Source of the DNA: a virus
Direction: 5' to 3' (one strand)
Virus record (IMG/VR): IMGVR_UViG_3300043468_000365
Span: 32,433 to 96,432 of that record
Length of the DNA: 64,000 bases
Position numbers and translations under genes: made by a program. This document shows, piece by piece, positions 1-64,000 of this stretch. How positions within the stretch are numbered: the first letter of the stretch is position 1; each line of letters starts with the position of its first letter. A model generated the notes under the pieces. That model searched no databases. It worked only from the letters and a program-made list of their open reading frames with translations, and was not told where the DNA came from.

Positions 1-162
1 TGGGAAAAACTAAAATCACTGATTGAGGCAGACTTGTCGTGGATGGTTCATTACTCCCATGACAAGAAGTTTGATAGAACGATGACCGAGAGATATCTCA
101 ACATGATGCGGAATTTGGAGCAGGAAGAAAATGAAAATGACAAAGACGAAACCAGAAAGTGA
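1..162 (+). CDS. C-terminal fragment of an unknown protein
   Basis: Frame 1 is open from the window edge to a TGA at 160-162, giving 53 residues of a hydrophilic, charged C-terminus. The start lies outside the window. It overlaps the next gene by 32 bases, as neighbouring genes here often do. No family recognised. Confidence 0.6.
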   Translation, partial: WEKLKSLIEADLSWMVHYSHDKKFDRTMTERYLNMMRNLEQEENENDKDETRK

Positions 163-415
163 TTTCATTTTTGTAAGACGTGAAAAGCCAAATTTCAATA
201 CTTCGGAACATACTATTATGTTTAGTATCGAAAGAAATAATGAAAAAACGGATTTGACAGATTTAGTTTATCTAACAACTCATGCTAATGGCGTAGAGGA
301 ATGGGTTCATAAAGATACTTATCAATTTTACTATGACCTTATGCATAAGCATGATAATATAAAAGAATGGGTGGGATCCGAAGATCATAAAGATTTTTTG
401 GAAGGATTATCATAA
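131..415 (+). CDS. small unknown protein with EEWV motif
   Basis: 94 residues, no family recognised. Its stop overlaps the start of the acyl-CoA dehydrogenase gene (TAA/ATG share one base), so the two are probably co-translated. The segment NGVEEWVHKDTY near residue 55 resembles DGMEEWVPERQY in the gene on the other side of the dehydrogenase (2096-2317), which suggests two related small proteins flank it. Function unknown. Confidence 0.7.
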   Translation: MKMTKTKPESDFIFVRREKPNFNTSEHTIMFSIERNNEKTDLTDLVYLTTHANGVEEWVHKDTYQFYYDLMHKHDNIKEWVGSEDHKDFLEGLS

Positions 416-2094
416 TGAAATACACAGCACCAGTAGAATCGTCAACGTTTCTTCTTCGTGACGTTCTAAAGTTCGACAATGAACTTACAGAGCCGATTCT
501 AACCGAAGCAGCAAAACTATGCGAAGAAGTTATTGCTCCTACTAATCAAGCAGGAGATTATGGATGTCAACATCATCAATATGTGGCAGAAAAATACTTC
601 GTTCTTGTTCCAGAAGAGTTCCATGAACCTTGGAAGAAATTCAAAGAAGGTGGTTGGCTTGGTTTATCGGTTCCTGAACAATATGGTGGCCAAGGTCTAC
701 CCTATACACTTGCGGCTGCGGTCAACGAGTTTGTATCCTCGTCTAACATGGCTTTCTCTCTTTTTCCTGGCCTTACTCGTGGAAATATTCAAGCACTCCT
801 AGAAGTTGGTTCCGAATATCAGAAAGCAGAGTTCATTCCTAAGATGGTATCTGGTAAATGGACAGGCACCATGAACCTGACAGAACCACATTGTGGAACT
901 GACCTTGGTTTGATTAGAACTAAGGCTGTCCAGGACGATGCTGCCGGTGGATATAGAATCACAGGACAAAAGATTTTCATTTCGTGTGGCGAGCATGATC
1001 TAGCAGATAACATTGTTCATCTTGTTCTGGCACGTATTGAAGATGATCCAGAAGGCGTCAAGGGCATTAGCATGTTTCTTGTGCCGAAGTTTTGGATGGA
1101 CGGTGACGAGAAGATTCGTAACAATGTCTCTTGTGGTTCTATTGAAGAAAAGATGGGCATTCATGGTTCACCTACTTGCGTTATGAACTATGATGGTGCT
1201 ATCGGTATTCTTGTGGGCGAACGCTGCAAAGGTCTAAATGCCATGTTCATTATGATGAATGAGGCACGTCTCGGTGTTGCTGTTCAAGGTCTATCACAAT
1301 CGGAGTTGGCTTATCAAAATGCTCTTGCTTATGCCAAAGATCGTATTCAGAGTGCCAAGATTACAGATCCCAAAGGTAAGTCTGTTGCTATCATAGAACA
1401 TCCTGACGTTCGCCGTATGCTTATGGATATCAAATGTATCAATGAGGCTGGACGACTTCTTGTTCTAGAAGCGGCAATGCTTTGCGATGATAAATCACAA
1501 GAAGCACAGGATCGTCTTGGTCTACTAACTCCAGTTCTCAAAGGTGTTCTAACGGATTATGGTTTTGAGAATGCTGTAAAAGCGCAACAGGTCTTCGGTG
1601 GTCATGGATACATCAAAGAGTGGGGTATGGAACAGATTGTTCGTGACGCTCGTATCTGCCAAATCTATGAAGGTGCCAATGGTATTCAGGCACTAGACTT
1701 GGTTGGTCGTAAGTTGCCAAAGGATATGGGTCGTGCTATTATGACTTTCTTCAATGACAGTGAAGCATTCTTGACCAGTTCTTATGACAAGGACATCAAT
1801 TCAATAGTTCAGCCAGTTACAACTTCTCTAAATGAATTGAAACAGGCCACAGAATGGCTGGTTGCTAATGGTTTGATTAACCCAAACAATGCCGGTTCTG
1901 CATCTTATGACTATATGAAGATGTTTGGTCTTGTGTTACTTGGTATGGCGCATATTCGTATCTGCCTTGCTACTGACGATAAGGACAGACACAATACCGC
2001 AGAATACTTTATGAACCGTATTATTCGTGAAACAAACTTTTTGTTATATCGTATTCGTTGCGGTTCACAGTCGATGATGAAGGCGGAGTTATAA
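415..2094 (+). CDS. acyl-CoA dehydrogenase (FadE/DmdC-like)
   Basis: 559 residues, close to the roughly 590 of the long bacterial acyl-CoA dehydrogenases with an extra N-terminal segment and a C-terminal extension. These FAD enzymes make the alpha,beta double bond of acyl-CoA in beta-oxidation; DmdC is a relative acting on methylmercaptopropionyl-CoA. Visible family features are the middle-domain flavin segment MNLTEPHCGTDLG (153-165), the MGIHGSPT segment (247-254), the C-terminal helical segment QVFGGHGYIKEWGMEQ (392-407) and YEGANGIQ (418-425). Glu419 is at the position of the catalytic base. The ATG overlaps the previous stop. The reading frame is intact and its codon use looks like that of the neighbours, so it is not a recent unadapted import. 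Substrate cannot be read from the sequence. Such a gene is rare in phages. Confidence 0.93.
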   Translation: MKYTAPVESSTFLLRDVLKFDNELTEPILTEAAKLCEEVIAPTNQAGDYGCQHHQYVAEKYFVLVPEEFHEPWKKFKEGGWLGLSVPEQYGGQGLPYTLAAAVNEFVSSSNMAFSLFPGLTRGNIQALLEVGSEYQKAEFIPKMVSGKWTGTMNLTEPHCGTDLGLIRTKAVQDDAAGGYRITGQKIFISCGEHDLADNIVHLVLARIEDDPEGVKGISMFLVPKFWMDGDEKIRNNVSCGSIEEKMGIHGSPTCVMNYDGAIGILVGERCKGLNAMFIMMNEARLGVAVQGLSQSELAYQNALAYAKDRIQSAKITDPKGKSVAIIEHPDVRRMLMDIKCINEAGRLLVLEAAMLCDDKSQEAQDRLGLLTPVLKGVLTDYGFENAVKAQQVFGGHGYIKEWGMEQIVRDARICQIYEGANGIQALDLVGRKLPKDMGRAIMTFFNDSEAFLTSSYDKDINSIVQPVTTSLNELKQATEWLVANGLINPNNAGSASYDYMKMFGLVLLGMAHIRICLATDDKDRHNTAEYFMNRIIRETNFLLYRIRCGSQSMMKAEL

Positions 2095-2095
2095 T

Positions 2096-2317
2096 ATGAG
2101 TAAATCTTGTGATTTTACTATGGTGAGACAAGTAATTGACGAAGATGGAACGGGTTGGGGATTCCAATTCTATAAGAAATCTGCCTTACCTGACCTAACA
2201 GGTTATGTTTGTTTAGGTGTTCGCAAAGATGGTATGGAAGAATGGGTGCCTGAACGGCAATACAAAGGTTGGAAAATAATCTTTGATAAAAATCACGGAA
2301 ATTCTGATGAAGGCTGA
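2096..2317 (+). CDS. small unknown protein with EEWV motif
   Basis: 73 residues starting one base after the dehydrogenase stop, so probably the same transcript. It contains DGMEEWVPERQY, related to the segment in the gene upstream of the dehydrogenase (131-415). No known domain. Confidence 0.7.
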   Translation: MSKSCDFTMVRQVIDEDGTGWGFQFYKKSALPDLTGYVCLGVRKDGMEEWVPERQYKGWKIIFDKNHGNSDEG

Positions 2318-2323
2318 TCTGTA

Positions 2324-2452
2324 ATGTTTTATATTCTTTACATCATAGACAATGAAGGTACAGGATATTTTATGCGTAAGTTTGTAAAAAGACAAAGAGA
2401 TATAAATCCAGCAACATCATATTGGATGGTACCAGGAACATACGAACTATGA
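2324..2452 (+). CDS. micro-protein with WMVPGT tail
   Basis: 42 residues beginning MFYILYIIDNEG and ending YWMVPGTYEL. The tail matches those of several equally tiny genes at 57.9-58.9 kb (YWIVPGTLED, YWVVPGTLEA, IWVVPGTLED), the main support that it is real. The stop overlaps the next start (ATGA). Function unknown. Confidence 0.65.
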   Translation: MFYILYIIDNEGTGYFMRKFVKRQRDINPATSYWMVPGTYEL

Positions 2453-2655
2453 AAAAGATAACAGAACATGTTTACGCTACAGATGATGAAAAATATTTGT
2501 CCGCTAGAATACTAGAAGGCGGTTATATCATAGTCGCAAAACAAACATCGAAATATGATGCTGCTACTGTCGCCGCTAGATTTCAAACCTTAGAAGAAGC
2601 GAAAGATTGGATTATAAAATATGAAACTGAAACCTTGTCCATTTTGTGGAAATGA
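2449..2655 (+). CDS. small unknown protein
   Basis: 68 residues starting at the ATG overlapping the previous stop; an upstream in-frame codon at 2422 is less likely. The pattern of a beta-rich core followed by a helix with FQTLEEAKDWI recalls small phage proteins of unknown role. It overlaps the next gene by 35 bases. Confidence 0.65.
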   Translation: MKKITEHVYATDDEKYLSARILEGGYIIVAKQTSKYDAATVAARFQTLEEAKDWIIKYETETLSILWK

Positions 2656-2995
2656 CGCATTGATAGAGCGATATGGTAATACCAGACAATCTACCAAATA
2701 TTCTTGTACCTATTGTGGTTGTAGATTAGAAACTGGTGAAACGTTCGATCATGGTGCCGCCTGGAACATAAGAGAGAATTATAGTGACGAATCTATAGAA
2801 AATTATGAACGATTTCTTGATGCCGCCCACAAACGATGGGGACGTATTACTATAGATGCGAGTATCGCTAGAACGATGGCTGATTGGATAGAGAAAGGAG
2901 AAAATCTGGATCTGGTTGTAAAATGTGTTCGTGATTTGTGTGATTTAGTTGAATGTGAAGAGAAACAGACTGATGACAGAATACTATTATCCTAA
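2621..2995 (+). CDS. Lar-like zinc-ribbon protein
   Basis: 124 residues. The N-terminus MKLKPCPFCGND followed by SCTYCGC is the double CxxC zinc ribbon found in Lar-type restriction alleviation proteins and related small phage proteins. The rest (from about residue 45) is helical and unassigned. Lar modulates host type I restriction in the Rac prophage; whether this longer protein does so is unknown. Confidence 0.6.
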   Translation: MKLKPCPFCGNDALIERYGNTRQSTKYSCTYCGCRLETGETFDHGAAWNIRENYSDESIENYERFLDAAHKRWGRITIDASIARTMADWIEKGENLDLVVKCVRDLCDLVECEEKQTDDRILLS

Positions 2996-3161
2996 TGAAG
3001 TCAAAATCGTTGTAGAGAATGGTAAGCGAGTTGCTTATCTTAAGGATAACTGGCGAGAGATTAGAGAAAAGAATGAACGCAAAACATCACCAGCGGTGTT
3101 GCGTGATACCAAAGTTCCCTGGTCTTTCTGGAAGCCGCCGAACTACTATTGGGGAGCATAA
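2973..3161 (+). CDS. small unknown protein
   Basis: 62 residues from the ATG at 2973 (MTEYYYPNEVK); a TTG at 2949 would add eight residues. It overlaps the zinc-ribbon gene and ends FWKPPNYYWGA. No family recognised. Confidence 0.6.
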   Translation: MTEYYYPNEVKIVVENGKRVAYLKDNWREIREKNERKTSPAVLRDTKVPWSFWKPPNYYWGA

Positions 3162-3206
3162 GACGATTTTACAGAATGAAAAACGTCCTTGAATGGAAAG
3201 AGACTA

Positions 3207-3512
3207 ATGAGTGAAAAAATATTCTTTGTAACGAGAGACCATGAAGCTGGACCCGGAGAATGGTGCCTTCGATCCACCAGAGTAAGTGGATGGAAGGAAC
3301 ACATAGGACCAAGGACATATGCAATTCTTATTTCTATGATTCTGAACAATAAAGATAAGTATCCAGAACTTGAATCTTTGTTATCTGGTATAGCATATTC
3401 TGAACATGTAAATTTTATACACAAAGATGATATTCCACCACGCAAAGTTCAAGAAGAACTTATCAACGCTATCAACAATATAATTGAGACAAAAGGGACT
3501 AAAGATGTATGA
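3207..3512 (+). CDS. small unknown protein
   Basis: 101 residues. The ATG at 3207 is preceded by GGAAAGAG at good distance and is preferred over a TTG at 3189. The stop overlaps the following ATG. No known domain seen. Confidence 0.7.
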   Translation: MSEKIFFVTRDHEAGPGEWCLRSTRVSGWKEHIGPRTYAILISMILNNKDKYPELESLLSGIAYSEHVNFIHKDDIPPRKVQEELINAINNIIETKGTKDV

Positions 3513-3775
3513 TGAAATCTTTGATGATAATCTCAATGGTGGTATTCCCCACGGTTGCTAGTGCGGCAAATAGTTTCGCACAGCCATATCATTCTTTGAG
3601 CGATGGTTCTCCTTCTTCTACTCCAGCCTATTCATGGAGCAATCCTGGTTGGAGTGAAGGAGCGACTTCTGGATACAATACTGGATATGGTATCGCTAGA
3701 AGCACGGCAGGAAGCGCCGCTGCACCTGGACCCACTCTGCCAGGAAGAATGTTTCAAGAAGAAGTTATAGAGTGA
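3509..3775 (+). CDS. small secreted protein
   Basis: 88 residues with an evident signal peptide (hydrophobic segment to ASAA near residue 20) and a mature part rich in Ser, Gly, Pro and Tyr. It is expected to be exported to the periplasm. It is the last gene before the pmoC control region. No family recognised. Confidence 0.7.
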   Translation: MMKSLMIISMVVFPTVASAANSFAQPYHSLSDGSPSSTPAYSWSNPGWSEGATSGYNTGYGIARSTAGSAAAPGPTLPGRMFQEEVIE

Positions 3776-3844
3776 CGAAAATTGATAGCAGATTGTCTAG
3801 GATTGACTGTTTTCCATCGGCAATCTGTGTCATACTATTGTCAA

Positions 3845-3901
3845 GTGATCAATGAGGATCACTAAATACTTGACCAGGTATCCTATCCTGGATACTGGTC
3901 A
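3845..3901 (+). promoter_or_regulatory. pmoC leader: two hairpins around a CTAAATA motif
   Basis: A perfect 6-bp hairpin (GTGATC..GATCAC, 3845-3862) runs into CTAAATA (3862-3868), the -10-like late motif seen before other late genes. A second, 12-bp hairpin with one bulged G follows (arms 3871-3883 and 3890-3901). If transcription starts just after CTAAATA, the second hairpin lies near the 5' end of the pmoC mRNA, about 12 bases before the AGGAGTG ribosome site. Role in timing or mRNA stability is inferred. Confidence 0.55.
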
Positions 3902-3925
3902 GTAATCAAAAATAGGAGTGATTAT

Positions 3926-4699
3926 ATGAGCGTTGTAAATCGATCAGCTTCGGCTGTGGCTACCGGCGTTGATAGACAGGTCGTTGACCTAAGAGGCATG
4001 TGGATCGGCTTAGCCCTTCTAAATGTTTTCTACCTAATTGTCCGCATCTATGAACAGGTATTCGGCTGGAGAGCTGGACTTGATTCATTCGCACCAGAGT
4101 TCCAGACATACTGGATGTCCATCCTCTGGACAGAAATCCCACTAGAACTAGTTTCAGGTCTTGGTCTTGCAGGTTATCTTTGGAAGACTAGAACCCGCAC
4201 ATGGGCCGCAGTAACTCCACGTGAGGAAATGCGTCGTCTAGTTGTTCTGGTACAGTGGTTGGTTGTTTATGCTGTTGCTATCTATTGGGGAGCAAGTTTC
4301 TTCACCGAACAGGATGGTACATGGCATATGACAGTCATTCGTGATACGGACTTCACTCCGTCTCATATCATTGAGTTCTACATGAGTTATCCAATCTATT
4401 CAATCATCGCAGTTGGTGCGTTCTTCTATGCTCGCACTCGTATCCCTTACTTCGCACAGGGATATAGCCTTGCGTTCCTGATTGTTGCTATTGGTCCATT
4501 CATGATTATTCCAAACGTTGGACTCAATGAGTGGGGTCATACATTCTGGTTTATGGAAGAGCTATTTGTGGCACCGCTACATTGGGGCTTCGTATTCTTT
4601 GGATGGATGGCACTAGGTGTCTTTGGTGTTGTGCTACAGATCCTAGGACGTGTTCATTCTCTAGTTGGTAAGGAAGGCGTCGCTCTCCTAACCGAGTAA
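3926..4699 (+). CDS. pmoC: particulate methane monooxygenase subunit C
   Basis: 257 residues, full length for PmoC, the integral membrane subunit of copper-dependent particulate methane monooxygenase, which oxidises methane to methanol in the intracytoplasmic membranes of methanotrophs. Family blocks include GLDSFAPEFQTYWMS, FTEQDGTWH, RDTDFTPSHIIEF and NVGLNEWGHTFWFMEELF. With an offset of 26 from Methylococcus capsulatus numbering, the CuC ligands are Asp130, His134 and His147, and the CuD ligands are Asn201, His205 and His219; all are present. Hydrophobic helices run through the whole chain. By recollection it is very close to Methylocystis/Methylosinus PmoC, pointing to a type II methanotroph host. 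No pmoA or pmoB lies in the window, so it must assemble with host subunits. It stands alone between its own leader and a terminator. Phage-borne pmoC has been reported from freshwater metagenomes; ammonia monooxygenase AmoC is the alternative family but fits less well. Confidence 0.97.
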   Translation: MSVVNRSASAVATGVDRQVVDLRGMWIGLALLNVFYLIVRIYEQVFGWRAGLDSFAPEFQTYWMSILWTEIPLELVSGLGLAGYLWKTRTRTWAAVTPREEMRRLVVLVQWLVVYAVAIYWGASFFTEQDGTWHMTVIRDTDFTPSHIIEFYMSYPIYSIIAVGAFFYARTRIPYFAQGYSLAFLIVAIGPFMIIPNVGLNEWGHTFWFMEELFVAPLHWGFVFFGWMALGVFGVVLQILGRVHSLVGKEGVALLTE

Positions 4700-4724
4700 G
4701 GTAAATGTAAACGAATGTAAACTG

Positions 4725-4752
4725 GGGTGCGACGTTTTGTCGCACCCTTTTT
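4725..4752 (+). terminator. rho-independent terminator after pmoC
   Basis: Perfect 9-bp stem GGGTGCGAC/GTCGCACCC with loop GTTTT followed by five T. This is one of the recurring GTGCGAC hairpins of the window and ends the pmoC transcript. Confidence 0.85.
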
Positions 4753-4754
4753 GC

Positions 4755-4783
4755 TTGACATAAGGGTTTCTTTATGCTATATT
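4755..4783 (+). promoter_or_regulatory. host-type promoter
   Basis: TTGACA at 4755, 17-base spacer, TATATT at 4778 with an extended TGC before it. It sits directly after the pmoC terminator and drives the 4809 gene. Confidence 0.8.
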
Positions 4784-4808
4784 GATCCTAACGATGAAAG
4801 GATCCTAA

Positions 4809-5054
4809 ATGTCTATATTTGAATGCACCGTAGAATTGACGAAATCCGAGTATGACAACAATAAAAATTTCCATGTTTTTCTTGAAGATGAACAAAAAGA
4901 CAACTACTTAAATCTTCATTCTTTTGATACCGAAGAAGATGCCCATCATTATATGAATGCCTTGCTTGCTTCTAATTTTTTCGATCCCAATCGATATTGC
5001 CTTTATGTTCAAGAAGTCTATTATGACGAAGTTTTTGATATGTGCAAGCGTTGA
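4809..5054 (+). CDS. small unknown acidic protein
   Basis: 81 residues, rich in Asp/Glu and aromatic residues. It is the first gene after a strong promoter, with GAAAGGATCC upstream of the ATG. No family recognised. Its 3' end contains the next promoter. Confidence 0.7.
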   Translation: MSIFECTVELTKSEYDNNKNFHVFLEDEQKDNYLNLHSFDTEEDAHHYMNALLASNFFDPNRYCLYVQEVYYDEVFDMCKR

Positions 5055-5079
5055 CAAAATCATCTCCTTCTGATATAAT
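5051..5079 (+). promoter_or_regulatory. consensus host-type promoter
   Basis: TTGACA (5051-5056), 17-base spacer, TATAAT (5074-5079): a perfect sigma-70 consensus overlapping the end of the previous gene and driving the 5105 operon. Confidence 0.85.
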
Positions 5080-5104
5080 CCCTAAAATAGTAATGGAGAT
5101 TTCT

Positions 5105-5512
5105 ATGCCGCTTCTTCCCGTCTATTATACCACGACCAATCTTCGCAAGCGCAAGCAGACCAAACATGACCGTTCCGAGCATGATGCGTGGTTGGTAAAG
5201 ATGGGTGTTTCGCCCAAGCAGATTAAAGCAAAGAAGACTGCTAACAAGTCTTGGAAATCTGATTATTCTAATTCATTGCAGGTAGATCGTTCTACCAAAC
5301 ACCACGAAAAATCTTTACAAGAGGTGTGTAACGCACCTGCAAATGCCACGGCCAATCGTTCCGTGATGGCTAATCTACATAAAGAAAACGAAGAAACTCG
5401 CAAGGCTATTCTTGATAAAGCCAAGCGTGTTATGCCGCTCTATAACAAGGGCGGGCTTCAGGTTCTGACCGAATCCGATGACCTCAAAGCACTAAACAAG
5501 GTGGTAAGATGA
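5105..5512 (+). CDS. unknown basic phage protein
   Basis: 135 residues starting MPLLPVYYTTTN. The ATG at 5105 is chosen because it lies downstream of the predicted transcription start and about 7 bases from GGAG; longer versions would begin inside the promoter. Basic and Lys-rich (RKRKQTKHDR), suggesting nucleic acid contact, but no domain is recognised. Confidence 0.65.
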   Translation: MPLLPVYYTTTNLRKRKQTKHDRSEHDAWLVKMGVSPKQIKAKKTANKSWKSDYSNSLQVDRSTKHHEKSLQEVCNAPANATANRSVMANLHKENEETRKAILDKAKRVMPLYNKGGLQVLTESDDLKALNKVVR

Positions 5513-5739
5513 CCTATACAACAGTGATCAAGTGTAAAATTATCAAACCATATGTTGAACGTTCGCCGTATAGCGAATTTACATGGCACGTATATAATGT
5601 AAGTGAAGGATATATCGTGGCCTCTACCTATAGTAAGATTATGGCGGAAACCATTCTCTTTGCTATGAAAGATAGTGGTTATTATCCTGATGAATATGCC
5701 ATTACCGAAACTTGGAAAGCACCGGAGCCATTGGTATAA
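5509..5739 (+). CDS. small unknown protein
   Basis: 76 residues, overlapping the previous gene by four bases and the next by one, so translationally coupled. It has a beta-rich start and a helix with YSKIMAETILFAM. No family recognised. Confidence 0.65.
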   Translation: MTYTTVIKCKIIKPYVERSPYSEFTWHVYNVSEGYIVASTYSKIMAETILFAMKDSGYYPDEYAITETWKAPEPLV

Positions 5740-6026
5740 TGACAAAACTATCTAATGAGGAAGTAATCCAAAAGTTGCGTGATGTTGCGGTGGAAGAACC
5801 TTTGCAGGGTTTGATACAGGACGCCGCTGACCGTATGGAACTTATGAGTAAGTTTCTTCGACATAACGTCCTTCCTATGAAACTTGAGGGGGTCTTTTTC
5901 ATTTGCGGTGAAAGCGGTGAGAAAGATAGAAATGGTATTCCTGAACGAATATTCATTTGTCCAGCATATGGTTCGGATGTGACATATACTTTCAGTCGTG
6001 GTAAATCCTCAGCACCGGAGTGGTAA
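5739..6026 (+). CDS. small unknown protein
   Basis: 95 residues from the ATG overlapping the previous stop, with CCGGAG as likely ribosome site; a GTG-type start at 5712 is less likely. The N-terminal helix QGLIQDAADRMELMSKFL resembles small phage proteins with an amphipathic helix. Role unknown. Confidence 0.6.
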   Translation: MTKLSNEEVIQKLRDVAVEEPLQGLIQDAADRMELMSKFLRHNVLPMKLEGVFFICGESGEKDRNGIPERIFICPAYGSDVTYTFSRGKSSAPEW

Positions 6027-6027
6027 G

Positions 6028-6192
6028 ATGATTTGTTTCAATGAACCTTATAGAGAGGGTCGACCTCTGGTATATCGCCGTCATTCTAATATGACATGGC
6101 TCCGCCCATATAATGAAATGATTGTCGGCACATGGTCGGTTCATATCAGACTGGTCAATCAAAGAATGCGTCCTAAGAAGAGGTCTAAATAA
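6028..6192 (+). CDS. small basic unknown protein
   Basis: 54 residues starting MICFNEPYREG and ending in a basic tail (MRPKKRSK). CCGGAG lies before the ATG. No family recognised. Confidence 0.55.
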   Translation: MICFNEPYREGRPLVYRRHSNMTWLRPYNEMIVGTWSVHIRLVNQRMRPKKRSK

Positions 6193-6318
6193 ATGGGTGA
6201 GTATTCATCAATTGGCGAACTAGCAATAAACTGGATCTTTTGGTTTGTTCTAGGCACCTCTGTTTCATTCATTGTAATGGCAGTATTGGATAAGTTCTAT
6301 GACCCAAACAAAGATTAA
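6193..6318 (+). CDS. single-pass membrane micro-protein
   Basis: 41 residues with one hydrophobic segment (WIFWFVLGTSVSFIVMAVL). The ATG follows the previous stop directly and the 3' end overlaps the next gene. Expected in the inner membrane; function unknown. Confidence 0.55.
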   Translation: MGEYSSIGELAINWIFWFVLGTSVSFIVMAVLDKFYDPNKD

Positions 6319-6541
6319 AGACGCATTAAAAATTGTAAATAAAATTCACGAAGAAACGCTAAAGACGCTTGCGGAAAGTGAACGCAAGGAGCGTGATCGT
6401 AAGTTTATGTTGGAGATGGCAGAAGATGTATGGCAAAAATGCAAAGGTATACCCATTCCCAAAGACTACTCGGAGGAGGATCGTTTGTCAATATTTGAGC
6501 GATACTACCACCGAGCCGTTGCCAAGTCGCAAGGTGAATGA
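6299..6541 (+). CDS. small helical unknown protein
   Basis: 80 residues, predicted mostly helical and charged (KIVNKIHEETLKTLAESERK). It overlaps the preceding membrane micro-protein gene by 20 bases. No family recognised. Confidence 0.6.
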   Translation: MTQTKIKDALKIVNKIHEETLKTLAESERKERDRKFMLEMAEDVWQKCKGIPIPKDYSEEDRLSIFERYYHRAVAKSQGE

Positions 6542-6614
6542 TAAGATTTATTGGCCCACAATGTTAGGCATTGTCATTGGTTTGGCATATGTTTCTATAT
6601 TGTTTTTTCTATAA
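6534..6614 (+). CDS. membrane micro-protein (GTG start)
   Basis: 26 residues from a GTG at 6534 overlapping the previous gene, with a single hydrophobic segment (MLGIVIGLAYVSILFFL). Start and reality are uncertain. Confidence 0.35.
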   Translation: MNDKIYWPTMLGIVIGLAYVSILFFL

Positions 6615-6623
6615 GGAGTTACT

Positions 6624-6788
6624 ATGAAAGAGTTGGTCTTTGCTATCATAAGCATTTGTCTAAATACTGGTGAATGCGAAACCCATCAAATGAAGGTAGA
6701 ACCTCGTGTTTGCCAGTTGCATTCTGTCAAGGCTCAAGTTCCTATGGGTGGTGACTGGAAGGATGCTACAGTAAAGTTCAAATGCTAA
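6624..6788 (+). CDS. small cysteine-containing exported protein
   Basis: 54 residues after a strong AAGGAGTT site. A hydrophobic N-terminus (LVFAIISICL) precedes a short mature part with four Cys in total, ending KFKC. Its layout resembles the 60128-60286 protein, which also has a hydrophobic start and paired Cys. Probably exported; function unknown. Confidence 0.6.
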   Translation: MKELVFAIISICLNTGECETHQMKVEPRVCQLHSVKAQVPMGGDWKDATVKFKC

Positions 6789-6800
6789 AAGGAGAAATGT

Positions 6801-7028
6801 ATGCTAGAAGTAAAGACAACGGTTAGTATTGGCGCCATCACAGAGGCTTATTGCCTACTAACTTCTTATCTTCGTGAGGAAGGTAAAGTTCGTTCCTCCT
6901 ATGATAGCGATAAACTACAGAAGGCAGTATTGTTTCTCGCCGAGATTATAAAAGAAGGTGAGTTTGGTATAAATAAGATTTCTATCAATGAAGATATTCC
7001 TGACCATGACGGTACAGGCTTAGCGTAA
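6801..7028 (+). CDS. small unknown protein
   Basis: 75 residues with AAAGGAG upstream. Mostly helical with a Lys/Glu-rich middle. No family recognised. Confidence 0.65.
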   Translation: MLEVKTTVSIGAITEAYCLLTSYLREEGKVRSSYDSDKLQKAVLFLAEIIKEGEFGINKISINEDIPDHDGTGLA

Positions 7029-7043
7029 GAGAAGGTGATTATT

Positions 7044-7283
7044 ATGAAGAAGATTTTGGTTGTTACTGCACTACTATTCAGCACGGCTGCAATGGCCGAT
7101 CCATACGGCACTTATTACAATCCCGTTCAGGATCCACCGTTCACTGGTGACTGGTCAGTTCCTGTTCATCGTGGCATGTATTGTGTCCAGGGAACTTGGC
7201 ATCGTGGTTGGCTTCGTCCTTGGGAAGGTTCTATCGTTATCAAGCCCTCTTGTGGCACCGCAGTCTACCAGATTCCAGGCTAA
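7044..7283 (+). CDS. small secreted protein
   Basis: 79 residues from the ATG at 7044, chosen over a GTG at 7035 because it gives a typical signal peptide (KKILVVTALLFSTAAMA) cut before DPYG. The mature part has two Cys and is rich in Trp, Pro and Gly. It lies directly before the CUA tRNA. Function unknown. Confidence 0.7.
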   Translation: MKKILVVTALLFSTAAMADPYGTYYNPVQDPPFTGDWSVPVHRGMYCVQGTWHRGWLRPWEGSIVIKPSCGTAVYQIPG

Positions 7284-7293
7284 ATAGTTTAGT

Positions 7294-7368
7294 GCCCCTA
7301 TGGCAGAGTGGTTATGCGGTCGTCTCTAAAACGACTTTACGTGGGTTCAAGTCCTACTAGGGGCACCA
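7294..7368 (+). tRNA. tRNA with anticodon CUA (amber suppressor type)
   Basis: A full cloverleaf can be drawn: acceptor GCCCCTA/TAGGGGC, D stem GCA/TGC, anticodon stem GTCGT/ACGAC, T stem GTGGG/CCTAC with loop TTCAAGT, discriminator A and encoded CCA. The anticodon loop is CTCTAAA (7324-7330), so the anticodon is CTA, which reads UAG. It stands about 9 kb from the main array and just before an ORF interrupted by UAG. The amino acid is not predictable from the anticodon. Confidence 0.85.
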
Positions 7369-7388
7369 TTCAACAAAAGGAGAATAAT

Positions 7389-7478
7389 ATGAAAGAAGTT
7401 TTTATGTAGGTTGCTAGATCACCACCCTTGTTTCCTAATTCACATTATGAACCAGTTATTAGAAAGGAAACAAAATGA
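7389..7478 (+). CDS. candidate UAG-readthrough micro-gene
   Basis: A strong AAGGAG site precedes ATG-AAA-GAA-GTT-TTT-ATG and then TAG (7407-7409). The frame stays open for 22 more codons to a TGA that overlaps the next ATG in the ATGA manner typical of this genome. It lies 20 bases after the CUA tRNA. With suppression it gives a 29-residue peptide containing SPPLFPNSHYEPVIRKE; without it only six residues. It may be a suppression-dependent gene, a leader peptide or chance. Confidence 0.4.
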
Positions 7479-7924
7479 GTATTGAACTAAAGATTAAATC
7501 AAAGCACCTCGGACTAGAAGCAAAAGTTATCAAGCACGAGGAACGTAAACTCAAAAAGCAAATTCGCTGGATGTCCAGTCGTCAGGCTCTTCCGCTGAAT
7601 CTTGTGTATAAGTATCAGTCTATTCATAATCACCGTGTATGGGATGTTCGGAACGAAAATCGTGCCACATTTCTTGCCCGTGCTTATCTTGCCGGCAAAC
7701 CTTATCGGTCTGTTGAGAATAAGCGTAAGGACGAATCAGTATTCAATGATTGGATTCTGCCTAGAGTGTTTGAAATGGTGAACAAGTATGGTCCTAAGGA
7801 GAATACAATCTATAAAGGTTTTAGGGAACCATATAAAGGTGCAAATCATAAAGTTCATTGCTACGATAAAGAACAGCTTGAAGCGTTTATGAATAAACTA
7901 AAAGAGTGGGCTAAACTTGACTAA
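7475..7924 (+). CDS. unknown basic phage protein
   Basis: 149 residues, rich in Lys, Arg and aromatic residues, starting MSIELKIKSKHLG with GAAAGGA before the ATG. The middle holds QALPLNLVYKYQSIHNHRVW and the end is helical. No family recognised. The lysis cassette follows. Confidence 0.65.
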   Translation: MSIELKIKSKHLGLEAKVIKHEERKLKKQIRWMSSRQALPLNLVYKYQSIHNHRVWDVRNENRATFLARAYLAGKPYRSVENKRKDESVFNDWILPRVFEMVNKYGPKENTIYKGFREPYKGANHKVHCYDKEQLEAFMNKLKEWAKLD

Positions 7925-7927
7925 ACT

Positions 7928-7934
7928 CTAAATA
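7928..7934 (+). promoter_or_regulatory. late-type motif CTAAATA
   Basis: CTAAATA, 37 bases before the holin candidate, matching the motif before pmoC and virion-region genes and differing from the T4 late -10 TATAAATA in its first bases. Late promoter is inferred. Confidence 0.45.
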
Positions 7935-7970
7935 GAAGTGGACCCTCGGGTCTACTTTCGAAAGGAGAAT

Positions 7971-8207
7971 ATGATGTTTCCATATAAAACATATCTAATG
8001 GCTCTAGTTGTATCTGTTCTACCATGGGTAACCGAAAAACTCGGCATGGTCGATTGGAATGGATTGCTACTAGGTTGGGGCGTGCCAGAAAACATGGTCG
8101 TTCCAGCAGCAACCGCAGTTAGCGGTGTTATCATGATTGTAATGCGTTTCATTACACAGGTAACAACCGTTCATACTGCTCTATTGACAGAGCCACCAAA
8201 AGAATAA
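7971..8207 (+). CDS. holin candidate
   Basis: 78 residues after AAAGGAG. Two hydrophobic segments (about residues 8-20 and 44-63) are joined by a short polar stretch, and the tail is hydrophilic: the size and layout of small two-helix holins. It faces the spanin pair across a shared terminator. Holins make the inner-membrane lesions that start lysis. The call rests on topology and context, not on a sequence family. Confidence 0.5.
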   Translation: MMFPYKTYLMALVVSVLPWVTEKLGMVDWNGLLLGWGVPENMVVPAATAVSGVIMIVMRFITQVTTVHTALLTEPPKE

Positions 8208-8213
8208 AGAATT

Positions 8214-8236
8214 GGGCGGATTTACTCCGCCCTTTT
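8214..8236. terminator. bidirectional terminator between lysis genes
   Basis: Stem GGGCGGA/TCCGCCC with loop TTTAC and T4 on the + side, between the convergent holin candidate and outer spanin genes; the last stretch overlaps the spanin stop. Confidence 0.8.
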
Positions 8237-8503
8237 CACTCTAGCGTCAGCGTCTTTCAGAAACTTACGAATACTTTCTATGGAGCTTTTACATGTCAAA
8301 TTGTTCTTATGTAATTGAACAATCAACTTGGCAACCTGACTGTCCGTCAGAGTGTTCCAGTTCGGAAAATGTTTCACAACAGGACAGTAATACATTGCCT
8401 CGTCAGGATGCACAACCATATGACGATATGATTTCACAACCTGCTTCGTGTCATTACAAGAAGCCAGTAGTATTACTGCTACCAATAGAATAATCTTTTT
8501 CAT
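8222..8503 (-). CDS. outer-membrane spanin-like lipoprotein
   Basis: 93 residues with a lipoprotein signal: hydrophobic segment ending LLASC, with the lipid-modified Cys at 16. It follows the i-spanin candidate on the minus strand and overlaps it by four bases. Together they match the Rz/Rz1 arrangement, in which the outer lipoprotein and inner coiled-coil protein fuse the two membranes in the last step of lysis. Somewhat long for an o-spanin and without the usual Pro-rich stretch. Confidence 0.6.
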   Translation of the reverse strand: MKKIILLVAVILLASCNDTKQVVKSYRHMVVHPDEAMYYCPVVKHFPNWNTLTDSQVAKLIVQLHKNNLTCKSSIESIRKFLKDADARVKRAE

Positions 8504-8883
8504 TTCATTTCTCCAAGAGACTTGATAGTGTCTTTCAATATCTGTGAGGACTCTTTGTCACGACCAGCACCAACATGCTTATCAATTTGTGTATTGATTG
8601 CCTCTAGTTTCTTTTCTAGTTCCTTGTTCTCCAGAAGAAGTTCATTGATTCGTTCCGACCTTGTTCTATACAGGTCTTCCACTTCACCGATATATCTATC
8701 ACGATCCTTTACGGTTTGTTCCAACTGTTTGATGTTATACTGTTGGAGAGCTATTTGTTTTTCCTGATCAACAATCTGCCTGTGTTTGGAATACATACCG
8801 CCAACAAGTCCAAAAACAAGAACCAAAATGGAAATCCACTTCAAAGCACCTGATGTAATTAGTGATAAAAGAATTGTGGGCAT
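8500..8883 (-). CDS. inner-membrane spanin (Rz-like)
   Basis: 127 residues: an N-terminal membrane anchor (about 14-28) followed by a long coiled coil (roughly 35-105) rich in Glu, Lys, Leu and Gln. This is the classic layout of an i-spanin, with a lipoprotein gene immediately after it. GGAGG lies before its start, overlapping the -35 box of the divergent promoter at 8885. Confidence 0.65.
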   Translation of the reverse strand: MPTILLSLITSGALKWISILVLVFGLVGGMYSKHRQIVDQEKQIALQQYNIKQLEQTVKDRDRYIGEVEDLYRTRSERINELLLENKELEKKLEAINTQIDKHVGAGRDKESSQILKDTIKSLGEMK

Positions 8884-8884
8884 C

Positions 8885-8912
8885 TTGACACCTCCGAGCG
8901 TCCTGCTATACT
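8885..8912 (+). promoter_or_regulatory. host-type promoter
   Basis: TTGACA (8885), 16-base spacer ending TGC, TATACT (8907). It drives the Bfd-like gene and overlaps the leader of the oppositely oriented spanin genes. Confidence 0.7.
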
Positions 8913-8934
8913 ATATATCTATGCGAGGAAAGAA

Positions 8935-9135
8935 ATGATTCTATGTTCCTGTAACGCTCTATCATCCAACACAATCAAACAAATTCTAACCAATCACGAA
9001 GGAGATGTTCCTTCTGTCCAACAGATTATGGAGAAACACGGTTGTTCCGTAGTTTGTGCGACTTGTGCCCATACCATCAAAGTTGAGATAAGGAAACATT
9101 ATGAAAACGTATCAATACTACGAACAGAATGTTGA
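8935..9135 (+). CDS. Bfd-like [2Fe-2S] protein
   Basis: 66 residues. Cys4 and Cys6 (CSCN) near the N-terminus and the later CATC pair give the C-x-C ... C-x-x-C spacing of the BFD-like [2Fe-2S] domain, which is itself about 65 residues. Bacterioferritin-associated ferredoxin passes electrons to bacterioferritin to release stored iron; similar domains occur as modules in nitrite reductase and NifU. A free phage-encoded copy is unusual. First gene after its own promoter with GAGGAAAG before the ATG. Confidence 0.75.
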   Translation: MILCSCNALSSNTIKQILTNHEGDVPSVQQIMEKHGCSVVCATCAHTIKVEIRKHYENVSILRTEC

Positions 9136-9298
9136 TGAACCTATAACAATCACCGATCAACAAATTCTATACGACTATTGGAATTATTGGGAATGTAAGA
9201 TGGTTCAAAAGTTTGGTGATGGTGATCCGAGAATCAATCACGAAAATTGTATTCAAGATTGGATCACAACTCATGGAGCATGGGAGAAAAAAGTATGA
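9101..9298 (+). CDS. small unknown protein
   Basis: 65 residues rich in Trp and Tyr, overlapping the Bfd-like gene and the next one. ATAAGGAAAC precedes the ATG. No family recognised. Confidence 0.6.
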   Translation: MKTYQYYEQNVDEPITITDQQILYDYWNYWECKMVQKFGDGDPRINHENCIQDWITTHGAWEKKV

Positions 9299-9486
9299 TG
9301 AAAAAATATAAAATTTGTGCTGAACCCGATTCTTTTAGAGCAGGAAAACTTTACTGGAAAGTTTGTGTTCGTGAATGGGTTCTTATCTTTCCTAGTTGGA
9401 GATGGATTGCAACGTATAATTCAAGAGAAGATGCTTTGAAGTCTGTCAATGAACTTATTGAAGCAGGAAAGGCTATTTACAAATGA
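9295..9486 (+). CDS. small unknown protein
   Basis: 63 residues from the ATG overlapping the preceding stop (an earlier start at 9247 is less likely). The middle is aromatic (VREWVLIFPSWRWIATY) and an amphipathic helix follows. Function unknown. Confidence 0.6.
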   Translation: MMKKYKICAEPDSFRAGKLYWKVCVREWVLIFPSWRWIATYNSREDALKSVNELIEAGKAIYK

Positions 9487-10151
9487 GAGTAAAAATCGGG
9501 CCGTATAAGAATTGGTATGGACCATATCAGATTGCTGAATGGGTTACATTTCTAAACGACGACCAGAAGGATAGACTAGGTGATTGGCTAGCCCAGACTT
9601 GGCTTACCAATATCTGCGACTGGATTTATAAAATTCGTGGTGAACGCACCATTAAGGTTCGTATTGATCCATATGATACTTGGAATATGGACAATACTCT
9701 TGCCCACATCATTCTACCTATGCTCAAGCAGCTAAGAGATACCAAGCATGGTTCTCCTATGGTTGATGACGAGGATCTTCCTCCACATATGCGTTATAGT
9801 GATCCCAAGGTTGATGAAAATGGTTGGGATATGGGTGACAACTGGGTTCACTATAAGTGGGAATGGGTTCTCAATGAAATGATTTGGACATTTGAGCAGG
9901 AACTTATTCCTTATGAAAACTGGCAGGAACAGTTCTATCATGGCACTCCTAATTATGTAGAAATTCCAGTGCCTTGTGAAGAAGATGGATTTAAAATACA
10001 TCGACACGTAGATGCCTCTAAGGATTGTTTCAAACTAGAACAAACTAATCCTGATTATTGGGTTGACTATGAAGGCATGAAGCGTTATAATGAACGCATT
10101 CAGAACGGCTTCCGACTATTCGGAAAGTATTATCAGAACCTGTGGGACTAA
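9483..10151 (+). CDS. unknown phage protein
   Basis: 222 residues, very rich in Trp, Tyr and Asp, with KNWYGPYQIAEWV near the start. It reads like the conserved but uncharacterised proteins near replication genes in T4-like phages of Alphaproteobacteria and cyanobacteria. No motif allows a function. Confidence 0.75.
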   Translation: MRVKIGPYKNWYGPYQIAEWVTFLNDDQKDRLGDWLAQTWLTNICDWIYKIRGERTIKVRIDPYDTWNMDNTLAHIILPMLKQLRDTKHGSPMVDDEDLPPHMRYSDPKVDENGWDMGDNWVHYKWEWVLNEMIWTFEQELIPYENWQEQFYHGTPNYVEIPVPCEEDGFKIHRHVDASKDCFKLEQTNPDYWVDYEGMKRYNERIQNGFRLFGKYYQNLWD

Positions 10152-10163
10152 GGAGAATATGGT

Positions 10164-10346
10164 ATGCACATTCTAGAAAGATATTATCTTGTTGATGATA
10201 ATGGTAACGAACATGAATTGAAATGTAAGGTTCAGACAGATATTGCTATGTTGAGAGAAGAAACGAATCATACTGCAAATAAAGAATTGCTAAAAATTAG
10301 AAACAACGAGTTGTTAGCTGAATTGTCATTGATGGGTGTTCAGTAA
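10164..10346 (+). CDS. small unknown protein
   Basis: 60 residues after AAGGAGAA. The second half is a helix of Lys/Glu/Leu (NHTANKELLKIRNNELLAEL). Role unknown. Confidence 0.6.
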   Translation: MHILERYYLVDDNGNEHELKCKVQTDIAMLREETNHTANKELLKIRNNELLAELSLMGVQ

Positions 10347-10358
10347 AAGGAGAATAAC

Positions 10359-10568
10359 ATGGTACCTTCAAGTGAAAGCAACATGCACGTCCTAGAGACT
10401 GCATTCAAGCAGCGTGCCTTTGATGGCAAGTGGGAACGAATTGTCAAGATTATGGATCTTGATAACTCTTATTCATTCGTGAATGAGAATGGTAATCGCA
10501 CTACTCTAATTCCAGAGAAGTGGGTAACGGTCGGTGTTTACGACCTTTTGATGGAGATTGTTGACTAA
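10359..10568 (+). CDS. small unknown protein
   Basis: 69 residues after AAAGGAG; the stop overlaps the next ATG. Beta-rich composition. No family recognised. Confidence 0.6.
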   Translation: MVPSSESNMHVLETAFKQRAFDGKWERIVKIMDLDNSYSFVNENGNRTTLIPEKWVTVGVYDLLMEIVD

Positions 10569-10879
10569 TGGCTAAGACAGAAAATCTAAAACTTGTTCAC
10601 ATGATGACTGGCGAGGAGTTCATTGGAGAACTTATCAGCGAGACAGAGACCACTATCACGGTAAAGAATCCGGTTCGCATCGTTGTTATTCCAACTGCGG
10701 ATCAGAACAATCCAAAGGTGGCATTCGGTCCTTATACACAGTGGACTGACGATAAACACTTGACAATCAATCGTCATCATGTTACATATATCGCTGCACC
10801 AATCAATGAGTTTGTCAATCAGTATACCTCTATGTTTGGTGGTCTAGTCCTTCCAAGATCAGAGATTATTAAGCCTTAA
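10568..10879 (+). CDS. Sm-like fold phage protein
   Basis: 103 residues. The N-terminal stretch LKLVHMMTGEEFIGELISET followed by ITVKNPVRIVV has the strand pattern of Sm/Hfq-like barrels, as seen in a conserved protein of T4-like phages near the polymerase gene. It overlaps the polymerase start by one base. RNA binding is possible but not shown. Confidence 0.55.
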   Translation: MAKTENLKLVHMMTGEEFIGELISETETTITVKNPVRIVVIPTADQNNPKVAFGPYTQWTDDKHLTINRHHVTYIAAPINEFVNQYTSMFGGLVLPRSEIIKP

Positions 10880-13422
10880 TGAAAAAACTTTATACGAGCG
10901 TTGAGGTATGGGGTGGCAAAATCCTATACCGTGGAATCGAAAACGGTCGTCGTGTGCGACACAAGGTGGATTACAACCCCACCTTGTTCGTCGCTGCGAA
11001 TAAGCCTATCAAGTATACCACCATTTACGGTGAGTATGTCGCACCTATAAAACCAGGCAACATCCGAGAGTGCCGAGATTTCGTAAAACAGTATGAAGGT
11101 GTGGATAACTTCAAGGTTTATGGCAATCAGAAATATCATTATTGTTTCATCGCCGACGAGTTTCCTGGTACGATTGACTGGGACGCCTCGCAAATCCGTA
11201 TAGCCAATATCGATATCGAAGTTGGCTCCGAGAATGGCTTTCCAGAACCAGAACTCGCCAATGAACCGTTGACAGCAATCACGGTATTGGTTGATGGCGT
11301 CTTCCATACATTTGGAACAGGTCCATATAACACCAAGCGCCATGATGTGGTGTATTATAGATGTGCCGACGAGTTTCAACTTGTTAGCATGTTTCTTGGC
11401 TGGTGGCAACAGGATCATCCGGATATCATTACAGGTTGGAACGTAGAACAGTTCGATATTCCTTATCTTGTAAATCGTATTTCTAAACTGTATGGTGATG
11501 AAGTAAAGAAACTTTCGCCATGGAACGTTATCAATGCCAAGACACTGGATCTTGGCATGAATCGTAAGGGACAGGGTTATTCCATTCTTGGTGTGGCTAC
11601 TCTGGACCTAATGGCACTATATAAGAAATATGCTCCTGATGGCAAATCGCAAGAAAGCTATCGTCTAGACAACATTGCGAATGTTGAGCTAGGTGAGCGT
11701 AAACTATCATATGAAGAATTTGGTTCACTTCATAATCTCTACAAGGAAGATTATCAGAAGTTCATTGACTATAACATCAAAGACGTTGATCTTGTGAACC
11801 GACTTGATGAAAAGCACAAGTTTATTGAACTTGCTCTAACTCTTTCATATGATAACAAATGTAACTACGAGGACGTGTTCGCACAAGTCCGTATGTGGGA
11901 CGTTATTTGCTTTAATCATTTGAAGGCGAAAAACGTGGTCGTCCCTCCTATTGAAAGACACGAAAAGGAGGCTGCCTATGTTGGCGCTTATGTTAAAGAC
12001 CCTATTACTGGTTTCCATGATTGGGTGGCTAGTTTTGATGTTAACTCAGAGTATCCGTCTGTTATTATGGGGACCAATATCTCTCCTGAGACGATTATCG
12101 AACCTAGTGCTTATAGCGATTGTATGCGGTCTATTATATCCGCTAATGTCACTGTTGATGGCCTTCTTAATAAGTCTATTGATACATCATGTCTAAAGGA
12201 AGAGAACGTTTGTTTGGCTGCTAACGGTCAGTTCTATCGCCGTGACAAGCAAGGCTTCATGGCTGAAATGGTTGAAAAGATGTTCGCTGATCGTAAGATA
12301 TACAAGAAGGCAATGTTGGATGCACAAGCACAATATGAAAATGAAATCGACGAAGCAAAGAAGAAAGAACTTAAAAAGACCATTGCAAAATACAACAACC
12401 TGCAACTCTCCAAAAAAGTATCGCTCAACTCGCTATACGGTGCGATGGGTTCACAGTATTTTCGGTTTTTCGATTTACGAAATGCGATTGCAATCACGAC
12501 TACGAGCCAATTGTCAATACGCTGGATCGAAAGATCACTTAATAACTATCTCAACAAACTACTGAAAACGGAGAGCGATTATGTTATTGCAGTCGATACT
12601 GATTCAGTTTACCTTGCACTTAAGGATGTGGTATGCCAGACGTTGCGTGGCGATGTTAAGGATACTGCAAAAGCCATCGCTTTCATGGACAGAGTATGCG
12701 AAAGTAAATTGCAACCTGTTATTGATAAGGCTTGCGGAGAGCTTGGCGAATACACTAACGTCTTTCAGCAAAAGATTGTCATGAAGCGAGAGGTCTTGGC
12801 AGACAAAGCAATCTGGACTGCCAAGAAGCGATACATTCTAAATGTCCATAACTCCGAGGGTGTGCAGTATGCCAAACCCAAGAAGAAGGTTATGGGTCTA
12901 GAGATGATTAAGTCATCGACACCGACCGCATGTAGAGACAAACTAAGAGAATCCATTGATGTTATCTTTGACGCAAATGAAGAAGCTATCCAAACTTTCA
13001 TTCAAACTTTCCGTAGTGAATTTGAAACTCTGCCTTTGGCGGACATTGCATTTCCTCGTGGCGTCAATGGACTGGATAAGTATTCAGACAAGAAAAGCAT
13101 ATATGGATCCGGTTGTCCTATCCATGTTCGTGGTTCTCTCATATACAATCACTTTCTATCTACTCATAAACTTACTAATAAGTATCAACTAATCAAAGGT
13201 GGTGAGAAGATCAAGTTTGTGTTTCTGAAAGAACCAAACACAGTGCAATCAAATGTGATTGCATTTCCACAAGGAGATATACCTAAAGAGTTTGACTTAC
13301 ACAAGTATATCGACTATAATACGCAATTCGAGAAATCGTTCCTCGAACCACTCAAGATCATTTTGGATGCTATTGATTGGAAAACAGAACGAACATCAAG
13401 TTTGGAGGACTTCTTTTCATGA
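10879..13422 (+). CDS. 43: family B DNA polymerase (T4 gp43 type)
   Basis: 847 residues. The replicative polymerase with 3'-5' proofreading. The exonuclease motif NIDIEVG is near residue 110, motif A DVNSEYPSVI near 387-396, the KxxxNSLYG motif near 512-520 and motif C VDTDSVY near 570. It is slightly shorter than T4 gp43 (898). It heads the replication block and overlaps the genes on both sides. Intact in one frame, without introns or inteins. Confidence 0.96.
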   Translation: MKKLYTSVEVWGGKILYRGIENGRRVRHKVDYNPTLFVAANKPIKYTTIYGEYVAPIKPGNIRECRDFVKQYEGVDNFKVYGNQKYHYCFIADEFPGTIDWDASQIRIANIDIEVGSENGFPEPELANEPLTAITVLVDGVFHTFGTGPYNTKRHDVVYYRCADEFQLVSMFLGWWQQDHPDIITGWNVEQFDIPYLVNRISKLYGDEVKKLSPWNVINAKTLDLGMNRKGQGYSILGVATLDLMALYKKYAPDGKSQESYRLDNIANVELGERKLSYEEFGSLHNLYKEDYQKFIDYNIKDVDLVNRLDEKHKFIELALTLSYDNKCNYEDVFAQVRMWDVICFNHLKAKNVVVPPIERHEKEAAYVGAYVKDPITGFHDWVASFDVNSEYPSVIMGTNISPETIIEPSAYSDCMRSIISANVTVDGLLNKSIDTSCLKEENVCLAANGQFYRRDKQGFMAEMVEKMFADRKIYKKAMLDAQAQYENEIDEAKKKELKKTIAKYNNLQLSKKVSLNSLYGAMGSQYFRFFDLRNAIAITTTSQLSIRWIERSLNNYLNKLLKTESDYVIAVDTDSVYLALKDVVCQTLRGDVKDTAKAIAFMDRVCESKLQPVIDKACGELGEYTNVFQQKIVMKREVLADKAIWTAKKRYILNVHNSEGVQYAKPKKKVMGLEMIKSSTPTACRDKLRESIDVIFDANEEAIQTFIQTFRSEFETLPLADIAFPRGVNGLDKYSDKKSIYGSGCPIHVRGSLIYNHFLSTHKLTNKYQLIKGGEKIKFVFLKEPNTVQSNVIAFPQGDIPKEFDLHKYIDYNTQFEKSFLEPLKIILDAIDWKTERTSSLEDFFS

Positions 13423-13592
13423 CAGAAGACAATAGGTATTCGCCGGGTAAACTTTATGAGTTCAAGCCTGACGAAAAGATCACATCCGAAAATATGGTGG
13501 AACTTTGTAATGTCATCCGTATTGGCGTAGGTGGTCATGTTCTAAAGGAAATGAGTGAGGAGTTACAAAACTATTTCAAAGAAGTAGCGTAA
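13419..13592 (+). CDS. small unknown protein
   Basis: 57 residues from the ATG overlapping the polymerase stop, so coupled to it. Mostly helical. No family recognised. Confidence 0.6.
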   Translation: MTEDNRYSPGKLYEFKPDEKITSENMVELCNVIRIGVGGHVLKEMSEELQNYFKEVA

Positions 13593-13632
13593 CGAGATTG
13601 TTGCCTACTAACTGACAAAAAGGAGATTCTAT

Positions 13633-14691
13633 ATGTCAGATATTTTTAGTAATCTATTATCAGAAATCGATAACGAGTATGCAGGCATTGTTGATGATGG
13701 TGTTGCCGCTGGTGATGTGTCAGGATTCATTGGCACAGGCAGCTATGCTATGAATGCCTTGCTATCTGGTTCAATCTATGGAGGTCTACCACAGAACAAG
13801 GTTACAGCATTTGCTGGTGAGCCTTCTGTTGGTAAGACCTTTTACGCATTGAATGTGGTAAAGCAGTTTCTAGAGGACAACGCAAATGGCTTTGTATTTT
13901 ACTTTGAGTCCGAGTCCGCTATCTCCAGACAATTCATTGTTGATCGTGGCATTGACGCAAGGCGTGTTGGCATTGTTCCTGTGGCTACTGTGCAGGAGTT
14001 TAGAACGCAGGCAGTAAAGATTCTGGACAAGTATCTTGATGGCAAAGAAAAGCCACCGATGCTTTTTGTTCTGGATTCTCTTGGCAATCTTTCTACAGAT
14101 AAAGAAATGGCAGATATTGCTGACGGTAAAGACACAAGAGACATGACCAGAGCCCAATTGGTTCGAGGTGCCTTCCGTGTTCTTACATTGAAACTCGGTA
14201 AGGCTAAGGTTCCACTAATCGTCACCAATCACGTTTATGATGTTGTTGGATCTTATGTGCCAATGAAGAAGATGGGTGGTGGTTCTGGTCTAGAGTATGC
14301 CGCATCTACAATTATCTTCCTATCAAAGAAGAAAGATAAGGCACTAGACGATGACAATGGCAGAACTGGTGCAGTTATTACCGCACATCTAAAGAAGTCT
14401 CGTATGACTATTGAAGATAAGAAAGTTGAGACTTGGCTAAACTATCAGGCAGGTCTAGACAAGTATTATGGTCTGCTTGATTTGGCAGAACGCTATGGCA
14501 TCGTCAAGAAGATTTCAAACAAGTATGAGTTTCCTGATGGATCAAAGGCATTCGAAAGCCAGATCAAGAAGAACCCAGAGAAGTTCTTTACACCTGAAAT
14601 ACTAGATGCTATCAATGAAGGTTGTCAGGCAGATTTCATGTATGGCAAATATAATGTAGAAGTGGAGACAGAAGATGGAAATGGGAACTGA
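13633..14691 (+). CDS. uvsX: UvsX recombinase (RecA family)
   Basis: 352 residues, near the size of T4 UvsX (391). Walker A GEPSVGKT at 62-69 and Walker B MLFVLDSLGNL near 143-153. It forms filaments on single-stranded DNA for strand exchange and recombination-dependent replication. AAAAAGGAG precedes the ATG; its 3' end overlaps the next gene, and the uvsX-small gene-gp41 order is that of T4-like phages. Confidence 0.95.
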   Translation: MSDIFSNLLSEIDNEYAGIVDDGVAAGDVSGFIGTGSYAMNALLSGSIYGGLPQNKVTAFAGEPSVGKTFYALNVVKQFLEDNANGFVFYFESESAISRQFIVDRGIDARRVGIVPVATVQEFRTQAVKILDKYLDGKEKPPMLFVLDSLGNLSTDKEMADIADGKDTRDMTRAQLVRGAFRVLTLKLGKAKVPLIVTNHVYDVVGSYVPMKKMGGGSGLEYAASTIIFLSKKKDKALDDDNGRTGAVITAHLKKSRMTIEDKKVETWLNYQAGLDKYYGLLDLAERYGIVKKISNKYEFPDGSKAFESQIKKNPEKFFTPEILDAINEGCQADFMYGKYNVEVETEDGNGN

Positions 14692-15019
14692 CTTTCGATT
14701 TAGAGATGACCTTTTTGACGAAAAACAAGAAGGTTCTACATGCCCAATTGAATTAATGCTTGACCCATTCGCTGGAGTGTGCTATCGTTATACAGTTGTC
14801 AAATTCAAGATGGAAGAAGATGGCACGCCGAAACTCCAATATGATTATGAGATTATCAAGACAAACGATTTGTCAATGATGACCTTGCGAAAGAATGAGA
14901 AGTTCAATACTGTATTAGGTCTAATTCTCAATACACTGTTATTGGATGCATCGGAAGCAGAGAATGGGATGAACATTGAGACTCGAACAAACGATACTGA
15001 AAAATCTAATCAAGAATGA
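14675..15019 (+). CDS. conserved T4-like protein between uvsX and helicase
   Basis: 114 residues, acidic, overlapping uvsX at its start and the helicase gene at its end. The position between uvsX and gene 41 is occupied by a short gene in T4-like phages. It starts at 14675 or at a second ATG two codons later. Function unknown. Confidence 0.7.
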   Translation: MEMGTDFRFRDDLFDEKQEGSTCPIELMLDPFAGVCYRYTVVKFKMEEDGTPKLQYDYEIIKTNDLSMMTLRKNEKFNTVLGLILNTLLLDASEAENGMNIETRTNDTEKSNQE

Positions 15020-16361
15020 GTCCTTTACGAGGAAGGTTCTACCCTTCCTCAAAGAGGATTATTTCTCTAATGGTGAAGATCGGCTACTTTTCAAAGAAGT
15101 GGCCGACTTCATTCTCAAGTATAATCAGCAACCAACTTTTGATGCATTGTCCATTGAGGTGGACAATATTCGTGGTTCGACTGACGATACTGTAAAGAAT
15201 ATCCAAGAGACACTAAAACAACTCAAAGATGATACAAATCAAACAAACGAAGATTGGCTTTTGGACAACACCGAAAAGTTTTGTCAAGAGAAAGCAATCT
15301 ACAATGCCATTACACAATCACTGGAGATTATGAATGGGAAGGGAAAACTATCTAAGGGCGCTATACCTACTTTGTTGTCTGACGCTCTGGCTATATCTTT
15401 CGATCCGAATGTTGGTCACGATTATCTTGAAAATGCTGTAGAACGATATGAACATTATCACCGTGTGGAAGAACGCTTGCGGTTTGATTTGGATTTATTC
15501 AATAAGATTACAAAGAATGGCGTTCCGAGAAAAACTCTCAATGTTGTTATGGGTGGTGTCGGCGGTGGTAAATCTCTTACTCTTTGTCATTTTTCTGCTA
15601 GTTATCTTGCTATGGGCAAGAACGTTCTTTATATCACATTAGAGTTGGCCGAAGAAGAAGTTGCCAAGCGTATCGACGCCAATCTAATGAACATTACATT
15701 TGATGATTTACAAGCATTACCAAAAGATTTGTATGATAAGAGAATTGATACACTAAAGCAAAAGACAAACGGTAAACTGATTATCAAAGAGTATGCCACG
15801 GCAACGGCATCAACTATCCACTTTCGTTCCTTGTTGAACGAACTAAACCTCAAGAAAGGATTCGTACCAGATGTTATCATGGTCGACTATCTCAATATTT
15901 GTGCGTCATCCCGTATCAAGCCTGGTAATGGTGTTAATAGTTATACCTACGTTAAAGCGATTGCCGAAGAGCTTCGAGGTCTAGCGGTAGAGTTCAATGT
16001 TCCAATCTGGTCTGCCACACAGTTGACCAGAAGCGGATACACAAGTTCTGATCCAGGTATGGAAGATACTTCCGAGTCATTCGGTCTTCCCGCTACGGCC
16101 GACTTCTTCTTTGCTCTTGTCGTAACGGAACAACTGTCACAACTAAATCAGATTATGGTGAAGCAGCTAAAGAACCGATACAATGATCCAGGCATAAACA
16201 AAAGATTTGTGATAGGGGTTGACAGAGCAAGAATGAAACTATATGATGTTGAAGCATCGGCACAAGACTTGGCGGACTCTGGACAGGAAGAACCAGAGAG
16301 ACCAGTTTTTGATAGAAGCAAGACAGACAAAACCAGCAAGTTTAGAGGACTAAAGGTATGA
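14976..16361 (+). CDS. 41: replicative DNA helicase (T4 gp41/DnaB type)
   Basis: 461 residues from a TTG start (MRLEQTILKNLI). The N-terminal helical domain is followed by a RecA-like ATPase: Walker A GGVGGGKS at 193-200, Walker B VIMVDYLN near 303, and the sensor segment ATQLTRSG near 348. It unwinds DNA ahead of the polymerase and works with the gp61-type primase at 40135. Overlaps the previous gene by 44 bases. Confidence 0.95.
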   Translation: MRLEQTILKNLIKNESFTRKVLPFLKEDYFSNGEDRLLFKEVADFILKYNQQPTFDALSIEVDNIRGSTDDTVKNIQETLKQLKDDTNQTNEDWLLDNTEKFCQEKAIYNAITQSLEIMNGKGKLSKGAIPTLLSDALAISFDPNVGHDYLENAVERYEHYHRVEERLRFDLDLFNKITKNGVPRKTLNVVMGGVGGGKSLTLCHFSASYLAMGKNVLYITLELAEEEVAKRIDANLMNITFDDLQALPKDLYDKRIDTLKQKTNGKLIIKEYATATASTIHFRSLLNELNLKKGFVPDVIMVDYLNICASSRIKPGNGVNSYTYVKAIAEELRGLAVEFNVPIWSATQLTRSGYTSSDPGMEDTSESFGLPATADFFFALVVTEQLSQLNQIMVKQLKNRYNDPGINKRFVIGVDRARMKLYDVEASAQDLADSGQEEPERPVFDRSKTDKTSKFRGLKV

Positions 16362-16597
16362 GCCGACATTATACATATTACCATGAGTTCAATGAAAACG
16401 AAGAACTGATTTGGTATGTCTTTGAAAAGGCAACCGCACAGGTTGTTGCGGAGTTTTTCTTTGAGGACGATGCCAAGGAATGGAGTAACTTCTGGTCGAA
16501 CGGCGGAGGCTTTGCTGGATTCACTCCAAGATTTGTCTTGACAAAGGTCTCCAAAGGTGATATAAATGAGGCATTCTTGGCAGAGTTTGCGGAATAG
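16358..16597 (+). CDS. small unknown protein
   Basis: 79 residues overlapping the helicase stop; acidic and aromatic. It ends in TAG, one of about a dozen TAG stops in the window. No family recognised. Confidence 0.65.
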   Translation: MSRHYTYYHEFNENEELIWYVFEKATAQVVAEFFFEDDAKEWSNFWSNGGGFAGFTPRFVLTKVSKGDINEAFLAEFAE

Positions 16598-16634
16598 ATT
16601 CCAAAAAAGTGAAAAAAAAAATCAAAAAAAGTTC

Positions 16635-16663
16635 TTGACTTTCCGTTTTGTGTGCTATATACT
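16635..16663 (+). promoter_or_regulatory. promoter of the tRNA array
   Basis: TTGACT (16635), 17-base spacer, TATACT (16658), preceded by an A-rich stretch that could act as an UP element. It lies 20 bases before the first tRNA. Confidence 0.75.
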
Positions 16664-16682
16664 ATTCAGACAATAGAGATTT

Positions 16683-16759
16683 GGTTCCATAGCTCAACAG
16701 GATAGAGCAACCGCCTTCTAAGCGGTAGGTTGAAGGTTCGAATCCTTCTGGGACCGCCA
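16683..16759 (+). tRNA. tRNA-Arg (TCT)
   Basis: Complete cloverleaf with encoded CCA; anticodon stem ACCGC/GCGGT, loop CTTCTAA. Reads AGA. Confidence 0.93.
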
Positions 16760-16765
16760 TTTTAT

Positions 16766-16856
16766 GGGGGTGGGTGTAAGACACAAGAGGGACTTATAAA
16801 CCCTTTAGCGGCCGATTACCGTTCTCGACCAGGAGCGTTACCTGGCACCCCTACCA
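16766..16856 (+). tRNA. atypical class II tRNA-like gene
   Basis: Acceptor GGGGGTG/CACCCCT, discriminator A and encoded CCA. A GTGT/ACAC arm without the usual GG stands for the D arm, the anticodon arm is AGGG/CCCT around ACTTATAAA, a variable hairpin GCGG/CCGT follows, and the T arm CCAGG/CCTGG has the loop AGCGTTA. The apparent anticodon is UAU with an A-A mismatch closing the loop, but this is not secure. Confidence 0.5.
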
Positions 16857-16871
16857 ACTTTGGAGCATGTG

Positions 16872-17000
16872 ATGGAAAAGTTTGAGTTGCTTCTACAGTG
16901 TTATAGGTCTGGACAGATGTCCGAGAAGCAATGGCAAGATCATTTGCGAAACGATGAAGGTCTTGTCGAGTGGTATGTAAACATTCTACAAAATCAATAG
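16872..17000 (+). CDS. micro-protein inside the tRNA array
   Basis: 42 residues (MEKFELLLQC...), ending ILQNQ with TAG. The last 17 bases, the stop and the following GACTAAGGGTGCG are nearly repeated at 58469-58495, where another micro-gene also ends LLQNQ. Function unknown. Confidence 0.5.
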   Translation: MEKFELLLQCYRSGQMSEKQWQDHLRNDEGLVEWYVNILQNQ

Positions 17001-17046
17001 ACTAAGGGTGCGTCAAACTGTCGCATCAGATTTTTGAAAAAAGTTC

Positions 17047-17075
17047 TTGACCCAAGCGATTCCTTGTGGTATGGT
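17047..17075 (+). promoter_or_regulatory. host-type promoter
   Basis: TTGACC (17047), 17-base spacer, TATGGT (17070). It follows an imperfect GTGCG hairpin (17008-17026) and a TTTTTGAAAAA stretch. Confidence 0.6.
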
Positions 17076-17081
17076 ATGCGA

Positions 17082-17141
17082 ACAGTGAGACGAGAGGGTA
17101 GAAGTCAAGGACACGGTGCGACAACCTGACGCACTTTTTTT
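17082..17141 (+). ncRNA. candidate 60-nt RNA without ORF
   Basis: Sequence between the expected start of the 17047 promoter and the terminator at 17116-17141. No ORF with a ribosome site fits, and the next promoter follows at once. The unit looks like a short independent RNA or an attenuated leader. Confidence 0.4.
17116..17141 (+). terminator. terminator of the GTGCG family
   Basis: GTGCG/CGCAC stem around ACAACCTGA, followed by seven T. One of the recurring hairpins; here with a clear T run. Confidence 0.75.
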
Positions 17142-17153
17142 CGAAAAAAGTTC

Positions 17154-17182
17154 TTGACTATGCGTTTTGTGTGCTATATAGT
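17154..17182 (+). promoter_or_regulatory. host-type promoter
   Basis: TTGACT (17154), 17-base spacer, TATAGT (17177). The stretch GTTCTTGACT...GTTTTGTGTGCTATAT is almost the same as in the 16635 promoter, so one is a copy of the other. Confidence 0.7.
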
Positions 17183-17211
17183 ATGCGAACGATGACAGAA
17201 ACGAGGTACGG

Positions 17212-17397
17212 ATGAAAGACGAAACCGTAAAGCGTGACTACTACTGGGTGGTAGAGGCATCCGATCCTAACGGTCGGATTAACTACCGCAAAGAGTATCA
17301 TAATAAAGACGGCTCGGCATTCCGAGATTATGCTCGCTTGAAGGCAACTGGCGCTGTATCTATTCAGCGTAAGTTCAAGGAGTATAAGATTGCCTAG
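17212..17397 (+). CDS. small unknown protein in the tRNA array
   Basis: 61 residues (MKDETVKRDYYWVVEAS), basic, ending in TAG, after its own promoter and ACGAGGTACGG. No family recognised. Confidence 0.65.
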   Translation: MKDETVKRDYYWVVEASDPNGRINYRKEYHNKDGSAFRDYARLKATGAVSIQRKFKEYKIA

Positions 17398-17435
17398 CTA
17401 CCGCTGTTTGACATTGTGAATAGGGTTATAACTGA

Positions 17436-17512
17436 GGTGCCGTGCCCGGAACTGGTTACGGGGCGGTCTGCAAAACCGTTTTATGTGGGTTCGAGTCCCA
17501 TCGGCACCTCCA
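17436..17512 (+). tRNA. tRNA-Cys (GCA)
   Basis: Cloverleaf with CCA encoded; anticodon stem GCGGT/ACCGT, loop CTGCAAA. Confidence 0.93.
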
Positions 17513-17526
17513 ATTACTTTATTGAT

Positions 17527-17585
17527 GGGTGCATCCTTATAAGCCTAAAGATATGGCCTTGAACCATATACGCTTAGGGTGCATC
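17527..17585 (+). other. structured spacer with GGGTGCATC direct repeats
   Basis: Nine-base direct repeats GGGTGCATC (17527-17535 and 17577-17585) flank a hairpin whose inner stem is ATATGG/CCATAT with a 7-base loop and whose outer stem is CCTAAAG/CTTAGG. It resembles an anticodon-type arm but no tRNA can be drawn. Confidence 0.45.
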
Positions 17586-17602
17586 TCTCAATAGAGTAAT
17601 AT

Positions 17603-17680
17603 TCGGCGATAGCAATCCTGGTGATCGCACTCGGCTGTTAACCGAGATGAAGGTTGGTTCGAGTCCAACTCGCCGAGCCA
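17603..17680 (+). tRNA. tRNA-Asn (GTT)
   Basis: Cloverleaf with CCA; anticodon stem CTCGG/CCGAG, loop CTGTTAA. The same anticodon stem recurs in the Asp and Arg(ACG) genes of this array. Confidence 0.93.
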
Positions 17681-17684
17681 ATAC

Positions 17685-17759
17685 CGCCCATTCGTCTAGT
17701 GGCTAGGACGCCTGCCTTTCAAGCAGGAAAAAGGGGATCGAAACCCCTATGGGTGACCA
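17685..17759 (+). tRNA. tRNA-Glu (TTC)
   Basis: Cloverleaf with CCA; loop CTTTCAA. T loop ATCGAAA has A at position 54 instead of T. Confidence 0.92.
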
Positions 17760-17764
17760 ATTAT

Positions 17765-17840
17765 GGACCGATAGCTCAGTTGGTAGAGCAGGGGACTCTT
17801 AATCCCTTTGTCGTGGGTTCGAATCCCTCTCGGTCTACCA
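17765..17840 (+). tRNA. tRNA-Lys (CTT)
   Basis: Cloverleaf with CCA; anticodon stem GGGGA/TCCCT, loop CTCTTAA. Confidence 0.93.
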
Positions 17841-17843
17841 TTT

Positions 17844-17924
17844 GGAACATAACAACAGGACGCTGACTCTGCGAAGTAAGATATCGGGTTGATCTCCGAG
17901 AAGGTATGGAGAGTGTTATGTTCC
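17844..17924 (+). other. 81-nt element closed by an 11-bp stem
   Basis: Perfect inverted repeat GGAACATAACA (17844-17854) and TGTTATGTTCC (17914-17924) enclose about 59 bases with a second stem TCGG/CCGA. It has tRNA length but no CCA and no convincing anticodon arm. Confidence 0.5.
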
Positions 17925-17935
17925 TACTTTATTTT

Positions 17936-18011
17936 GGATCCGTAGCACAATAGGTGGTGCAAGGGACTTTTAATCCCAAGGCTGTCGGTTCGAGCCCGAC
18001 CGGATCCTCCA
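17936..18011 (+). tRNA. tRNA-Lys (TTT)
   Basis: Cloverleaf with CCA; anticodon stem AGGGA/TCCCA, loop CTTTTAA. Its 3' end is copied at 18163-18178. Confidence 0.93.
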
Positions 18012-18178
18012 ATAGTCGAGCGAAAGCGGTTAAGTTCATAACGACTCAAAATAAGTATGAATGAGAGTTAGACTAAGTTTTCTTCATTTCAGTGAAGAAA
18101 AGACTGGGTCGATGGGAAGTCTCTTTCACTAGGATCAAACTTCCCACTAAGTTTTTTGATGGTCTGACCGGATCATCC
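18012..18178 (+). other. 167-bp insert ending in a copy of the tRNA-Lys 3' end
   Basis: The stretch ends GACCGGATCATCCA, copying the 3' end GACCGGATCCTCCA of the preceding tRNA-Lys. Inside are three hairpins: AGTCG/CGACT, TTTTCTTCA/TGAAGAAAA and TGGGAAGT/ACTTCCCA. No gene is visible. It looks like an insertion or duplication at a tRNA 3' end. Confidence 0.5.
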
Positions 18179-18182
18179 AATT

Positions 18183-18256
18183 GCGGGTGTAGCTCAATGG
18201 TAGAGCCATAGTCTTCCAAACTAAAGACGAGGGTTCGATTCCCTTCGCCCGCTCCA
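18183..18256 (+). tRNA. tRNA-Gly (TCC)
   Basis: Cloverleaf with CCA; loop CTTCCAA; one A-A mismatch at the foot of the anticodon stem. Confidence 0.92.
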
Positions 18257-18260
18257 ATAT

Positions 18261-18341
18261 CTTCACGTATCCCCCTCGGCTACGAACCGAGAGTAAGGTA
18301 ACTGGATGAAAATGCAGGTTCGACTCCTGCCGTGAAGGCCA
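18261..18341 (+). tRNA. tRNA-Arg (ACG), lacking a normal D arm
   Basis: Acceptor CTTCACG/CGTGAAG, T arm GCAGG/CCTGC with TTCGACT and encoded CCA are normal, and the anticodon arm CTCGG-CTACGAA-CCGAG is perfect. Only seven bases (TATCCCC) separate acceptor and anticodon stem, so there is no D arm. A 22-base stretch with the D-loop-like AAGGTAAC follows the anticodon arm instead. ATCC before and GGAT after could pair around it. Confidence 0.65.
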
Positions 18342-18347
18342 TTTAAT

Positions 18348-18422
18348 GCTGGTAGGTCGGCAAGATGTCGAGGCGCTCTCATAAGGCGTTATAGGTTGGT
18401 TTAATTCCAACTATCAGCACCA
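18348..18422 (+). tRNA. tRNA with CAT anticodon (Met or Ile2)
   Basis: Cloverleaf with CCA; anticodon stem GCGCT/GGCGT, loop CTCATAA. The D arm (TCGGC/GTCGA) lacks the usual GG. Confidence 0.85.
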
Positions 18423-18504
18423 TGTTTGATCTAGATACACAGCCTTTATGGAGTGTCGCAATGCTAGACAACATTCGTTCCAAGACGTGAGGGACAGCAA
18501 GTTT

Positions 18505-18579
18505 TGCGGTCAGGTGGTCCGGAGACCATTCTTGTCTCATAAGCAAGAGAGCCATGTTCGACTCATGGGTCCGCATCCA
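18505..18579 (+). tRNA. tRNA with CAT anticodon (Met or Ile2)
   Basis: Cloverleaf with CCA; anticodon stem CTTGT/GCAAG, loop CTCATAA; one T-T mismatch in the acceptor. The 80 bases before it (18423-18504) hold nothing recognisable. Confidence 0.85.
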
Positions 18580-18581
18580 AT

Positions 18582-18655
18582 ATCGGTGAAGTGTTACGGT
18601 AGCACGGCAGTCTCCAAAACTGCAAGCCCAGGTTCGACTCCTGGCTCCGGTGCCA
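18582..18655 (+). tRNA. tRNA-Trp (CCA)
   Basis: Cloverleaf with encoded CCA; anticodon stem GCAGT/ACTGC, loop CTCCAAA. Confidence 0.92.
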
Positions 18656-18662
18656 GTTTTAT

Positions 18663-18738
18663 CTAGGTGTAGCTCAATTGGCAGAGCATCCCGTTTGGGG
18701 CGGGAAGGCTGTTGGTTCAAGTCCAGCCACCTAGACCA
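18663..18738 (+). tRNA. tRNA-Pro (TGG)
   Basis: Cloverleaf with CCA; anticodon stem TCCCG/CGGGA, loop TTTGGGG. Confidence 0.93.
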
Positions 18739-18753
18739 TTTAGGAAGATATAT

Positions 18754-18921
18754 ATGGATGAAAACTATTTGAAGCGCCAAATGATTTTTCGCTTGACAGT
18801 GTTCTTTTTATTGAGTATAGTAATAGGGTTCGTTCTATCGGATTTAAATATCCATAGTCAGATTAGTGGAGATAATCAGAATGTTCAAGATTTCAGAGGA
18901 AACCAAGGCAGCGGCAATTGA
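18754..18921 (+). CDS. single-pass membrane protein
   Basis: 55 residues with one membrane segment (MIFRLTVFFLLSIVIGFVL) and a short polar tail. AGGAAGATA precedes the ATG. It overlaps the next micro-gene; both sit between tRNA genes. Function unknown. Confidence 0.6.
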   Translation: MDENYLKRQMIFRLTVFFLLSIVIGFVLSDLNIHSQISGDNQNVQDFRGNQGSGN

Positions 18922-19021
18922 GGAAATGCGTAAAATTCTAGGTGATGGTCCTACAGACAATCAGTTGGAAGAGGCATTTGAAGCGGCAGTTGCTATTGTA
19001 AAGAAGCAGTTTGGTTTTTAA
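18881..19021 (+). CDS. helical micro-protein
   Basis: 46 residues, helical and acidic (MFKISEETKAAAIEEMRKIL). It starts inside the previous gene and ends nine bases before a tRNA. No family recognised. Confidence 0.5.
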   Translation: MFKISEETKAAAIEEMRKILGDGPTDNQLEEAFEAAVAIVKKQFGF

Positions 19022-19029
19022 TGTATAAT

Positions 19030-19120
19030 GGAGAGTTGGCTGAGTGGTCGAAAGCGGCCGTTTGCTAAATGGTTGGGCCCTAACCCGGTTCCATAGGTTC
19101 GAATCCTATACTCTCCGCCA
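19030..19120 (+). tRNA. tRNA-Ser (GCT)
   Basis: Class II cloverleaf with long variable arm and CCA; loop TTGCTAA. Confidence 0.93.
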
Positions 19121-19124
19121 ATTA

Positions 19125-19213
19125 GGAGTGAGCAACAGGCAAGGAGTCTGCACCGCTTGGAAAGCGGATGGTCCCCGAAAGGGGATAGGTGTCGGATACC
19201 TGCCACTCCGCCA
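19125..19213 (+). tRNA. tRNA-Ser (GGA)
   Basis: Class II cloverleaf with variable hairpin TCCCC/GGGGA and CCA; loop TTGGAAA; T loop GTCGGAT. Confidence 0.9.
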
Positions 19214-19219
19214 GTTTAT

Positions 19220-19309
19220 GGAAGAGTAAGCCAGTGGGACTGGCCTTCGTTTCGAAAACGAAAGGAGCCTGAAATATGGTTTGGGGATCGAGACCTCACT
19301 CTTCCGCCA
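19220..19309 (+). tRNA. tRNA-Ser (CGA)
   Basis: Class II cloverleaf with CCA; anticodon stem TTCGT/ACGAA, loop TTCGAAA; T loop ATCGAGA. Confidence 0.92.
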
Positions 19310-19314
19310 TTTAT

Positions 19315-19389
19315 GCGGGTTTAGTTCAGAGGTAGAACATCGGTGTTACATACCGAGTGTCGGTGGTTCGATTCCATCAACCCGCACCA
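19315..19389 (+). tRNA. tRNA-Val (TAC)
   Basis: Cloverleaf with CCA; anticodon stem TCGGT/ACCGA, loop GTTACAT. Confidence 0.92.
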
Positions 19390-19398
19390 GAAAGCAGA

Positions 19399-19451
19399 GT
19401 TGTCACGCTTCGTCTATGCTTAATAAGGTAGAATAGCGCACCAGACAACTT
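19399..19451 (+). other. stem-closed spacer element
   Basis: AGTTGTC (19399-19405) and GACAACT (about 19444-19450) enclose some 38 bases between two tRNAs. No ORF and no CCA-ended cloverleaf. Confidence 0.4.
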
Positions 19452-19459
19452 ATTATAAT

Positions 19460-19536
19460 GCGCTTGTAGTCCAATTGGTAGAGGCGCTGGTCTTAGAAAC
19501 CAGATGTTGTAAGTTCGAATCTTACCAGGCGCACCA
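19460..19536 (+). tRNA. tRNA-Leu (TAG) of class I shape
   Basis: Cloverleaf with CCA; anticodon stem CTGGT/ACCAG, loop CTTAGAA. The variable loop is only five bases, whereas bacterial Leu tRNAs normally have a long variable arm. Confidence 0.85.
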
Positions 19537-19617
19537 AACGTAGAGGGATTGTAGGTAGACCTGTAAGAAAACCGTTGCGACGAGTTATGACTGGGTTGTA
19601 ACCTTCATAGATTTAAT

Positions 19618-19693
19618 GCACTTAGAGGGAGCAGGTGAACCCACTCGGCTGTCAACCGAGTATCGGCCGGGTCAGTACCGGTTAAGTGCGCCA
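19618..19693 (+). tRNA. tRNA-Asp (GTC)
   Basis: Cloverleaf with CCA; anticodon stem CTCGG/CCGAG, loop CTGTCAA; T loop GTCAGTA is unusual. The 80-base spacer before it (19537-19617) has small hairpins only. Confidence 0.9.
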
Positions 19694-19698
19694 TTCAC

Positions 19699-19773
19699 GG
19701 GCCTGTAGTTCAGGGGGAGAACGTCTGCTTTGCAAGCAGAATGTCGGCGGTTCGATTCCGTCCAGGTCCACCA
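19699..19773 (+). tRNA. tRNA-Ala (TGC)
   Basis: Cloverleaf with CCA; anticodon stem TCTGC/GCAGA, loop TTTGCAA. Confidence 0.93.
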
Positions 19774-19774
19774 G

Positions 19775-19909
19775 TTTTGTGAGGCAGTATCGATACAAAT
19801 AATCCGGATGAGCAGAATTGCCACATCGAGGTCGGGAGACGGTGCGAGGCTGTCGTAACCTTGGGAACCCGGATACTGAAAAGAGGATGCATACTCGTTC
19901 CTCACAAAA
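19775..19909 (+). other. 135-nt multi-stem spacer element
   Basis: TTTTGTGAGG (19775-19784) pairs with CCTCACAAAA (19900-19909), and CAGTATC with GATACTG just inside. Further GC-rich stems are possible in the centre. No ORF with a ribosome site. Reads as a folded non-coding RNA or a processing element. Confidence 0.5.
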
Positions 19910-19919
19910 AAAGTTTTAC

Positions 19920-19994
19920 GCTTCGTTCGTCTATTGGCTAGGACACTCGCCTCTCAAGCGGGAAAGATGGGATCGATACCCATACGAAGCACCA
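19920..19994 (+). tRNA. tRNA-Glu (CTC)
   Basis: Cloverleaf with CCA; anticodon stem CTCGC/GCGGG, loop CTCTCAA; T loop ATCGATA. Confidence 0.92.
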
Positions 19995-19999
19995 TTTAT

Positions 20000-20075
20000 G
20001 CTTCTCTGGTGTAGGTGATCCGCACGACTGCCTGAAGAGCAGAAGGACTTAGTTTGATTCTAAGGGGAAGCACCA
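20000..20075 (+). tRNA. tRNA-Phe (GAA)
   Basis: Cloverleaf with CCA; loop CTGAAGA. Its acceptor 3' strand AAGGGGAAGC may also serve as ribosome site of the gene starting at its last base. Confidence 0.9.
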
Positions 20076-20266
20076 TGATGTTATATTATAAAATCACATA
20101 TCTTCCGATGTGGAAGAAAGAAGATAAAGAAAACGGTTATGATTGTATAGGTATTGTTATTGGTGAGCATCGTTGGTATGATACTGATCCTTATAACAAT
20201 AATCCAATACATAAGATAAAGTATCATCAGTATTCAGAGTTGATGATAGGTGTTATGCCCTCGTAG
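20075..20266 (+). CDS. small protein gene nested between two tRNAs
   Basis: 63 residues (MMLYYKITYLPMWKK). It begins at the last base of tRNA-Phe and its TAG stop lies inside tRNA-Leu(CAA), so it overlaps tRNAs at both ends. Translation and tRNA maturation would compete for the transcript. No family recognised. Confidence 0.55.
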   Translation: MMLYYKITYLPMWKKEDKENGYDCIGIVIGEHRWYDTDPYNNNPIHKIKYHQYSELMIGVMPS

Positions 20267-20333
20267 CCCAATTGGCAGAGGCAGTTGATTCAAACCCAAC
20301 TTAGTGTCAGTTCGAGTCTGACCGAGGGCACCA
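20257..20333 (+). tRNA. tRNA-Leu (CAA) of class I shape
   Basis: Cloverleaf with CCA; anticodon arm GTTGA/CCAAC with an A-C mismatch, loop TTCAAAC; short variable loop as in the other Leu gene. Confidence 0.8.
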
Positions 20334-20337
20334 ATTT

Positions 20338-20411
20338 GCTGGGTTAGTGTAATGGTAGCACCCGAGATTGTGGATCTTGGAGACCAGGATCGATACCTGG
20401 ACCCAGTGCCA
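20338..20411 (+). tRNA. tRNA-His (GTG)
   Basis: Cloverleaf with CCA; anticodon stem CGAGA/TCTTG, loop TTGTGGA; T loop ATCGATA. Confidence 0.91.
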
Positions 20412-20414
20412 TTT

Positions 20415-20488
20415 GCTCTTGTAGTATAAAGGTATTACACACCCTTGGTAAGGGTGAAAACTCGGATCGTTACCGGGCAGGAGCACCA
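20415..20488 (+). tRNA. tRNA-Thr (GGT)
   Basis: Cloverleaf with CCA; anticodon stem CACCC/GGGTG, loop TTGGTAA; T loop ATCGTTA has positions 54 and 58 swapped (A and T). Confidence 0.91.
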
Positions 20489-20492
20489 GATT

Positions 20493-20566
20493 GCCGGCTT
20501 AGTATAATGGTATTACAGTTGACTCGTAATCATCAAACAGAGGTTCGATTCCTCTAGCCGGCACCA
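20493..20566 (+). tRNA. tRNA-Thr (CGT)
   Basis: Cloverleaf with CCA; loop CTCGTAA; one T-T mismatch in the anticodon stem. Confidence 0.91.
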
Positions 20567-20598
20567 GAATGTAGACAAACGATTGTAAACATAGCCAC

Positions 20599-20627
20599 TT
20601 GACATTCCATTCCGGATGTGCTATTAT
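20599..20627 (+). promoter_or_regulatory. host-type promoter with conserved spacer
   Basis: TTGACA (20599), 17-base spacer TTCCATTCCGGATGTGC, TATTAT (20622). Drives the PseT-like gene. Confidence 0.8.
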
Positions 20628-20652
20628 AAGACATAATGAGAAAGGAAATGGA

Positions 20653-21126
20653 ATGAATAAGCGGAACTTGTGGATATTCGATATTGATGGAACGCTGGCT
20701 AACAACCTGCACCGTATCAAGCACCTTACCCAGAACACCACGAAGGACTGGGATGCTTTCTTTGCGGCACAGGATAAGGATGAACCTTACGAAGCCGTTA
20801 TGCATCTTATGAATACTCTACATAAGACTGGTGATAAGGTTATTGTTATTACTGCCCGTGACGAGCGTTTTCGTGCGGTTACTCTCCGTTGGTTGCAGCA
20901 GCATTGTGATTACGATTTTCCTGATGGCGATCTTTTCATGCGTAAGAGTGGTGATCGTACCGACGATGATAAGATCAAGTTGGATATTCTAAATGAGTAT
21001 CTTTCTCTGTTTCATCCTCGATATAAAGTGATGGGAGTGTTCGAGGATCGGCATCGTGTTATTGATGCGTGGCGTGAAGCTGGTTACTATGTGTTTGAGT
21101 GTAACCAGGATCGTGCCGATTTCTAA
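20653..21126 (+). CDS. polynucleotide 3'-phosphatase domain (PseT-like)
   Basis: 157 residues of a HAD-family phosphatase: motif I FDIDGTLAN near residue 9, VIVITARDE near 64-72 and the late segment FEDRHRVIDAWREAGYYV near 130. This is the pattern of the C-terminal phosphatase half of T4 polynucleotide kinase (PseT), which removes 3' phosphates from cut RNA. No kinase half is present. The start at 20653 follows AAAGGAAATGG. Its place inside the tRNA array, with RtcB elsewhere in the window, suggests repair of tRNAs cut by host defence nucleases. Confidence 0.8.
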   Translation: MNKRNLWIFDIDGTLANNLHRIKHLTQNTTKDWDAFFAAQDKDEPYEAVMHLMNTLHKTGDKVIVITARDERFRAVTLRWLQQHCDYDFPDGDLFMRKSGDRTDDDKIKLDILNEYLSLFHPRYKVMGVFEDRHRVIDAWREAGYYVFECNQDRADF

Positions 21127-21133
21127 AGTTTAC

Positions 21134-21207
21134 TGTCCCTTAGCTCAAAGGTAGAGCAATGTGCTGATAACACATAGACACTGGATCGTTACCAGTAGGG
21201 ACAACCA
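21134..21207 (+). tRNA. tRNA-Ile (GAT)
   Basis: Cloverleaf with CCA; anticodon stem ATGTG/CACAT, loop CTGATAA; T loop ATCGTTA. Confidence 0.92.
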
Positions 21208-21330
21208 GTTTATCCTGCTTTCTAGATACGCAGGAGAGGCCTAGCGGGAATAACAGAAGGGAATGCCCGTGAATATCGGATTGCTGACTTCATTAGCTAA
21301 AGGGCTAAACCGATAAGGCGTATGGAATAT
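21208..21330 (+). other. structured spacer
   Basis: Hairpins CCTGC/GCAGG, GGGAATGCCC and TATCGG/CCGATA, with an outer GCCT/AGGC closure, between tRNA-Ile and tRNA-Tyr. No gene seen. Confidence 0.4.
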
Positions 21331-21422
21331 GTGTGAGCGGCAACGGCGGTGGTGTTGCAGCGGACTGTAAATCCGTTCCCTTTGTGGTAACATTGTAGGT
21401 TCGAATCCTACCTCACGCACCA
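21331..21422 (+). tRNA. tRNA-Tyr (GTA)
   Basis: Class II cloverleaf with CCA; anticodon stem GCGGA/TCCGT, loop CTGTAAA. Confidence 0.93.
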
Positions 21423-21429
21423 TCTTTAT

Positions 21430-21504
21430 TCGGGGATAGTTAAATTGGCATAACGTCGGATTTTGGTTCCGACTTTCTAGGTTCGAGTCCTAGTCCCCGA
21501 TCCA
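21430..21504 (+). tRNA. tRNA-Gln (TTG)
   Basis: Cloverleaf with CCA; anticodon stem TCGGA/TCCGA, loop TTTTGGT. Confidence 0.92.
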
Positions 21505-21505
21505 T

Positions 21506-21579
21506 TCAGGAATAGTTCAACGGTAGAACAGCGGACTCTGACTCCGTTAATCTTGGTTCGAATCCAGGTTCCTGATCCA
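21506..21579 (+). tRNA. tRNA-Gln (CTG)
   Basis: Cloverleaf with CCA; anticodon stem GCGGA/TCCGT, loop CTCTGAC. Last gene of the array. Confidence 0.92.
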
Positions 21580-21597
21580 ATCATTGAAAGGTATTTT

Positions 21598-21747
21598 ATG
21601 AACAAAGTGAAAGTTTCTCTAAGAGAAATTATGGAAGATGATCATCATCCCTTGATGGAGAAATGGGTAGAAGAACTGCTTCCCTTGATTGAACCTATAA
21701 TCAAAGCACAAAATCCTAAGTTATTTGAAGAAGAGGATTCAGAATGA
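21598..21747 (+). CDS. small acidic unknown protein
   Basis: 49 residues from the ATG at 21598 (MNKVKVSLREIMEDD), after TTGAAAGGTATT. Overlaps the RlpA-like gene by four bases. Function unknown. Confidence 0.6.
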   Translation: MNKVKVSLREIMEDDHHPLMEKWVEELLPLIEPIIKAQNPKLFEEEDSE

Positions 21748-22223
21748 ACAAAGCATTTACCACTATAGCCCTTTTCATCGTTCTTACAACTTCGGCCGCT
21801 GCCGATCCGTTATCTGATTTTTTCGGTGGTATCTTTGGCGAACAATCCACACGACAAACAAAGGTGAAAAGAAATAGACATGGCACAAGCGTTCAAAGCT
21901 ATGACAATAATGATTGGACTGCTAGTTGGGGCCATCATTCTACTGGAGGCAGTCACATGGTTGCTTCCTTCTACGGTCACGGAGAACATCTTTCCCGTCG
22001 AACCGCATCGGGCGCAGTTTTCAATCCTCATGGATACACCGCAGCCCATCGTTCTCTTCCGTTCGGCACTCACCTAAAGGTATGTCACCATGGATGCGTT
22101 ACAGTTGTGGTCAATGATAGAGGACCATTTGTCAGGGGCCGTTCTCTTGATCTTTCTTACGGTGCTGCACGGGCTATTGGCATGGGTAGCACTAGCAATA
22201 TCTCCGTGGAACGATTGAACTAA
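21744..22223 (+). CDS. rlpA: RlpA-like double-psi beta-barrel protein
   Basis: 159 residues with a signal peptide (to about residue 21) and a C-terminal RlpA-type barrel: VASFYGHG near 73, TASGAVFNP near 86, LPFGTHLKV near 105 and VVNDRGPFVRGRSLDLS near 121-137, with the Asp of DRGPF. Bacterial RlpA proteins bind or cleave glycan strands lacking stem peptides at the septum. There is no SPOR domain. Likely periplasmic; could loosen or protect the host wall during infection. Confidence 0.85.
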   Translation: MNKAFTTIALFIVLTTSAAADPLSDFFGGIFGEQSTRQTKVKRNRHGTSVQSYDNNDWTASWGHHSTGGSHMVASFYGHGEHLSRRTASGAVFNPHGYTAAHRSLPFGTHLKVCHHGCVTVVVNDRGPFVRGRSLDLSYGAARAIGMGSTSNISVERLN

Positions 22224-22227
22224 AGAC

Positions 22228-22256
22228 TTGACATTTCCATTCCAATGTGCTAATAT
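22228..22256 (+). promoter_or_regulatory. host-type promoter with conserved spacer
   Basis: TTGACA (22228), spacer TTTCCATTCCAATGTGC, TAATAT (22251). Drives the 22284 gene. Confidence 0.8.
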
Positions 22257-22283
22257 TAGACATAATGAATGAGGAGAAATGGA

Positions 22284-22547
22284 ATGCCTACCATCACCAC
22301 GGAAGTTGATGTTGATGTAGACCTGCGTGATTTTCACATAGATGATTTGATGGATGAACTGGAAGATAGAGGATACTCCGTTATTTGTAGAGACGAGTCC
22401 ATTCAGGCAAAAGAAAGAATTATGGACGATATTCACAATCTTTATCAGGACTTCATTCTCTGGAATGACACTATGATGACGAATGAAAATTTCGGCACAA
22501 TTCTCAAAAACTTTTTCTCCGAACATCTTGACAAAAATGTCCTATGA
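22284..22547 (+). CDS. small acidic unknown protein
   Basis: 87 residues beginning MPTITTEVDVDVDLRDFHID, with about one in five residues Asp or Glu. GAGGAGAAA precedes the ATG. The next promoter overlaps its 3' end. No family recognised. Confidence 0.65.
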   Translation: MPTITTEVDVDVDLRDFHIDDLMDELEDRGYSVICRDESIQAKERIMDDIHNLYQDFILWNDTMMTNENFGTILKNFFSEHLDKNVL

Positions 22548-22580
22548 CTATATACTAGTATGATGTTGCAATGCAACATC
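22528..22580 (+). promoter_or_regulatory. promoter plus leader hairpin
   Basis: TTGACA (22528), 17-base spacer, TATACT (22551), then a perfect hairpin GATGTTGC/GCAACATC (22562-22580) right at the expected 5' end of the mRNA, which could stabilise it. Confidence 0.7.
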
Positions 22581-22613
22581 GGTAAACTTCGCTAACTTTA
22601 GGAAGGAAAATAT

Positions 22614-22802
22614 ATGAAGACTGTTACTTTTCTAGCCGCTATGCTTTTCAGTGGTAGCGCATTCGCTGGCACCGATGTTATCGCTCCGCCAGTTACCAAG
22701 TATGTTGAGGCACCTATGCCGCCTAAGCGTCCTACTAATTTCGGTAAACTCGATAATCAGAAGGTTGCACAGAAGGTTCAGGAACTCACAACCAGAAAGT
22801 AA
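22614..22802 (+). CDS. small secreted protein
   Basis: 62 residues with a signal peptide (FLAAMLFSGSAFA) and a Pro-rich mature part (VIAPPVTKYVEAPMPPKRP). AGGAAGG precedes the ATG. Periplasmic; function unknown. Confidence 0.7.
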   Translation: MKTVTFLAAMLFSGSAFAGTDVIAPPVTKYVEAPMPPKRPTNFGKLDNQKVAQKVQELTTRK

Positions 22803-22812
22803 TAAATATACA

Positions 22813-22837
22813 GTGGCCCCGCAATGGGGTCACTTTT
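22813..22837 (+). terminator. rho-independent terminator
   Basis: GTGGCCCC/GGGGTCAC stem with loop GCAAT followed by TTTT. Confidence 0.75.
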
Positions 22838-22854
22838 CTCTATGGAGTCTCAAA

Positions 22855-23205
22855 ATGAGAAACAAGATTATAGCCCTATTCACCGCACTAAGTCTTTCTC
22901 TTGCCATCGCTACGCCTGCCAAAGCACAGTTTATCCCTTGGGGATATGGTGGAATGGGTTGGGGTTATGGTGCTGGTTTTGGCTACAGTGCCGCTATTGC
23001 TGGTATTGGTATTGCTTCCGCTGCTATTGGTGCTGCCGCTATTGCTAACTCTTATCCTTATGGTGGATATGGTTATGCTCCTGTGCCTGTATATGCTGCG
23101 CCGACTTATGCTCCTGCTTATCGTCCGACTGTCCGAAAGCAGATCATTATCAAGAATAGTCCTGGTGCCCGGGTGTATGAGGAAGACGACATATTCGGTT
23201 GGTAA
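22855..23205 (+). CDS. Gly/Tyr/Ala-rich secreted protein
   Basis: 116 residues from the ATG at 22855: a signal peptide ending AKAQ, then low-complexity Gly-Tyr and Ala-Ile stretches, a Tyr/Pro/Ala-rich part and a charged tail (EEDDIFGW). Similar short exported proteins occur in alphaproteobacterial genomes. It may sit in the outer membrane or periplasm. No enzyme motif. Confidence 0.65.
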   Translation: MRNKIIALFTALSLSLAIATPAKAQFIPWGYGGMGWGYGAGFGYSAAIAGIGIASAAIGAAAIANSYPYGGYGYAPVPVYAAPTYAPAYRPTVRKQIIIKNSPGARVYEEDDIFGW

Positions 23206-23226
23206 TAACACAGAAGGAGGAAGAGT

Positions 23227-23523
23227 ATGTGCTATTACACTGTAACAATGGATCGTGCTTCAAGTTCTTCTGGACATACTAGAGCGATTATGATTCTAGA
23301 TGCAAAAGATAAAACTGAAGCCACGGCCAAATTTCTAAATTCATTTGGTGCAAAGTATTACAATGATATCAATGTGAGGGAAGGGATTCATATCGAACAA
23401 GATTTTGATCGCCTTCTAACAGAACAAGCTAAAAAGTATATACTAAAAGTTAAGAACAAGACGGCAGATGCTCCTCCGTTAATGTCTTATCAGAATATGA
23501 TTCATCTTGATTATGGAGAGTAA
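23227..23523 (+). CDS. small unknown protein
   Basis: 98 residues after the strong AGGAGGAAGAG site, starting MCYYTVTMDRAS. Mixed alpha/beta pattern. No family recognised. Confidence 0.65.
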   Translation: MCYYTVTMDRASSSSGHTRAIMILDAKDKTEATAKFLNSFGAKYYNDINVREGIHIEQDFDRLLTEQAKKYILKVKNKTADAPPLMSYQNMIHLDYGE

Positions 23524-23524
23524 A

Positions 23525-23899
23525 ATGAAAAACGTTTTTATTAGAGGCGGTCTTCAAGGTCTATTTGCTGTGCTTGTCATTACACTCGCATCGACGGCGC
23601 TACAAGGTGCTCCTGCGAAAAAGGAAACGAATACCGAACAGAAGATTGTTTGCGAAAAGACAGAGAGCGTCCAGAAAACTATGGACGAAAAGAACTTCTT
23701 TCTTCTTCTAAATATGACCAATGACAGTGGTGTTGTCGAGAGTGTCTGGATTTCTGGCACGACTATTGTTATCACAGCACAGAAGGGTGAGGATTCTTGC
23801 TTTCTCGCCATGATGAATGATGTTACATATAATCCAGATACGCTTCAAGGCCTAGTAAAGGCATATGAAGCACAAAAGGGCAAGCAAAAGGATATCTAA
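23525..23899 (+). CDS. exported or membrane-anchored unknown protein
   Basis: 124 residues from the ATG at 23525: N-terminal hydrophobic segment (LQGLFAVLVITLASTAL) that is a signal peptide or anchor, then a soluble part with two Cys. It directly precedes the SpeD-like gene with no gap. Confidence 0.65.
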   Translation: MKNVFIRGGLQGLFAVLVITLASTALQGAPAKKETNTEQKIVCEKTESVQKTMDEKNFFLLLNMTNDSGVVESVWISGTTIVITAQKGEDSCFLAMMNDVTYNPDTLQGLVKAYEAQKGKQKDI

Positions 23900-24247
23900 A
23901 TGGCGTGGGGTTATCATCTTATTCTAGATTGTTATGATGCTGACAAGGCGCTAATCACCAATCCAACAAACATCGCCGCATTTGCTAAAGTATTAGTAAA
24001 GCGCATTGATATGGTGGCATATGGTGAGCCGCAAGTTGTTCACTTCGGCGAAGACGACAAGCAAGGTTATACACTGGTTCAGTTGATTGAAACTTCCAAT
24101 ATCGTTGCTCATTTCTGTGACGAGTCTGGTAACTTTTACATGGATGTTTTTTCATGTAAACCATTTTCAACCGAAGCAGTATTAGAGACAGTAAATCAGT
24201 TTTTCGCTCCAAAGAAAATCAGGGAGCGATATGTAGAAAGGGACTAA
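23900..24247 (+). CDS. speD: SpeD-like pyruvoyl decarboxylase
   Basis: 115 residues, the size of a bacterial class 1B S-adenosylmethionine decarboxylase proenzyme (spermidine synthesis). Aligned with the Thermotoga enzyme (offset 3), the pyruvoyl-forming Ser is Ser66, the proton donor His is His71 and the catalytic Cys is Cys86 in MDVFSCK, so the self-processing residues are kept. The residue before the cleavage Ser is Thr instead of Glu, and the family HTWPE block reads HFCDE. Phage SpeD homologues have been reported, by recollection, to act on ornithine or arginine instead of AdoMet. Whether this one makes decarboxylated AdoMet is open. Confidence 0.75.
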   Translation: MAWGYHLILDCYDADKALITNPTNIAAFAKVLVKRIDMVAYGEPQVVHFGEDDKQGYTLVQLIETSNIVAHFCDESGNFYMDVFSCKPFSTEAVLETVNQFFAPKKIRERYVERD

Positions 24248-24248
24248 A

Positions 24249-24713
24249 ATGAGACGTAAACTAGACTTGGACGAAGTAAGAGATTTCATCGAGAACTCTT
24301 CGGAATCAACCAAGATTTATATTGGTTCTGACTCTGAAAGACATAGACGAGGCGGAGTCTGGTTTGCGGATTATGCTGTCGTTGTGGTTATTCATAAAGA
24401 CGGTAAGCATGGTGCTAAAGTCTTTGGTGAGATTACAACCGAACGAGATTATGACCAGGCTAAAGATAAGCCACGTATGCGATTGATGAATGAGGTTATG
24501 AAGGCAGCACAGCTTTATCTAGACCTAGCAGATGTTATTGGTGACAGACAGTGCGAGGTCCACATCGATATCAATCCAAATCACAAGCACGGTTCTTCCT
24601 GTGTTATCAGCGAAGCAGTTGGCTATATTCGTGGTATGACTGGTGTGACTCCTAGAGTGAAGCCAGAGGCATGGGCTGCTTCTATCGCCGCCGATAAATT
24701 CCCAAGCCTATAG
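24249..24713 (+). CDS. YkuK-like RNase H fold protein
   Basis: 154 residues. KIYIGSDSERHRRGG near residue 22, the EITTERDYD segment and the later HIDINPNHKHGSS match the RNase H-like YkuK (DUF458) family, whose carboxylates suggest a metal-dependent nuclease. The role is unknown even in bacteria. Ends in TAG. Confidence 0.65.
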   Translation: MRRKLDLDEVRDFIENSSESTKIYIGSDSERHRRGGVWFADYAVVVVIHKDGKHGAKVFGEITTERDYDQAKDKPRMRLMNEVMKAAQLYLDLADVIGDRQCEVHIDINPNHKHGSSCVISEAVGYIRGMTGVTPRVKPEAWAASIAADKFPSL

Positions 24714-24717
24714 TTTA

Positions 24718-24791
24718 CTAAATACTAATTCGCTAGGCAGTCATATTGCCTAGCGATTATCGCCGCTGACCACGGATGTAATGGCAGCGGC
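24718..24791 (+). promoter_or_regulatory. late-type motif with two hairpins
   Basis: CTAAATA (24718-24724) is followed by a perfect 10-bp hairpin (TCGCTAGGCA/TGCCTAGCGA, 24730-24756) and a second GCCGCTG/CAGCGGC hairpin (24762-24791). Without a T run the first may be a leader structure rather than a terminator. The layout parallels the pmoC leader. Confidence 0.45.
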
Positions 24792-24903
24792 ACTCAACTC
24801 CTACGACCTCGTCGGCACTCGCCAAATCAATCTCACATTTCCTTCATCTTTCGTTATCGTGATATTGTGCGTGGTCGTATATAACAGAAAGGTACTATTA
24901 TGA
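24781..24903 (+). CDS. possible membrane micro-protein
   Basis: 40 residues with a hydrophobic centre (FVIVILCVVVY); the stop overlaps the next ATG (ATGA). No clear ribosome site and it overlaps a hairpin, so doubtful. Confidence 0.3.
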   Translation: MAAALNSYDLVGTRQINLTFPSSFVIVILCVVVYNRKVLL

Positions 24904-25400
24904 AGAAGATTTTACTTGCTTTCATTACGGTACTTGCTATTAGCGGTACCGCTGAGGCAAGAAATCAATATTCAAACGGAGCAACAGAGCCTAATCTATT
25001 AGACTCTATTCTCGGCACTCCGAACGGAAACTGGAGCGTAATGCCCAGACTCCATGGTCGTGCTAGACTTGCTTCGAGACACCATAACACCCATATGGCA
25101 GGACGAGGAAGAAACACTGGTGCTTCGGCATCAATCGTTGCATACGGAAGAATGCTTCAACATTCTGGTTTCCGTGTGTCGGAACATCCTGCTTTTGGAG
25201 GAGTCCATCATGTTCATCATGGTTGGGCTCATTATGCTGGTCGGGCAATCGACATCAACATAGGTCGTGGTGTAAGAGAGGCATCTAATCGTTCGACAAG
25301 ATCGAAGTTTGATGCCTTGGCTGCGAGAGCCAGAGCGGCAGGTTATACTGTGCTTTGGAAGGTAGCAGGCCACTTTGATCATATACATATACAGAAGTAA
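24900..25400 (+). CDS. secreted M15-type peptidase
   Basis: 166 residues with a signal peptide (to AEA, about 21) and a C-terminal D-Ala-D-Ala carboxypeptidase-like zinc domain: HYAGRAIDINIG near 116 gives the first His and Asp ligands and FDHIHI near 160 the last His. It would act on peptidoglycan stem peptides in the periplasm. Its own signal sequence allows export before lysis, unlike the endolysin at 27253. Confidence 0.75.
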   Translation: MKKILLAFITVLAISGTAEARNQYSNGATEPNLLDSILGTPNGNWSVMPRLHGRARLASRHHNTHMAGRGRNTGASASIVAYGRMLQHSGFRVSEHPAFGGVHHVHHGWAHYAGRAIDINIGRGVREASNRSTRSKFDALAARARAAGYTVLWKVAGHFDHIHIQK

Positions 25401-25408
25401 TATATAGA

Positions 25409-25433
25409 GGGTGGGGAGAAATTCCCACCCTTT
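25409..25433 (+). terminator. rho-independent terminator
   Basis: GGGTGGG/CCCACCC stem with loop GAGAAATT followed by TTTC after the M15 gene. Confidence 0.7.
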
Positions 25434-25451
25434 CTTATAGGATAAATCATC

Positions 25452-25655
25452 ATGGTCGAACTTGTAACAAAATGGACAGAACGAGCCAAGAAGGCAAGAG
25501 AACGATTGAACATCTGTGTAGAGTGTGAACATTTGGAAAAACAGTTTTACGTTTGTAAGAAGTGTGGTTGTTTTCTCAAAGGCAAGACTATGTTTCCCAG
25601 TTCATCGTGCCCTGTAGGCAAATGGGACAAATACACGGAGGAAAAGGATGTATAG
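25452..25655 (+). CDS. small zinc-finger-like protein
   Basis: 67 residues with CVECEHLEKQ, CKKCGC and a later SSSCPVGKW, giving at least two CxxC pairs. Similar Cys-rich proteins of unknown role are common in T4-like phages. Overlaps the next gene by eight bases. Confidence 0.65.
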   Translation: MVELVTKWTERAKKARERLNICVECEHLEKQFYVCKKCGCFLKGKTMFPSSSCPVGKWDKYTEEKDV

Positions 25656-26298
25656 AACATTTGACATTAAAGAATACTGGCCGCAGCCAAAACCTGGCGA
25701 ACTTATTCAACACGAATATTATAACCCTGCTGATCAAAAGATTATCGGTAATGTTTTCTACACGAAGCCAAACGACCGTTATGTCTACCAAGAAGACTAT
25801 CATGGCGGTGAGTGGAAAGCAACATGGGTTATGGACTACAATCATCCAAATGGTGTGATGGAGTTGGTCGATATCTATCCTGCCAAAAAGTATCAGTTCT
25901 GGACAAAGTTTAGAACAACTGCCTTTGTTGCTGGTAAAGAAATACCATGGGGTAAAGTCCAGAAGGTCGGTGACATAATCGATCAGGAACTTCAAATCTC
26001 CGCAATCAAGTCTACACCATTCATTTGGCCAGAAAAGGGTCGTCAAGTCGTAAACTTCGTTGCTCACCATGAAACATTTGATGTTGGTAATACTGTTTAT
26101 AAAGACGTTTTGGAAATCGCTTATGACCAGACATTTGGTAAGATGACTGCTGGTGCCAGATCATTTCAAGCCAAAGGAATTGGAATCGTTCAAATGCAGT
26201 GGCGTGGTTTTGGAAAAGATGTGGGAACTCATATGGCAGCGGTGACAAAGACTGGTCCCGGAATCGTAACGGAAGACAAGAGAATAATTTGGTATTGA
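25648..26298 (+). CDS. unknown phage protein
   Basis: 216 residues, rich in Trp, Lys and Gly, with no signal peptide or membrane segment. No family recognised. Its stop overlaps the -35 box of the next promoter. Confidence 0.65.
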   Translation: MYRTFDIKEYWPQPKPGELIQHEYYNPADQKIIGNVFYTKPNDRYVYQEDYHGGEWKATWVMDYNHPNGVMELVDIYPAKKYQFWTKFRTTAFVAGKEIPWGKVQKVGDIIDQELQISAIKSTPFIWPEKGRQVVNFVAHHETFDVGNTVYKDVLEIAYDQTFGKMTAGARSFQAKGIGIVQMQWRGFGKDVGTHMAAVTKTGPGIVTEDKRIIWY

Positions 26299-26323
26299 CT
26301 TTCTAGATCATCTATGCTATATT
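26295..26323 (+). promoter_or_regulatory. host-type promoter adjoining a start codon
   Basis: TTGACT (26295), 17-base spacer ending TGC, TATATT (26318-26323). The -10 touches ATG 26324 and the expected start falls on ATG 26330, so the deaminase mRNA is probably leaderless. Confidence 0.75.
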
Positions 26324-26329
26324 ATGAGA

Positions 26330-26740
26330 ATGCGAAAGATCAATAAGAACATTCTCCATACTCTGGAAAAGATAGCGGCAGCTAATCCGAACCCCACGGA
26401 AAAGTTTGCCGCTGCTGTCGTTTGGAATAATAAGATCATTTCCATTGGAATGAATAGTATGAAGTCGCATCCACTCCAAGCGAAGTATTCCAAGAATGAA
26501 CATGCGATCTTCCTTCACAGCGAGATTGATGCCATCAAGAATGCGCTCCGTGAGATTGATGTGGATGATTTTTCTAAATGCGACTTGTATATCACCAGAG
26601 TGAAGAAAGAGAAGCCATTCACCAAAAAGTTTGTGTGGGGTCTAGCAAAGCCTTGTGCTGGTTGTGAAAGGGCTATAGCAGCCTTTGGTCTAAAGCGAAC
26701 GATATACACTTGCGATGATGGATATGAGGTGATAGAATGA
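26330..26740 (+). CDS. cytidine/deoxycytidylate deaminase family protein
   Basis: 136 residues (two more if ATG 26324 is used). The zinc site has HSEIDAI near residue 63 (HxE) and PCAGCERA near 107 (PCxxC). Such enzymes deaminate dCMP or related bases; in phages they feed dTMP synthesis, which would fit the phage ThyX at 41317. Spacing differs from typical dCMP deaminases, so the substrate is uncertain. Confidence 0.75.
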   Translation: MRKINKNILHTLEKIAAANPNPTEKFAAAVVWNNKIISIGMNSMKSHPLQAKYSKNEHAIFLHSEIDAIKNALREIDVDDFSKCDLYITRVKKEKPFTKKFVWGLAKPCAGCERAIAAFGLKRTIYTCDDGYEVIE

Positions 26741-27123
26741 GCGATAAAACACTAGAAGACCTTGTGGAAGAATGTCCATATGAAACGAAACTGGCCGTTA
26801 CCGCATGGGTAATGAAACATATCGTGGAACATGCTCATAATCCTGGTTCTTTTCGTTATCTAATCTATGAACGCCTAGGATTTGGTCCTGACGCCTATGT
26901 GCCACTATATATGGCTGGCGGCATGGAAATCTCCAATGAGTTTGATATGGAGAGAATCGACAACATTAGAGCAAAGGTTAGAGAAGAAAAGATTGATGTT
27001 CTCAAGCCGATTCTTAGTTTGTGTGATGAACCAGGTTGCTTCAATAGTATTAGCACTGGTTGGCCTACCAAAGATGGTGGATATCGTATGACTTGCTCCG
27101 AACATCATAAGAAAGAAGAATGA
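26737..27123 (+). CDS. unknown protein with C-terminal Cys/His cluster
   Basis: 128 residues overlapping the deaminase by four bases. It ends with CDEPGCFNS and CSEHHKKEE, which could bind zinc. No family recognised. Confidence 0.6.
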   Translation: MSDKTLEDLVEECPYETKLAVTAWVMKHIVEHAHNPGSFRYLIYERLGFGPDAYVPLYMAGGMEISNEFDMERIDNIRAKVREEKIDVLKPILSLCDEPGCFNSISTGWPTKDGGYRMTCSEHHKKEE

Positions 27124-27260
27124 TATATATTGTTAATGTGTCCGAGTTGGCGAGAGTCAATCGTGAGTATTGGTGCTGTGAGTATGTTATCACTTACATC
27201 GGCTCCGCTGACTGTCCTGCTAGTGATTGCGAACTAAGAATAGGAGAAACTAATGGCTAA
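27120..27260 (+). CDS. cysteine-rich micro-protein
   Basis: 46 residues (MIYIVNVSELARVNREYW), four Cys, overlapping the genes on both sides by ATGA-type junctions. Supported by position only. Confidence 0.4.
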   Translation: MIYIVNVSELARVNREYWCCEYVITYIGSADCPASDCELRIGETNG

Positions 27261-27918
27261 AACATTCAAACAGGCATTTGCCGAAGCACGAAAAGCTGGC
27301 AAAGATGTATTTCTTTTTGACGGTAAACTATACACGACCGATGTTGCTGTAAAAGACGCTGACGAAACAAAGTTTGTTGACGTTACCAACACTGTGGCTG
27401 ACGCTAAGGTCCCTACTGCTGGTAAACTAAAGAAGAACGTATGGCCGCTCCAGCGTGAACTTCGTGCCAAGTTCGGTACACCAGATTACGGCGGAGCATT
27501 TAGAAAGCATATGGTTCAGGTCAATCTACCATATACCATGTGGATGGACGATATCAAGATCACCAAGACATGGATGAATAAGTCCTGTGCTGATTCTCTT
27601 GTTCGTGTTCTAACATATGTGTGGGACGAGAATGGCAGAGATTATGATAAGATTAAGGCACAGCAACTACATGTCTTTTCTGGCACCTGGAACATCCGTA
27701 ACATGCGTGGCGGTTCTTCTCTTTCTACTCATGCCTTTGGTGTCGCTATTGACATTGCCGCACCTTGGAACGCTCTTGGTAAAAAGCCAGGATATAATAA
27801 GCATTCTTTCACTGAAAAGTCTCTAATCGTTCAGGCATTTGAGGCAGAAGGTTGGATTTGGGGTGGTCGTTGGGAGCGTCGTCCTGACGGTATGCATTTC
27901 CAGGCTGCCCGTATCTAA
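27253..27918 (+). CDS. endolysin, M15 L-alanyl-D-glutamate peptidase type
   Basis: 221 residues. The C-terminal zinc peptidase domain has STHAFGVAIDI near 156-166 (His and Asp ligands) and DGMHFQAARI at the end (last His), as in phage M15 endolysins that cut the L-Ala-D-Glu bond of peptidoglycan. Residues 1-70 are a separate, unassigned domain that may bind the wall. No signal peptide, so it needs the holin. AGGAGAAAC precedes the ATG. Confidence 0.85.
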   Translation: MAKTFKQAFAEARKAGKDVFLFDGKLYTTDVAVKDADETKFVDVTNTVADAKVPTAGKLKKNVWPLQRELRAKFGTPDYGGAFRKHMVQVNLPYTMWMDDIKITKTWMNKSCADSLVRVLTYVWDENGRDYDKIKAQQLHVFSGTWNIRNMRGGSSLSTHAFGVAIDIAAPWNALGKKPGYNKHSFTEKSLIVQAFEAEGWIWGGRWERRPDGMHFQAARI

Positions 27919-27935
27919 CAACTGGAGTTTTTGTT

Positions 27936-28226
27936 ATGAAGATGATTCACAAGTATCCGCTTGGTACGGATATTCATCATAATATGGTGACAGAGATTGA
28001 AATGCCCAGAGGAGCACAGATACTATCATTGCAGATGCAGGGTAGTATTCCTGTCCTCTGGGCCGTCGTCAATCCCAAGAAAGAAAAACGTAAGTATGTG
28101 TTTCATGTCTTTGGCACTGGATATGAAATGCAGGATTATGAACGAAAGCATTATGTTTATGTTGGCACGGTTCAGCAATCAAGTTGGACAACTCTTGTTT
28201 GGCATATCTTTGAGGTGATAGAATAA
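27936..28226 (+). CDS. small conserved phage protein
   Basis: 96 residues with the pattern PRGAQILSLQMQ...PVLWAVVNP...FHVFGTG, recurrent in small beta-rich proteins of many phages (DUF7352-like). Function unknown. Confidence 0.65.
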   Translation: MKMIHKYPLGTDIHHNMVTEIEMPRGAQILSLQMQGSIPVLWAVVNPKKEKRKYVFHVFGTGYEMQDYERKHYVYVGTVQQSSWTTLVWHIFEVIE

Positions 28227-28855
28227 TGACAACATTGAGAACCGCACAGAAGAGAAAAGATTGGTCATACGATGTTATGACAGATTCGTATCGTCATATT
28301 TCTGGTGTCACTGTTGATAGAATAGATATAGCTAGAAACAACGGTGATTTAGAAACGGTACTAGATAATGCTTTAAAGATGGCTTCTGTAGGAGCGGCAG
28401 GAGCAGTTGGCGCACCATATAATCCGTCGATTGTCTATAATGGAGAACCGTTTGATGTCGATGTATCATCGGGATCCGCAATGATAACCTCATCTATCCA
28501 AAACGATCAACCTAGACATATTACAATACAAACGAGTCTGGGTGATATAGCTTTAAATCTCAAAACCGGAGACATTGCCATACCAGTAGGCGTCGGGCGT
28601 GATGATGCTATCCGTGAGTTTTGGCTAGGCTTTCAGAAGAATTTTCAGCCTCTTGAAAAGAAAAGCTATGAGGATAAGATACTTACTCTAGAAAGAGAAT
28701 TGGCAAAAGCAAAAACTTCTGCGACACTAATGCGGGCGGAAAATCAAAAAGAAGCCAGTAAGAGAGTTGCCGAAAAGATTGCCAAGAAGTATGCCAACGA
28801 AAAGTTCATCATGGTGAAACCCGCTGACTTAATCAAGTTTATTGAGGAAGAATGA
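28226..28855 (+). CDS. unknown protein with C-terminal coiled coil
   Basis: 209 residues: a beta-rich first part with GAAGAVGAPYNPS, then a Lys/Glu-rich coiled coil from about residue 150. Overlaps both neighbours by one to four bases. Possibly a virion protein; not recognised. Confidence 0.6.
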   Translation: MTTLRTAQKRKDWSYDVMTDSYRHISGVTVDRIDIARNNGDLETVLDNALKMASVGAAGAVGAPYNPSIVYNGEPFDVDVSSGSAMITSSIQNDQPRHITIQTSLGDIALNLKTGDIAIPVGVGRDDAIREFWLGFQKNFQPLEKKSYEDKILTLERELAKAKTSATLMRAENQKEASKRVAEKIAKKYANEKFIMVKPADLIKFIEEE

Positions 28856-29106
28856 GCGACAATCAAGAACTAATCGAACAACTACATGAACTAGCGGACT
28901 GGGTTGAGAAACACAACTCAGTCCATTGTCATTCTGTGCCACGAAAGGCAGCATATACTATTGCCAGACTGGAAGAAGACAATCACAGAATGCGACTACA
29001 GTTGAATAAGAACTTTTGGTCTATCCGAGACATATATGACAGATGTGTTGGTGCTATTCGACTGTGGATCTATTTGATAAGAAAAAGACTAAATACTCCT
29101 AGATGA
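28852..29106 (+). CDS. small helical protein
   Basis: 84 residues, helical, two Cys and a basic tail. Its 3' end contains the CTAAATA motif of the next transcript. Confidence 0.6.
   Translation: MSDNQELIEQLHELADWVEKHNSVHCHSVPRKAAYTIARLEEDNHRMRLQLNKNFWSIRDIYDRCVGAIRLWIYLIRKRLNTPR
29089..29095 (+). promoter_or_regulatory. late-type motif CTAAATA
   Basis: CTAAATA, 30 bases before the TTG start of the 29126 gene. Confidence 0.45.
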
Positions 29107-29125
29107 TAAAATTAGGAGTATTTTT

Positions 29126-30208
29126 TTGGCTGTTAAGAAACCAGACTCGAAAACTATTATAAGCGAAGTTGCAGGTCTCTTGAATAGTGTTTCTAAAAAG
29201 TATAACTTTCAAGTGGCTCCTACACAAAAACTAGGAAAGCCGTCTAAGACCAACTCAATGGTAAGAGAGTTTAGATTACAGTTGATTAATACTGGTAAGG
29301 ATACGTCCGAGGCGCTAAAGGCAGCAATCATGAAAGATTTAAAGGCTGCTGGCGTCACAAAAATAACATATAATAATATTTCACCAAATAGTAGCAAATA
29401 TCCTTCAGTATCTTTTACATATGAGAGTATGAAGTTCGATGCCGTTATAGCAAAGGGTGCCAACAAAGGTGAGAATTTCGAGAAGAAAACTATCACTGAT
29501 CTGGCAAGATTCTTTAAAAGTAAAGGTGTAAATAAAACATATCAGCAACTTGTGGAAAAACTCATTCAGTCGAATCCTGCGTTTGGCGTAAATGAAATTA
29601 AATCTGTGACACAAAGAACAGGTTCAACGAAAAAAGAAGGAGTAGCGACTGCTGATTTGGGAGCAATTATTGGTGACATTGTTATTGAGGATTCACGTAG
29701 TAAAAAGTGGTTTATCTCACTGAAAGATGTGAACGGAGCAACATTTAGTTCTTACTCAGGTGCTGCTTCTTTGTTTGATGCTACAGGAACTTTACAACCT
29801 GATTCAGCTGGTGCTAAGTTTTTAAACTCTTTTGGTGTTGATTTGAATAAAGTCCAAGAAGGCTTTGATGAAAGAAATAAAATAAAAAAGAAACGTCCTA
29901 AGCTAAAAGTTGCTACACCTAATCCAAAAGAGATGAAAGCTATTTTCGAAAGAGCGTGGGGTATGAATTACTTTTATGTGAGAAAGATAAATGCTACCGA
30001 TTGGAAAGTTTTTTGGATGGATGGTTCAAAATTAAAATCGTTGACCGAAAACATGACGGTTACAAAAGTAAACTATCCTAACACTGGATCAAAACAGATT
30101 ACTATTTACTGTTCAACACCTTCTGCGGAATATACAATCGAACTAAGAAATAGTAAAGCACAAGAATATCCAAACGATACTAAGTTTAAGATCGTTAGAT
30201 TCAAATAA
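29126..30208 (+). CDS. large unknown phage protein
   Basis: 360 residues from a TTG start with TTAGGAG in front. Lys-rich, mixed alpha/beta, without membrane segments. Two halves are visible: about 1-130, and 135-360 with KKWFISLKDVNGATFSSYSG. The latter resembles conserved proteins near virion genes in marine T4-like phages. A nuclease-like fold is possible but no catalytic set is clear. Confidence 0.6.
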   Translation: MAVKKPDSKTIISEVAGLLNSVSKKYNFQVAPTQKLGKPSKTNSMVREFRLQLINTGKDTSEALKAAIMKDLKAAGVTKITYNNISPNSSKYPSVSFTYESMKFDAVIAKGANKGENFEKKTITDLARFFKSKGVNKTYQQLVEKLIQSNPAFGVNEIKSVTQRTGSTKKEGVATADLGAIIGDIVIEDSRSKKWFISLKDVNGATFSSYSGAASLFDATGTLQPDSAGAKFLNSFGVDLNKVQEGFDERNKIKKKRPKLKVATPNPKEMKAIFERAWGMNYFYVRKINATDWKVFWMDGSKLKSLTENMTVTKVNYPNTGSKQITIYCSTPSAEYTIELRNSKAQEYPNDTKFKIVRFK

Positions 30209-30220
30209 GAGGATTCATTT

Positions 30221-31462
30221 GTGATTAGACTTTCACAGTATATTACAGAAGCAGCGGCCGAAAAGGATCGCCATCTAACACATATTGAGGACGCCGTTCT
30301 GGAAGGTGGTGTTGCTGGCACTCGCAACGCTATTCAGTTCCTAATCTCCCTTAGAGATATGTTTGCCGATGATGGTCAGACTCTATCAGAAGCAAGAGGC
30401 GGCCTTATTCTTAGAACTAAGTTCGACGGCGCTCCTGCTATCTATGCCGGTATCAATCCTGAAAACGGAAAGTTCTTTGTTGGCTCAAAGTCTATCTTCG
30501 CCAAGAATGCTAAACTAAACTATACAGAAGCCGATGTTAGAGCCAATCACCAAGGCGGTCTGGCTGATAAACTGTCTGCCGCTCTAAAGTATCTACCAGA
30601 ACTAGGCATCAAAGGTATCGTTCATGGCGACTTTATGTTCTCCAAAAGCGAACTAAAGGACGAGACAATCGACGGCAAGAAGTATATCACATTCCGTCCT
30701 AATACAATCACATATGCTGTTCCTGCCGATTCTAAACTGGCACAGCAAGTCAGAGCGGCCAAGATTGGTATCGTATTTCATACCACATATCATGGCAAGA
30801 CGATGCAGACTCTCCAGACACATTTTGATATCAATGTAAATAACTTCAATCCATCACGAAATGTGTGGTATAGATCAAATAAGTTTGTTGATGTTACTGG
30901 TCGTGCTACTCTTACAAAGGCAGAGAATGCTAGACTAACAGGCATTCTATCACAAGCTGGTTCACTATTCAGAACAATACCTGCCTCACTAATGAACTTC
31001 ATTGCTACAAACGAAACACAAAGAATCCAGATTATGTCCTTCTATAATCAGCGCATTCGTGCTGGTGAACATATGGGTGCGGGCCATACGGCACAGCTAA
31101 TCAAATGGGTTGGCGACAAGTATCAAAAGCAAATAGACGACGCCAAGATGCCAGCGACTAAAGCAAAGCGCAAGGCTGAAAGAGATATGATCCTTAGATG
31201 GTATCGCCAGAATGCTTCCGATCTAAAGAAGATATTCCAGCTTCAAAATCTATTGATTGATGCCAAGATGCTACTGATTGCCAAGTTCAACATGGTGAAT
31301 GATCTAGGCACATTCTTACATACAGCCGATGGTGGCTATAAAGTAACAACTCCAGAAGGATATGTGGCTGCTTGGTCAACTGGTGGTGATGCTGTCAAAC
31401 TAGTGGATCGTATGGAGTTTAGTAGAGCCAACTTCCTGGCTGTAAAGAACTGGGGCAAGTAA
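30221..31462 (+). CDS. ligase/nucleotidyltransferase-like virion-region protein
   Basis: 413 residues from a GTG start after AAGAGGATT. The motif LRTKFDGAPAIYAG (Lys67, Asp69, Gly70) is the KxDG motif I of covalent nucleotidyltransferases such as ATP-dependent ligases, and GIVHGDFMF and IGIVFHTTYHG could be later motifs. The family is widespread and uncharacterised in T4-like phages (DUF6267-like). The N-terminus RLSQYITEAAAE resembles the capsid-targeting leader of T4 internal proteins, with ITE a prohead protease site, so it may be packaged and injected. Confidence 0.65.
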   Translation: MIRLSQYITEAAAEKDRHLTHIEDAVLEGGVAGTRNAIQFLISLRDMFADDGQTLSEARGGLILRTKFDGAPAIYAGINPENGKFFVGSKSIFAKNAKLNYTEADVRANHQGGLADKLSAALKYLPELGIKGIVHGDFMFSKSELKDETIDGKKYITFRPNTITYAVPADSKLAQQVRAAKIGIVFHTTYHGKTMQTLQTHFDINVNNFNPSRNVWYRSNKFVDVTGRATLTKAENARLTGILSQAGSLFRTIPASLMNFIATNETQRIQIMSFYNQRIRAGEHMGAGHTAQLIKWVGDKYQKQIDDAKMPATKAKRKAERDMILRWYRQNASDLKKIFQLQNLLIDAKMLLIAKFNMVNDLGTFLHTADGGYKVTTPEGYVAAWSTGGDAVKLVDRMEFSRANFLAVKNWGK

Positions 31463-31554
31463 TGAAAAAGGAACCCGAAAAGAAGCCTACGCCTATCGTC
31501 AAAACTATTCGTAAGATAGTAAAAGAGGCAAGAAAGAAAAAGTTATATAAATAA
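31462..31554 (+). CDS. basic micro-protein
   Basis: 30 residues, half of them Lys or Arg, overlapping the previous stop by one base. TATAAATA overlaps its end. Confidence 0.45.
   Translation: MKKEPEKKPTPIVKTIRKIVKEARKKKLYK
31546..31553 (+). promoter_or_regulatory. T4-type late promoter TATAAATA
   Basis: Exact T4 late -10 consensus 28 bases before the 31582 gene. Confidence 0.7.
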
Positions 31555-31581
31555 GCAAATAAACCCGCAGAGGGAGCGAGT

Positions 31582-33585
31582 ATGTTCAATAAAAAAGTTG
31601 TATTCATTTTCGGACGTTTCCAGGTACCTACAAAAGGCCATGCTGAAATGATCCACTTCGGTGCTAACTATGCTAGAAAGATTGGCGCCGAGTTTAGAGT
31701 TTATACCTCCAAGTCCTGGGATCCTAAAAAGAATCCTCTTCCATATCAGCAAAAAGTAATGTTTCTTCGCCAGCTATTCCCTGGCATCAATATCGTTGAC
31801 GATCCAAATGCTACAACCGCATTTGCTATTTGTAAAAAACTCTCCGATGAAGGCGTCGAAGATGTGACAATGATTACAGGTGGTGACCGTGTAGCAGAGT
31901 TCAAGAATAGCATTGGCAAATATGTTCTGCCTAGAGACAATCCAAAGTTTGATAAGAACAAAAACTATGCCTTTAGACGCTTTGATGTAATCAACTCTGG
32001 CGGTCGTAAGGCAGGCGTATCTGGAACACAGATGCGTGAATATATCCGTGGTGGCAAGTTTGGCGAGTTTATGAAGACCGCACCTACCGCCGATAGAGCA
32101 TTAGCCAAGAAGATTTTCACCGCAGCCAAATCATATCTCAAAGAAGATACTCTAACCGAGGATCTATCTCGCAAAGAGTTTGATGGTATGCTGAAAAGTT
32201 TTATTGACTTTACTGTCGGCAAACTTGGCATTGTAGAACCTCCTGAAATAGAATACAAAGAAGCTGACGATCACGGCGACCAGCCATCATTTGGTGGTTA
32301 TTCACCAGGTGAGAAGAAGCTAATCGTTATGACAAAGAATCGTCATCCAATGGACATCTTTAGAACTGTCGCACATGAACTGGTCCATCACAAACAAAAC
32401 GAAGATGGTAGACTCGGTAAAGATATCAAGCAAGAAGGCTCAACTGGTTCAGATATTGAAAACGAAGCAAACTCGGAAGCAGGTAAAGTAATGCGTTGGT
32501 TCGGCAAGGCTAATCCAGATATGTTTGGTAAGTCATATGTTATAGAACATAAGGCAATCGTTCTTGGTGGTGTTCCTGGTTCAGGCAAAGACAAGATACT
32601 AAAAGAAGCTATTCTACCACATGGCTTTAGAGAAGTATCAGATAACAAGTTTTCCATCAAAGAGTGTAATGGTGATAATCTTGTAGTCAATGGCACCATG
32701 GCAGACTATGAAGCAACAAGACAAATCAAGAATATCCTTGAGAGTGCCGGTTACAAGACGATTATGCTATTTGTGAATACCAGCAATGATGTATCCAGAC
32801 AGCGTAACGAAGCAAGGTCAACCACTGGTGGTCGTGTCATTGCCGAAGAAAAGCGTTATGAAAAGTGGAGCAAGGCACAGTTCAATCTAAATCGTTATGA
32901 CCAGCTATTTGAGAAGGTTATTGAGGTAAAGAATGACCTTGACGCCAATACTATTGTTGAGACATACAATAAGTTCGTTGACTCCATTTCCAAAGAAGTG
33001 GAAGAGTTTCTATCCAGTGATATGGACCGCCGCTTTGAGAATATGCTAGAACAGTATTCGGACTTCTCACCAAAGGCAAAGAGCAATCCAGTAGGTGGCG
33101 CAGGAAACTGGGGCACACCTAAGCTAACAGATCGTTATAAGAAAGATACGCCAGGTCAGGAGCCAGGTAAGACAAGAGATATGGGTTATTATGAAACTAA
33201 AGTCTTTGGCAATCTACCCATCAAAGCGGATCGCCTTGGTCAGACATTTACCTCTGCCAAGAATCCTTCATTTGTCGGTGATATAACAAGCGATGATAAT
33301 CCTTTCATTACTGGTGAACCAAATCAGCTATGGTCTCCTATTGACCGTTGGATGATGAAAGAAGAAACTCGTAGAAGATTCAAAGCAAAGTATGGCAAAC
33401 TAGCCGAAGAAAAGATGAAAGAAACGGCTGAAAAAGTGAGAAAAGAAAGCCTGATTGACCCTTATATGGGATCAATGGGCATGACTCCAAACACAATGAG
33501 TCAAGATGAAGTAAAACCTGATGTGAACGCAGAGTTTGAAAAAACAGCATTGTTTGGAAAAAGAAAATACAAAAAGACTAAATAA
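31582..33585 (+). CDS. fusion: nucleotidylyltransferase, HExxH metallopeptidase-like and P-loop domains
   Basis: 667 residues. Residues 1-185: HIGH-type nucleotidylyltransferase fold (FGRFQVPTKGHAEMI at 10-24, SGTQMREYI near 147). Residues 195-320: a zinc-peptidase-like segment with AHELVHHK (264-271; HExxH). Residues 325-480: a P-loop domain with VLGGVPGSGKDKIL (327-340) like small kinases. The remaining tail is Lys/Glu-rich with repeated Pro/Gly motifs. KEDTLTEDL near 187-195 holds an LxE site between the first two domains. It lies behind a TATAAATA motif among virion genes. Related cytidylyltransferase-like proteins occur in marine phages; the triple fusion is unusual. NMN adenylyltransferase activity is one possibility. 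Confidence 0.75.
   Translation: MFNKKVVFIFGRFQVPTKGHAEMIHFGANYARKIGAEFRVYTSKSWDPKKNPLPYQQKVMFLRQLFPGINIVDDPNATTAFAICKKLSDEGVEDVTMITGGDRVAEFKNSIGKYVLPRDNPKFDKNKNYAFRRFDVINSGGRKAGVSGTQMREYIRGGKFGEFMKTAPTADRALAKKIFTAAKSYLKEDTLTEDLSRKEFDGMLKSFIDFTVGKLGIVEPPEIEYKEADDHGDQPSFGGYSPGEKKLIVMTKNRHPMDIFRTVAHELVHHKQNEDGRLGKDIKQEGSTGSDIENEANSEAGKVMRWFGKANPDMFGKSYVIEHKAIVLGGVPGSGKDKILKEAILPHGFREVSDNKFSIKECNGDNLVVNGTMADYEATRQIKNILESAGYKTIMLFVNTSNDVSRQRNEARSTTGGRVIAEEKRYEKWSKAQFNLNRYDQLFEKVIEVKNDLDANTIVETYNKFVDSISKEVEEFLSSDMDRRFENMLEQYSDFSPKAKSNPVGGAGNWGTPKLTDRYKKDTPGQEPGKTRDMGYYETKVFGNLPIKADRLGQTFTSAKNPSFVGDITSDDNPFITGEPNQLWSPIDRWMMKEETRRRFKAKYGKLAEEKMKETAEKVRKESLIDPYMGSMGMTPNTMSQDEVKPDVNAEFEKTALFGKRKYKKTK
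33578..33584 (+). promoter_or_regulatory. late-type motif CTAAATA
   Basis: CT-AAATA across the stop of the fusion gene, 45 bases before the next start. Confidence 0.4.
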
Positions 33586-33628
33586 GATAGAGTTTTCTAT
33601 ATTATAAGAAACTAAAAGGGAAACAAAA

Positions 33629-34957
33629 ATGAGTAATCCATTTCTAACAAAGAAGGACCCGCTATTAGAAGCAGTCCAGTCCGCCATGCAGGATGGTGAG
33701 ATTCGTCGTAAGGCCGAAGCCCTTGTAAACGAGGAGTTCGGTGTCTATTCTCGTAAGGCAGTTGTCCGTGAGGATCTTGCTGCTTATGATGCTCGCCTTG
33801 AGGAAGCATATAAGTGCATGAAGGAAGGTGAACAGATTGATGAAATACGTGATCGTCCAAAGAAAGATGATATAAATCGTCGTAAGCGTGATGCCGTTGC
33901 TATGAAACTCGGTCACGATAATCCCGAAGGTCGCAACAATAACTACAATGCTCCCGTAAGTATGCTAAAACATGGTCGCAAACTTATGAAGCAGGGTGTT
34001 ACCAAAGAAGAAAAAGCCGACAAAGACTATGACAAGGACGGCAAGATAGAGTCTCCAAAGGACGAAGTTTGGGGTTCTCGCTTCCGTGCTGCTAAGATGG
34101 CAGGCAAGATGGAAGAAGAACAGATCGATGAACTTTATGGTAAGGGTAAGTTACCAGATATTCGTCGCAAACATTCTGACGACTATCAAACACATAAAGC
34201 CAGAGCCAATTTTCATCATGGTGAAGCTGACAAGGCTGATGAAAAAGACGATGATGAAAAATTCGAGCGTCATTATGGGAAGGCAGTTGGGCATGAAAGA
34301 AGTGCAGAAAAATCCGCAGCTAAGAGAGGTCGTGCATCGGCTTTGATGGATCGTGCCAAGGCATCGTCCGATCTTAAGGCTGCTAAGAACAAGGCAAAGG
34401 AATATAGAAAACTTGCTAAAGAAGAAATACAGATTGATGAACTAAAGAAGCCAACTGCTAAGACAGCAATGCAGGCATATCGTCGTGCAGAAACGCATGA
34501 TGACATGGATGGCAACTGGAATAGAAGTAATCGTCTTTATAGATGGAAAGAAAAGAATCTTCCTGGCAAGAGTGCAAGAAATCAAAAGCCAACAGGAAAA
34601 GCAAAACTTCCTGATGTTAGCAATACAGATTTTCATAAGGATGGATATTCAGGCCATTTTACTAAAAAAGGCAAACTTACTAAGTCTGCAACCAAAGACA
34701 CAAAGGCCGATATCAAAAGTCGTCTTGGAAAACATACAAAACCAAATCTACCAGAAGGTTATGAACTTGACGAAGCGGCATATTCAGCAAAGGCTGCCCG
34801 TGCTGGTAAAGATATTGGTAAGCCAGGCAAGATGTTCTCTAAGATTGCTGCTAAAGCTGGTGAGAAGTATGGATCCGAAGAGCGTGGCAAGAAAGTTGCC
34901 GGTGCTATTCTAAAGAGAATCCGTGCCAAGCATATGAAGGAAGATTCGTCTTTCTAG
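33629..34957 (+). CDS. repetitive protein with QIDE cleavage-like motifs
   Basis: 442 residues, strongly charged and Lys-rich. Short repeats with EGEQIDEI (about 66), EEEQIDELY (162), EEIQIDEL (265) and YELDEA (377) precede helical basic segments. I/L-x-E is the recognition pattern of the T4 prohead protease gp21. It may be an internal head or scaffold protein cut into fragments. The C-terminus is a helical basic domain (GKKVAGAILKRIRAK). Ends in TAG; reading through would add 12 codons and stop at a TGA overlapping the next ATG. Confidence 0.65.
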   Translation: MSNPFLTKKDPLLEAVQSAMQDGEIRRKAEALVNEEFGVYSRKAVVREDLAAYDARLEEAYKCMKEGEQIDEIRDRPKKDDINRRKRDAVAMKLGHDNPEGRNNNYNAPVSMLKHGRKLMKQGVTKEEKADKDYDKDGKIESPKDEVWGSRFRAAKMAGKMEEEQIDELYGKGKLPDIRRKHSDDYQTHKARANFHHGEADKADEKDDDEKFERHYGKAVGHERSAEKSAAKRGRASALMDRAKASSDLKAAKNKAKEYRKLAKEEIQIDELKKPTAKTAMQAYRRAETHDDMDGNWNRSNRLYRWKEKNLPGKSARNQKPTGKAKLPDVSNTDFHKDGYSGHFTKKGKLTKSATKDTKADIKSRLGKHTKPNLPEGYELDEAAYSAKAARAGKDIGKPGKMFSKIAAKAGEKYGSEERGKKVAGAILKRIRAKHMKEDSSF

Positions 34958-34992
34958 GCGCACCGGAAACGGGTAAGTCGGTATCCGAGCAA

Positions 34993-35718
34993 ATGAGACC
35001 TACGGCCGCACAAGCGTTGGCTAAATTAAATAGTATGCCAAAGCCAGCGGCGCCGGCCGCAGCACAAGTTGGACGCACACAGGCAGTAGGCTCACAAAAC
35101 ATTAGACCTGCGGGATCGACTAATGCTGGTGGTAGCGGATCAGTAACTATGGCTCCACGTCCACCAGTAAGACCTACTAGTCTTGGCACAACTACAAGAC
35201 CGCCTGCTGCATCAACAGCAACAAAACCCGGCGTTGTTTCTAAGTCTGATCTAGATACATATAGAAAAAACGTAGGTAATCCGAATGCTACCTTAGGTCA
35301 GTATATGAATGATCTTAAAGGATTGACAGCACGTAAGGGTGGTGCAAATGATCCTTCTGTTATTCAAAAGAGACTTGATCCTAAGGGACTAAAGGCCTTT
35401 GATCCTTCAAAGGCTGAAAAAGCACAAGGTCCAGAGCAGTCAGCAGCACCCGCTCCAGCAACACCAAGAACAGATAGTAGCGTTCCTGGAGCATCTACAG
35501 CAGTCACTACACCAAAAGGTGGCTCGGATGCTATGACTCCTAATTATGGTAGAGAGAGTGATCCTCTTGATCGTACCAATTCACCTGTAAGTGGATCAAG
35601 GCATCAAGGTGGTGCTGGTCTTGATAATGAAAAAGAGGCAAAGAACAGAACTTCTCAAAATAGTCAAATTGCTGAGTCTGTCGTGTCCGTTGGTGCAAAT
35701 AAATATAGGATAGTATGA
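34993..35718 (+). CDS. low-complexity virion-region protein
   Basis: 241 residues rich in Ala, Pro, Ser, Thr and Gly, probably unfolded in large part, with a short folded centre (KSDLDTYRKNVGNPNATLGQ). NSQIAESVVSVG near the end holds an IxE site. The ATG is the first start codon in the frame and lacks a clear ribosome site. No family recognised. Confidence 0.6.
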   Translation: MRPTAAQALAKLNSMPKPAAPAAAQVGRTQAVGSQNIRPAGSTNAGGSGSVTMAPRPPVRPTSLGTTTRPPAASTATKPGVVSKSDLDTYRKNVGNPNATLGQYMNDLKGLTARKGGANDPSVIQKRLDPKGLKAFDPSKAEKAQGPEQSAAPAPATPRTDSSVPGASTAVTTPKGGSDAMTPNYGRESDPLDRTNSPVSGSRHQGGAGLDNEKEAKNRTSQNSQIAESVVSVGANKYRIV

Positions 35719-35885
35719 TGAAACATCCGTATGATGTAAAGAAACTCGTAAGAGAGGATCGTAAAAAAGTCCTCTCTAAGAGACAACAAATAAAAGCAAA
35801 TACAACCGAGACGGGCAAACCCGCTGATCCTGTAGAATTGGATCCAGCAAAACAGGGTATGCAGAACACCTCTCTAACTAACTAA
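35715..35885 (+). CDS. small charged protein
   Basis: 56 residues (MMKHPYDVKKLVREDRKK), overlapping the previous stop. Helical basic start, disordered end. Function unknown. Confidence 0.55.
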   Translation: MMKHPYDVKKLVREDRKKVLSKRQQIKANTTETGKPADPVELDPAKQGMQNTSLTN

Positions 35886-35896
35886 AGGAAACTACA

Positions 35897-36508
35897 ATGC
35901 CACTATGGGGTAATAAAGACAACGCTGCCAATTCAGACATTGCAGCAACAATTCAGGTCAATCAGGCAACCACACCTGGTAATCGTGCCAATCTATATGG
36001 CAATGTTACCATGTCTGCCATCACAACAAATCTAGCAATCGGACAGTTTGCTGTAGACACAAACGAAGTCCGTGCTAATCCAAGAATCCCACACTCCGGT
36101 TGGGTTCTTCGTAAAGAAGGCACCGGTCTTCGTGCTGGTCGTGTAACATACGAAGTTCTAGTTGCTACAGGTTCTATCGCTACCGATGGTTCCGATGACA
36201 CTAACTTCCCAGACTTTACACTACGCATTACCACACAGCCAACAAGCGCAAATGGTGCCGGCAATGTCAATCTAACTGTTGCTGCTGCATCAACACCAAC
36301 AGGCGCTACACTATCCTATACATGGCAGCGTAACGCTGGTGCTGGTTGGATATCTGTTCCAAATACAGCTGGTGTTTACTTCAACAATACTTCACCAACT
36401 CTTGTCGCAAATGCCGCAGTCGCAAACGCAAACACCTTCCGTGTTCTAGTTTCCGCAGCTGGAGCAAACACAGTTACATCCGCAAACGCTGCCGTAACAA
36501 CACCATAA
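35897..36508 (+). CDS. Ig-like virion structural protein
   Basis: 203 residues. The N-terminus MPLWGNKD is typical of conserved structural proteins of T4-like phages. The second half (about 110-203) reads as an Ig-like beta domain (VNLTVAAASTPTGATLSYTW). Such domains decorate phage heads or tails and may bind host surface sugars. AAAGGAAAC precedes the ATG. Confidence 0.65.
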   Translation: MPLWGNKDNAANSDIAATIQVNQATTPGNRANLYGNVTMSAITTNLAIGQFAVDTNEVRANPRIPHSGWVLRKEGTGLRAGRVTYEVLVATGSIATDGSDDTNFPDFTLRITTQPTSANGAGNVNLTVAAASTPTGATLSYTWQRNAGAGWISVPNTAGVYFNNTSPTLVANAAVANANTFRVLVSAAGANTVTSANAAVTTP

Positions 36509-36518
36509 GGAGAGTTAT

Positions 36519-38675
36519 ATGAAAACTTTCCGTGAACACCTAAACGAAGAAATCACAATCGGTGCCCTCGCTAGTGGGGGCATCGACATTGAGCGTGACG
36601 CCGTTAGAGACGAAGTAAATGGCATTCTAGCTGGTATCGCTGCCAGACCATGTGTAACACCTTATGCTTCACTCAATAAGGTTCGCAAGGCTCTAGCATA
36701 TTTCCACATTCATCTACCAAAGAAAGTCTATCTAGAGGGTAGACATGGTATTGAAGTATGGGAAGTAAATCAGTTTGGTAACAAGATGGGCTTCACCGAT
36801 ACAGGTGAATGGATCAATCAAGTTCCTGCCAAGTATTATCTTTTCTTTCACTATCATCTAGTCGGTTCCATGTATTATCTACAAGCCAAGATTGTGGATG
36901 ATAAAGAACTAGAATCCAAGATTGGTGCGGCTGAAAGTATGGTCGCTGAGGAAACATTAGAAGAAGCGATTCGTCATTCAACTTCACATAAAGTTGTTCA
37001 TGCCGATAGTAAAAAAATTGTTGCTCAGGGCAGTAAAAAAGAAATGATGAAAAAGATGAAGGAATTAAATTCCAAAAATCCAAGAAGTCATTTTTTGGGT
37101 AATTCGCCTAGTAAAAAAGTTGGTGATGTTTTTGGAGAAGAAACCGATGCTGCCGTCCGTCAGGCAGTTGCTAAGGCCGCTGCACCAAAAGAAAAGGCAC
37201 ATACTGTTCTAGACGATTGCGACTGTAGCCAAGGAGACTCACCAAGCACCCAGTCTGCCATCAAAGTTATGATGAAAAAGCAGATTGACGAAGATGATTC
37301 AACTAAAGCGATTCAAAAAATCGTTGCTAAGAATAAGATAAAAGATGTTGTCAGGTCTGGTAAAAAGAAAAGCCAAGCTTGGTATGATAAAATGACAAAG
37401 CGTGCCAATCAAAAAGAAGAAGTTGAACTTGACGAAGTATCTCTAGGCAAACTTGTTCGCTATAAGAGAGGTGCTGAAAAGTCCCATGGCGATGCTACTT
37501 GGGAAACTAAGTTCACCAAATCTATGGGTGATGATCCTTCTCCTTCTAAGGCATTAGCAAGAAAAAGAGAAAAAGGTATTGCTCTTGCTGATAAGAAGAT
37601 GAAAGGCAAGGCAAAAGTAAATGCTTCTATGCCTAAGAATGCTTACATGGAAGAAACCCAGATTGATGAAATCTCTAAGGAACTAGCAAACAGATATAGA
37701 AAGAGGGCACACGCCTCCTATACATATGCTGCTGGTAAGAGAGAAGATGACCGCTTTCACGAAAGGGCCGGCAAAGATATGACGGACGTTTTTGGTAAAC
37801 CTAAGTTTAAGGATAGACCAGAATCAGAAAAGGCAAAAGACGAAAAGACCATTGGAAAAAGACTAAAAGGTCTAACCATGGCACATAAGCGTCTAAAAGA
37901 AGAAAAGATTGATGAAGTATCCGCTGGTCTTGCTAGCCGTGCTGCCCATCATGCTTATGTAAAGTCCGATAAGATGAAGAAGGATGCCCAGAAAGAACCT
38001 GATATGTATTCTTATGTTCAGGCATTCCATAAAGGCGAAAAGAAGAACAAGCAAGGCATCAAGTTTGCTAAGTATGCTGCCAATAAGATGGAAGAAGATA
38101 AAGATCCTTGCTGGAAGGGTTATGAAATGGTTGGCATGAAGAAGAAGGGCGGCCGCCAGGTGCCTAACTGTGTGCCAGTCAAAGAAGAACAGATTGATGA
38201 GGTTTCTAAAAAGACTCTTAGAAGTTACCTTGCGAAGAAGAAAGATCGAAACAAGGATTACGCAACACCCGAGTCTTTTCGTAAAGGAATGCTATCTCCT
38301 AACCTTGCTAAAGACAAGATCAAAGGCAAGAATGTAAAAGTTCATGCTAAAGAAGAAACACAGATTGATGAACTAAAGCAGGCAACTCTCAAAGCATACA
38401 AGAGTGCGGCTAAAGCAGACCGCAATGTAAGTAAAGAAGTTGTTAGAAAAGGCCTTGACACAGAAGGCAAGTTCAAGCACGCCATCAAGAAAAGAAAGAA
38501 AGGTCTTGAAAGAGTATCTGATAGACTAGAAGAAAAGGCACCTCCAGGCGCAAAGTTTGAGCGCATGGTAAAGCACATCAAGAAAGGCTATTCTAAGGAC
38601 GGTCTAACTGCCAAAGAAAAGTCTATTGCTTACGCTACAGCATGGAAAGCAAAGAAGCGTGAAGAAAATAAGTGA
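36519..38675 (+). CDS. large QIDE-repeat protein (candidate internal head protein)
   Basis: 718 residues, highly charged. MKTFREHLNEE at the start resembles the capsid-targeting leader of T4 internal proteins (MKTYQEFIAE) and has an LxE site. Residues 1-145 look folded; from about 150 follow Lys-rich helical repeats, each introduced by an I/L-D-E motif: KQIDED (253), VELDEV (301), TQIDEI (379), EKIDEV (461), EQIDEV (556), TQIDEL (613). If cut by a gp21-like protease these would give separate basic DNA-binding-like fragments. DPCWKGYEMVGMKKKGGRQVPNC near 530 is a familiar short block in marine phage proteins. AAGGAG precedes the ATG. Confidence 0.65.
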   Translation: MKTFREHLNEEITIGALASGGIDIERDAVRDEVNGILAGIAARPCVTPYASLNKVRKALAYFHIHLPKKVYLEGRHGIEVWEVNQFGNKMGFTDTGEWINQVPAKYYLFFHYHLVGSMYYLQAKIVDDKELESKIGAAESMVAEETLEEAIRHSTSHKVVHADSKKIVAQGSKKEMMKKMKELNSKNPRSHFLGNSPSKKVGDVFGEETDAAVRQAVAKAAAPKEKAHTVLDDCDCSQGDSPSTQSAIKVMMKKQIDEDDSTKAIQKIVAKNKIKDVVRSGKKKSQAWYDKMTKRANQKEEVELDEVSLGKLVRYKRGAEKSHGDATWETKFTKSMGDDPSPSKALARKREKGIALADKKMKGKAKVNASMPKNAYMEETQIDEISKELANRYRKRAHASYTYAAGKREDDRFHERAGKDMTDVFGKPKFKDRPESEKAKDEKTIGKRLKGLTMAHKRLKEEKIDEVSAGLASRAAHHAYVKSDKMKKDAQKEPDMYSYVQAFHKGEKKNKQGIKFAKYAANKMEEDKDPCWKGYEMVGMKKKGGRQVPNCVPVKEEQIDEVSKKTLRSYLAKKKDRNKDYATPESFRKGMLSPNLAKDKIKGKNVKVHAKEETQIDELKQATLKAYKSAAKADRNVSKEVVRKGLDTEGKFKHAIKKRKKGLERVSDRLEEKAPPGAKFERMVKHIKKGYSKDGLTAKEKSIAYATAWKAKKREENK

Positions 38676-38910
38676 TCATCTAAAAGAAAGTAATACTACA
38701 TATACGGCTCACCTCAAATGGGCCGTATATGCTGGCTTCATCCTAATAGGCACAGGTATTGCTTCTATTGTTCATGGTCTTATACCATCGTTATTTGAGG
38801 GAACAACTGCCAAGACAATAATCGAAATGTTCTATAGAAGATTGTATAATCATTCTAATAGGCATTATCAGTATAAGATCATGAAGGAAATGAAACGAAG
38901 TAAGAACTAA
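38659..38910 (+). CDS. membrane protein of DUF6356 type
   Basis: 83 residues from a GTG at 38659. HLKESNTTYTAHLKWA followed by a hydrophobic segment and HGLIPSLFEG fits the small DUF6356 family. One or two membrane passes. The start overlaps the repeat protein. Role unknown. Confidence 0.6.
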   Translation: MKKISDHLKESNTTYTAHLKWAVYAGFILIGTGIASIVHGLIPSLFEGTTAKTIIEMFYRRLYNHSNRHYQYKIMKEMKRSKN

Positions 38911-38913
38911 GTA

Positions 38914-39300
38914 ATGCTTGATCTAAATGATGGAAACTTCTTGATATATGCGGCGAAATGCTATGATCGTCCTCACATCATCCAATCGGAGTTTGAGGAC
39001 GATCTAAAGCGCATCAAGTATATCAAGCGCCTTTTGAGAAAGTATAAACAAACTGGTGAGTTCAAGGAGAGACTTGTTCTAAACCACGTTATCATTCTAG
39101 CCAATGTCTTTGGTGTTGAACCCACCGTCAATATGCTATTTTACAAAATAGATCAAGAAGATTATCCTGTTCTGAAAACAATACTGATATATTTGAACTA
39201 TATGCCCGACCATCTAAAGGCTTCGTTTGATAAATACTATGTCAGGCAAGAAGAAATACCTGTGGATTTATCCATAGCAGATAGATTGAGGAAAATATGA
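38914..39300 (+). CDS. conserved T4-like phage protein
   Basis: 128 residues. NFLIYAAKCYDRPH, EDDLKRIKYIKRLLRKY and LVLNHVIILANVFG are conserved blocks of an uncharacterised protein found near structural genes in T4-like cyanophages and relatives. Helical. Overlaps the next gene by four bases. Confidence 0.7.
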   Translation: MLDLNDGNFLIYAAKCYDRPHIIQSEFEDDLKRIKYIKRLLRKYKQTGEFKERLVLNHVIILANVFGVEPTVNMLFYKIDQEDYPVLKTILIYLNYMPDHLKASFDKYYVRQEEIPVDLSIADRLRKI

Positions 39301-39716
39301 CAATCAAAGAAGATGCGCCGACAAACAATGTAGGTTCTGGTGCCATCGCCGGTGCAGGTATCGGACCAATGGGCGAACCTGGTGTTTCTAAGAAAGCACA
39401 AAGAAGAAGACAGCGTAATGAGAAATCAACTCCTACACCTGTCGTTATAAATATGCTTAGAAGAAAAGCACCAAATCCTATTGTAGAAGATTGTGAAACA
39501 TTTGCTGGTTCGGTTGTCTTCGAGGTGTCATCAAAAGTTTTTCATAATGCCAAGATGGAAAAGCGCAGAGGTAAACATTGGCGCAAGTACCTAGATGAAG
39601 ATGATTGTTTTGCCGAGATTAGAGAATATGCCGCAAAGAATCCTGGGAGAGGGATTGTATTGAGAAATGAAAGCACCGGTGAAATGTGTTATGCTCGCTA
39701 TCCCAAGAAGAGATAG
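39297..39716 (+). CDS. conserved T4-like phage protein
   Basis: 139 residues starting MTIKEDAPTNNVGSGAIAG, with a Gly-rich N-terminus and GPMGEPGVS, as in proteins encoded near virion genes of T4-like phages; the C-terminal half is basic. Ends in TAG. Function unknown. Confidence 0.65.
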   Translation: MTIKEDAPTNNVGSGAIAGAGIGPMGEPGVSKKAQRRRQRNEKSTPTPVVINMLRRKAPNPIVEDCETFAGSVVFEVSSKVFHNAKMEKRRGKHWRKYLDEDDCFAEIREYAAKNPGRGIVLRNESTGEMCYARYPKKR

Positions 39717-39733
39717 ACAGGACAAGAAAAGGA

Positions 39734-40078
39734 ATGGAAGCAACAATGGTTAACAACAACACCAACGACGATAATGATGCGGTTGGTGGTATCGTAGAGA
39801 AAGTTCCACACTTTATCACCGCCATTATTGCGGTGGGTGGTCTTATTGCTGCCTACTTTATGACCATTGGCGACTTCAAAATGAAGGACCTGGAACTTCA
39901 ACAAAAAGTAACTTACCTTGAAACAAAGGTAACTCGCATAGAAGAAACCGTAGATTCCATCAAGTCAAAGTTGGATTCTCGTATTCCTGTAGTGGACAAT
40001 GACCGTCAAGACCTTAGAAAGGAAATCGATAGTCTAAGGGAAGTTCTCCAACAAATGAAGCCATACCTAAAGAAATAA
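39734..40078 (+). CDS. membrane-anchored coiled-coil protein
   Basis: 114 residues from ATG 39734 after AAAAGGA. One membrane segment (FITAIIAVGGLIAAYFM) is followed by a coiled coil (LQQKVTYLETKVTRIEETVD) to the end. The layout is also that of an i-spanin, but a clearer spanin pair exists at 8.2-8.9 kb. Confidence 0.6.
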   Translation: MEATMVNNNTNDDNDAVGGIVEKVPHFITAIIAVGGLIAAYFMTIGDFKMKDLELQQKVTYLETKVTRIEETVDSIKSKLDSRIPVVDNDRQDLRKEIDSLREVLQQMKPYLKK

Positions 40079-40079
40079 C

Positions 40080-40108
40080 TTGACACAGCGTCAAGGATAA
40101 TATAGAAT
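40080..40108 (+). promoter_or_regulatory. host-type promoter
   Basis: TTGACA (40080), 17-base spacer, TAGAAT (40103). Drives the primase operon. Confidence 0.55.
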
Positions 40109-40134
40109 AGAACTTCATTATGAACAGGTGATCT

Positions 40135-41139
40135 ATGTCGGTATACATCGATAAAAAGTATATTTCTCTCCTCGCTCCTAAACTTTCACAGTTCAAGCAG
40201 CGGGGAGAATTTTTATGGAACTTCCGTTGTCCAGTTTGTGGCGATTCCCAAAAGAACAAAATCAAGACCCGTGGTTACATCTATAAGCGAAAGGAACACT
40301 TTGGCTTTATGTGTCATAACTGCGGTTCCACTATGGCGTTGTCTAAGTTCATTCGCTATGTGGATCCTGTTCTCTATAATGAGTATCAGTTGGAATCGTT
40401 TGTTCAGTCCAATACAACAAACACCAAAGTGGATGTAAATGACTTTGTGTCCAAGCCTGTGTTTGTTTCCAAGCCTAAGACTATTGTAACCACCAAACTT
40501 TCGGAGTTGAGTCCAAAGCATCATGCCAGAAAGTATATGGAAGATAGAAAAGTTCCTATCGACCATCTATTCTATACGGACGACTTCTCAAAGTTTGTCA
40601 AGGACCTATTTCCTGAAAACGACAAACAACTATATAAAGAAGAACGCATCATCATTCCTTTCCATGACAAAGAAGGCAATCTTCTAGGCGTTCAAGGTCG
40701 AGCAATCGGTCCTTCCAAAATCAAATACATAACGATCAAGGCAGATGAAACAGTTCCTAAGATATTTGGTTGGGATAGAGTTGATGTTAGTCGCACTATG
40801 TATGTGGTTGAGGGTCCCATCGACTCTCTTTTTATTGACAATAGCCTGGCTACTATGGATGCAAGTTTGTATGTTGCGGCTAGTATCGTAGGTCTTGACT
40901 ACGACTATGTTTTCGTCTATGATAATGAACCTCGAAACAAGCAAATCGTAAGCAACATGCGGAAGACAATCGACATGGGTAGAAAGATTTGTGTATGGCC
41001 TACGGATATCAAAGAGAAAGATATCAATGAAATGGTATTGGCAGGAATGCATCCTTCCCATATCCAGCACATCATAGATACTAATACCTTTGCAGGATTA
41101 GAAGCGACAATGAAAATGAACCAGTGGAGCAGAGTATGA
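40135..41139 (+). CDS. 61: DNA primase (T4 gp61 type)
   Basis: 334 residues, the size of T4 gp61 (342). An N-terminal zinc finger (CPVC 32-35, CHNC 60-63) is followed by a TOPRIM domain with VVEGPIDSLF near 224 and VYDNEPRN near 260. It makes RNA primers for the lagging strand together with the gp41-type helicase at 14976. Confidence 0.93.
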   Translation: MSVYIDKKYISLLAPKLSQFKQRGEFLWNFRCPVCGDSQKNKIKTRGYIYKRKEHFGFMCHNCGSTMALSKFIRYVDPVLYNEYQLESFVQSNTTNTKVDVNDFVSKPVFVSKPKTIVTTKLSELSPKHHARKYMEDRKVPIDHLFYTDDFSKFVKDLFPENDKQLYKEERIIIPFHDKEGNLLGVQGRAIGPSKIKYITIKADETVPKIFGWDRVDVSRTMYVVEGPIDSLFIDNSLATMDASLYVAASIVGLDYDYVFVYDNEPRNKQIVSNMRKTIDMGRKICVWPTDIKEKDINEMVLAGMHPSHIQHIIDTNTFAGLEATMKMNQWSRV

Positions 41140-41330
41140 ACGACGCTAAGATCATCTATGATGCTAAGTGGGTTGAACAAGAACTAAAACATATATCACC
41201 ACACGAATATGTGAAGCGTTATAAGCACCTTATGAATAAACATACATGGGGCGCTGCTTTTGTATTATTACCTAAACTAATTGAAGAAATGGCAGAATTG
41301 ATTGAGGACATAAAGAATGAACGACGCTAA
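41136..41330 (+). CDS. small helical protein with MNDAKII start
   Basis: 64 residues, coupled to the primase (ATGA). Its first seven residues, MNDAKII, are the same as those of ThyX just downstream, with nearly identical bases, so one start region was copied from the other. The second half is helical (LLPKLIEEMAELIEDI). Function unknown. Confidence 0.6.
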   Translation: MNDAKIIYDAKWVEQELKHISPHEYVKRYKHLMNKHTWGAAFVLLPKLIEEMAELIEDIKNERR

Positions 41331-42129
41331 GATTATTGCTATTACACAACCGCTTATGAAAACTACTGTTGAACAGACTAAATTTTGTAAAGCAACAGGC
41401 AGAAATCATACATCTAGTTATCAAAAAGATATGTCTGCCGAAGAGTTTATCGCCTACACGGCAAGAGTATCTAATCCATCTAATCAACACAACACACTAA
41501 CCGCACCAAAACTTCTAAAGTACCTCATTGAACATAAGCACTGGAGTCCTTTTGAGATGGTGTCTATCACAATGGAAATCAATACAACCCGTGATATCTC
41601 TCACCAGATCATTCGCCATCGTTCATTCTCATTCCAAGAGTTTAGCCAGCGTTATGCTGATCCTACTAAGGACATGCAGTTTGTAACGAGAGAAGCAAGA
41701 CTACAGGATGCCAAGAATCGTCAGAATAGTATTGAGATTACAGATGAAACGATTTCTTCGTCTATTGGAGATATCGATGCTTCCGGTCTAAAGTTTCAAT
41801 GGAATAGTGTTCAGGAAGAAATAACTGATCTTGCTAAAGAGCGTTATAAAAACGCTATAAGTTGGGGCATGGCCAAAGAACAAGCCAGAGCAATTCTACC
41901 AGAAGGTCTAACCACAACCCGTCTATATATGTCAGGGACACTTCGTTCTTGGATTCATTACATTGACGTTAGAGCCGAACCAGGCACACAGAAGGAACAC
42001 CGTCAGGTTGCTCTTTCCGCACAAGAGCAAATTCTAATGCACTTTCCTTCTCTTTGGGATTATTGGGATAATAAATTTGTTGAGGTACCTCTCATTGAAA
42101 AGAAACCTTGGTGGAAGTTTTGGTCATGA
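41317..42129 (+). CDS. thyX: FAD-dependent thymidylate synthase
   Basis: 270 residues. The ThyX signature RHRSFSFQEFSQRYA near residues 91-105 binds dUMP and FAD. It makes dTMP with methylenetetrahydrofolate as one-carbon donor and FADH2 as reductant. Next to the RNR gene it supplies DNA precursors. The start overlaps the previous gene by 14 bases. Confidence 0.95.
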   Translation: MNDAKIIAITQPLMKTTVEQTKFCKATGRNHTSSYQKDMSAEEFIAYTARVSNPSNQHNTLTAPKLLKYLIEHKHWSPFEMVSITMEINTTRDISHQIIRHRSFSFQEFSQRYADPTKDMQFVTREARLQDAKNRQNSIEITDETISSSIGDIDASGLKFQWNSVQEEITDLAKERYKNAISWGMAKEQARAILPEGLTTTRLYMSGTLRSWIHYIDVRAEPGTQKEHRQVALSAQEQILMHFPSLWDYWDNKFVEVPLIEKKPWWKFWS

Positions 42130-42356
42130 TTGATCCTAATGTTATGAGGGATGCGGCAGAATATCTAAAGAACTATTACAGTGATCCTGATAGAAAATGT
42201 TTAGACATTCTATTTGAGTTTAGAAGAAGTATTGGTATGACAAATGATACTATCATAGTCATCCACAAAAGAATGGAAAAAGGTTGGGGACAACCAACAT
42301 CTTATTCATATGAGGATCTGACGAGAATCGCAAATCGCAAGGAATTTCGGTCATGA
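42126..42356 (+). CDS. small unknown protein
   Basis: 76 residues from the ATG overlapping the thyX stop. Helical, charged. No family recognised. Confidence 0.6.
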   Translation: MIDPNVMRDAAEYLKNYYSDPDRKCLDILFEFRRSIGMTNDTIIVIHKRMEKGWGQPTSYSYEDLTRIANRKEFRS

Positions 42357-42538
42357 TTGACGAAGCATTGACAAAACTTGACCAAACGATTTCAGAGGCG
42401 AACAAAACATATAAAAAGTATAGACGAGAATATAGTGATAGCGACTTACACAAAGACCTTCAAGCTATTCACGGCAAGGAAGAAGGTCTGAAACAGTATA
42501 AACAGATTATGGAAATGGAAAAGAAAGAGGAAGAATAA
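42353..42538 (+). CDS. small helical protein
   Basis: 61 residues, nearly all helix, overlapping both neighbours (ATGA and TAATG). No family recognised. Confidence 0.6.
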   Translation: MIDEALTKLDQTISEANKTYKKYRREYSDSDLHKDLQAIHGKEEGLKQYKQIMEMEKKEEE

Positions 42539-42753
42539 TGAGTAACTATACTCCAGGATTCTATTGGGTCATCCAGTATGAGAGATCACAGAAACTAACT
42601 ATTGCAAAGTTGACAAAGAACAGTGGTTGGGAATATATGTATATGGAACATTCAAACAAATGTGTCAGTAATGCTCCATATAAAGTGATCAATCGTATTG
42701 AGAAACCTAAAGATGAGCAGATAGTATATACGAATAAGAAAGAGGAAGAATAA
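42538..42753 (+). CDS. small unknown protein
   Basis: 71 residues starting MSNYTPGFYWVIQYE, beta-rich; its stop overlaps the RNR start. The end (KKEEE) matches the end of the previous protein (KKEEE), with repeated GAAAGAGGAAGAATAATG junctions that act as ribosome sites for the next gene. Confidence 0.6.
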   Translation: MSNYTPGFYWVIQYERSQKLTIAKLTKNSGWEYMYMEHSNKCVSNAPYKVINRIEKPKDEQIVYTNKKEEE

Positions 42754-44645
42754 TGGAATCACTTTATCAGGAATTTATTTACAAAAGCAGATACTCAAGA
42801 TACCTACCAGAACTAAATCGCCGTGAGAACTGGGGCGAGACTATCAATAGATACCTAGACTTCATGGAGAATCATCTCCAAAGCAAATACAACTACAACA
42901 TCAAAGACATTCGTCCTCGTCTCTATAACGCCATGTATGACCTCAAGGTTATGCCTTCTATGCGTGCCTTGATGACTGCTGGCAAGGCATTAGAGCGTGA
43001 TAACACTTGTGGTTATAACTGTTCGTTTTTGCCTGTTGATGATCCTAAGGCATTTGACGAAGCAATGTTTATTCTTCTTTGTGGCACTGGTGTTGGCTTC
43101 TCTGTTGAGCGCCAGTTTATCAATCAGCTACCAGAGATTCCAGAAAAACTATTTGATTCCGAAACTATCATTTCTGTTCGTGATTCTAAGGAAGGTTGGG
43201 CAAAGGCACTTCGTATGCTTATCTCACTTCTTTATGCTGGTGAAGTTCCAAAGTGGGACCTAACAAAGGTTCGTCCTGCTGGTGCTCCACTAAAGACATT
43301 TGGCGGTCGTTCTTCTGGTCCTGGTCCACTTTCCGAACTGTTCAAGTTTGTTGTAAAGATTTTCAGGAATGCTCATGGACGCCGCTTGACATCCTTAGAG
43401 TGCCATGATATTATGTGTAAAATCGGAGAGGTTGTGGTAGTCGGTGGTGTTCGCCGTTCTGCTATGATTTCCTTGTCTAATCTTTCCGATGATCGTATGA
43501 GACATGCTAAGGCAGGTGCTTGGTGGGAAGCAAATCCACAGCGAGCATTGTCTAACAACTCTGCGGTCTATAACGAGAAGCCGGAAATCGGATCATTCAT
43601 GTCCGAGTGGCTAGCACTATATGATTCCAAGTCGGGTGAGAGAGGTCTATTCAGTCGTGAAGCATGTCAGAAAATCGCAAAGCGAAATGGCCGCAGAAAT
43701 GCTGACCAACTTTTTGGAACAAACCCATGCTCTGAAATCATCCTTAGACCGTATGGCTTTTGTAATCTTACCGAGGTTGTTATTAGAGCCGGAGACACCA
43801 TGGAAACTATTCGTGACAAAATTGAGATTGCGACTATCCTTGGTACTTTTCAGTCTACTCTTACGGATTTTCCCTACCTAAGAAAGATTTGGCAGAAGAA
43901 TGCTGAGGAAGAAAGACTACTTGGTGTATCTCTCACAGGCATCTATGACTCCAAACTATTCAACAATCCAGAAGACAAAGGCATCAAGGAGCGTCTTGCT
44001 TCTCTCCGTGACTTTGCTATTGAGGTAAACAATGGACTCGCAACTACTCTTGGAATCAATCCCGCTGCTGCTATTACTTGCGTTAAACCTTCTGGTACTG
44101 TATCTCAACTATGCGATTCGGCCAGTGGTATCCATCCTCGCCATTCTAACTTCTATATTCGTCGTGTTCGGGCTGATAATAAAGATCCTCTCACACGGTT
44201 TATGAAGGACAAGGGTGTGCCATGGGAACCAGATGTTATGAAGCCAGAATCCACAACTGTCTTCTCATTCCCAATGAAAGCGCCAAAGGGCGCTGTCGTT
44301 AGAGACGACATTGACGCCATCAAGCACCTTGAACTTTGGGCAGTATATCAGGAGGCATGGTGCGAACACAAGCCATCCGTTACCATCAATGTAAGAGAGC
44401 ATGAATGGATGGATGTTGGTGCGTGGGTGTATCGTCATTTTGATGAAATGTCTGGCGTATCATTCTTGCCACATGATGGTGGTTCATATCGTCAGGCACC
44501 ATATGAGGAAATCACCGAAGACCTTTATAATCTAATGCTACCATCTATTCCAAAGTCTCTCGATTGGGACTCTCTGGTTGAAATGGAAGATAATGTTGAA
44601 GGTGTTCAGACTTTGGCTTGTACCTCAGGAAGTTGTGAAATATGA
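42753..44645 (+). CDS. nrdJ: class II ribonucleotide reductase, monomeric, B12-dependent
   Basis: 630 residues. The radical-site loop NPCSEI (324-329) gives Cys326 and Glu328, with Cys337 in GFCNL. CGYNC near 86-90 holds the N-terminal partner Cys, and the C-terminal pair is Cys623 and Cys628 (CTSGSC), the spacing of the Lactobacillus enzyme. There is no small-subunit gene, and the pattern is that of adenosylcobalamin-dependent NTP reductases. It reduces ribonucleotides for phage DNA synthesis without oxygen but needs host B12. Rhizobial T4-like phage phiM12 also uses class II RNR. Confidence 0.92.
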   Translation: MESLYQEFIYKSRYSRYLPELNRRENWGETINRYLDFMENHLQSKYNYNIKDIRPRLYNAMYDLKVMPSMRALMTAGKALERDNTCGYNCSFLPVDDPKAFDEAMFILLCGTGVGFSVERQFINQLPEIPEKLFDSETIISVRDSKEGWAKALRMLISLLYAGEVPKWDLTKVRPAGAPLKTFGGRSSGPGPLSELFKFVVKIFRNAHGRRLTSLECHDIMCKIGEVVVVGGVRRSAMISLSNLSDDRMRHAKAGAWWEANPQRALSNNSAVYNEKPEIGSFMSEWLALYDSKSGERGLFSREACQKIAKRNGRRNADQLFGTNPCSEIILRPYGFCNLTEVVIRAGDTMETIRDKIEIATILGTFQSTLTDFPYLRKIWQKNAEEERLLGVSLTGIYDSKLFNNPEDKGIKERLASLRDFAIEVNNGLATTLGINPAAAITCVKPSGTVSQLCDSASGIHPRHSNFYIRRVRADNKDPLTRFMKDKGVPWEPDVMKPESTTVFSFPMKAPKGAVVRDDIDAIKHLELWAVYQEAWCEHKPSVTINVREHEWMDVGAWVYRHFDEMSGVSFLPHDGGSYRQAPYEEITEDLYNLMLPSIPKSLDWDSLVEMEDNVEGVQTLACTSGSCEI

Positions 44646-44869
44646 GCGAAGATTGGAAAGAAGGATACAAACAAGGTATTCGTGATGGTATGGAAATAGG
44701 AAAACTATGGAGGGACTGGACGGTCCCTTCTCAACACCAACTTCCAACTGATTATGGCGAAGTGAAATGTAAAATCTGTGGTATTTCTTTTACAGATGGT
44801 CTTGGCAGACTATTACCTATGGGATATGTTTGTCCGCACGACAAATGTCCTGGTAAGATTACATGCTAA
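44642..44869 (+). CDS. small zinc-ribbon protein
   Basis: 75 residues overlapping nrdJ by four bases. CKICGIS and CPHDKC form a likely zinc-binding site. Function unknown. Confidence 0.6.
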   Translation: MSEDWKEGYKQGIRDGMEIGKLWRDWTVPSQHQLPTDYGEVKCKICGISFTDGLGRLLPMGYVCPHDKCPGKITC

Positions 44870-44880
44870 TGGAGAAGTAA

Positions 44881-45183
44881 ATGAGTCAAATAGAACTATC
44901 ATTCAAGGCAAGAGTTATCAATACCAGAGAAGAACTTGATAACATGATGAAAAGGGATCATCTACGCAACTATACAGTAGATGATCTTTTGGTTGTGTCA
45001 CAGTATTTTGATCGGAAAAACTATCAACCACATATCATATATGCCATAAAAGAATCTAATAAGGATTTTATGGCATGGCAAAAGTTTGTTGTACCACTTG
45101 AACTTACTGTGAAGGAGAAAGAGAATGAAGAAGTTGCTAAGTCTAGCCCTCGTAACGTTGCTGACTACACCGGCGTTTGCTGA
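44881..45183 (+). CDS. small unknown protein
   Basis: 100 residues after ATGGAGAAG. Its 3' end overlaps the next gene by about 60 bases, the longest overlap in this block. No family recognised. Confidence 0.55.
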   Translation: MSQIELSFKARVINTREELDNMMKRDHLRNYTVDDLLVVSQYFDRKNYQPHIIYAIKESNKDFMAWQKFVVPLELTVKEKENEEVAKSSPRNVADYTGVC

Positions 45184-45529
45184 AACCAATATCACTGTTA
45201 GCAAGTCTCACCAGATGATGCAGGTTGATAGTGATTATGGTTCTTATCAGTGGCCTGTGTCTACGGCTCGTAAGGGCTTTTATACACCAACTGGCACATT
45301 TCATCCGTATTCTCTACAGAGAATGCATTACTCAAAGAAGTATGATAATGCACCTATGCCGAACTCTATTTTCTTCTCTGGTGGATATGCCATTCATGCT
45401 ACTCCCCATGTTGGCAATCTTGGTCGGCCTGCTTCTCATGGCTGTGTCAGGCTACATCCTGCTAATGCTGCCACTCTATATGAAATTGTAAAGCATGATC
45501 CAAACACAACTATTAGGATTGTTCCGTGA
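45125..45529 (+). CDS. L,D-transpeptidase (YkuD family)
   Basis: 134 residues with a signal peptide (LLSLALVTLLTTPAFA) and a minimal YkuD domain. ASHGCVRLHPANA near 102-114 holds the catalytic HGC-R motif, and YAIHAT near 87 the upstream His. These enzymes form 3-3 peptidoglycan cross-links or attach proteins to the wall. GAAGGAGAAAG precedes the ATG. In a phage it may strengthen or remodel the host wall, for example against competing phages or early lysis. Confidence 0.88.
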   Translation: MKKLLSLALVTLLTTPAFAETNITVSKSHQMMQVDSDYGSYQWPVSTARKGFYTPTGTFHPYSLQRMHYSKKYDNAPMPNSIFFSGGYAIHATPHVGNLGRPASHGCVRLHPANAATLYEIVKHDPNTTIRIVP

Positions 45530-45666
45530 CCGACGAAAAGTTTCGCACCATCATGTCTCTCATCATACTAATCACAATCTTTGGTATGATAGGACTGGCA
45601 ACTAACTGGGCATTCTCATTAGTCATGCTTATCACGATTACTGCCCTTTTGTTTTCAGCTTTATAA
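45526..45666 (+). CDS. two-helix membrane micro-protein
   Basis: 46 residues from a GTG overlapping the transpeptidase stop, with two hydrophobic segments. TATAAATA overlaps its stop. Function unknown. Confidence 0.5.
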   Translation: MTDEKFRTIMSLIILITIFGMIGLATNWAFSLVMLITITALLFSAL

Positions 45667-45669
45667 ATA
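45662..45669 (+). promoter_or_regulatory. T4-type late promoter TATAAATA
   Basis: Exact T4 late -10 consensus about 28 bases before the metallophosphoesterase-glycosyltransferase pair. Confidence 0.7.
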
Positions 45670-45697
45670 GTCTTGCCTTCTAACCAAAGGAGCGGTG

Positions 45698-46438
45698 TTG
45701 AAGAACAAAGAGAAAAAGAAGTATCGTGCTATCTTTATATCAGATGTTCACTTGGGCACAAAATACTCCAATGCTGAAAAGCTATTGGAGTTTCTCAAAG
45801 AAACCGAAGCCGATAGATACTACTTGGTTGGTGATATTATTGACGGATGGATGATGCGAAACAAAGTCTATTGGCCTCAGGCACATAACGAAGTCATTCA
45901 GTTCTTTCTAAAGCAATCCAAGAAGTCAGTAGAAGTCTATTATGTAACTGGCAATCATGACGAGTTTCTTCGTGAGTATGCTGGCACCGAGATGGGTAAT
46001 ATCAGATTGGTGAATGAAACTATCCATCATGGTGAAAGTGGTAAGCGATATCTCGTAATTCATGGCGATCAGTTTGACTTGATTACAACAAACGCCAAGT
46101 GGCTTGCTCTTATCGGCGGTTGGTTGTATGATAGAATGATTGATCTAAACAGATATCTACAGAACATATATAATTATTTTGGCATCAACGGTTTCTCTCT
46201 TTCGGCATGGGCGAAACAAAATGTCAAGGAAGCAGTAAACTTTATTGGTGACTATGAAAAGGTAGTTGCTGATGCTGCCAAAAGGAGATGCGTAGATGGT
46301 GTGGTTTGCGGTCATATTCATCATGCTAATATATGTTCTTTTGATGATGTTGAGTATATGAACTGCGGCGATTGGGTAGAATCCTGCACCGCACTTGTTG
46401 AACACTATAATGGAAAGTTTGAGATTATAAGACGATGA
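45698..46438 (+). CDS. plcP: calcineurin-like phosphoesterase, PlcP/LpxH-like
   Basis: 246 residues from TTG 45698, well spaced from AAGGAG; GTG 45695 is the alternative. All metallophosphoesterase motifs are present: SDVHLG near 15, GDIIDGW near 45, GNHDEF near 87, HGDQFD near 120 and GHIHHA near 202. In Alphaproteobacteria this family (annotated as UDP-diacylglucosamine pyrophosphatase) includes PlcP, a phospholipase C-like enzyme that turns phospholipids into diacylglycerol under phosphate starvation, encoded next to the glycosyltransferase Agt. The adjacent glycosyltransferase gene makes PlcP the better call than LpxH. It overlaps that gene by four bases. Behind a late promoter motif. Confidence 0.72.
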   Translation: MKNKEKKKYRAIFISDVHLGTKYSNAEKLLEFLKETEADRYYLVGDIIDGWMMRNKVYWPQAHNEVIQFFLKQSKKSVEVYYVTGNHDEFLREYAGTEMGNIRLVNETIHHGESGKRYLVIHGDQFDLITTNAKWLALIGGWLYDRMIDLNRYLQNIYNYFGINGFSLSAWAKQNVKEAVNFIGDYEKVVADAAKRRCVDGVVCGHIHHANICSFDDVEYMNCGDWVESCTALVEHYNGKFEIIRR

Positions 46439-47433
46439 CGAACATTACAATTTTTACCGATGCTTGGGAACCACAAATCAATGGAGTTGTCACTACACTA
46501 AAGACGACAATCAAGCATCTTGAAAAGCGTGGTTATGATGTAAAAGTTGTCCATCCTGGTATGTTCAAGGTGACAGTTCCACTACAACCATCAACGGGCA
46601 TTTATATGCCACTTTTGCCTATGGGTATCGCTGATGAATATGTGAAGAATGCGAACCACATTCACATAGCAACAGAAGGAAGCATAGGTCTTGCCGCTAG
46701 ACATTATTGCAAGAAGTATAAACGACGCTATACCACATCGTTCCATACTAAGTATCCAGATTATCTTTATGAACATGCTTATATACCACCAAGAATTACT
46801 GGTCGGTATTTTCGTTGGTTCCATAGAAACAGCGATTGTGTTATGGTTCCTACCCCCGCCATGGTTGATTACTGTAATTCATTGGGTATCAAAAACCTAA
46901 AGTTATGGTCTCGTGGTGTTGATACTGACCTTTTCAAACCCGATCCGAATTGGAAGAAGATGGAAGTAGAAAAGGTCATTCGTGCTATCTATGTAGGTAG
47001 AGTATCAGCCGAGAAAAACCTAGAAGCATTTCTAAAGATACCGAATGAAAGTATTGTGAAGTTTATTATTGGTGATGGTCCACAGTTAGAAGAATACAAA
47101 GCAAAATATCCAGATGCCATATTCCTAGGCAGAAAAACTCCAGAAGAAATCGCTAGAACATTACAGGTACAAGATGTGTTCGCATGGCCATCCATGACAG
47201 ATACATTTGGCCTTGTCGTGCTTGAAGCGATGGCATGTGGTCTACCTGTTGCTGCTTTTTATAATGATGTGAATGAATATATCATTGAAGAAGGCAAGTC
47301 TGGTTATCTTGATGATGATCTGGAACATGCCATTTGTAGGGCATTCCATCTCAAACGAGAAGATGCTGTAGCGAGAGCAAAGCATTTCTCATGGGAAGCA
47401 GCAACCGATCAGTTTGTAGAAAATTTGGTATGA
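46435..47433 (+). CDS. agt: GT4-type glycosyltransferase, Agt-like
   Basis: 332 residues. GT-B fold: N-terminal WEPQINGVVTTLKTTIKHL near 11-29, SFHTKYPDYL near 102, the nucleotide-sugar region VGRVSAEKNLEAF near 189-201 and the EX7E-type segment TDTFGLVVLEAMACGLP near 251-267. The pair with a PlcP-like gene matches plcP-agt, in which Agt puts a sugar on diacylglycerol to make glycolipids replacing phospholipids. Mannosyltransferases acting on other acceptors are close relatives, so the substrate is inferred from context. Confidence 0.75.
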   Translation: MTNITIFTDAWEPQINGVVTTLKTTIKHLEKRGYDVKVVHPGMFKVTVPLQPSTGIYMPLLPMGIADEYVKNANHIHIATEGSIGLAARHYCKKYKRRYTTSFHTKYPDYLYEHAYIPPRITGRYFRWFHRNSDCVMVPTPAMVDYCNSLGIKNLKLWSRGVDTDLFKPDPNWKKMEVEKVIRAIYVGRVSAEKNLEAFLKIPNESIVKFIIGDGPQLEEYKAKYPDAIFLGRKTPEEIARTLQVQDVFAWPSMTDTFGLVVLEAMACGLPVAAFYNDVNEYIIEEGKSGYLDDDLEHAICRAFHLKREDAVARAKHFSWEAATDQFVENLV

Positions 47434-47774
47434 ATGAACTTGACGAAATCTTACTTGAACAACTCCACATTTCAATGAGAAATAGAAAGCATCTAAGGAG
47501 AGTTTCTAAACTTTTGAGAAATGATCCTCAAGTGGAGAAGGGCAAACTTTACATAGAAGGAAGAATAAAGTTTTTTGAGACTATGATAGAAGATAAGTCT
47601 TTACTAAAGAAAAGACCCAGAAGAAAGAAAATAAAAGAGTCGGACTTGTTGGCTAGAAATCTAGTTTATGAATGGTATAGAAATGTGTTTATCGCAGCGG
47701 CTTTCAGTTATAAGATGTTCTCCGATTCTGTCACAAGTTACATGTCTTATTTCAGAAAGGATAAAGAAGGATGA
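47430..47774 (+). CDS. basic helical unknown protein
   Basis: 114 residues from the ATG overlapping the glycosyltransferase stop. Long basic helices (RKHLRRVSKLLRN, KKRPRRKKIKESD). Whether it belongs functionally to the lipid pair is unknown. Confidence 0.6.
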   Translation: MNELDEILLEQLHISMRNRKHLRRVSKLLRNDPQVEKGKLYIEGRIKFFETMIEDKSLLKKRPRRKKIKESDLLARNLVYEWYRNVFIAAAFSYKMFSDSVTSYMSYFRKDKEG

Positions 47775-47989
47775 CCGGAGAAAGAGCGGCCATATTTGGA
47801 CAGTTTATTGAACAGTATGTTGAAAGCGATGTTGGTGTATTAGAACGAGAAGAAACATACAGGATTCTATTAGAAGTTTTGGAAGAGTTTGAAGTCAAAG
47901 GCATGGAAGGATATCTTGATATCGATCCGGCATTTGATGTAGTGTGGAACGAAAAGTATCCGCCAGAGGTAGAAGCCTTTGAAGATTGA
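47771..47989 (+). CDS. small acidic protein
   Basis: 72 residues, about a third Glu/Asp, coupled to the previous gene by ATGA. No family recognised. Confidence 0.6.
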   Translation: MTGERAAIFGQFIEQYVESDVGVLEREETYRILLEVLEEFEVKGMEGYLDIDPAFDVVWNEKYPPEVEAFED

Positions 47990-48092
47990 CGCATGGACAT
48001 ATCTTCTTTTTATCGCACCTCTATTGGTAATAGTCTACGGTATTTTGATTGTTGTTTCTGCCAAGATATATGATTGGTTTATAAATCGATGA
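47979..48092 (+). CDS. possible membrane micro-protein (TTG start)
   Basis: 37 residues with one membrane segment (YLLFIAPLLVIVYGILIVV) and the tail YDWFINR. Start codon TTG after AGAGGTAGAAG. Overlaps the previous gene by 11 bases. Confidence 0.4.
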   Translation: MKIDAWTYLLFIAPLLVIVYGILIVVSAKIYDWFINR

Positions 48093-48104
48093 CTATATAT
48101 CTGT

Positions 48105-48506
48105 ATGGCATGGACATACAACAAAGAACCACTTACTGAAATACCAGATGGATATGTGGCGTTTGTTTATCTGATAACAAACACGGTCACTGATAAGAAA
48201 TATGTAGGCAAGAAACTGTTTCGTTTCACTCGCAGCACCAAGAGAAAAGGTAAGCGAGTGAAGAAACAGGTTGATTCGGATTGGCTGGATTACTATGGTT
48301 CAAACAAAGAACTCCTTTCGCATGTTGATCTATTCGGCAAAGAAAAGTTCACAAGAGAAATCCTCTATCTATGTAAGAGTAAAGGCGAGGCTTCGTATAT
48401 GGAAGCGAAGGAACAGTTTGACCGAAACGCTTTGATTTCCGAGGACTATTATAACGATTGGATTTTTTTGAGAGTTAGGCGAACTCATGTGAAAGCACTA
48501 AAGTAA
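48105..48506 (+). CDS. GIY-YIG-like putative nuclease
   Basis: 133 residues. [18 protein letters not shown] (about 20-37) is a GIY-YIG-type start, found in a conserved putative nuclease of T4-like phages. Its 3' end overlaps by nine bases a GIY-YIG homing endonuclease gene on the other strand. Confidence 0.65.
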
Positions 48507-48992
48507 GGGTTTCTTCTTGGACTCGCTAATCTTTCTTTTCCATTCTTCGGTGAAAACACGACCACGGAGTTTTAGATTAGGTTTACCTTTCTTTGCTTCA
48601 CTTATCTTCTTACGATATTCTTCGGTTTTCATATATGAACGATCAATGGGTTTTCTTGTTTTACCAAACATAGGATTATTAGATCCTGACATTTTTACAC
48701 TATGTTCTTTTTTCCATTCGTCGGAACGAGGACTAGTATTACCATCACCTCCTTCGGTTCTGTTTATGAGAATACCAGTGCCGAGGTCTTTGCGACCGAA
48801 CCATCTAATATATCGGCGCTCCAAAGCACAGGCGCCCACATTAGTTAGGTTTGATTCCATTATGACTATGCGAGAAGGATCTTTAGGAACAGAAACACCA
48901 GGATGAATACTCCAGGCTCGTTTACCTTTTCCTTTACCGATATAATAGGGAGTTCCGTTTTGACGAATATAGGCGTATATATAGTAAGACAT
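48498..48992 (-). CDS. GIY-YIG homing endonuclease with NUMOD3
   Basis: 164 residues on the minus strand. [23 protein letters not shown] (shown at 4-26 in part: [10 protein letters not shown]) is the GIY-YIG core; [13 protein letters not shown] and [11 protein letters not shown] are NUMOD3-type DNA-binding repeats. One of only four minus-strand genes here. Free-standing homing endonucleases of this type (Seg-like) insert between phage genes. Confidence 0.85.
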
Positions 48993-49077
48993 ATGCTGGC
49001 GCTCCTGTTTAGCGTTAGAGTAGGTGAGGACGGCAATCCTGCGACCTACATCTATTTAGCGTTTTTAGATTTTTCAC

Positions 49078-49106
49078 TTGACATTCCAAAATGATTCTGC
49101 TATTAT
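49078..49106 (+). promoter_or_regulatory. host-type promoter
   Basis: TTGACA (49078), 17-base spacer ending TGC, TATTAT (49101). Drives the glutaredoxin operon. Confidence 0.8.
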
Positions 49107-49125
49107 ATAAGACAATGAGGTAAAC

Positions 49126-49359
49126 ATGGCTATCGTAATTTATTCCAAAGATGAATGTTCCTTCTGTGACAAAGCCAGGGAACTTCTAAGAAGTCAAGGA
49201 AAGTTCTTTATTGAATATAAACTAGAAAGAGACTTTTCCAGAGAGACTATCAAGGCATTATATCCTACTGCCAAAACCTTTCCCGTAATCACTATTGACA
49301 GTCGTTACATTGGCGGCTATAATGAACTTTCCAATCTACATGAGGAAGGAAAACTATGA
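49126..49359 (+). CDS. grx: glutaredoxin
   Basis: 77 residues with the active site CSFC near residues 11-14, the cis-Pro segment TFPVI near 50 and GGYNEL near 63. It could reduce the C-terminal cysteines of phage ribonucleotide reductase. Overlaps the next gene by four bases. Confidence 0.9.
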   Translation: MAIVIYSKDECSFCDKARELLRSQGKFFIEYKLERDFSRETIKALYPTAKTFPVITIDSRYIGGYNELSNLHEEGKL

Positions 49360-49631
49360 TTGACAAGTATGGACTAAAAGAAGACTTGAAGAACGGTGTT
49401 GTTACCGTTGTCTTTGAGAAGAAAGATGGAACGGAACGCACCATGCGTGCCACTCTTTCTGATCTATATGTACCGCTACCGCAGATGCTATCAGAATATG
49501 ATGGACAGGTAGCAAAGCCTGCTCGGCAGTTGAATGATGATGTTCAGGTAGTATGGGATATTGACGCAGATGGATGGCGATCCTTTCGTTATGATTCCGT
49601 GAAAACCGTGAAAACACTATTGAGGGAGTAA
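49356..49631 (+). CDS. SH3-like barrel phage protein
   Basis: 91 residues: VTVVFEKKDGTERTMRATL and DVQVVWDIDADGWRSFRYD match the small DUF2693-like phage family with an SH3-type fold. Function unknown. Confidence 0.7.
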   Translation: MIDKYGLKEDLKNGVVTVVFEKKDGTERTMRATLSDLYVPLPQMLSEYDGQVAKPARQLNDDVQVVWDIDADGWRSFRYDSVKTVKTLLRE

Positions 49632-49633
49632 GT

Positions 49634-49732
49634 ATGGCGCATCCACATAAGAATAGACCTCGCAAGGGTCGTCGTAAGATTGGTTCAACAAAACGCAAAG
49701 CCCGTCGTCTCAAAGGAAGAAAGAAGAAGTAA
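49634..49732 (+). CDS. extremely basic micro-protein
   Basis: 32 residues, over half Lys/Arg (MAHPHKNRPRKGRRKIG). Such peptides recur in T4-like phages and could bind nucleic acid. The stop overlaps the next start. Confidence 0.55.
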   Translation: MAHPHKNRPRKGRRKIGSTKRKARRLKGRKKK

Positions 49733-49989
49733 TGCCTATGGATCTACCAACAAAGGTGAAGAACTTGAGCGAGAATAGCAAAATCATCAACGTGTCAGCC
49801 TCGTCCGATGGCATCAACTTTATGGACGGTCTAGCACTACTGTTCATTGGTCTAAAGTTGACCGACCATCTCCAGAACTGGACATGGGTAGAGGTGACTG
49901 CTCCGCTTTGGGCACCTTTCATGTTCTCTTGGTTTGTTCGCTTGTTCAAATCAACTTTTATGAATGATGGTGACGAGGGAGAAGAATAA
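49732..49989 (+). CDS. membrane protein
   Basis: 85 residues with hydrophobic segments near 32-42 and 55-70 and an acidic tail. Overlaps both neighbours by one base. Function unknown. Confidence 0.6.
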   Translation: MPMDLPTKVKNLSENSKIINVSASSDGINFMDGLALLFIGLKLTDHLQNWTWVEVTAPLWAPFMFSWFVRLFKSTFMNDGDEGEE

Positions 49990-50282
49990 TGTCGGTTGAT
50001 AACGGAATCTATGTCCTTCTAACGGAAACAGAAAAGGGTCCTGAATATCGTGTCTCTTATTCTCATTCCATTGGAAACATCTATGGTGAGTGGAATGCTG
50101 ATAAGGCATTATATGAAGGAAATCTTTCCGCTATCAAGGAAACGTTTGGTGAAAGCGAAGTATTTCATACACTTAACCAGGCTATTGACTTTGCCGAGGC
50201 ATTGGAGTATGATGTAGGCGAAACTGAGGATGGTATCTGTGTGATCAACGACTTCAAAGATTACGGATACATCTTCGGATAA
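49989..50282 (+). CDS. small acidic conserved protein
   Basis: 97 residues (MSVDNGIYVLLTETEKG). A beta strand start, then a helix with TLNQAIDFAEALE; a shape recurring among small phage proteins. Function unknown. Confidence 0.65.
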   Translation: MSVDNGIYVLLTETEKGPEYRVSYSHSIGNIYGEWNADKALYEGNLSAIKETFGESEVFHTLNQAIDFAEALEYDVGETEDGICVINDFKDYGYIFG

Positions 50283-50283
50283 C

Positions 50284-50781
50284 ATGGCAACAATCAAGAT
50301 CATAGGTAGCGCAAAAAAGGTTCATACTAGATCAATTCGATCCGCAGCAAACTTTTTTTGCGATTACCTCTTGAAACGCCTAAGTAGAAATGTCCATGTC
50401 AAAATCAAACTCAAGAAAAATCTATATAAGAATACTAAGTGTTTTGGTTTCGCTACATGGACAGATGACGAAACAAGGAACCATCGTAAGTTTGAAATAG
50501 AAATTGACGCAGACCTTGGACCTGTATTTTTATTTCGGACACTGGCACATGAACTTGTCCACGTCAAACAGTATGCTAGAAAAGAACTTATAGATATGGA
50601 GTATGGCAGTTATCAAAAGTGGCAAGGCACTATGTTCAATGAGCATATGGTCGATTATAAAAAGCTGCCGTGGGAAATAGAAGCAGCACAACTAGAAAAA
50701 GAACTTTACGAACTTTGGAAACAACATCTTGAAAGACAAGGAGAAAAAGGTGAGAAAGTCGGCTACCGTAAGACGACCTAA
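50284..50781 (+). CDS. SprT-like metallopeptidase
   Basis: 165 residues with LFRTLAHELVHVKQY near 86-100 (HExxH, first two zinc ligands and catalytic Glu). SprT-like domains occur in proteases for DNA-protein crosslinks and in T4-like phages of unknown role. The 3' end overlaps the next gene. Confidence 0.8.
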   Translation: MATIKIIGSAKKVHTRSIRSAANFFCDYLLKRLSRNVHVKIKLKKNLYKNTKCFGFATWTDDETRNHRKFEIEIDADLGPVFLFRTLAHELVHVKQYARKELIDMEYGSYQKWQGTMFNEHMVDYKKLPWEIEAAQLEKELYELWKQHLERQGEKGEKVGYRKTT

Positions 50782-51850
50782 ATTTGCTGATGAAAAGTAT
50801 CTGGGTCCGGAACCCACAGTCACCGAAAAGGCCACGCAGGGCGATATGGCCAGGGCATACACATGGTTCAACTATTTCTATAATAGTGAGGACGCCAAAA
50901 ACTTCACAATCTCCTACCTCAAGTATATCAAATACAACAAAGACACAATCACAAAACTCTCTAAAGTAAATGCCATTGATCTTCATAACATCGGTTGGAA
51001 CTGCCGTTTGCTCCATAATGGCAGTAATCTGCCTGATGGTGTTTGGGATCGTTGCTATTCCAGAATCAAACAACTTGCTTCTGCTGTTACAATCGATAAC
51101 GACGAAGAACCAGCGGCAGTTGTCAAGATCGTATCAATCCAGGACCGTATCAACAATAAAGCGTCCGATCTAATCGGCGAGTTGGAAGAACAGTTGGACG
51201 TGTTCTTCCAAGAAGGAGTTATTCAGTTCGATGTTAAGAAGTGGTCCCTTGAGAAGGGAATTAAACCGCAAATTGCGAAGAGGATTGCAGAACACTTCCG
51301 TCCTCAATACAATGAAATCACCGAAGCCCTCGAAGGCAAAGACAAAGAGTTGGCTGAGTCGTATAAGGGTTGGCGTAAGCCAGTTCTTAAAATCATGGCG
51401 CTTTTCATCAAGCGACTAATCGATCATATGGTAGAACTGGATTCTGCTGGTCAGACTATTCGTAAGCCACGCAAGAAGAAGGTAAAGCCAGCGAGTGTGC
51501 TGGTTTCCAAGATGAACTATCTACCTAACAATGATGAATATAAGAGTATCGATCCTAAGGAGATTATTGGTGCTTCGCAACTTTGGGTTTATAATGCTAA
51601 GACTCGTAATCTTTCTGTGTATAATGCCGTGGGTCATTCTGGCCTTTCGGTCAGAGGGTCTACGCTTACAGGATTTGACGAGACAACTTCGGTCACAAAG
51701 AAACTCCGTAAGCCAGAAGCGGTAATCAAACCTCTTCTCGAAGGTGGCAAAATCTATCTTCGCAAGGTTATGGATAACATCACCACAACAGAACAAAAAG
51801 CAACTGGTCGTATCAACACTGATACACTTCTATTGAGAGTAGTAAAATGA
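50750..51850 (+). CDS. conserved T4-like phage protein
   Basis: 366 residues from GTG 50750, which has AAGGAGAAAA in front. ATQGDMARAYTWFNYFY, the central helices and the C-terminal SKMNYLPNNDEY..KSIDPKEIIGASQLWVYN are blocks of an uncharacterised protein conserved in T4-like cyanophages and relatives, located near replication genes. Function unknown. Confidence 0.75.
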   Translation: MRKSATVRRPKFADEKYLGPEPTVTEKATQGDMARAYTWFNYFYNSEDAKNFTISYLKYIKYNKDTITKLSKVNAIDLHNIGWNCRLLHNGSNLPDGVWDRCYSRIKQLASAVTIDNDEEPAAVVKIVSIQDRINNKASDLIGELEEQLDVFFQEGVIQFDVKKWSLEKGIKPQIAKRIAEHFRPQYNEITEALEGKDKELAESYKGWRKPVLKIMALFIKRLIDHMVELDSAGQTIRKPRKKKVKPASVLVSKMNYLPNNDEYKSIDPKEIIGASQLWVYNAKTRNLSVYNAVGHSGLSVRGSTLTGFDETTSVTKKLRKPEAVIKPLLEGGKIYLRKVMDNITTTEQKATGRINTDTLLLRVVK

Positions 51851-52587
51851 ACCCGTTAGATACAATACAACATTATAAACACTTCAATGAAATCTGTCCT
51901 GATATCCTGACCTTTTTCAATCATGGATATTATACAGAAGATCCTGAGGTCGATCTATCATCCGACTACTTCAATGGCTATCAGAAATCCCTATACCAAC
52001 ATCTACTGAAAAATCTTGTGACCGAAAACAAGAATATTCTGGACGTTGGTTGTGGTCGTGGCGGTGCGGTCAATATGTTCAAAACAGGAAACTATGGTTT
52101 CGCTGGCGCCACAGGGATCGATATCAGCGAGGACAATATCTCGTTTGCTAATAGGGTATTCAAGGACGATTCTTATTATGTTATGGATGCTCATAACATA
52201 TCGTTCAATAACTCTACGTTCGATATCGTAACAAATGTTGAGTCGATGCATTGTTATGATAACCCTCAACTGTTTTTGATTGAAGTTCGGCGAGTGCTTG
52301 ATTCCAACGGAGTGTTTGTTGTTACAGATACCGATGCCTCCTTAGAAAAGCATCTAGCATCTAATAGATGTCCGTTTCGATATATTGACCGAGAAGATAT
52401 CACGGACAATATTGTGGCAGCGTGTATGAGAATGGGCGAGAGGTTTCTAAATATCGAGAGTTCTCCGTTTCGTGATAACATGCTTTATATTACAGAAAAG
52501 GCTGCTTTCTACTATGCTAACAGAATATGGAGCTATGTGACGTATACTTGTTACAATGACAAATCAGTTTTCAAGGATAACAAATGA
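51847..52587 (+). CDS. class I SAM-dependent methyltransferase
   Basis: 246 residues. Motif I ILDVGCGRGGAV near 63-74 binds S-adenosylmethionine, GIDISEDNI near 89 is motif II and TNVESMHCY near 130 sits at motif IV. The sequence resembles methyltransferases acting on small molecules or lipids, not DNA. Substrate unknown. Overlaps both neighbours by four bases. Confidence 0.85.
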   Translation: MNPLDTIQHYKHFNEICPDILTFFNHGYYTEDPEVDLSSDYFNGYQKSLYQHLLKNLVTENKNILDVGCGRGGAVNMFKTGNYGFAGATGIDISEDNISFANRVFKDDSYYVMDAHNISFNNSTFDIVTNVESMHCYDNPQLFLIEVRRVLDSNGVFVVTDTDASLEKHLASNRCPFRYIDREDITDNIVAACMRMGERFLNIESSPFRDNMLYITEKAAFYYANRIWSYVTYTCYNDKSVFKDNK

Positions 52588-52982
52588 CCGACAAAGTAAT
52601 CGAGTTTCCAAAACATAAGGTGGTTCGAGAAGTTCCACAAGAGCATCTTATAGCACGACAAGCAAAGGCTGACCAAAAGTTGGCCGATGCTATTGTTGAT
52701 GACCTAACGGGAATGCTAATCACGGAACTTGACAACTGTATGGTCGAAGTGGAAAACAAACAGTTCTCCAAAGACTTTGTTCTGGTAGCGGACGCACTCA
52801 AGGCTTGTGTATATCGGTCATTTGGAATCGATCATCATCTCCATGACTTTGTGGATAACAATGTCAAGCTAATCGAAGGTGGTGAAGGAATGACCAAGGA
52901 AGAGATTAAGGAAAAGATCGAAAAGATTATGTTGGAATTGACACAAGCAAAAGATAATCTTGACACTGACGAGGAAGAGTGA
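52584..52982 (+). CDS. conserved T4-like phage protein
   Basis: 132 residues. The central block with VLVADALKACVYRSFGIDH is conserved near rnh in T4-like phages. The C-terminus is a coiled coil. Its end carries the next promoter. Confidence 0.65.
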   Translation: MTDKVIEFPKHKVVREVPQEHLIARQAKADQKLADAIVDDLTGMLITELDNCMVEVENKQFSKDFVLVADALKACVYRSFGIDHHLHDFVDNNVKLIEGGEGMTKEEIKEKIEKIMLELTQAKDNLDTDEEE

Positions 52983-52988
52983 TATAGT
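52960..52988 (+). promoter_or_regulatory. host-type promoter
   Basis: TTGACA (52960), 17-base spacer, TATAGT (52983), overlapping the end of the previous gene and preceding rnh. Confidence 0.65.
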
Positions 52989-53014
52989 ATCTATTCACTC
53001 AATAAGGAAATATT

Positions 53015-53872
53015 ATGTCTTACATGCTAATCGACCTTAACCAGGTTCTTATCTCAAACTTGATGCAGCATCTAAAGTTTGTGGCCAAACAACATGAAAT
53101 GAGCGAAGACCTTATTCGCCATATGTGTATCAATACAATCCGATCCAATGTAAAACAGTTTCGGTCGAAATACAATAACGTTATTCTTTGCTGCGACTCC
53201 AAGCATTACTGGCGCCGTGATGTGTTTCCTTTCTACAAGGCGCATCGTAAGCACGACCGAGAGGCATCTGGTCTGGATTGGAACATGATCTTTGATGTTC
53301 TAAATCGTCTCCGAGATGAACTGCGTGACAACTTTCCCTATAAGACTCTAAATGTCGAAGGTGCCGAAGCCGACGATGTTATTGCCGTTCTAACCGCTCG
53401 GTTGGCTCCGCATGGCAGTGTTCTCATTTTGTCATCGGACAAAGACTTCGCACAACTACAGAAGTATCCAAACGTTTCACAGTATTCTCCTATTCTAAAG
53501 CGGTTCATCAAGATTGATGATCCTAAGACGTTCATTCGTGAGCATATTCTAAAGGGTGATCGTGGTGATGGTATTCCAAACTTTCTATCGCCTGACAACT
53601 GCTTTGCCGCTGGTGAACGTCAGAAGCCGATAAACAGTAAGAAACTCTCTGAATGGGTTCAGAAAGATGCCACGGATTTTTGTAACGCTGATATGCTTCG
53701 TGGGTTTAAGCGTAATCAAATGCTGGTTGATTTTGACTATATACCTGATGAAATTCAGAAGAAGATTGTAGTGGCTTTTGAGGAATCAAAGCCTGCTACA
53801 AAAGAGAAGATGCTAAACTATTTTATTGACAAAGGACTCAAGGCAATGATTGAGTCAATAGGAGACTTCTAA
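53015..53872 (+). CDS. rnh: RNase H / 5' nuclease (T4 Rnh type)
   Basis: 285 residues, near T4 Rnh (305). The acidic residues of FEN-type nucleases are visible: LIDLNQV near 5-11, WRRDVFPFYKAHRK near 67-80, EGAEADDVIA near 112-121 and SSDKDFAQLQ near 137-146. It removes RNA primers from Okazaki fragments. Stop and next start overlap. Confidence 0.92.
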   Translation: MSYMLIDLNQVLISNLMQHLKFVAKQHEMSEDLIRHMCINTIRSNVKQFRSKYNNVILCCDSKHYWRRDVFPFYKAHRKHDREASGLDWNMIFDVLNRLRDELRDNFPYKTLNVEGAEADDVIAVLTARLAPHGSVLILSSDKDFAQLQKYPNVSQYSPILKRFIKIDDPKTFIREHILKGDRGDGIPNFLSPDNCFAAGERQKPINSKKLSEWVQKDATDFCNADMLRGFKRNQMLVDFDYIPDEIQKKIVVAFEESKPATKEKMLNYFIDKGLKAMIESIGDF

Positions 53873-54303
53873 TGGCTATTAAGAATGTGTATGAAGTTTT
53901 TGATGATTTCAAAAACGCTAAAACAAAGGCGGAGAGAATTGAGGTTCTTCGCAAAAACAAAAACTTTGCTCTAATGAGTGTTCTACAGGGAGCATTCTCA
54001 CCTAACGTGGAATTTTGTATCAAGAAAATCCCAGAATACAAGAGCGAAGATGTGCCGCCAGGTATGTCTTATAATCATATCACTGACGCCTTGCGCCGTG
54101 TATATCTTTTTGTGAAGGATCATCCTCAGTGTCCTCCTACTTTGACAGAAAAGCGCAAAGAGGAACTATTGATTCAGATTCTTGAATCACTGGAGCCAAA
54201 AGAGGCCGAGGTGTATGCTAACATGATTAGAAAGGATCTAAAGGTGCCATATCTAACGCCAGCAATCGTTAGTGAAGCATTCGAAGGTCTGCTACCAACA
54301 TAA
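53872..54303 (+). CDS. conserved T4-like phage protein (DUF6433-like)
   Basis: 143 residues, helical. KIPEYKSEDVPPGMSYN and the following helices fit an uncharacterised family found next to rnh in T4-like phages. Function unknown. Confidence 0.7.
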   Translation: MAIKNVYEVFDDFKNAKTKAERIEVLRKNKNFALMSVLQGAFSPNVEFCIKKIPEYKSEDVPPGMSYNHITDALRRVYLFVKDHPQCPPTLTEKRKEELLIQILESLEPKEAEVYANMIRKDLKVPYLTPAIVSEAFEGLLPT

Positions 54304-54318
54304 CATGGATATCATTCT

Positions 54319-54516
54319 ATGAAAAATAAGACTCCAACTCGCAAAATCGATCCTCTCTATGTCGATCTATATGAAGAGGACAAGAAGTATGGCGGAAAGC
54401 GAATTGAGCGTCCGCAGACTGACATGACCAAGAAGCGTCCTATTCGGAATCTGACCAAGGCGTGGATGGAACATGTCGATGATTACGACGAAGTGGACGA
54501 ATTTTACGAGCATTGA
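54319..54516 (+). CDS. small charged protein
   Basis: 65 residues with a basic first half and an acidic end (DDYDEVDEFYEH). No family recognised. After it the base composition turns more AT-rich. Confidence 0.6.
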   Translation: MKNKTPTRKIDPLYVDLYEEDKKYGGKRIERPQTDMTKKRPIRNLTKAWMEHVDDYDEVDEFYEH

Positions 54517-54537
54517 ATAACTTTATAAGGTGTCGTT

Positions 54538-55074
54538 ATGAGAAATATAAGTGAATCCGCTATTCTGATCGATGTTACAGATGACATTCGTGAAGCAATT
54601 AAACATCTAAACAAAGCACAAGAACTTTTCAGAAAATCTGGAATTGATAACATTACACAACCAGGTCTTATCAAAGAAGTTATCATGGCAGATAGTCTTG
54701 GTCATAAGATCATTAAGAACAAGCATCTCCCCGATGCTACTGATGGTATCAATTATTATGAGTATCTTTCTTGTCAGGAAAAAGTTGCTAACAATGGAAA
54801 AAAGTCGGGAACTTTTGCTATCGATTGCATGTTCTCCGATCCTGAAAGAAAGCCTGATAGTCTTGAACGCATCACCAGAAATAAAGCATTTTATTGTGGT
54901 GTGTTTGAAGGACTAACACTCAAATACATTTATAAGGTAAGTACCACGGCATTTCTAGATTACACAGAAGACAATCTAACTCGCCGTGGTGCCAATTCGA
55001 AGAATAAAGAACATACAATCAATTATCCTCTATCATGGGTTTCAAGAGTGGGAAAAATAGTTAATGAGATATGA
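54538..55074 (+). CDS. candidate restriction endonuclease
   Basis: 178 residues, AT-rich, overlapping the adenine methyltransferase gene by 11 bases. The tight coupling with an unlinked-looking methyltransferase, the phrase SLERITRNKAFYCGVFEGLTLKYIYKV and the size suit a type II endonuclease, but no catalytic motif can be fixed with confidence. It may instead be a methyltransferase accessory protein. Confidence 0.4.
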   Translation: MRNISESAILIDVTDDIREAIKHLNKAQELFRKSGIDNITQPGLIKEVIMADSLGHKIIKNKHLPDATDGINYYEYLSCQEKVANNGKKSGTFAIDCMFSDPERKPDSLERITRNKAFYCGVFEGLTLKYIYKVSTTAFLDYTEDNLTRRGANSKNKEHTINYPLSWVSRVGKIVNEI

Positions 55075-56143
55075 ATCTATAAGATACTCTGGCAGTAAGA
55101 ATAAGATACTACCAAAGATTGATCTAATTCTTGAGGACATTTCTTTAAAAAATGTCCTCGATGGATTTTCTGGTAGCACCAGAGTCTCACAGTTTTTCAA
55201 ACACAAAGGATTCGTTACGACTAGCAATGATATGGCAATCTATTCCAAACATATTGCCGAATGTTATTTGTTAGCAAGACAGCCTCATAGTTATTATAAG
55301 TCTATTGTAGATCATTTAAATAGTTTAACGCCAACAGTTGGATGGTTCTCTATCAATTACGGAGGTTATGATAGAGATGGATCTTCGATTCAAGAAGATG
55401 GCTTTAAAAGACCGTTCCAAATGCATGTTACGGAAAAATTGGATGCAATTAGAAATGAGATAGACATTCTTTATCCAATGGATTGTATAGATAAATCCGT
55501 GTTATTAACAAGTCTGTTGTTGGCTCTAGATAATGTATCAAATGATATGGGTCATCAGGTCTCATATCTAAAGAATTGGTCTTCAAAAACGTATAAACCT
55601 TTACATCTTAAAGTTCCTAACTATGTAATAGATAATCTAGATCATAGAGTTTATACTAAAAATGTCTTCGATGTTAAGGATAGTTTTGATCTTTGCTACT
55701 TCGATCCTCCATATGGAACATCAAATGAAAAAACAAAGACGACCCGAGTAAGATACTTTTCTTATTATCATCTATGGACAACAGTATGTAAGAACGACTG
55801 TCCTGTTTTAGTCGGATCGTCTAAAAGAAGATATGATGTATCGAGTGATAAGATCAAAGGTGCTATCTCGGAATTTGAAAGCACAAACAATTCTGTCGTC
55901 GAGGATTCTTTCAAATCTTTATTGACAAAGTTTGATACAGAATACACACTTATATCATATAGTAATCGTTCCAAAGTAAAGATAGATAACCTAATAGAAA
56001 TTATTGGCGATCATCAAAAACTGATAAATATATTTAAGTTTGATCATAAACCAAATAGTCAGACATTTGCAATCAAGTCAGGTAATTGTAAAAACGAGGT
56101 CAATGAACCTAATGCGGAGTATCTGATACTATCGAAGAATTGA
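55064..56143 (+). CDS. adenine-N6 DNA methyltransferase (D12 class)
   Basis: 359 residues. KNVLDGFSGSTRVSQFF near 30-46 is the AdoMet motif (FxGxxx), and CYFDPPYGT near 209-217 is the DPPY catalytic motif. The order is that of D12/Dam-like enzymes. AT-rich and with more ATA, TTA and AGA codons than its neighbours, so probably acquired together with the 54538 gene. It could mask phage DNA from host restriction or serve in a restriction system against other phages. Confidence 0.85.
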   Translation: MRYESIRYSGSKNKILPKIDLILEDISLKNVLDGFSGSTRVSQFFKHKGFVTTSNDMAIYSKHIAECYLLARQPHSYYKSIVDHLNSLTPTVGWFSINYGGYDRDGSSIQEDGFKRPFQMHVTEKLDAIRNEIDILYPMDCIDKSVLLTSLLLALDNVSNDMGHQVSYLKNWSSKTYKPLHLKVPNYVIDNLDHRVYTKNVFDVKDSFDLCYFDPPYGTSNEKTKTTRVRYFSYYHLWTTVCKNDCPVLVGSSKRRYDVSSDKIKGAISEFESTNNSVVEDSFKSLLTKFDTEYTLISYSNRSKVKIDNLIEIIGDHQKLINIFKFDHKPNSQTFAIKSGNCKNEVNEPNAEYLILSKN

Positions 56144-56207
56144 CTAAGATAAAATCGCTTTATAATCAATCACTTATAAAATCATTAATGAAATCAGTCA
56201 CTTAGAG

Positions 56208-56274
56208 GTGCGACAACCTGTCGCACTCGTTTACAAACGATTTCGCTTGCATCTCGGTTCCATTGTGCTATAAT
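56208..56274 (+). promoter_or_regulatory. hairpin-promoter cassette 1
   Basis: GTGCGACA/TGTCGCAC hairpin (56208-56226), CGTTTACAAACG, then TTGCAT (56247), 16-base spacer with TTCCATTGTGC, TATAAT (56269). Confidence 0.75.
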
Positions 56275-56280
56275 GTGACC

Positions 56281-56601
56281 ATGATCAAGAAGCGCAAAGC
56301 CCGCACCGACCGTAAGCATGTCATCTATTCCTTGTCTGTAAACGGACTGGAATATATCGGCGTGACGTATGTAGACAAGTCGGCTGTGTCCAAGTCTGTT
56401 ATCCGTCGCTGGCAGAAGCATGTAAACCGTGCCCTGACCGAGGGACGTGACTGGGCCCTATGTAAAGCGATCCGCAAGTATGGTCCAGACGCATTTGAAG
56501 TCTGCTATTACGAAGTGGTGCGTGGCAAGTCCGCTGCCCATATCCGTGAGCGTGAGCTTATCCGTGAACTCTCTCCTGCCCTCAATACGGACGTCCGATA
56601 A
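56281..56601 (+). CDS. small GIY-YIG-like protein
   Basis: 106 residues from ATG 56281, seven bases after the -10, so probably a leaderless mRNA. VIYSLSVNGLEYIGVTYVDKS is a GIY-YIG-type core, followed by ALCKAIRKYGPDAFEV as in nuclease domains. Higher GC than nearby genes. Nuclease or DNA-binding role inferred. Confidence 0.65.
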   Translation: MIKKRKARTDRKHVIYSLSVNGLEYIGVTYVDKSAVSKSVIRRWQKHVNRALTEGRDWALCKAIRKYGPDAFEVCYYEVVRGKSAAHIRERELIRELSPALNTDVR

Positions 56602-56843
56602 TGGTAAACGAAACTTTTCTCCAACTTATCAATATGCATGACCTTGACCGTAAGGTTGTCTGTAAACGGGCTATCGAATGCCTTAGCCCACGTTTACAAT
56701 TCATCGCCGTCCGTCGTTTCTATCAGAACCAGACCATCGATGCCATCGCCGAGGAGCTTGGCCTGTCGCAGGCACGGGTTTATCAGCTAGAAAGAAAGCT
56801 GGTCTGGAAGATGCGCCGGAGCCTTGAGCTTGGCAATAGCTGA
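56601..56843 (+). CDS. sigma factor region 4-like protein
   Basis: 80 residues. From about 28, SPRLQFIAVRRFYQNQTIDAIAEELGLSQARVYQLERK has the spacing of sigma-70 region 4 with its helix-turn-helix, without regions 2 or 3. It might bind -35 elements or RNA polymerase to redirect or block host transcription. Start shares one base with the previous stop. Confidence 0.75.
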   Translation: MVNETFLQLINMHDLDRKVVCKRAIECLSPRLQFIAVRRFYQNQTIDAIAEELGLSQARVYQLERKLVWKMRRSLELGNS

Positions 56844-56844
56844 G

Positions 56845-56912
56845 GTGCGACATCCTGTCGCACTGTTTACAATTAGATTTCTATTGACTCCTTCCTTTTA
56901 CCGTGGTATTAT
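56845..56912 (+). promoter_or_regulatory. hairpin-promoter cassette 2
   Basis: GTGCGACA/TGTCGCAC hairpin (56845-56863), then TTGACT (56884), 17-base spacer, TATTAT (56907). Confidence 0.75.
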
Positions 56913-56936
56913 GTTCCTATGATGAAAGGAAAAATC

Positions 56937-57155
56937 ATGTCCAACTATTATTCCATTCTTGTTTATGATCACATAAACGACAATATCCGTCAAGAGTTTG
57001 ATCCGTTATTCAACAATCTGACCGAAGCAAAAGAGTTTCGTGAATCCGTAGAAGTATTACTAGAAGTCTTAGAAAAGATTGATCTAGATCAATATAGCGT
57101 CGAAATTGTTGAATATAATATCGACAATGTTACCATTCGCTATGTTGATATTTGA
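56937..57155 (+). CDS. small acidic unknown protein
   Basis: 72 residues from ATG 56937 after GAAAGGA (MSNYYSILVYDHINDN). Helix-rich centre with LTEAKEFRESVEVLLEVL. Function unknown. Confidence 0.65.
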   Translation: MSNYYSILVYDHINDNIRQEFDPLFNNLTEAKEFRESVEVLLEVLEKIDLDQYSVEIVEYNIDNVTIRYVDI

Positions 57156-57183
57156 TAGAAGAATGTCAACGACTGCGATCAAT

Positions 57184-57251
57184 GTGCGACAACCTGTCGC
57201 AGTCGTTGACAAACGATTTTGGTTGACCCTTCCGTTCCGATGTGCTAATAT
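57184..57251 (+). promoter_or_regulatory. hairpin-promoter cassette 3
   Basis: GTGCGACA/TGTCGCA hairpin (57184-57202), GTTGACAAACGATT, then TTGACC (57223), 17-base spacer with TTCCGATGTGC, TAATAT (57246). Confidence 0.75.
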
Positions 57252-57278
57252 ATTCCCATAATCGAGAAAGGTTCCAAC

Positions 57279-57449
57279 ATGTCAAATACTCGCTTTCATA
57301 TCAAAAACCAAGACGGCAAAGATGTGGTTTTGCGTCTCGCCCTTCTTCGTTGGGCTGAAAACGGTGGTAAAATCACCAAGGTGAAATCGTCTAAACGTCC
57401 GAAGCGTGGTTTCACGGTTGGTAAAAATATCAAAGTAGGAGATAAGTGA
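57279..57449 (+). CDS. small basic protein
   Basis: 56 residues (MSNTRFHIKNQDGKDV), basic, after GAGAAAGG. Stop overlaps the next ATG. No family recognised. Confidence 0.6.
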   Translation: MSNTRFHIKNQDGKDVVLRLALLRWAENGGKITKVKSSKRPKRGFTVGKNIKVGDK

Positions 57450-57673
57450 TGGAAGTTTTCGTTCTCTTCGGTTGCATCGATTATGAGGGTGATTATATGC
57501 TCGGCGTTTATTATTCGCTGGCAGATGCCCAATCGGCTCTGGTCGATTTTGAGGGTGAAGCGTATGGTCGTTATATTATCTCTCGCCGTGTAGTTGGTGC
57601 CCGTGCCAACGAAGACTTTCTCGGCGAGTCGATTGTGTATGATACGGATAAACTCGGTCAGGAGGCTGCATAA
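57449..57673 (+). CDS. small conserved phage protein
   Basis: 74 residues: MEVFVLFGCIDYEGDYMLGVYYSLADAQSAL in part resembles small proteins with a strand-strand-helix layout common in phages (here VYYSLADAQSAL). Overlaps both neighbours. Confidence 0.6.
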   Translation: MEVFVLFGCIDYEGDYMLGVYYSLADAQSALVDFEGEAYGRYIISRRVVGARANEDFLGESIVYDTDKLGQEAA

Positions 57674-57795
57674 TGAATAATATCCCAGTTCACATCATTG
57701 CCCAGATCAATAACTGGGCCGAGCACCAGTTGATTTGGCACGGTGTTTGTGTGTGGTTATATCCCGATCTTATCTCTAATGCGGAGAACCGATAG
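57673..57795 (+). CDS. micro-protein
   Basis: 40 residues (MNNIPVHIIAQINNWAEH), ending in TAG that overlaps the next GTG. Function unknown. Confidence 0.5.
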   Translation: MNNIPVHIIAQINNWAEHQLIWHGVCVWLYPDLISNAENR

Positions 57796-57875
57796 TGTCC
57801 GACGTTATTCTCTTTTTCGTTCTATTCGGTGCGCCTATATCTCTTGCGCTTGTCGCTATTCTGACGGAGGTCTGA
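57795..57875 (+). CDS. membrane micro-protein (GTG start)
   Basis: 26 residues, almost entirely one hydrophobic segment (VILFFVLFGAPISLALVAIL). Start overlaps the previous TAG. Confidence 0.4.
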   Translation: MSDVILFFVLFGAPISLALVAILTEV

Positions 57876-57876
57876 A

Positions 57877-58005
57877 ATGACAGTTTTCTATTCTATCTAT
57901 CACGATGGTCACCGTGGTTATTCTGCTATCACCTGGCTTCAGGATGAAATCTATCCCGATGCTGATATCTCTTATTGGATTGTTCCCGGCACTCTGGAGG
58001 ATTGA
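57877..58005 (+). CDS. micro-protein of the WxVPGTLE family
   Basis: 42 residues ending YWIVPGTLED. First of four adjacent genes with related tails; CTGACGGAGG in front. Function unknown. Confidence 0.6.
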   Translation: MTVFYSIYHDGHRGYSAITWLQDEIYPDADISYWIVPGTLED

Positions 58006-58006
58006 T

Positions 58007-58132
58007 ATGATAGTATATGTTAATCATCTGATGATATACGCCAATCTCGGTGTGTTTGGTCATGTTGTGGCATATGCTGCTAATAGTGATCATCAATCTT
58101 ATTGGGTTGTTCCCGGAACTTTGGAGGCATGA
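58007..58132 (+). CDS. micro-protein of the WxVPGTLE family
   Basis: 41 residues ending YWVVPGTLEA. The tail-coding GGAGG also serves as ribosome site for the next gene. Confidence 0.6.
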   Translation: MIVYVNHLMIYANLGVFGHVVAYAANSDHQSYWVVPGTLEA

Positions 58133-58133
58133 T

Positions 58134-58250
58134 ATGGTTATTCATAGGTATATTCCTTCATATGGTCATTGTGTAGCATATGCTAGCTTTGGTGGTAATA
58201 TGTTTACTTCATGTTCAATATGGGTTGTTCCTGGCACTCTGGAGGACTAA
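58134..58250 (+). CDS. micro-protein of the WxVPGTLE family
   Basis: 38 residues ending IWVVPGTLED; HCVAYASFGG resembles HVVAYAANSD in the previous protein, so the two are diverged tandem copies. Confidence 0.6.
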   Translation: MVIHRYIPSYGHCVAYASFGGNMFTSCSIWVVPGTLED

Positions 58251-58251
58251 A

Positions 58252-58356
58252 ATGTTAGACGAAAGTAAAATGGTTCAGATTATGGCCCTTGGTGTTGTTA
58301 CTGTCGGTCTAATCTTCGGTATCGTTCTTATCATGGCTCTTGATGGAGTAAACTAA
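58252..58356 (+). CDS. membrane micro-protein
   Basis: 34 residues with one membrane segment (IMALGVVTVGLIFGIVLIMAL). GGAGGAC in front; stop overlaps the next ATG. Confidence 0.5.
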   Translation: MLDESKMVQIMALGVVTVGLIFGIVLIMALDGVN

Positions 58357-58481
58357 TGGCTCGGTTTTATGTCAGTCTCTATGGTGCTGGAATTCGGGTG
58401 AGTTATGATTATAGTACCTGCCCATATACCGCATCCAGCATTTGGTATGTGCCTAATACAATCTTGCTACAAAATCAATAG
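58356..58481 (+). CDS. micro-protein related to the WxVPGTLE family
   Basis: 41 residues with SIWYVPNTILLQNQ at the end and a TAG stop. The last bases are repeated at 16984-17000. Confidence 0.5.
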   Translation: MARFYVSLYGAGIRVSYDYSTCPYTASSIWYVPNTILLQNQ

Positions 58482-58486
58482 ACTAA

Positions 58487-58555
58487 GGGTGCGACAGAAT
58501 GTCGCACCCGTTTACATACGATTTCGCTTGCATCTTCCATTCCTTGTGCTATAAT
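58487..58555 (+). promoter_or_regulatory. hairpin-promoter cassette 4
   Basis: GGGTGCGACA/TGTCGCACCC hairpin (58487-58509), CGTTTACATACG, then TTGCAT (58528), 16-base spacer with TTCCATTCCTTGTGC, TATAAT (58550). Confidence 0.8.
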
Positions 58556-58584
58556 ATGTCCATAGAATGAGAAATGAGGAAACG

Positions 58585-58785
58585 ATGGCTGTCCACTTTG
58601 TCGGTTTCAAGGACGAGCGTGTATATAACGCCCTCAAGGTCTTTGGCAAGCCGGACTTCTGGCATCGCTTTTGGGACCTTCGTGCGGTTGCGGAAGTTGT
58701 TGAAGGCGACACGGTCATCTTTGCGACTGGCAATGAATATACAGTTCCGAACGTCAATGCTTTTGACGACTCGGCAAATCAATAG
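58585..58785 (+). CDS. small unknown protein
   Basis: 66 residues from ATG 58585 after ATGAGGAAACG. VHFVGFKDERVYNALKVFGKP and DTVIFATG are seen; beta-rich. Similar short proteins occur in alphaproteobacterial phages. Ends in TAG. Confidence 0.6.
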   Translation: MAVHFVGFKDERVYNALKVFGKPDFWHRFWDLRAVAEVVEGDTVIFATGNEYTVPNVNAFDDSANQ

Positions 58786-58792
58786 GTGAGAA

Positions 58793-58942
58793 ATGGCAGA
58801 AGCAAATCTGGACAAAACTGTTTATGTTCCTGTCACCGAACTTCTGCCGACTGTTGCCGAACTTTATGGTAATGTCGGTGTCGTAATCTACACTAAGACC
58901 TTTATGGTTCACGGTGTAAACATTTGGATGGTGCCTGAATGA
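58793..58942 (+). CDS. micro-protein with FMVHGVNIWMVPE tail
   Basis: 49 residues. The tail FMVHGVNIWMVPE is almost identical to FMVHGVNIWMLPE in the L7/L12-like protein at 59799, at DNA level too, so one captured the other's 3' end. Stop overlaps the next start. Confidence 0.6.
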   Translation: MAEANLDKTVYVPVTELLPTVAELYGNVGVVIYTKTFMVHGVNIWMVPE

Positions 58943-59127
58943 CGACGTATGAAGTGACACTAGTGGAAGAACGCAGATACGTTTATGTAGTTACCGCGGA
59001 TAGTTCTCTTGAGGCGACCAATGGTGTGCTTTGGGATTTTAACCATGCCATACAATGGCAAAGAGACATGCATTGCAAGGAAAGCATCCTCGTCGATTGG
59101 CATGAGAAGGAGATAGATAATGACTAA
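58939..59127 (+). CDS. small unknown protein
   Basis: 62 residues: MTTYEVTLVEERRYVYVV start, then a helix region. The first half looks like a small beta-ladder protein frequent in phages. Overlaps both neighbours. Confidence 0.6.
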   Translation: MTTYEVTLVEERRYVYVVTADSSLEATNGVLWDFNHAIQWQRDMHCKESILVDWHEKEIDND

Positions 59128-59191
59128 TGTTAGCGATACTGCTCCCGATTGGTATATGAAGGCAGAAGATAGAGTTGAGGTTGTAGAATGA
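59120..59191 (+). CDS. micro-ORF
   Basis: 23 residues between and overlapping two genes; AAGGAGATAG precedes its ATG. Reality uncertain; may serve translational coupling. Confidence 0.35.
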   Translation: MTNVSDTAPDWYMKAEDRVEVVE

Positions 59192-59619
59192 AGTATTTTG
59201 CTGATAATCTAAGCCAAATGGAAGGATTAACCTTTCACCATGTCGAGGGTGAAAAGGACAACGATGTTCTCTTGTTCGTTGGAGCAGGCGATACTCCTTC
59301 CTTTAAGTTCTATCACGAGCAGGATTGTTGCGAGAGTGTTCGCATTGAGGACATTGTAGGTGATCTTAACGACCTTGTAGGAGTGCCAATTCTTGAGGCT
59401 CGTGAGGACTCGCAGGACGGTGGTGCGGATTATGAAAGTGCCACTTGGACTTTCTATAACTTTCGTACCATTAAGGGATCTGTAACTGTTCGTTGGTTGG
59501 GAACTTCAAACGGCTACTACAGTGAGAGCGTAACATGCGAACGCCTACCTACTGAATACGAGAAGACTATAAACGAACTATATGAGGATGAGGAACATGA
59601 AGAGGATAATGACAGTTGA
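59188..59619 (+). CDS. acidic phage protein (DUF7448-like)
   Basis: 143 residues. HEQDCCESVRIEDIVGDLNDLVG and TWTFYNFRTIKGSVTVRWLG (each quoted in part: DCCESVRIEDI, FRTIKGSVTVRW) are typical of an uncharacterised family widespread in phages. Very acidic C-terminus. Confidence 0.7.
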   Translation: MKYFADNLSQMEGLTFHHVEGEKDNDVLLFVGAGDTPSFKFYHEQDCCESVRIEDIVGDLNDLVGVPILEAREDSQDGGADYESATWTFYNFRTIKGSVTVRWLGTSNGYYSESVTCERLPTEYEKTINELYEDEEHEEDNDS

Positions 59620-59806
59620 TTTAGATCAAGACCAAGTGGACTATTTGGTTGTAGAAAATCTAAAACATGATTATCGTTCAATGGCTGTAAATCCCATGCC
59701 AGAGGAGGATGACTTGAGAGATGCTATTGAAGTAGTGCTTGAATATTATCTCAGTCACGACGATTATAAAAAGTGGCTAGAAGAAAAGGTTCAATATTAT
59801 GGCTGA
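59609..59806 (+). CDS. small acidic protein
   Basis: 65 residues from ATG 59609 after AGAGG; longer starts at 59582 or 59597 are possible. DLRDAIEVVLEYYLSHDDY is a clear helix. No family recognised. Confidence 0.55.
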   Translation: MTVDLDQDQVDYLVVENLKHDYRSMAVNPMPEEDDLRDAIEVVLEYYLSHDDYKKWLEEKVQYYG

Positions 59807-60128
59807 GCTTCCTACAAGTCTTATTGTTAGTGCTCGCAACCTTCTCCGTGATATCACAAAGTATTACGGAGACGAGCAGGGCATGAAGATGTGGCGTTCA
59901 CTGAAAGAAGGAATGGGCGAGGACTTACAGAACGCTGTCCTTATGGGACTTCTGCGTGGTATTAAGTATGATCTAAAGATTCGTACTCATGCTTCAAAAG
60001 AATATCGCATGTTCATCAATGCCATTAAGGCTGTGCGTCATGCTACTGGGTATGGACTTAAAGATGCCAAGGACTTTATGGTTCACGGTGTAAACATTTG
60101 GATGCTTCCTGAAGGAGTGAAAGAATAA
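59799..60128 (+). CDS. ribosomal L7/L12 C-terminal-like protein
   Basis: 109 residues. INAIKAVRHATGYGLKDAKDFM near 74-95 matches the helix-turn segment of the L7/L12 C-terminal domain (K-x-VR-x-T-GLK-AK-V), which binds translation factors on the ribosome. Similar domains occur in several phages. The tail is shared with the 58793 micro-protein. Action on translation is inferred. Confidence 0.65.
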   Translation: MAELPTSLIVSARNLLRDITKYYGDEQGMKMWRSLKEGMGEDLQNAVLMGLLRGIKYDLKIRTHASKEYRMFINAIKAVRHATGYGLKDAKDFMVHGVNIWMLPEGVKE

Positions 60129-60286
60129 TGACCTACGTTCTAATCGCTCTTTTATATTATAAGGCAGGAATTACTGCGGAGTTTAGTTCGCTAGACAAAT
60201 GTAAAGCGGCGGGTGAAGCCCTTATTCGTATATATCCTGATAAGTATCATCAGGCTATGATCCAGTATGTCTGTGTGGAGAAATAA
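60128..60286 (+). CDS. small exported protein with two Cys
   Basis: 52 residues: hydrophobic start (YVLIALLYYKAGIT) then a helix and two Cys (DKC, VCVEK), the layout of the 6624 protein. Start overlaps the previous stop. Confidence 0.5.
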   Translation: MTYVLIALLYYKAGITAEFSSLDKCKAAGEALIRIYPDKYHQAMIQYVCVEK

Positions 60287-60287
60287 A

Positions 60288-60440
60288 ATGGCTAATGTGA
60301 AAACCTACAATCTGTCGGTCTATTTTGTTGATAGCACGACCATAACATTCCGTGGCATTTCACGGGTTGCTGTTGAACGATATAAAAAGTATTATCTCAA
60401 TAAGTATATCAAGCCCGATTTTTATGTAGAGGCTCGTTAG
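60288..60440 (+). CDS. small basic protein
   Basis: 50 residues (MANVKTYNLSVYFVDSTT), Tyr- and Lys-rich, TAG stop. GGAGAAATAA in front. No family recognised. Confidence 0.55.
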   Translation: MANVKTYNLSVYFVDSTTITFRGISRVAVERYKKYYLNKYIKPDFYVEAR

Positions 60441-60450
60441 GAGAAATAAA

Positions 60451-61677
60451 ATGGCTTATCAGTTCGTCCAAGGTCGTGGTGCGCCGCTCAAGATGTGGTG
60501 CGAAGGTGTTGAGGTCGAAGCCGACGCTCGCACGCAGTTGGAAAATATAGCGTCCTTGCCGTTCGTGTATAAGCATGTAGCGGTTATGCCGGACGTTCAT
60601 CTTGGCAAGGGTGCTACGGTTGGTTCTGTTATAGCAACGAAGGGTGCTGTGGTTCCGGCTGCGGTTGGTGTTGATATCGGTTGCGGTATGATGGCTGTTC
60701 GCTTGTCACTGACGGCGAACGATTTACCGGATAATCTTGCTTCGCTTCGTTCTGCTATCGAGGCCGCAGTGCCGCATGGTCGCACGGATAACGGTGGTAA
60801 GAACGACGAAGGAACGTGGAACTCGAACTTTGCGTCCCGTTCTGCCATAGATGCTTGGGCGGTGTTGAAGTCTCGTTATGACGCTATCTTTGCAAAGCAT
60901 CCGAAGATTGCTTCTCATAAGACCTTCGAGTTTATGGGAACGCTTGGCACGGGTAATCACTTTATCGAACTGTGTCTGGACGAGGATGACTATGTGTGGG
61001 TAATGCTACACTCTGGTTCTCGTGGTGTTGGTAACAAGATAGGTCAGTATTTCATCGAAGCTGCAAAGCGTGAGATGGAACGCTATCATATCTTGCCGTA
61101 TCTGCCGGATCAGGACTTGTCCTATCTGGTAGAAAACACGACGCTATTCGATGATTATGTGGAGGCTGTATCGTGGGCACAGGAGTTTGCTGCCCTCAAC
61201 CGTCAGGTTATGATGGACGCTGTGCTAAAGGTTCTTCGTGGGCGTTTGCCGGCATTCGTTGTATCTGACGAAAAGGCTGTGAACTGCCATCACAACTATA
61301 TCTCCAAGGAGAACCACTTTGGAGAAAATGTGTATGTGACCCGCAAGGGTGCTGTTCGGGCTCGTAAGAACGACCTCGGTATCATACCGGGTTCGATGGG
61401 AACGGGTTCGTTTATCGTTCGTGGTCTTGGTAATCATGAGTCGTTTTGTTCATGTTCTCACGGCGCTGGTCGTCGTATGTCTCGCAATGCGGCACGTAAG
61501 GCTATCACGCTAGAGGATCATATCAAGGCGACCGAGGGTATCGAGTGCCGTAAGGATGCCGATGTTATCGACGAGTCGCCGGCTGCTTACAAGGATATCG
61601 GTGCGGTCATGGCTGCCCAGGATGACCTTGTTGAGATTGTCCACCGTCTCCGTCAGGTGGTCAACATCAAAGGTTGA
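60451..61677 (+). CDS. rtcB: RNA-splicing ligase RtcB
   Basis: 408 residues, full-length. RtcB joins 2',3'-cyclic phosphate or 3'-phosphate ends to 5'-OH ends with GTP and manganese. Visible are MPDVHLGKGATVGSVI near 46-61, DIGCGM near 75-80, GTGNHF near 165, SGSRGVGN near 188 and the guanylated His of SHGAGRRMSR near 332. Strong AGGAGAAATAA in front. Its 3' end overlaps by 11 bases the HNH endonuclease gene on the other strand. It would heal tRNAs cut by anticodon nucleases. Confidence 0.95.
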   Translation: MAYQFVQGRGAPLKMWCEGVEVEADARTQLENIASLPFVYKHVAVMPDVHLGKGATVGSVIATKGAVVPAAVGVDIGCGMMAVRLSLTANDLPDNLASLRSAIEAAVPHGRTDNGGKNDEGTWNSNFASRSAIDAWAVLKSRYDAIFAKHPKIASHKTFEFMGTLGTGNHFIELCLDEDDYVWVMLHSGSRGVGNKIGQYFIEAAKREMERYHILPYLPDQDLSYLVENTTLFDDYVEAVSWAQEFAALNRQVMMDAVLKVLRGRLPAFVVSDEKAVNCHHNYISKENHFGENVYVTRKGAVRARKNDLGIIPGSMGTGSFIVRGLGNHESFCSCSHGAGRRMSRNAARKAITLEDHIKATEGIECRKDADVIDESPAAYKDIGAVMAAQDDLVEIVHRLRQVVNIKG

Positions 61678-62266
61678 TACAACGTCTTTTGTGTTGACTG
61701 TTCAACGGTGAAATCATTTCGCCACAGTTAGGACAGGGTAGTTTGCCTAATGACTGTAAAGTTTTAGTCATTCTCTCTGTCCTATCGTCTTTATGTTTCT
61801 TACCATAACAGTGGTGATTTTCACCAAACTTGCCATAGTTTGGATTATTTTCACCGCTCATAAGGAGTGATTGTCTTGGTCTTTTCTTTCCGAACATATG
61901 ATGATCTTCACCCGATCTTAGCATATGGGGTGAAATAACGCCTTTTCGTGCTTCACTAAATGATTGCCTACAAATCGCATATTGATAAGATGATAGAGTC
62001 CTTCCATTGTGATTATTACCAGTCATTCCACCCAAAGCATGTTTCATTTTTACTTGTTCATTATCTTTAGTCATTTTGGTTAGTAACCAATGTGCTAAAA
62101 AATGTTCTCTTGCGGTCAATGCGACAAGATTATCGGAGTCATCGGTTCCTCCGATAGATTTGGGGATAATATGATGCTTCTCAACATATCCTTCTGGAAT
62201 AGTTGATTTGCGATTCTCTATAAGGGAGAAATACCAAGTGGTATACTTGTTGGATATAAATAACAT
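61667..62266 (-). CDS. HNH homing endonuclease
   Basis: 199 residues on the minus strand. EKHHIIPKSIGGTDDSDNLVAL near 29-50 (HH...N core; quoted part HHIIPKSIGG) and the following His make an HNH site. SGENNPNYGKFGENHHCYGKKH (part: ENNPNYGK) is a NUMOD3-type DNA-binding block, and CPNCG near 178 a zinc finger. Inserted against the 3' end of rtcB. Such mobile genes spread by cutting related phages that lack them. Confidence 0.88.
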   Translation of the reverse strand: MLFISNKYTTWYFSLIENRKSTIPEGYVEKHHIIPKSIGGTDDSDNLVALTAREHFLAHWLLTKMTKDNEQVKMKHALGGMTGNNHNGRTLSSYQYAICRQSFSEARKGVISPHMLRSGEDHHMFGKKRPRQSLLMSGENNPNYGKFGENHHCYGKKHKDDRTERMTKTLQSLGKLPCPNCGEMISPLNSQHKRRCINL

Positions 62267-62359
62267 TGCTGATACTCCTATACAGTATTAGAGTCCGTGG
62301 GTGCGTCAACACCGTGACGGACATTACTATTTAGTAAACATAGAATGTGAAGGGGTAAA

Positions 62360-62473
62360 ATGAAACGAAAACCGAATCCAGTAGCGAAAGCACTCCGACA
62401 ACCTCAATGTAGACAAAAGGTGATTGTAGACAAGAAAACTGTATACAATCGCAAAAGGCTACCAAAACTATAG
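62360..62473 (+). CDS. basic micro-protein, NPVAKAL type
   Basis: 37 residues (MKRKPNPVAKALRQP), ending in TAG. Similar KNPVAxALRSP-type short basic proteins are common in Alphaproteobacteria and their phages. GAAGGGG in front. Confidence 0.55.
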   Translation: MKRKPNPVAKALRQPQCRQKVIVDKKTVYNRKRLPKL

Positions 62474-62526
62474 ACTTTGATCTGTAGACATTCGGAGCGC
62501 ATTCTATATTCCAATGGGTGCTTATA

Positions 62527-62578
62527 GACCAGGATCGCCTGAGGCCAGCGACGGCTGGAGAGCGGTCCTGGTCGTTTT
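62527..62578 (+). terminator. bipartite GC-rich hairpin, probable terminator or small RNA end
   Basis: GACCAGGA (62527-62534) pairs with TCCTGGTC (62566-62573) around an inner CCAGC/GCTGG hairpin; GTTTTGG follows. The sequence is far more GC-rich than its surroundings. A further TCCAG/CTGGA hairpin lies at about 62611-62626. Confidence 0.5.
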
Positions 62579-62650
62579 GGTGCGTATATAGCTGTCCAAT
62601 GCTCGGTTTCTCCAGCCCGCTCTGGAGGAATGTAAACGGCTATGCCTAAG

Positions 62651-62718
62651 GTGCGACATCCTGTCGCAGTTGTTTACAAACGATTCCCATTGACTCTTTC
62701 CTTCCTATGTGTTAATAT
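62651..62718 (+). promoter_or_regulatory. hairpin-promoter cassette 5
   Basis: GTGCGACA/TGTCGCA hairpin (62651-62669), TGTTTACAAACGATT, then TTGACT (62690), 17-base spacer, TAATAT (62713). Confidence 0.75.
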
Positions 62719-62745
62719 ATTCCCATAATCGAGAAAGGATCTAAC

Positions 62746-62994
62746 ATGTCATCCATCGCTATTCGTGCCCAGTCCATCGGTTCCAACCAGCTTGAAATCC
62801 AGCACGGTTATAACCGCTTTCTTATTTCTTACAAGACGCCTGTGGCAGTCTATATCTGCGGCATGGGTTATTTCCGTACCGCTACCAAGTTTTCTCGCAC
62901 CACGTCCAAGCATATCAATAAGTGGATCGGTTCTGCTAATGCTAACACCATCGACCAGAAGGCTCTGGAAGATATGCTCGGCTGGAATGCGTAA
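62746..62994 (+). CDS. small conserved phage protein (DUF8033-like)
   Basis: 82 residues: LEIQHGYNRFLISYKTPVAV and RTATKFSRTTSKHINKW are blocks of a short protein family frequent in alphaproteobacterial phages. Function unknown. Confidence 0.65.
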   Translation: MSSIAIRAQSIGSNQLEIQHGYNRFLISYKTPVAVYICGMGYFRTATKFSRTTSKHINKWIGSANANTIDQKALEDMLGWNA

Positions 62995-63005
62995 GGAGAA
63001 ATAAA

Positions 63006-63209
63006 ATGAAAGTTAAGTTTATCGATGCGGAAACAATCAATCGTATATGGAGCAACAAAGTGTATTCTTTCTTTTTTGTCGATAAGCATGGTAAGCGGCA
63101 TACGTTTTATGGTTTGTCCGAACGTACCGCCAAAATGAGGTATAAAATTTTCAATCGTGATATGGCTCTATATGGTTATCTTCAAGTTGGTTGGAACAAG
63201 GAGATATAA
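63006..63209 (+). CDS. small basic protein
   Basis: 67 residues after AAGGAGAAATAA (MKVKFIDAETINRIWS). Basic and aromatic. No family recognised. Confidence 0.6.
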   Translation: MKVKFIDAETINRIWSNKVYSFFFVDKHGKRHTFYGLSERTAKMRYKIFNRDMALYGYLQVGWNKEI

Positions 63210-63413
63210 ATGCTTTTCATTCTAGCTTGGGTTATCGTCGGTCTAATCGGTCAGGGCGTTTTTATGTATCTAATGAAACGCACATATCCCGACATCTATC
63301 TAAAAGATGAAACCGATTGGGATATCCTTCCCTTTCAGATTTTTATATCAATGCTAGGCGGTCCTATCTGCTTTCTTGCTATTCTCACCATCTTCTCTAA
63401 TTCGGAGGACTAA
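63210..63413 (+). CDS. two-helix membrane protein
   Basis: 67 residues with hydrophobic segments at about 2-20 and 44-62. AAGGAGATATAA in front. Function unknown. Confidence 0.6.
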   Translation: MLFILAWVIVGLIGQGVFMYLMKRTYPDIYLKDETDWDILPFQIFISMLGGPICFLAILTIFSNSED

Positions 63414-63414
63414 T

Positions 63415-63618
63415 ATGTCACGTATGTCTGATTTGGTTCTTATGGCAGAAAATCTAGTGATTGATGCTATGTCGGAACCCGGTGTAATGTCTGACCGAGA
63501 CGTCCTTGAATATGTAAATGAGCGTATGCCGGTCGAAGTTGGTATGTGGTTTGTTGAGAGTGTCCTTGAAAAGTTTTTCGGTGAGGATGCTCCTGGCGAC
63601 TTTACTTCTTACAACTGA
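63415..63618 (+). CDS. small acidic helical protein
   Basis: 67 residues from ATG 63415 after TCGGAGG (MSRMSDLVLMAENLVID). Helical. No family recognised. Confidence 0.6.
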   Translation: MSRMSDLVLMAENLVIDAMSEPGVMSDRDVLEYVNERMPVEVGMWFVESVLEKFFGEDAPGDFTSYN

Positions 63619-63628
63619 GGTGATGAAA

Positions 63629-63841
63629 ATGGTCCGTAAATACACGAATAAGATAATCGAAATGGTTGATGAATGTCTTTGGGATCGAGATGAATTGATC
63701 CGGGACCTTCTTAACTATATGTCCGAGTCCGATGTAAAGGATTTTTACAATTCCTTTGGTTTTGATGACGAGGAAACGGACGAGGACGATGGTCAGCCCG
63801 ACGAAATTCTAGAGTGGCACGATTATGACCCTGGATGCTGA
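63629..63841 (+). CDS. small acidic protein
   Basis: 70 residues from ATG 63629, eight bases after GAGG; ATG 63623 is the alternative. Second half very acidic (DDEETDEDDGQPDE). No family recognised. Confidence 0.6.
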   Translation: MVRKYTNKIIEMVDECLWDRDELIRDLLNYMSESDVKDFYNSFGFDDEETDEDDGQPDEILEWHDYDPGC

Positions 63842-63874
63842 TTGTATACACTCTACCCATTCTATAGACTATGG

Positions 63875-63941
63875 GTGCGACAACCTGTCGCAGTCGTTGA
63901 CATACGATTTCGCTTGCATCTTCCATTCCATGTGCTATAAT
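63875..63941 (+). promoter_or_regulatory. hairpin-promoter cassette 6
   Basis: GTGCGACA/TGTCGCA hairpin (63875-63893), GTTGACATACGATTTCG, then TTGCAT (63914), 16-base spacer with TTCCATTCCATGTGC, TATAAT (63936). Nearly identical to cassette 4. Confidence 0.8.
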
Positions 63942-63972
63942 ATGTCCATAAAGTCGAAAAGTGAGGTTCTAA

Positions 63973-64000
63973 ATGGCTAACAATACTCTTTCCAGTCTCT
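63973..64000 (+). CDS. start of an unknown gene, cut by the window edge
   Basis: ATG after GTGAGGTTCTAA, nine codons visible (MANNTLSSL). Nothing more can be said. Confidence 0.5.

Follow-up and report, generated by a model that had tools for sequence, protein, structure and literature searches.

A candidate capsid-packaged polyvalent protein with nucleotidylyltransferase, zincin-like and P-loop kinase modules in a T4-like freshwater phage

Why would a phage encode three unrelated enzymes in a single polypeptide, and where would they act? The question is raised by a gene on the plus strand (31582..33585) of a 64,000-nucleotide stretch of the IMG/VR virus record IMGVR_UViG_3300043468_000365, hereafter referred to as the window. 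The phage is T4-like, Kyanoviridae-like and originates from freshwater (lake water). The gene is an intact open reading frame (ORF) of 667 codons with an ATG start. Three domains were found in its product, which confirms the triple-enzyme fusion proposed in a first-pass annotation of this DNA. The product is probably a late, capsid-packaged 'polyvalent' protein that is delivered on infection and perhaps cut by the prohead protease.

The three signatures named in the annotation are all present: TKGH at residues 17-20 (31630-31641), HELVH at residues 265-269 (32374-32388) and GxPGSGK, in the form GVPGSGKD, at residues 330-337 (32569-32592). Across 43 aligned relatives, G19-H20, S147, H265-H269, E293, E295, G330 and G333-D337 are invariant. 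Structure prediction by domain had been suggested as a check, and AlphaFold2 applied to the whole protein with the 43 aligned sequences yielded three separate confident domains (residues 1-186, 195-318 and 322-478), an uncertain linker at residues 188-193 (pLDDT <50) and a largely disordered tail. The pTM of 0.35 is low, as expected for loosely joined domains. Because the key residues are invariant and three separately folded domains are predicted, the motifs are not chance occurrences.

The first module, NT (residues 1-186, 31582..32139, plus strand), is a nucleotidylyltransferase of the NMNAT/PPAT fold, as had been claimed. The HIGH superfamily is characterised by (H/T)xGH and a C-terminal (I/V)SxT..R; NT carries both, the latter as VSGTQMR at residues 146-152 (VSGT, residues 146-149, 32017-32028). 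Residues 3-190 match cytidyltransferase families of PHROGs (phrog_3041 with 3e-34, a second with 2e-26), and a Pfam match to CTP_transf_like is sub-threshold. Fold comparison yielded PPAT 3pxu (Z 13.9, rmsd 2.8, 150 aligned) and NMNAT 2r5w (Z 13.4, rmsd 3.0, 158 aligned); the two are tied, and neither sequence nor predicted fold tells them apart. The NAD chemistry suggested earlier is compatible with an NMNAT fold, but PPAT fits equally well, and a NAMPT/NAPRT partner (PF04095) was found in none of the six records searched, which may be incomplete. NAD+ reconstitution pathway 2 consists of NAMPT plus NMNAT. A complete two-gene NAD salvage via NAMPT/NAPRT is therefore unsupported, and NAD+ restoration alone is doubtful for the same reason.

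The second module, PEP (residues 195-318, 32164..32535, plus strand), is zincin-like. Zincin metallopeptidases combine HExxH with a Glu on the next helix, and H265, E266, H269, E293 and E295 are invariant in the 43 sequences, the two latter within ENEAN (residues 293-297, 32458-32472). The predicted secondary structure comprises a helix (197-215), three strands (222-225, 238-241 and 246-249) and two helices (256-274 and 291-310), with HExxH on the first of these last two helices and the invariant Glu on the second in the model. This order agrees with the helix, three strands and two helices given for zincins of polyvalent proteins in PMC5512222. Curated families gave weak matches only, to DUF6782, M78 and phrog_87 (metalloprotease, residues 220-300, 5e-4). 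For the HExxH domain of the first-pass annotation, motif, conservation and predicted secondary structure speak in favour; the matches of a whole-protein fold search covered the NT and kinase parts.

The third module, KIN (residues 322-478, 32545..33015, plus strand), is a polynucleotide-kinase/zeta-like P-loop domain. Residues 363-454 match Pfam Zeta_toxin with 38.9 bits, which is above the cut-off of 22.3. The closest folds are Clostridium thermocellum Pnkp (CthPnkp; Z 14.9, rmsd 2.2, 137 aligned) and, tied with it, O-phosphoseryl-tRNA kinase (Z 14.2). Together with the invariant Walker A motif, these matches support the kinase-like domain that had been claimed. NadR is at rank 18 among the Foldseek matches of the protein. 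An acceptor-side Asp and helices are typical of the polynucleotide/zeta-type kinase family. KIN has SD at residues 353-354, of which the D is not conserved in relative A1, and it is about 45 residues shorter in the acceptor-side region than the domain of long relatives.

The C-terminal part, TAIL (residues 483-667, 33028..33582, plus strand), is mostly disordered in the AlphaFold2 model; this tail of about 185 residues was overlooked in the first-pass annotation. It contains the motif GTPKLTDRYKKDTPGQ (33112-33159, plus strand), a type also seen in HTVC008M gp128 and close to the C-terminal end of nucleotidylyltransferases from cyanophages. The corresponding pattern was found in one of 499 ORFs of the source record (G000), namely the gene itself, and in one of 735 ORFs of the related record G001, again the relative of this gene. 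In the related record G004, two of 738 ORFs matched, a relative of the gene and a collagen-like false match. One of 53 ORFs matched in 13 kb of HTVC008M and none of 193 in S-SCSM1. Across 13 cyanophage loci, the pattern was present in 10 of 326 ORFs, nine times in the nucleotidylyltransferase gene and once in the next gene (P-HM1).

Expression late in infection is suggested by the upstream region. A Shine-Dalgarno-like GAGGGAG precedes the ATG, and the annotated gene start looks right. The late-promoter-like TATAAATA (31546..31553, plus strand) is located 36 nt before the ATG. Its count in the window is unremarkable (5 versus 3.4 expected), but within 150 nt upstream of the gene it was found in 21 of 45 representatives, compared to 0.58 expected from shuffles. 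This conservation in relatives bears out the late promoter motif that had been proposed.

The first-pass annotation had also suggested a search for the same fusion in other phages, and full-length relatives do exist in IMG/VR. A protein search yielded 19 loci, and an alignment search at least 519 confirmed relatives; the best 80 of these were retained. Among 50,697 phage records, none covered the protein to 80%, and megablast of window positions 25000-40000 gave no match; 528 phage records of the collection matched the protein. Family HMMs were run over 101 sequences, redundant contigs included, and the module order was NT-PEP-KIN-TAIL wherever at least two modules were found in one ORF. The family comprises 94 ORFs, or 46 once those at least 90% identical are removed; such counts are descriptive, as they are not independent of ancestry. 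A DUF6267 gene is present in 93 of the 101 sequences.

Complete members range from about 660 to 2,207 residues, the length growing by insertion between modules. A HicA domain is inserted in seven and DUF6321 in nine of 43 aligned members, and two of the HicA inserts score 38.7 and 41.5 bits (cut-off 27). The longest member, L088, starts MLNKFKSYLAES; the stretches that follow appear, from our reading of motifs, to be ligase-like (KTDGS...EGAVV) and pol-beta-like (GGS...GDFDVQV), and are succeeded by the four modules and then DUF6321. Modules are also exchanged. Relative L006 is only 56% identical to the window protein in NT, but 95% in PEP, 93% in KIN and 95% in TAIL, and the first enzyme was therefore exchanged near the NT-PEP junction. 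Motif classes of NT include GRYNPPTxGH, GRFQVPTKGH, GKVRIPTxGH and GRFQPFHKGH. In the most distant relatives PEP is best conserved, with 58-67% identity to the window protein; KIN reaches 34-45% and most NT modules 18-22%. Elsewhere among phages, each module can be a gene of its own: S-SRM01 gp257 and B23 gp332 (MNYKQFLRES...) have HExxH alone, HTVC008M gp129 and Melnitz 118 the kinase alone, and cyanophages have NT by itself. Flavobacterium phage immuto encodes an HExxH-plus-NMNAT fusion.

Are the modules separated by the prohead protease? An LxE site had been noted between the first two domains, and in fact two are present in the NT-PEP linker (32137..32160, plus strand), LKE at residues 186-188 and LTE at residues 191-193. 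Counts of (L/I)xE were obtained with region borders from HMM coordinates, using shuffles and the mirror motif as controls. In 42 NT-PEP linkers the motif occurs 79 times (shuffle 23.8, mirror 15), with at least one site in 40 of the 42. It is depleted in the flanking domains, with 10 in 42 NT domains (shuffle 25.4) and 18 in 46 PEP domains (shuffle 43.1). The PEP-KIN junctions contain 26 sites, in 21 of 45 junctions (shuffle 12.0, mirror 22), and a further 41 of the form V/F-x-E; the KIN-TAIL junctions contain 36, in 20 of 41 (shuffle 17.8, mirror 19). Sites inside KIN (214, shuffle 93.9, barely above the mirror count of 175) and inside TAIL (124, shuffle 52.2, mirror 72) were set aside as cleavage evidence, because helical proteins have many such triplets and, in the kinase, the mirror motif occurs almost as often.

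The residue after the motif (P1') differs between borders. At the 79 NT-PEP sites it is E in 38 and D in 12 cases, while G is found at 13 of 26 PEP-KIN sites and A at 14 of 36 KIN-TAIL sites. Judged by sequence, the clearest candidate site is the junction before the kinase, with LKE|G and LQE|G in stand-alone kinases and LTE|G, LNE|G and IAE|G in long forms. The stand-alone kinases start ...LKE|GLYDPGIFKAFFLAGGPGSGK in HTVC008M and ...LQE|GVYDPNIFKAIFLAGGPGSGK in Melnitz, and the long-relative junction [LTE]GINDPGTFKAVFLAGGPGSGK matches these starts. The 667-residue protein lacks this pre-kinase spacer and reads VIE|H (VIE, residues 320-322, 32539..32547, plus strand), with V where T4 requires L or I; E322 is invariant in 43 aligned sequences. 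Peptidase_S77 was found in all five long relatives (164-174 kb); this prohead protease was not found in the source record, a partial record of 96 kb. In G001 and G004, the major capsid protein, identified by a motif, has LNE|A at about the position at which T4 gp23 is cleaved. The propeptide of T4 gp23 is given as 65 residues. For the proposed splitting by the prohead protease, the concentration of (L/I)xE in linkers and the T4-like context argue in favour; the P1' residues at the protein's own linker sites (D and D) argue against, since clear sites in these phages have A or G.

Capsid targeting in T4 relies on a sequence that, according to PMC9026906, corresponds to the first ten residues of IPIII, the gp21 site being L/I-x-E. 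The 667-residue protein starts MFNKKVVFIFGR and lacks such an N-terminus under a strict pattern. Two neighbours on the plus strand have one: the upstream DUF6267 gene (30221..31462) begins MIRLSQYITE|A (30221-30250), and a downstream gene (36519..38675) begins MKTFREHLNE|E. The latter also encodes a DPCWKGY...PNCVP mini-module that is found inside long relatives too. In a scan of ORF-predicted genes with the strict pattern (shuffle means 0.11-0.23), these two genes, which bracket the 667-codon gene, were the only matches among 161 in the source record. G001 yielded 2 of 232 (the DUF6267 gene plus another located downstream of that block), G004 3 of 224 (both of these kinds and a third gene) and 49 kb of S-SCSM1 1 of 65 (the NMNAT). 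Mirror-pattern matches numbered one in G004 and zero in G000, G001 and S-SCSM1. Among 18 nucleotidylyltransferases from other phages, nine have a targeting N-terminus when the pattern is relaxed slightly, two others come close (P-TIM68, ...FFTEA; S-SSM7, GTG start) and seven do not match; the genes upstream of those nucleotidylyltransferases showed the relaxed pattern in 0 of 9 cases. In the lineage of the window the targeting signal therefore resides on DUF6267, and many cyanophages have it on the nucleotidylyltransferase instead.

DUF6267 has ligase-like KxDG/EG/K residues. A ligase-like nature is a lead resting mainly on motifs. Foldseek returned nothing at E <0.001 for its model, which is of low confidence in the part bearing the last ligase-like motifs. 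A second fold comparison placed T4 RNA ligase 2 first (Z 6.5) amid unrelated helical rows. Three weak matches from a search of PDB sequences with its alignment were taken as chance. A further downstream gene (33629..34957, plus strand) encodes repeated EExQIDE-type motifs with several I-D-E sites.

Evidence from virus particles comes from relatives of this gene block. In the helicase-to-primase block of S-SCSM1, genes 89, 90, 91 (NMNAT), 92, 93, 95 and 97 are annotated 'virion protein', and genes 94 and 96 are not. Gene 91 shares 29.8% identity over 191 residues with the 667-residue protein (3e-23). None of the other virion-annotated genes resembles a window gene convincingly in sequence, and this includes the window gene upstream of DUF6267 (29126..30208, plus strand), which occupies the position of such genes; gene 96 matches window gene 38914 (3e-28). 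In the respective reports, 45 proteins of S-SCSM1 were identified by mass spectrometry, NMNAT included, and a cytidylyltransferase was reported from virions of S-SZBM1 and S-CREM2; the authors of the S-CREM2 and S-SCSM1 reports consider that virion detection may reflect carry-over. No passage on this enzyme was found in the jumbo-phage CBB paper (PMC5259590). The presence of gene-block relatives inside virus particles points to a small set of enzymes that may be injected by the phage along with its DNA.

According to the favoured reading of a packaged and delivered protein, the 667-residue product would be made late in infection and taken up into the prohead alongside its capsid-targeted neighbours (DUF6267 and the product of gene 36519). 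There it could be cut at (L/I/V)-x-E sites between modules by a gp21-type prohead protease. Ejection with the DNA would allow the enzymes to act as infection begins, and nucleotidyl transfer, phosphorylation and proteolysis would then take place in the new host. Candidate substrates are NMN or some other nucleotide, the 5' end of a nucleic acid or a different acceptor, and peptides. A role in nucleic-acid repair, with the PNK-like kinase and the ligase-like DUF6267, is possible, although the fold matches of DUF6267 are weak. In a more tentative generalisation, T4-like phages of marine and freshwater habitats may use one modular polyprotein to load capsids with enzymes that are ejected. With sites for the prohead protease between the modules, a single late gene would give several mature injected proteins. 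Its cargo might comprise swappable nucleotidylyltransferases, a zincin, a PNK-like kinase, a HicA-type RNase and ligase-/pol-beta-like domains. The tail (GT..L..Y...TPG) or partner proteins could conceivably stand in for the N-terminal targeting sequence.

Packaging without cutting by the prohead protease, with the protein remaining whole or cut by its own zincin, is a less likely alternative. No domain is commoner in polyvalent proteins than the zincin, for which a role in self-processing was proposed (PMC5512222). The strong conservation of PEP in distant relatives and the atypical P1' residues at the protein's own linker sites point in the same direction. This alternative is at odds with the three-fold excess of (L/I)xE over shuffles in NT-PEP linkers, next to depleted NT and PEP domains, and with the long-form pre-kinase junction, which matches the propeptide end of the stand-alone kinases.

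Both versions assume packaging, and it appears unlikely that the product is instead an ordinary late intracellular enzyme serving, for example, nucleotide salvage of the NadR type, with NMNAT and P-loop kinase combined, or, in concert with a ligase-like DUF6267, the repair of nucleic-acid ends. Such a role would fit the lack of a targeting sequence, the NadR match, PNK as the best fit for the kinase fold, and the ligase-like invariant residues and weak ligase matches of DUF6267. The virion annotation of nucleotidylyltransferase relatives and gene neighbours argues against it; moreover, a peptidase and HicA toxin inserts are ill-suited to salvage, for which the NAMPT/NAPRT partner is also missing from the six records. 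Very improbable is a structural or scaffold protein of the prohead with enzyme domains that are no longer active. The invariance of the P-loop and of the catalytic residues of NT and PEP in 43 aligned relatives speaks against it, as does the replacement of the first module by other nucleotidylyltransferases that retain (T/H)xGH. The low-complexity tail, the shortened kinase and the neighbours with many I-D-E sites, resembling multi-cut core proteins, would be in line with a scaffold.

Disparate catalytic domains in one polypeptide and a late/virion gene context, the hallmarks of polyvalent proteins, are both found here. According to Iyer et al. 2017 (PMC5512222), polyvalent proteins likewise have several unrelated enzyme domains, a zincin, a late/virion context and in some cases a zeta-like kinase; the words 'adenylyltransferase' and 'cyanophage' are absent from that text. 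The window protein differs from them in its T4-like phage, its NMNAT/PPAT-type enzyme, the prohead-protease motifs in its linkers and the T4-type targeting sequences on its neighbours. T4 Alt and IPI-IPIII have a capsid-targeting sequence and are cut by gp21 (PMC9026906). N-termini of the T4-like form (Y/F/L)xx(F/Y/H)(L/I)xE are shared by window neighbours and stand-alone relatives, and a gp21-type protease by relatives, but the internal proteins of T4 each have an N-terminal signal, whereas the 667-residue protein has none and combines three enzymes. The NMNAT/cytidylyltransferases of cyanophage virions (S-SCSM1 ORF91, S-SZBM1, S-CREM2 and S-CBWM1) are homologous to NT, are encoded at the same helicase-primase locus and mostly share a GT..L..Y....TPG-like tail motif. 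The proteins inspected, from S-SCSM1 and relatives, differ from the 667-residue protein in having one enzyme each, and many of them bear a targeting sequence themselves. KIN shares the P-loop kinase fold and conserved lid-region arginines with C. thermocellum Pnkp and zeta toxin, from which the short form is distinguished by the missing acceptor-side residues.

Injected multi-enzyme polyvalent proteins with zincins, T4 capsid targeting with gp21 processing and cyanophage virion NMNAT-like proteins are already known. No earlier account of a modular T4-type polyprotein combining them, and no prior description of DUF6267 or DUF6321, was found in the open-access literature searched, and the T4-type modular form of a polyvalent protein looks new. 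If the reading is correct, T4 capsid targeting and polyvalent proteins would merge into one readable code. Linker motifs would mark cargo boundaries, making the injected effectors of abundant Kyanoviridae-like phages readable from sequence, and the frequency of 'cytidyltransferase' genes in cyanophages would be explained. The idea is testable in cultured phages such as S-SCSM1.

Between the DUF6267 gene and the 667-codon gene, a basic micro-ORF of 30 codons (31462..31554, plus strand) was observed, the 3' end of which is overlapped by the late-promoter motif. A peptide similar to its product was found in all eight relatives inspected.

Relatives of the 667-aa nucleotidylyltransferase-peptidase-kinase protein encoded by sequences L063, L064, L066, L067, L069, L070 and L075 carry a HicA-type insert in the interval between the nucleotidylyltransferase and the peptidase, and the HicA domain was confirmed by Pfam for L063 and L067, as well as for 7 of 43 aligned members. 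These inserts are flanked on either side by the (L/I)xE motif. Long relatives also contain mini-modules of the type DPCWKGY...PNCVP, which are present as well in two downstream genes (36519-38675 and 33629-34957) rich in regularly spaced EExxIDE motifs.

The kinase module was also found in gp053 of Agrobacterium phage Atu_ph07 (778 aa; positions 5221-7557 of sequence L025), where a different N-terminal part is joined to it. The gene adjoining gp053 has an N-terminal part similar to that of gp053. Atu_ph07 is a jumbo phage and not a member of Kyanoviridae.

Upstream, a conserved basic micro-ORF of 30 codons (31462-31554) is located between the DUF6267 gene and the three-module gene, and its final codons are overlapped by the late-promoter motif. 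A similar peptide was observed in all eight relatives inspected. In the DUF6267 protein (30221-31462), the KxDG, EG and K residues are invariant, resembling those of covalent nucleotidyltransferases (ligases). T4 RNA ligase 2 ranks top among its structural matches, although the match is weak. The phage additionally harbours an RtcB-type RNA ligase gene (60451-61677).

A tRNA with a CTA (amber) anticodon (7294-7368), called as tRNA-Pyl by ARAGORN, is accompanied by 26 other phage tRNA genes and is possibly an amber suppressor. TAG serves as stop codon in only 3 of the 46 listed genes.

What the first reader, a model, noticed from the sequence alone, without database searches (positions are those of the whole stretch)
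33629..38675. Repeated (Q/E)(I/L)DE motifs look like prohead protease sites in internal proteins
Two large charged proteins carry about ten copies of QIDE/KIDE/ELDE, each before a Lys-rich helical block. T4 gp21 cuts after I/L-x-E. The 718-residue protein starts MKTFREHLNEE and the 413-residue ligase-like protein has RLSQYITEAAAE, both like the leader of T4 internal proteins. These may be polyproteins cut in the prohead into basic peptides that enter the host with DNA.
Basis: partly seen in the sequence, partly recalled or inferred. Interest (0 to 1): 0.75.

Follow-up and report, generated by a model that had tools for sequence, protein, structure and literature searches.

The report
Phage head polyproteins with protease-site joints
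A freshwater T4-like phage makes two long proteins built from interchangeable basic pieces joined by short acidic linkers; each linker carries what looks like the cutting site of the phage's own head protease, so the proteins are probably chopped inside the forming virus head and some pieces may be carried into the host.

Summary
The 442-aa (33629-34957) and 718-aa (36519-38675) proteins carry exactly ten [QKE][IL]DE copies; 0 of 20,000 shuffles reach ten. The protease reading is well supported by sequence but not shown by experiment. (1) Five relatives of 164-174 kb, sharing 66-71% mean protein identity, encode the T4 gp21-type protease (S77) and gp23, whose leader has a candidate L-N-E|A site. 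(2) Conserved modules are preceded by [ILMV]-x-E in 47/48 and 21/22 non-redundant contexts. The last position is Glu 103 times, Asp once, although Asp is common there in other proteins; T4 gp21 likewise rejects Asp. (3) Two otherwise near-identical 718-aa alleles differ by module gains or swaps whose ends lie at these sites. (4) The leader MKTFREHLNE is conserved. In cyanophage S-CREM2 similar leaders occur on four mass-spectrometry-detected virion proteins (cytidylyltransferase, SAM hydrolase, a kinase, ORF13) and on no undetected protein; module-type proteins are detected there too. Best model: capsid-targeted polyproteins with double-cut acidic linkers. Whether the pieces are injected, condense DNA, or leave the head like T4 core peptides is open. 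New variant of a known kind. The protease gene is not in this 96-kb record.

The parts
36519..38675 (+). 718-aa modular protein: capsid-targeting-like leader, N-terminal domain, then basic modules separated by acidic linkers
   Evidence: ORF; six [IL]DE; module swaps at sites; orthologues in 19 loci
36519..36548 (+). leader MKTFREHLNE, candidate site L-N-E|E after residue 10
   Evidence: conserved as MK[ST]F..[HFY][LI].E in orthologues; T4 IPIII targeting sequence is also 10 residues with processing determinants at 8 and 10 (PMC9026906)
37281..37292 (+). QIDE site, residues 255-258
   Evidence: becomes QVEE in the L005 allele
37425..37436 (+). ELDE site, residues 303-306
37659..37670 (+). QIDE site, residues 381-384, with upstream MEE at 377-379
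   Evidence: left end of the two-module insertion relative to L005
37905..37916 (+). KIDE site, residues 463-466, with upstream LKE
   Evidence: lies in a predicted helix, unlike most other sites
38097..38177 (+). module B DKDPCWKGYEMVGMKKKGGRQVPNCVP (residues 527-553), preceded by MEE|
   Evidence: preceded by [ILMV]xE in related freshwater contigs; 12/19 non-redundant contexts overall
38190..38201 (+). QIDE site, residues 558-561, with upstream VKE
38361..38372 (+). QIDE site, residues 615-618
38523..38534 (+). RLEE site, residues 669-672
   Evidence: position before module A: 21/22 [ILMV]xE, 22/22 Glu
38535..38663 (+). module A (DUF6321-type) KAPPGAKFERMVKHIKKGY..., residues 673-715
33629..34957 (+). 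442-aa modular protein; start MSNPFLTKKDPLLE|A
   Evidence: conserved N-terminal region in relatives
33833..33844 (+). QIDE site, residues 69-72, with upstream MKE
34121..34132 (+). QIDE site, residues 165-168, with upstream MEE
34430..34441 (+). QIDE site, residues 268-271
34763..34774 (+). ELDE site, residues 379-382, with upstream LPE
34775..34945 (+). module F AAYSAKAARAGKDIGKPGK... (residues 383-439)
   Evidence: [ILMV]xE within 0-3 residues before it in 47/48 non-redundant contexts
30221..31462 (+). 413-aa DUF6267 protein with leader MIRLSQYITE|A
   Evidence: phrog_455 / PF19782; leader pattern kept as RLSDFLTE|A, RLNQYLKE|A, KFKQHLTE|S, NFSKYITE|D, DFKNFITE|Q, KFTQFLAE|S
31582..33585 (+). 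667-aa cytidyltransferase + metallopeptidase-like + P-loop kinase protein; candidate junction sites YLKE|DTLTE|D and YVIE|H
   Evidence: kinase encoded alone with an ILKE|G start in HTVC008M
34993..35718 (+). 241-aa protein ending QIAE|SVVSVGANKYRIV
   Evidence: the same kind of C-terminal tail ends the 442-type proteins of L023 and L066

Best explanation
The 718-aa and 442-aa proteins are internal-head polyproteins of a T4-like phage. The 718-aa protein is steered into the prohead core by an N-terminal leader of the T4 capsid-targeting type. The phage's S77 (gp21-type) prohead protease then cuts after Glu at [I/L/M/V]-x-E sites. Many junctions have two sites 4-7 residues apart, so cutting would remove the leader and the acidic linkers and release separate basic modules of roughly 40-100 residues. 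At least some pieces stay in the DNA-filled head and probably enter the host with the DNA. Because the sites flank self-contained modules, the joints also serve as swap points for recombination. Shown: sites, modules, conservation, module swaps, and the protease in close relatives. Inferred: cleavage, retention, injection, function of the pieces.
For: Ten sites against a shuffle mean of 0.17, maximum 5. S77 protease (E 1e-34 to 1e-37) and gp23 in all five 164-174 kb relatives plus a 109-kb one, with 58-69 of 97 proteins shared at 66-71% identity for the five. gp23 leaders carry a conserved candidate site LNE|AAPTN. Module F preceded by [ILMV]xE within 0-3 residues in 47/48, module A in 21/22, while upstream sequences are otherwise unrelated and the offset can shift. 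P1 is Glu 103, Asn 5, Asp 1, whereas P2 is mostly Asp; at the same motif in other proteins Glu:Asp is 1069:829; Asp at this position blocks T4 processing (PMC9026906). The L005 allele differs by a 63-aa insertion, a module replacement and a 147-aa two-module insertion, all bounded by such sites. Leaders: 15 found against 1.0 expected. In S-CREM2, leader-bearing cytidylyltransferase, SAM hydrolase, kinase and ORF13 are all virion-detected (4/52 vs 0/115 with the strict leader, one-sided p = 0.009); module-type gp160 and gp137 are detected too. Six larger records with module F also have S77, including 320-337 kb ones.
Against: No S77 gene in this 96-kb record, which lacks gp23 as well and is a fragment. 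No mass spectrometry of this phage or of cut ends. Module B follows a site in only 12/19 contexts. The KIDE site at 463-466 lies in a predicted helix, although both structure models are weak (mean pLDDT 52 and 61). P3 Val/Met goes beyond the published T4 L/I-x-E. S-CREM2 mass-spectrometry coverage of gp137 and gp160 is only 4% and 13%. Homologous sequences are not independent, so the counts overstate significance.
Confidence: 0.62

Rival explanations
1. They are prohead-core proteins of the gp22/gp67/gp68 type: cut many times by the protease, with the fragments leaving the head to make room for DNA. They would act in assembly and not as delivered effectors.
For: T4 gp22, gp67 and gp68 are cut into multiple fragments that mostly leave the head (PMC9026906; PMC5694885). 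Basic, weakly folded modules. Low mass-spectrometry coverage of the S-CREM2 module proteins.
Against: Genes lie with DUF6267 and cytidyltransferase, away from the gp20-gp23 core cluster. A separate core-protein-like ORF already sits next to gp21 in the relatives. Module content changes freely between close relatives, unusual for an essential core. S-CREM2 gp160 and gp137 were detected in purified virions.
Confidence: 0.22
2. The acidic [IL]DE segments are uncut linkers or docking motifs, for example binding scaffold or other partners, that are conserved because they begin each folded module.
For: Sites are tied to module starts; no cleavage shown; one site lies in a predicted helix.
Against: Upstream residues vary while only P3 and P1 are kept, and the offset to module F shifts by 0-3 residues. 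Glu over Asp at P1 is 103:1 against 1069:829 elsewhere. The same pattern ends the short leaders.
Confidence: 0.11
3. Processing is done by another protease, such as the metallopeptidase-like domain of the neighbouring 667-aa protein, as proposed for polyvalent proteins and P1 DdrB.
For: Weak metallo-protease match at residues 220-300 of the 667-aa protein (phrog_87, E 0.00046); autoproteolysis proposed for polyvalent proteins (PMC5512222).
Against: The site pattern matches gp21-type specificity, and S77 was found in every long relative tested. Whether the metallopeptidase-like domain is present in those relatives was not tested.
Confidence: 0.05

Closest known systems
T4 internal proteins IPI-III and Alt, processed by gp21 (PMC9026906)
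   Same: Short N-terminal targeting leader ending in [I/L]-x-E; Glu-specific processing; S77 protease in relatives; proposed packaging with DNA
   Different: T4 IPs lose one propeptide (Alt loses two); here about 10 internal sites split basic modules, with paired sites around acidic linkers; no family search linked them to IPs
T4 prohead core proteins gp22, gp67, gp68 (PMC9026906, PMC5694885)
   Same: Cut at several sites by gp21; charged, small fragments
   Different: Gene position, free module exchange, and the leader of the 718-aa protein; fate of fragments unknown
phiKZ / 201phi2-1 / SPN3US head proteins (PMC10052503, PMC5694885)
   Same: Extensive Glu-specific prohead proteolysis; multiple cuts within long propeptides
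   Different: SPN3US motif is A-x-E (S-x-E in phiKZ); multi-cut regions are mainly propeptides, not repeated interchangeable modules
Polyvalent proteins (PMC5512222)
   Same: Multidomain, mosaic, proposed to be injected with DNA and possibly processed
   Different: Those carry disparate enzyme domains and often their own peptidase; here mostly small basic modules with external protease sites
S-CREM2 virion proteins gp154, gp6, gp14, gp13, gp160, gp137 (PMC10665884)
   Same: Same leader or module types; detected in virions
   Different: The passages read do not discuss leaders or cleavage; cut ends unknown

Membership tests
T4-type internal (IP/Alt-like) gp21 substrates | N-terminal capsid-targeting leader of about 10 residues ending in [I/L]-x-E | tested here: met
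   718-aa and 413-aa proteins, conserved across relatives; the 442-aa protein has no MK-type leader, only DPLLE|A
T4-type internal (IP/Alt-like) gp21 substrates | Phage encodes a gp21-type S77 protease | tested here: inconclusive
   Absent from the 96-kb fragment; present in all five long relatives
T4-type internal (IP/Alt-like) gp21 substrates | Cleaved after Glu at [I/L]-x-E in the prohead | not testable with these tools
   Only sequence evidence; needs mass spectrometry or an in vitro assay
T4-type internal (IP/Alt-like) gp21 substrates | Present in mature virions | tested here: inconclusive
   Not known for this phage; module-type and leader-bearing proteins detected in S-CREM2 virions
T4-type internal (IP/Alt-like) gp21 substrates | Ejected into the host | not testable with these tools
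   No data
gp22/gp67/gp68 prohead core proteins | Encoded in the gp20-gp23 head cluster | tested here: not met
   In G001-G006 a core-protein-like ORF lies next to gp21; the module proteins lie elsewhere in G001-G005
gp22/gp67/gp68 prohead core proteins | Multiple gp21 cuts | tested here: inconclusive
   Multiple candidate sites; cleavage not shown
Polyvalent proteins | Several disparate enzymatic domains in one polypeptide | tested here: not met
   No Pfam or NCBIfam domain in the 442-aa or 718-aa proteins

The most novel reading that the evidence does not exclude
T4-like phages of fresh and marine waters, up to jumbo size, use their head protease to unpack polyproteins of interchangeable small basic effectors inside the capsid; the protease sites double as recombination joints, giving a fast-evolving cassette of injected peptides.
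Probability: 0.35. Interest if true: 0.82.

Novelty: new variant of a known kind. Interest (0 to 1): 0.63.

Why it matters
Many proteins packaged with phage DNA are hard to recognise because they share no sequence. A leader plus [ILMV]-x-E joints gives a readable code for finding packaged proteins in uncultured T4-like phages. It would also account for why a cytidylyltransferase, a SAM hydrolase and a kinase turn up in S-CREM2 virions. A head-protease polyprotein with swappable modules would be an unusual way for a phage to deliver and diversify small early-infection proteins.

Tried and rejected
Search for S77 and gp23 in the window's own record: none, record incomplete. Module F in GTDB genomes: no relative, so no cellular homologue could serve as a protease-free control. 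Structure search of the 718-aa model: no match; models weak. PDB sequence search for DUF6267: none. NCBIfam: nothing useful. Literature on DUF6321/DUF6267: none. Supplementary tables of S-CREM1 and S-SM1 could not be read, so detection of S-CREM1's 783-aa module protein is unknown. The idea that sites are merely module N-caps was considered and judged unlikely because the offset shifts and P1 excludes Asp.

Full report
What is there. The window is bases 32433-96432 of a 96,432-base virus record. Its + strand carries DUF6267 (30221-31462), a 667-aa cytidyltransferase fusion (31582-33585), the 442-aa protein (33629-34957), a 241-aa protein, a head-protein-like ORF (35897-36508, phrog_613), the 718-aa protein (36519-38675) and a phrog_407 protein, followed by a 334-aa ORF at 40135-41139 that takes the place of the primase gene of cyanophages (inference from gene order). 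Cyanophages keep a similar order: DUF6267, cytidyltransferase, small proteins including a DUF6321-type one, head/structural protein, primase. This is a T4-like (Kyanoviridae-type) neighbourhood.

The motif. The two large proteins hold ten [QKE][IL]DE copies and no other window ORF of 100 aa or more has more than two [IL]DE. Shuffling the two proteins 20,000 times gives a mean of 0.17 and a maximum of 5. Six of the ten have a second [ILMV]xE 4-7 residues upstream. The segments after the sites are net +8 to +18, the linkers mostly negative. Double cutting would therefore remove the acidic linker and leave a basic piece.

The protease. T4 gp21 cuts after Glu at L/I-x-E (PMC9026906). The record in hand has no S77 match, but it also lacks gp23, so it is a fragment. 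All five long relatives (164-174 kb, mean identity 66-71% over 58-69 shared proteins) and a 109-kb one encode S77 and gp23. Their gp23 leaders carry a conserved candidate site LNE|AAPTN, or LNE|SAPTN in G006. Six further records with module F, including 320- and 337-kb contigs, also encode S77.

Conservation of the joints. Modules were defined by their own conserved sequence and the upstream residues were then read. Module F (AAYSAKAARAGKDIG...) has [ILMV]xE within 0-3 residues in 47 of 48 non-redundant contexts, against 10 of 48 in the control interval 8-11 residues upstream. Module A (KAPPGAKFERM...) has it at the exact position in 21 of 22, with Glu at P1 in 22 of 22. Module B is weaker, 12 of 19. 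Sequences before the tripeptide are unrelated between many contexts (ELDE, TMKE, SIRE, QVDE, HINE and so on), and in some lineages the site sits 1-3 residues further away. That speaks against a rigid structural cap.

Glu, not Asp. In 109 linker sites P1 is Glu 103, Asn 5, Asp 1, while P2 is mostly Asp. At the same [ILVM][DEN]x pattern in other proteins of these genomes Glu:Asp is 1069:829. In T4, Asp at the cleaved position blocks processing (PMC9026906). These counts include homologous sequences and are not independent.

Module swapping. The L005 allele matches the 718-aa protein almost perfectly over shared parts (50/52 and 192/195 residues in the two longest conserved blocks) but lacks 63 residues at MVAE|, has a different module between Q[IV][DE]E| and [IL]DE|VSLGK, and lacks 147 residues (two modules) exactly at MEE|. 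Orthologues in 19 loci share leader and N-terminal domain but differ in module number and order.

Leaders and virion presence. The 718-aa leader MKTFREHLNE is kept as MK[ST]F..[HFY][LI].E; DUF6267 shows its own version. A broad leader pattern occurs 15 times in 1027 proteins against 1.0 expected from shuffled N-termini, in about five families plus one probable chance hit. For cyanophage S-CREM2 a virion proteome is published (PMC10665884). There, MKNFSSFLTE (cytidylyltransferase), MKDFDSFLEE (SAM hydrolase), MKRFDAFLTE (kinase) and MKDLHSFLTE (ORF13) are all on detected proteins. The broad pattern hits 4/52 detected and 1/115 other proteins examined, Fisher two-sided p = 0.033; with the strict MK leader it is 4/52 against 0/115, one-sided p = 0.009. 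The strict form was chosen after seeing the hits, so this p is optimistic. The Cas9-like ORF12 has RFASFMAE|A near its annotated start. Module-type gp160 and gp137 are also detected, at 13% and 4% coverage. A cytidylyltransferase family is virion-associated in S-SM1 as well (PMC3037559).

Mechanism. Most likely the proteins enter the prohead core, are cut by S77 at paired joints, and some basic pieces stay with the DNA. Injection is an inference from T4 IP/Alt precedent (PMC9026906; PMC12373910). The main rival is a core-protein role with fragments leaving the head. Structure models are weak; most sites fall in or next to low-confidence stretches, but KIDE-466 lies in a predicted helix.

Verdict. 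Observation confirmed; interpretation partly supported. Works like T4 gp21 substrates; formal membership is unproven because cleavage and virion presence are untested in this phage. New variant of a known kind.

Noticed in passing
L242:3837-5081, 7704-10313, 10310-10546, 10579-12846; L236:18609-19469: S-CREM2 virion-detected enzymes carry T4-IP-like leaders (SAM hydrolase, kinase, ORF13, cytidylyltransferase), and the Cas9-like protein has RFASFMAE|A near its annotated start; this suggests head targeting and not contamination.
   Followed up: partly
L144:11030-11977, L150:866-1999, L197:7090-8403, L198:3141-4457, L203:6225-7547, L208:2645-3940, L242:7704-10313 and 10579-12861: A small conserved domain (KKLGL..DGHGGW.D..G..VAKTE.GKL) follows the leader in 8 of 8 cases on different proteins; possibly a shared packaging or delivery domain.
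   Followed up: partly
31582-33585: 667-aa cytidyltransferase + metallopeptidase-like + P-loop kinase protein has [ILV]xE at the domain joints (YLKE|DTLTE|D, YVIE|H); HTVC008M encodes the kinase alone, starting ILKE|G.
   Followed up: partly
34993-35718: 241-aa protein ends in IAE|SVVSVGANKYRIV; a like tail ends the 442-type proteins of L023 and L066. Possible C-terminal propeptide or tag.
   Followed up: no
G006:C1:87253-87585 (relative): 110-aa very basic protein beside the S77 gene begins MVTQSMGLLDELTEEQIDE|IISEA, the same EEQIDE linker in a gp68-like position.
   Followed up: no
7294-7368 and 16683-21579: Large tRNA set (27), including one with anticodon CTA (called Pyl, more likely an amber suppressor); TAG ends only 4 of 63 + strand ORFs of 150 aa or more of the record.
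   Followed up: no
L056:1590-2204, L169:4454-5065, G004:C1:6073-6687: HAD-phosphatase-like proteins with leaders MKSFLEYINE|S or MKTFKEFLEE|S, further candidates for packaged enzymes.
   Followed up: no
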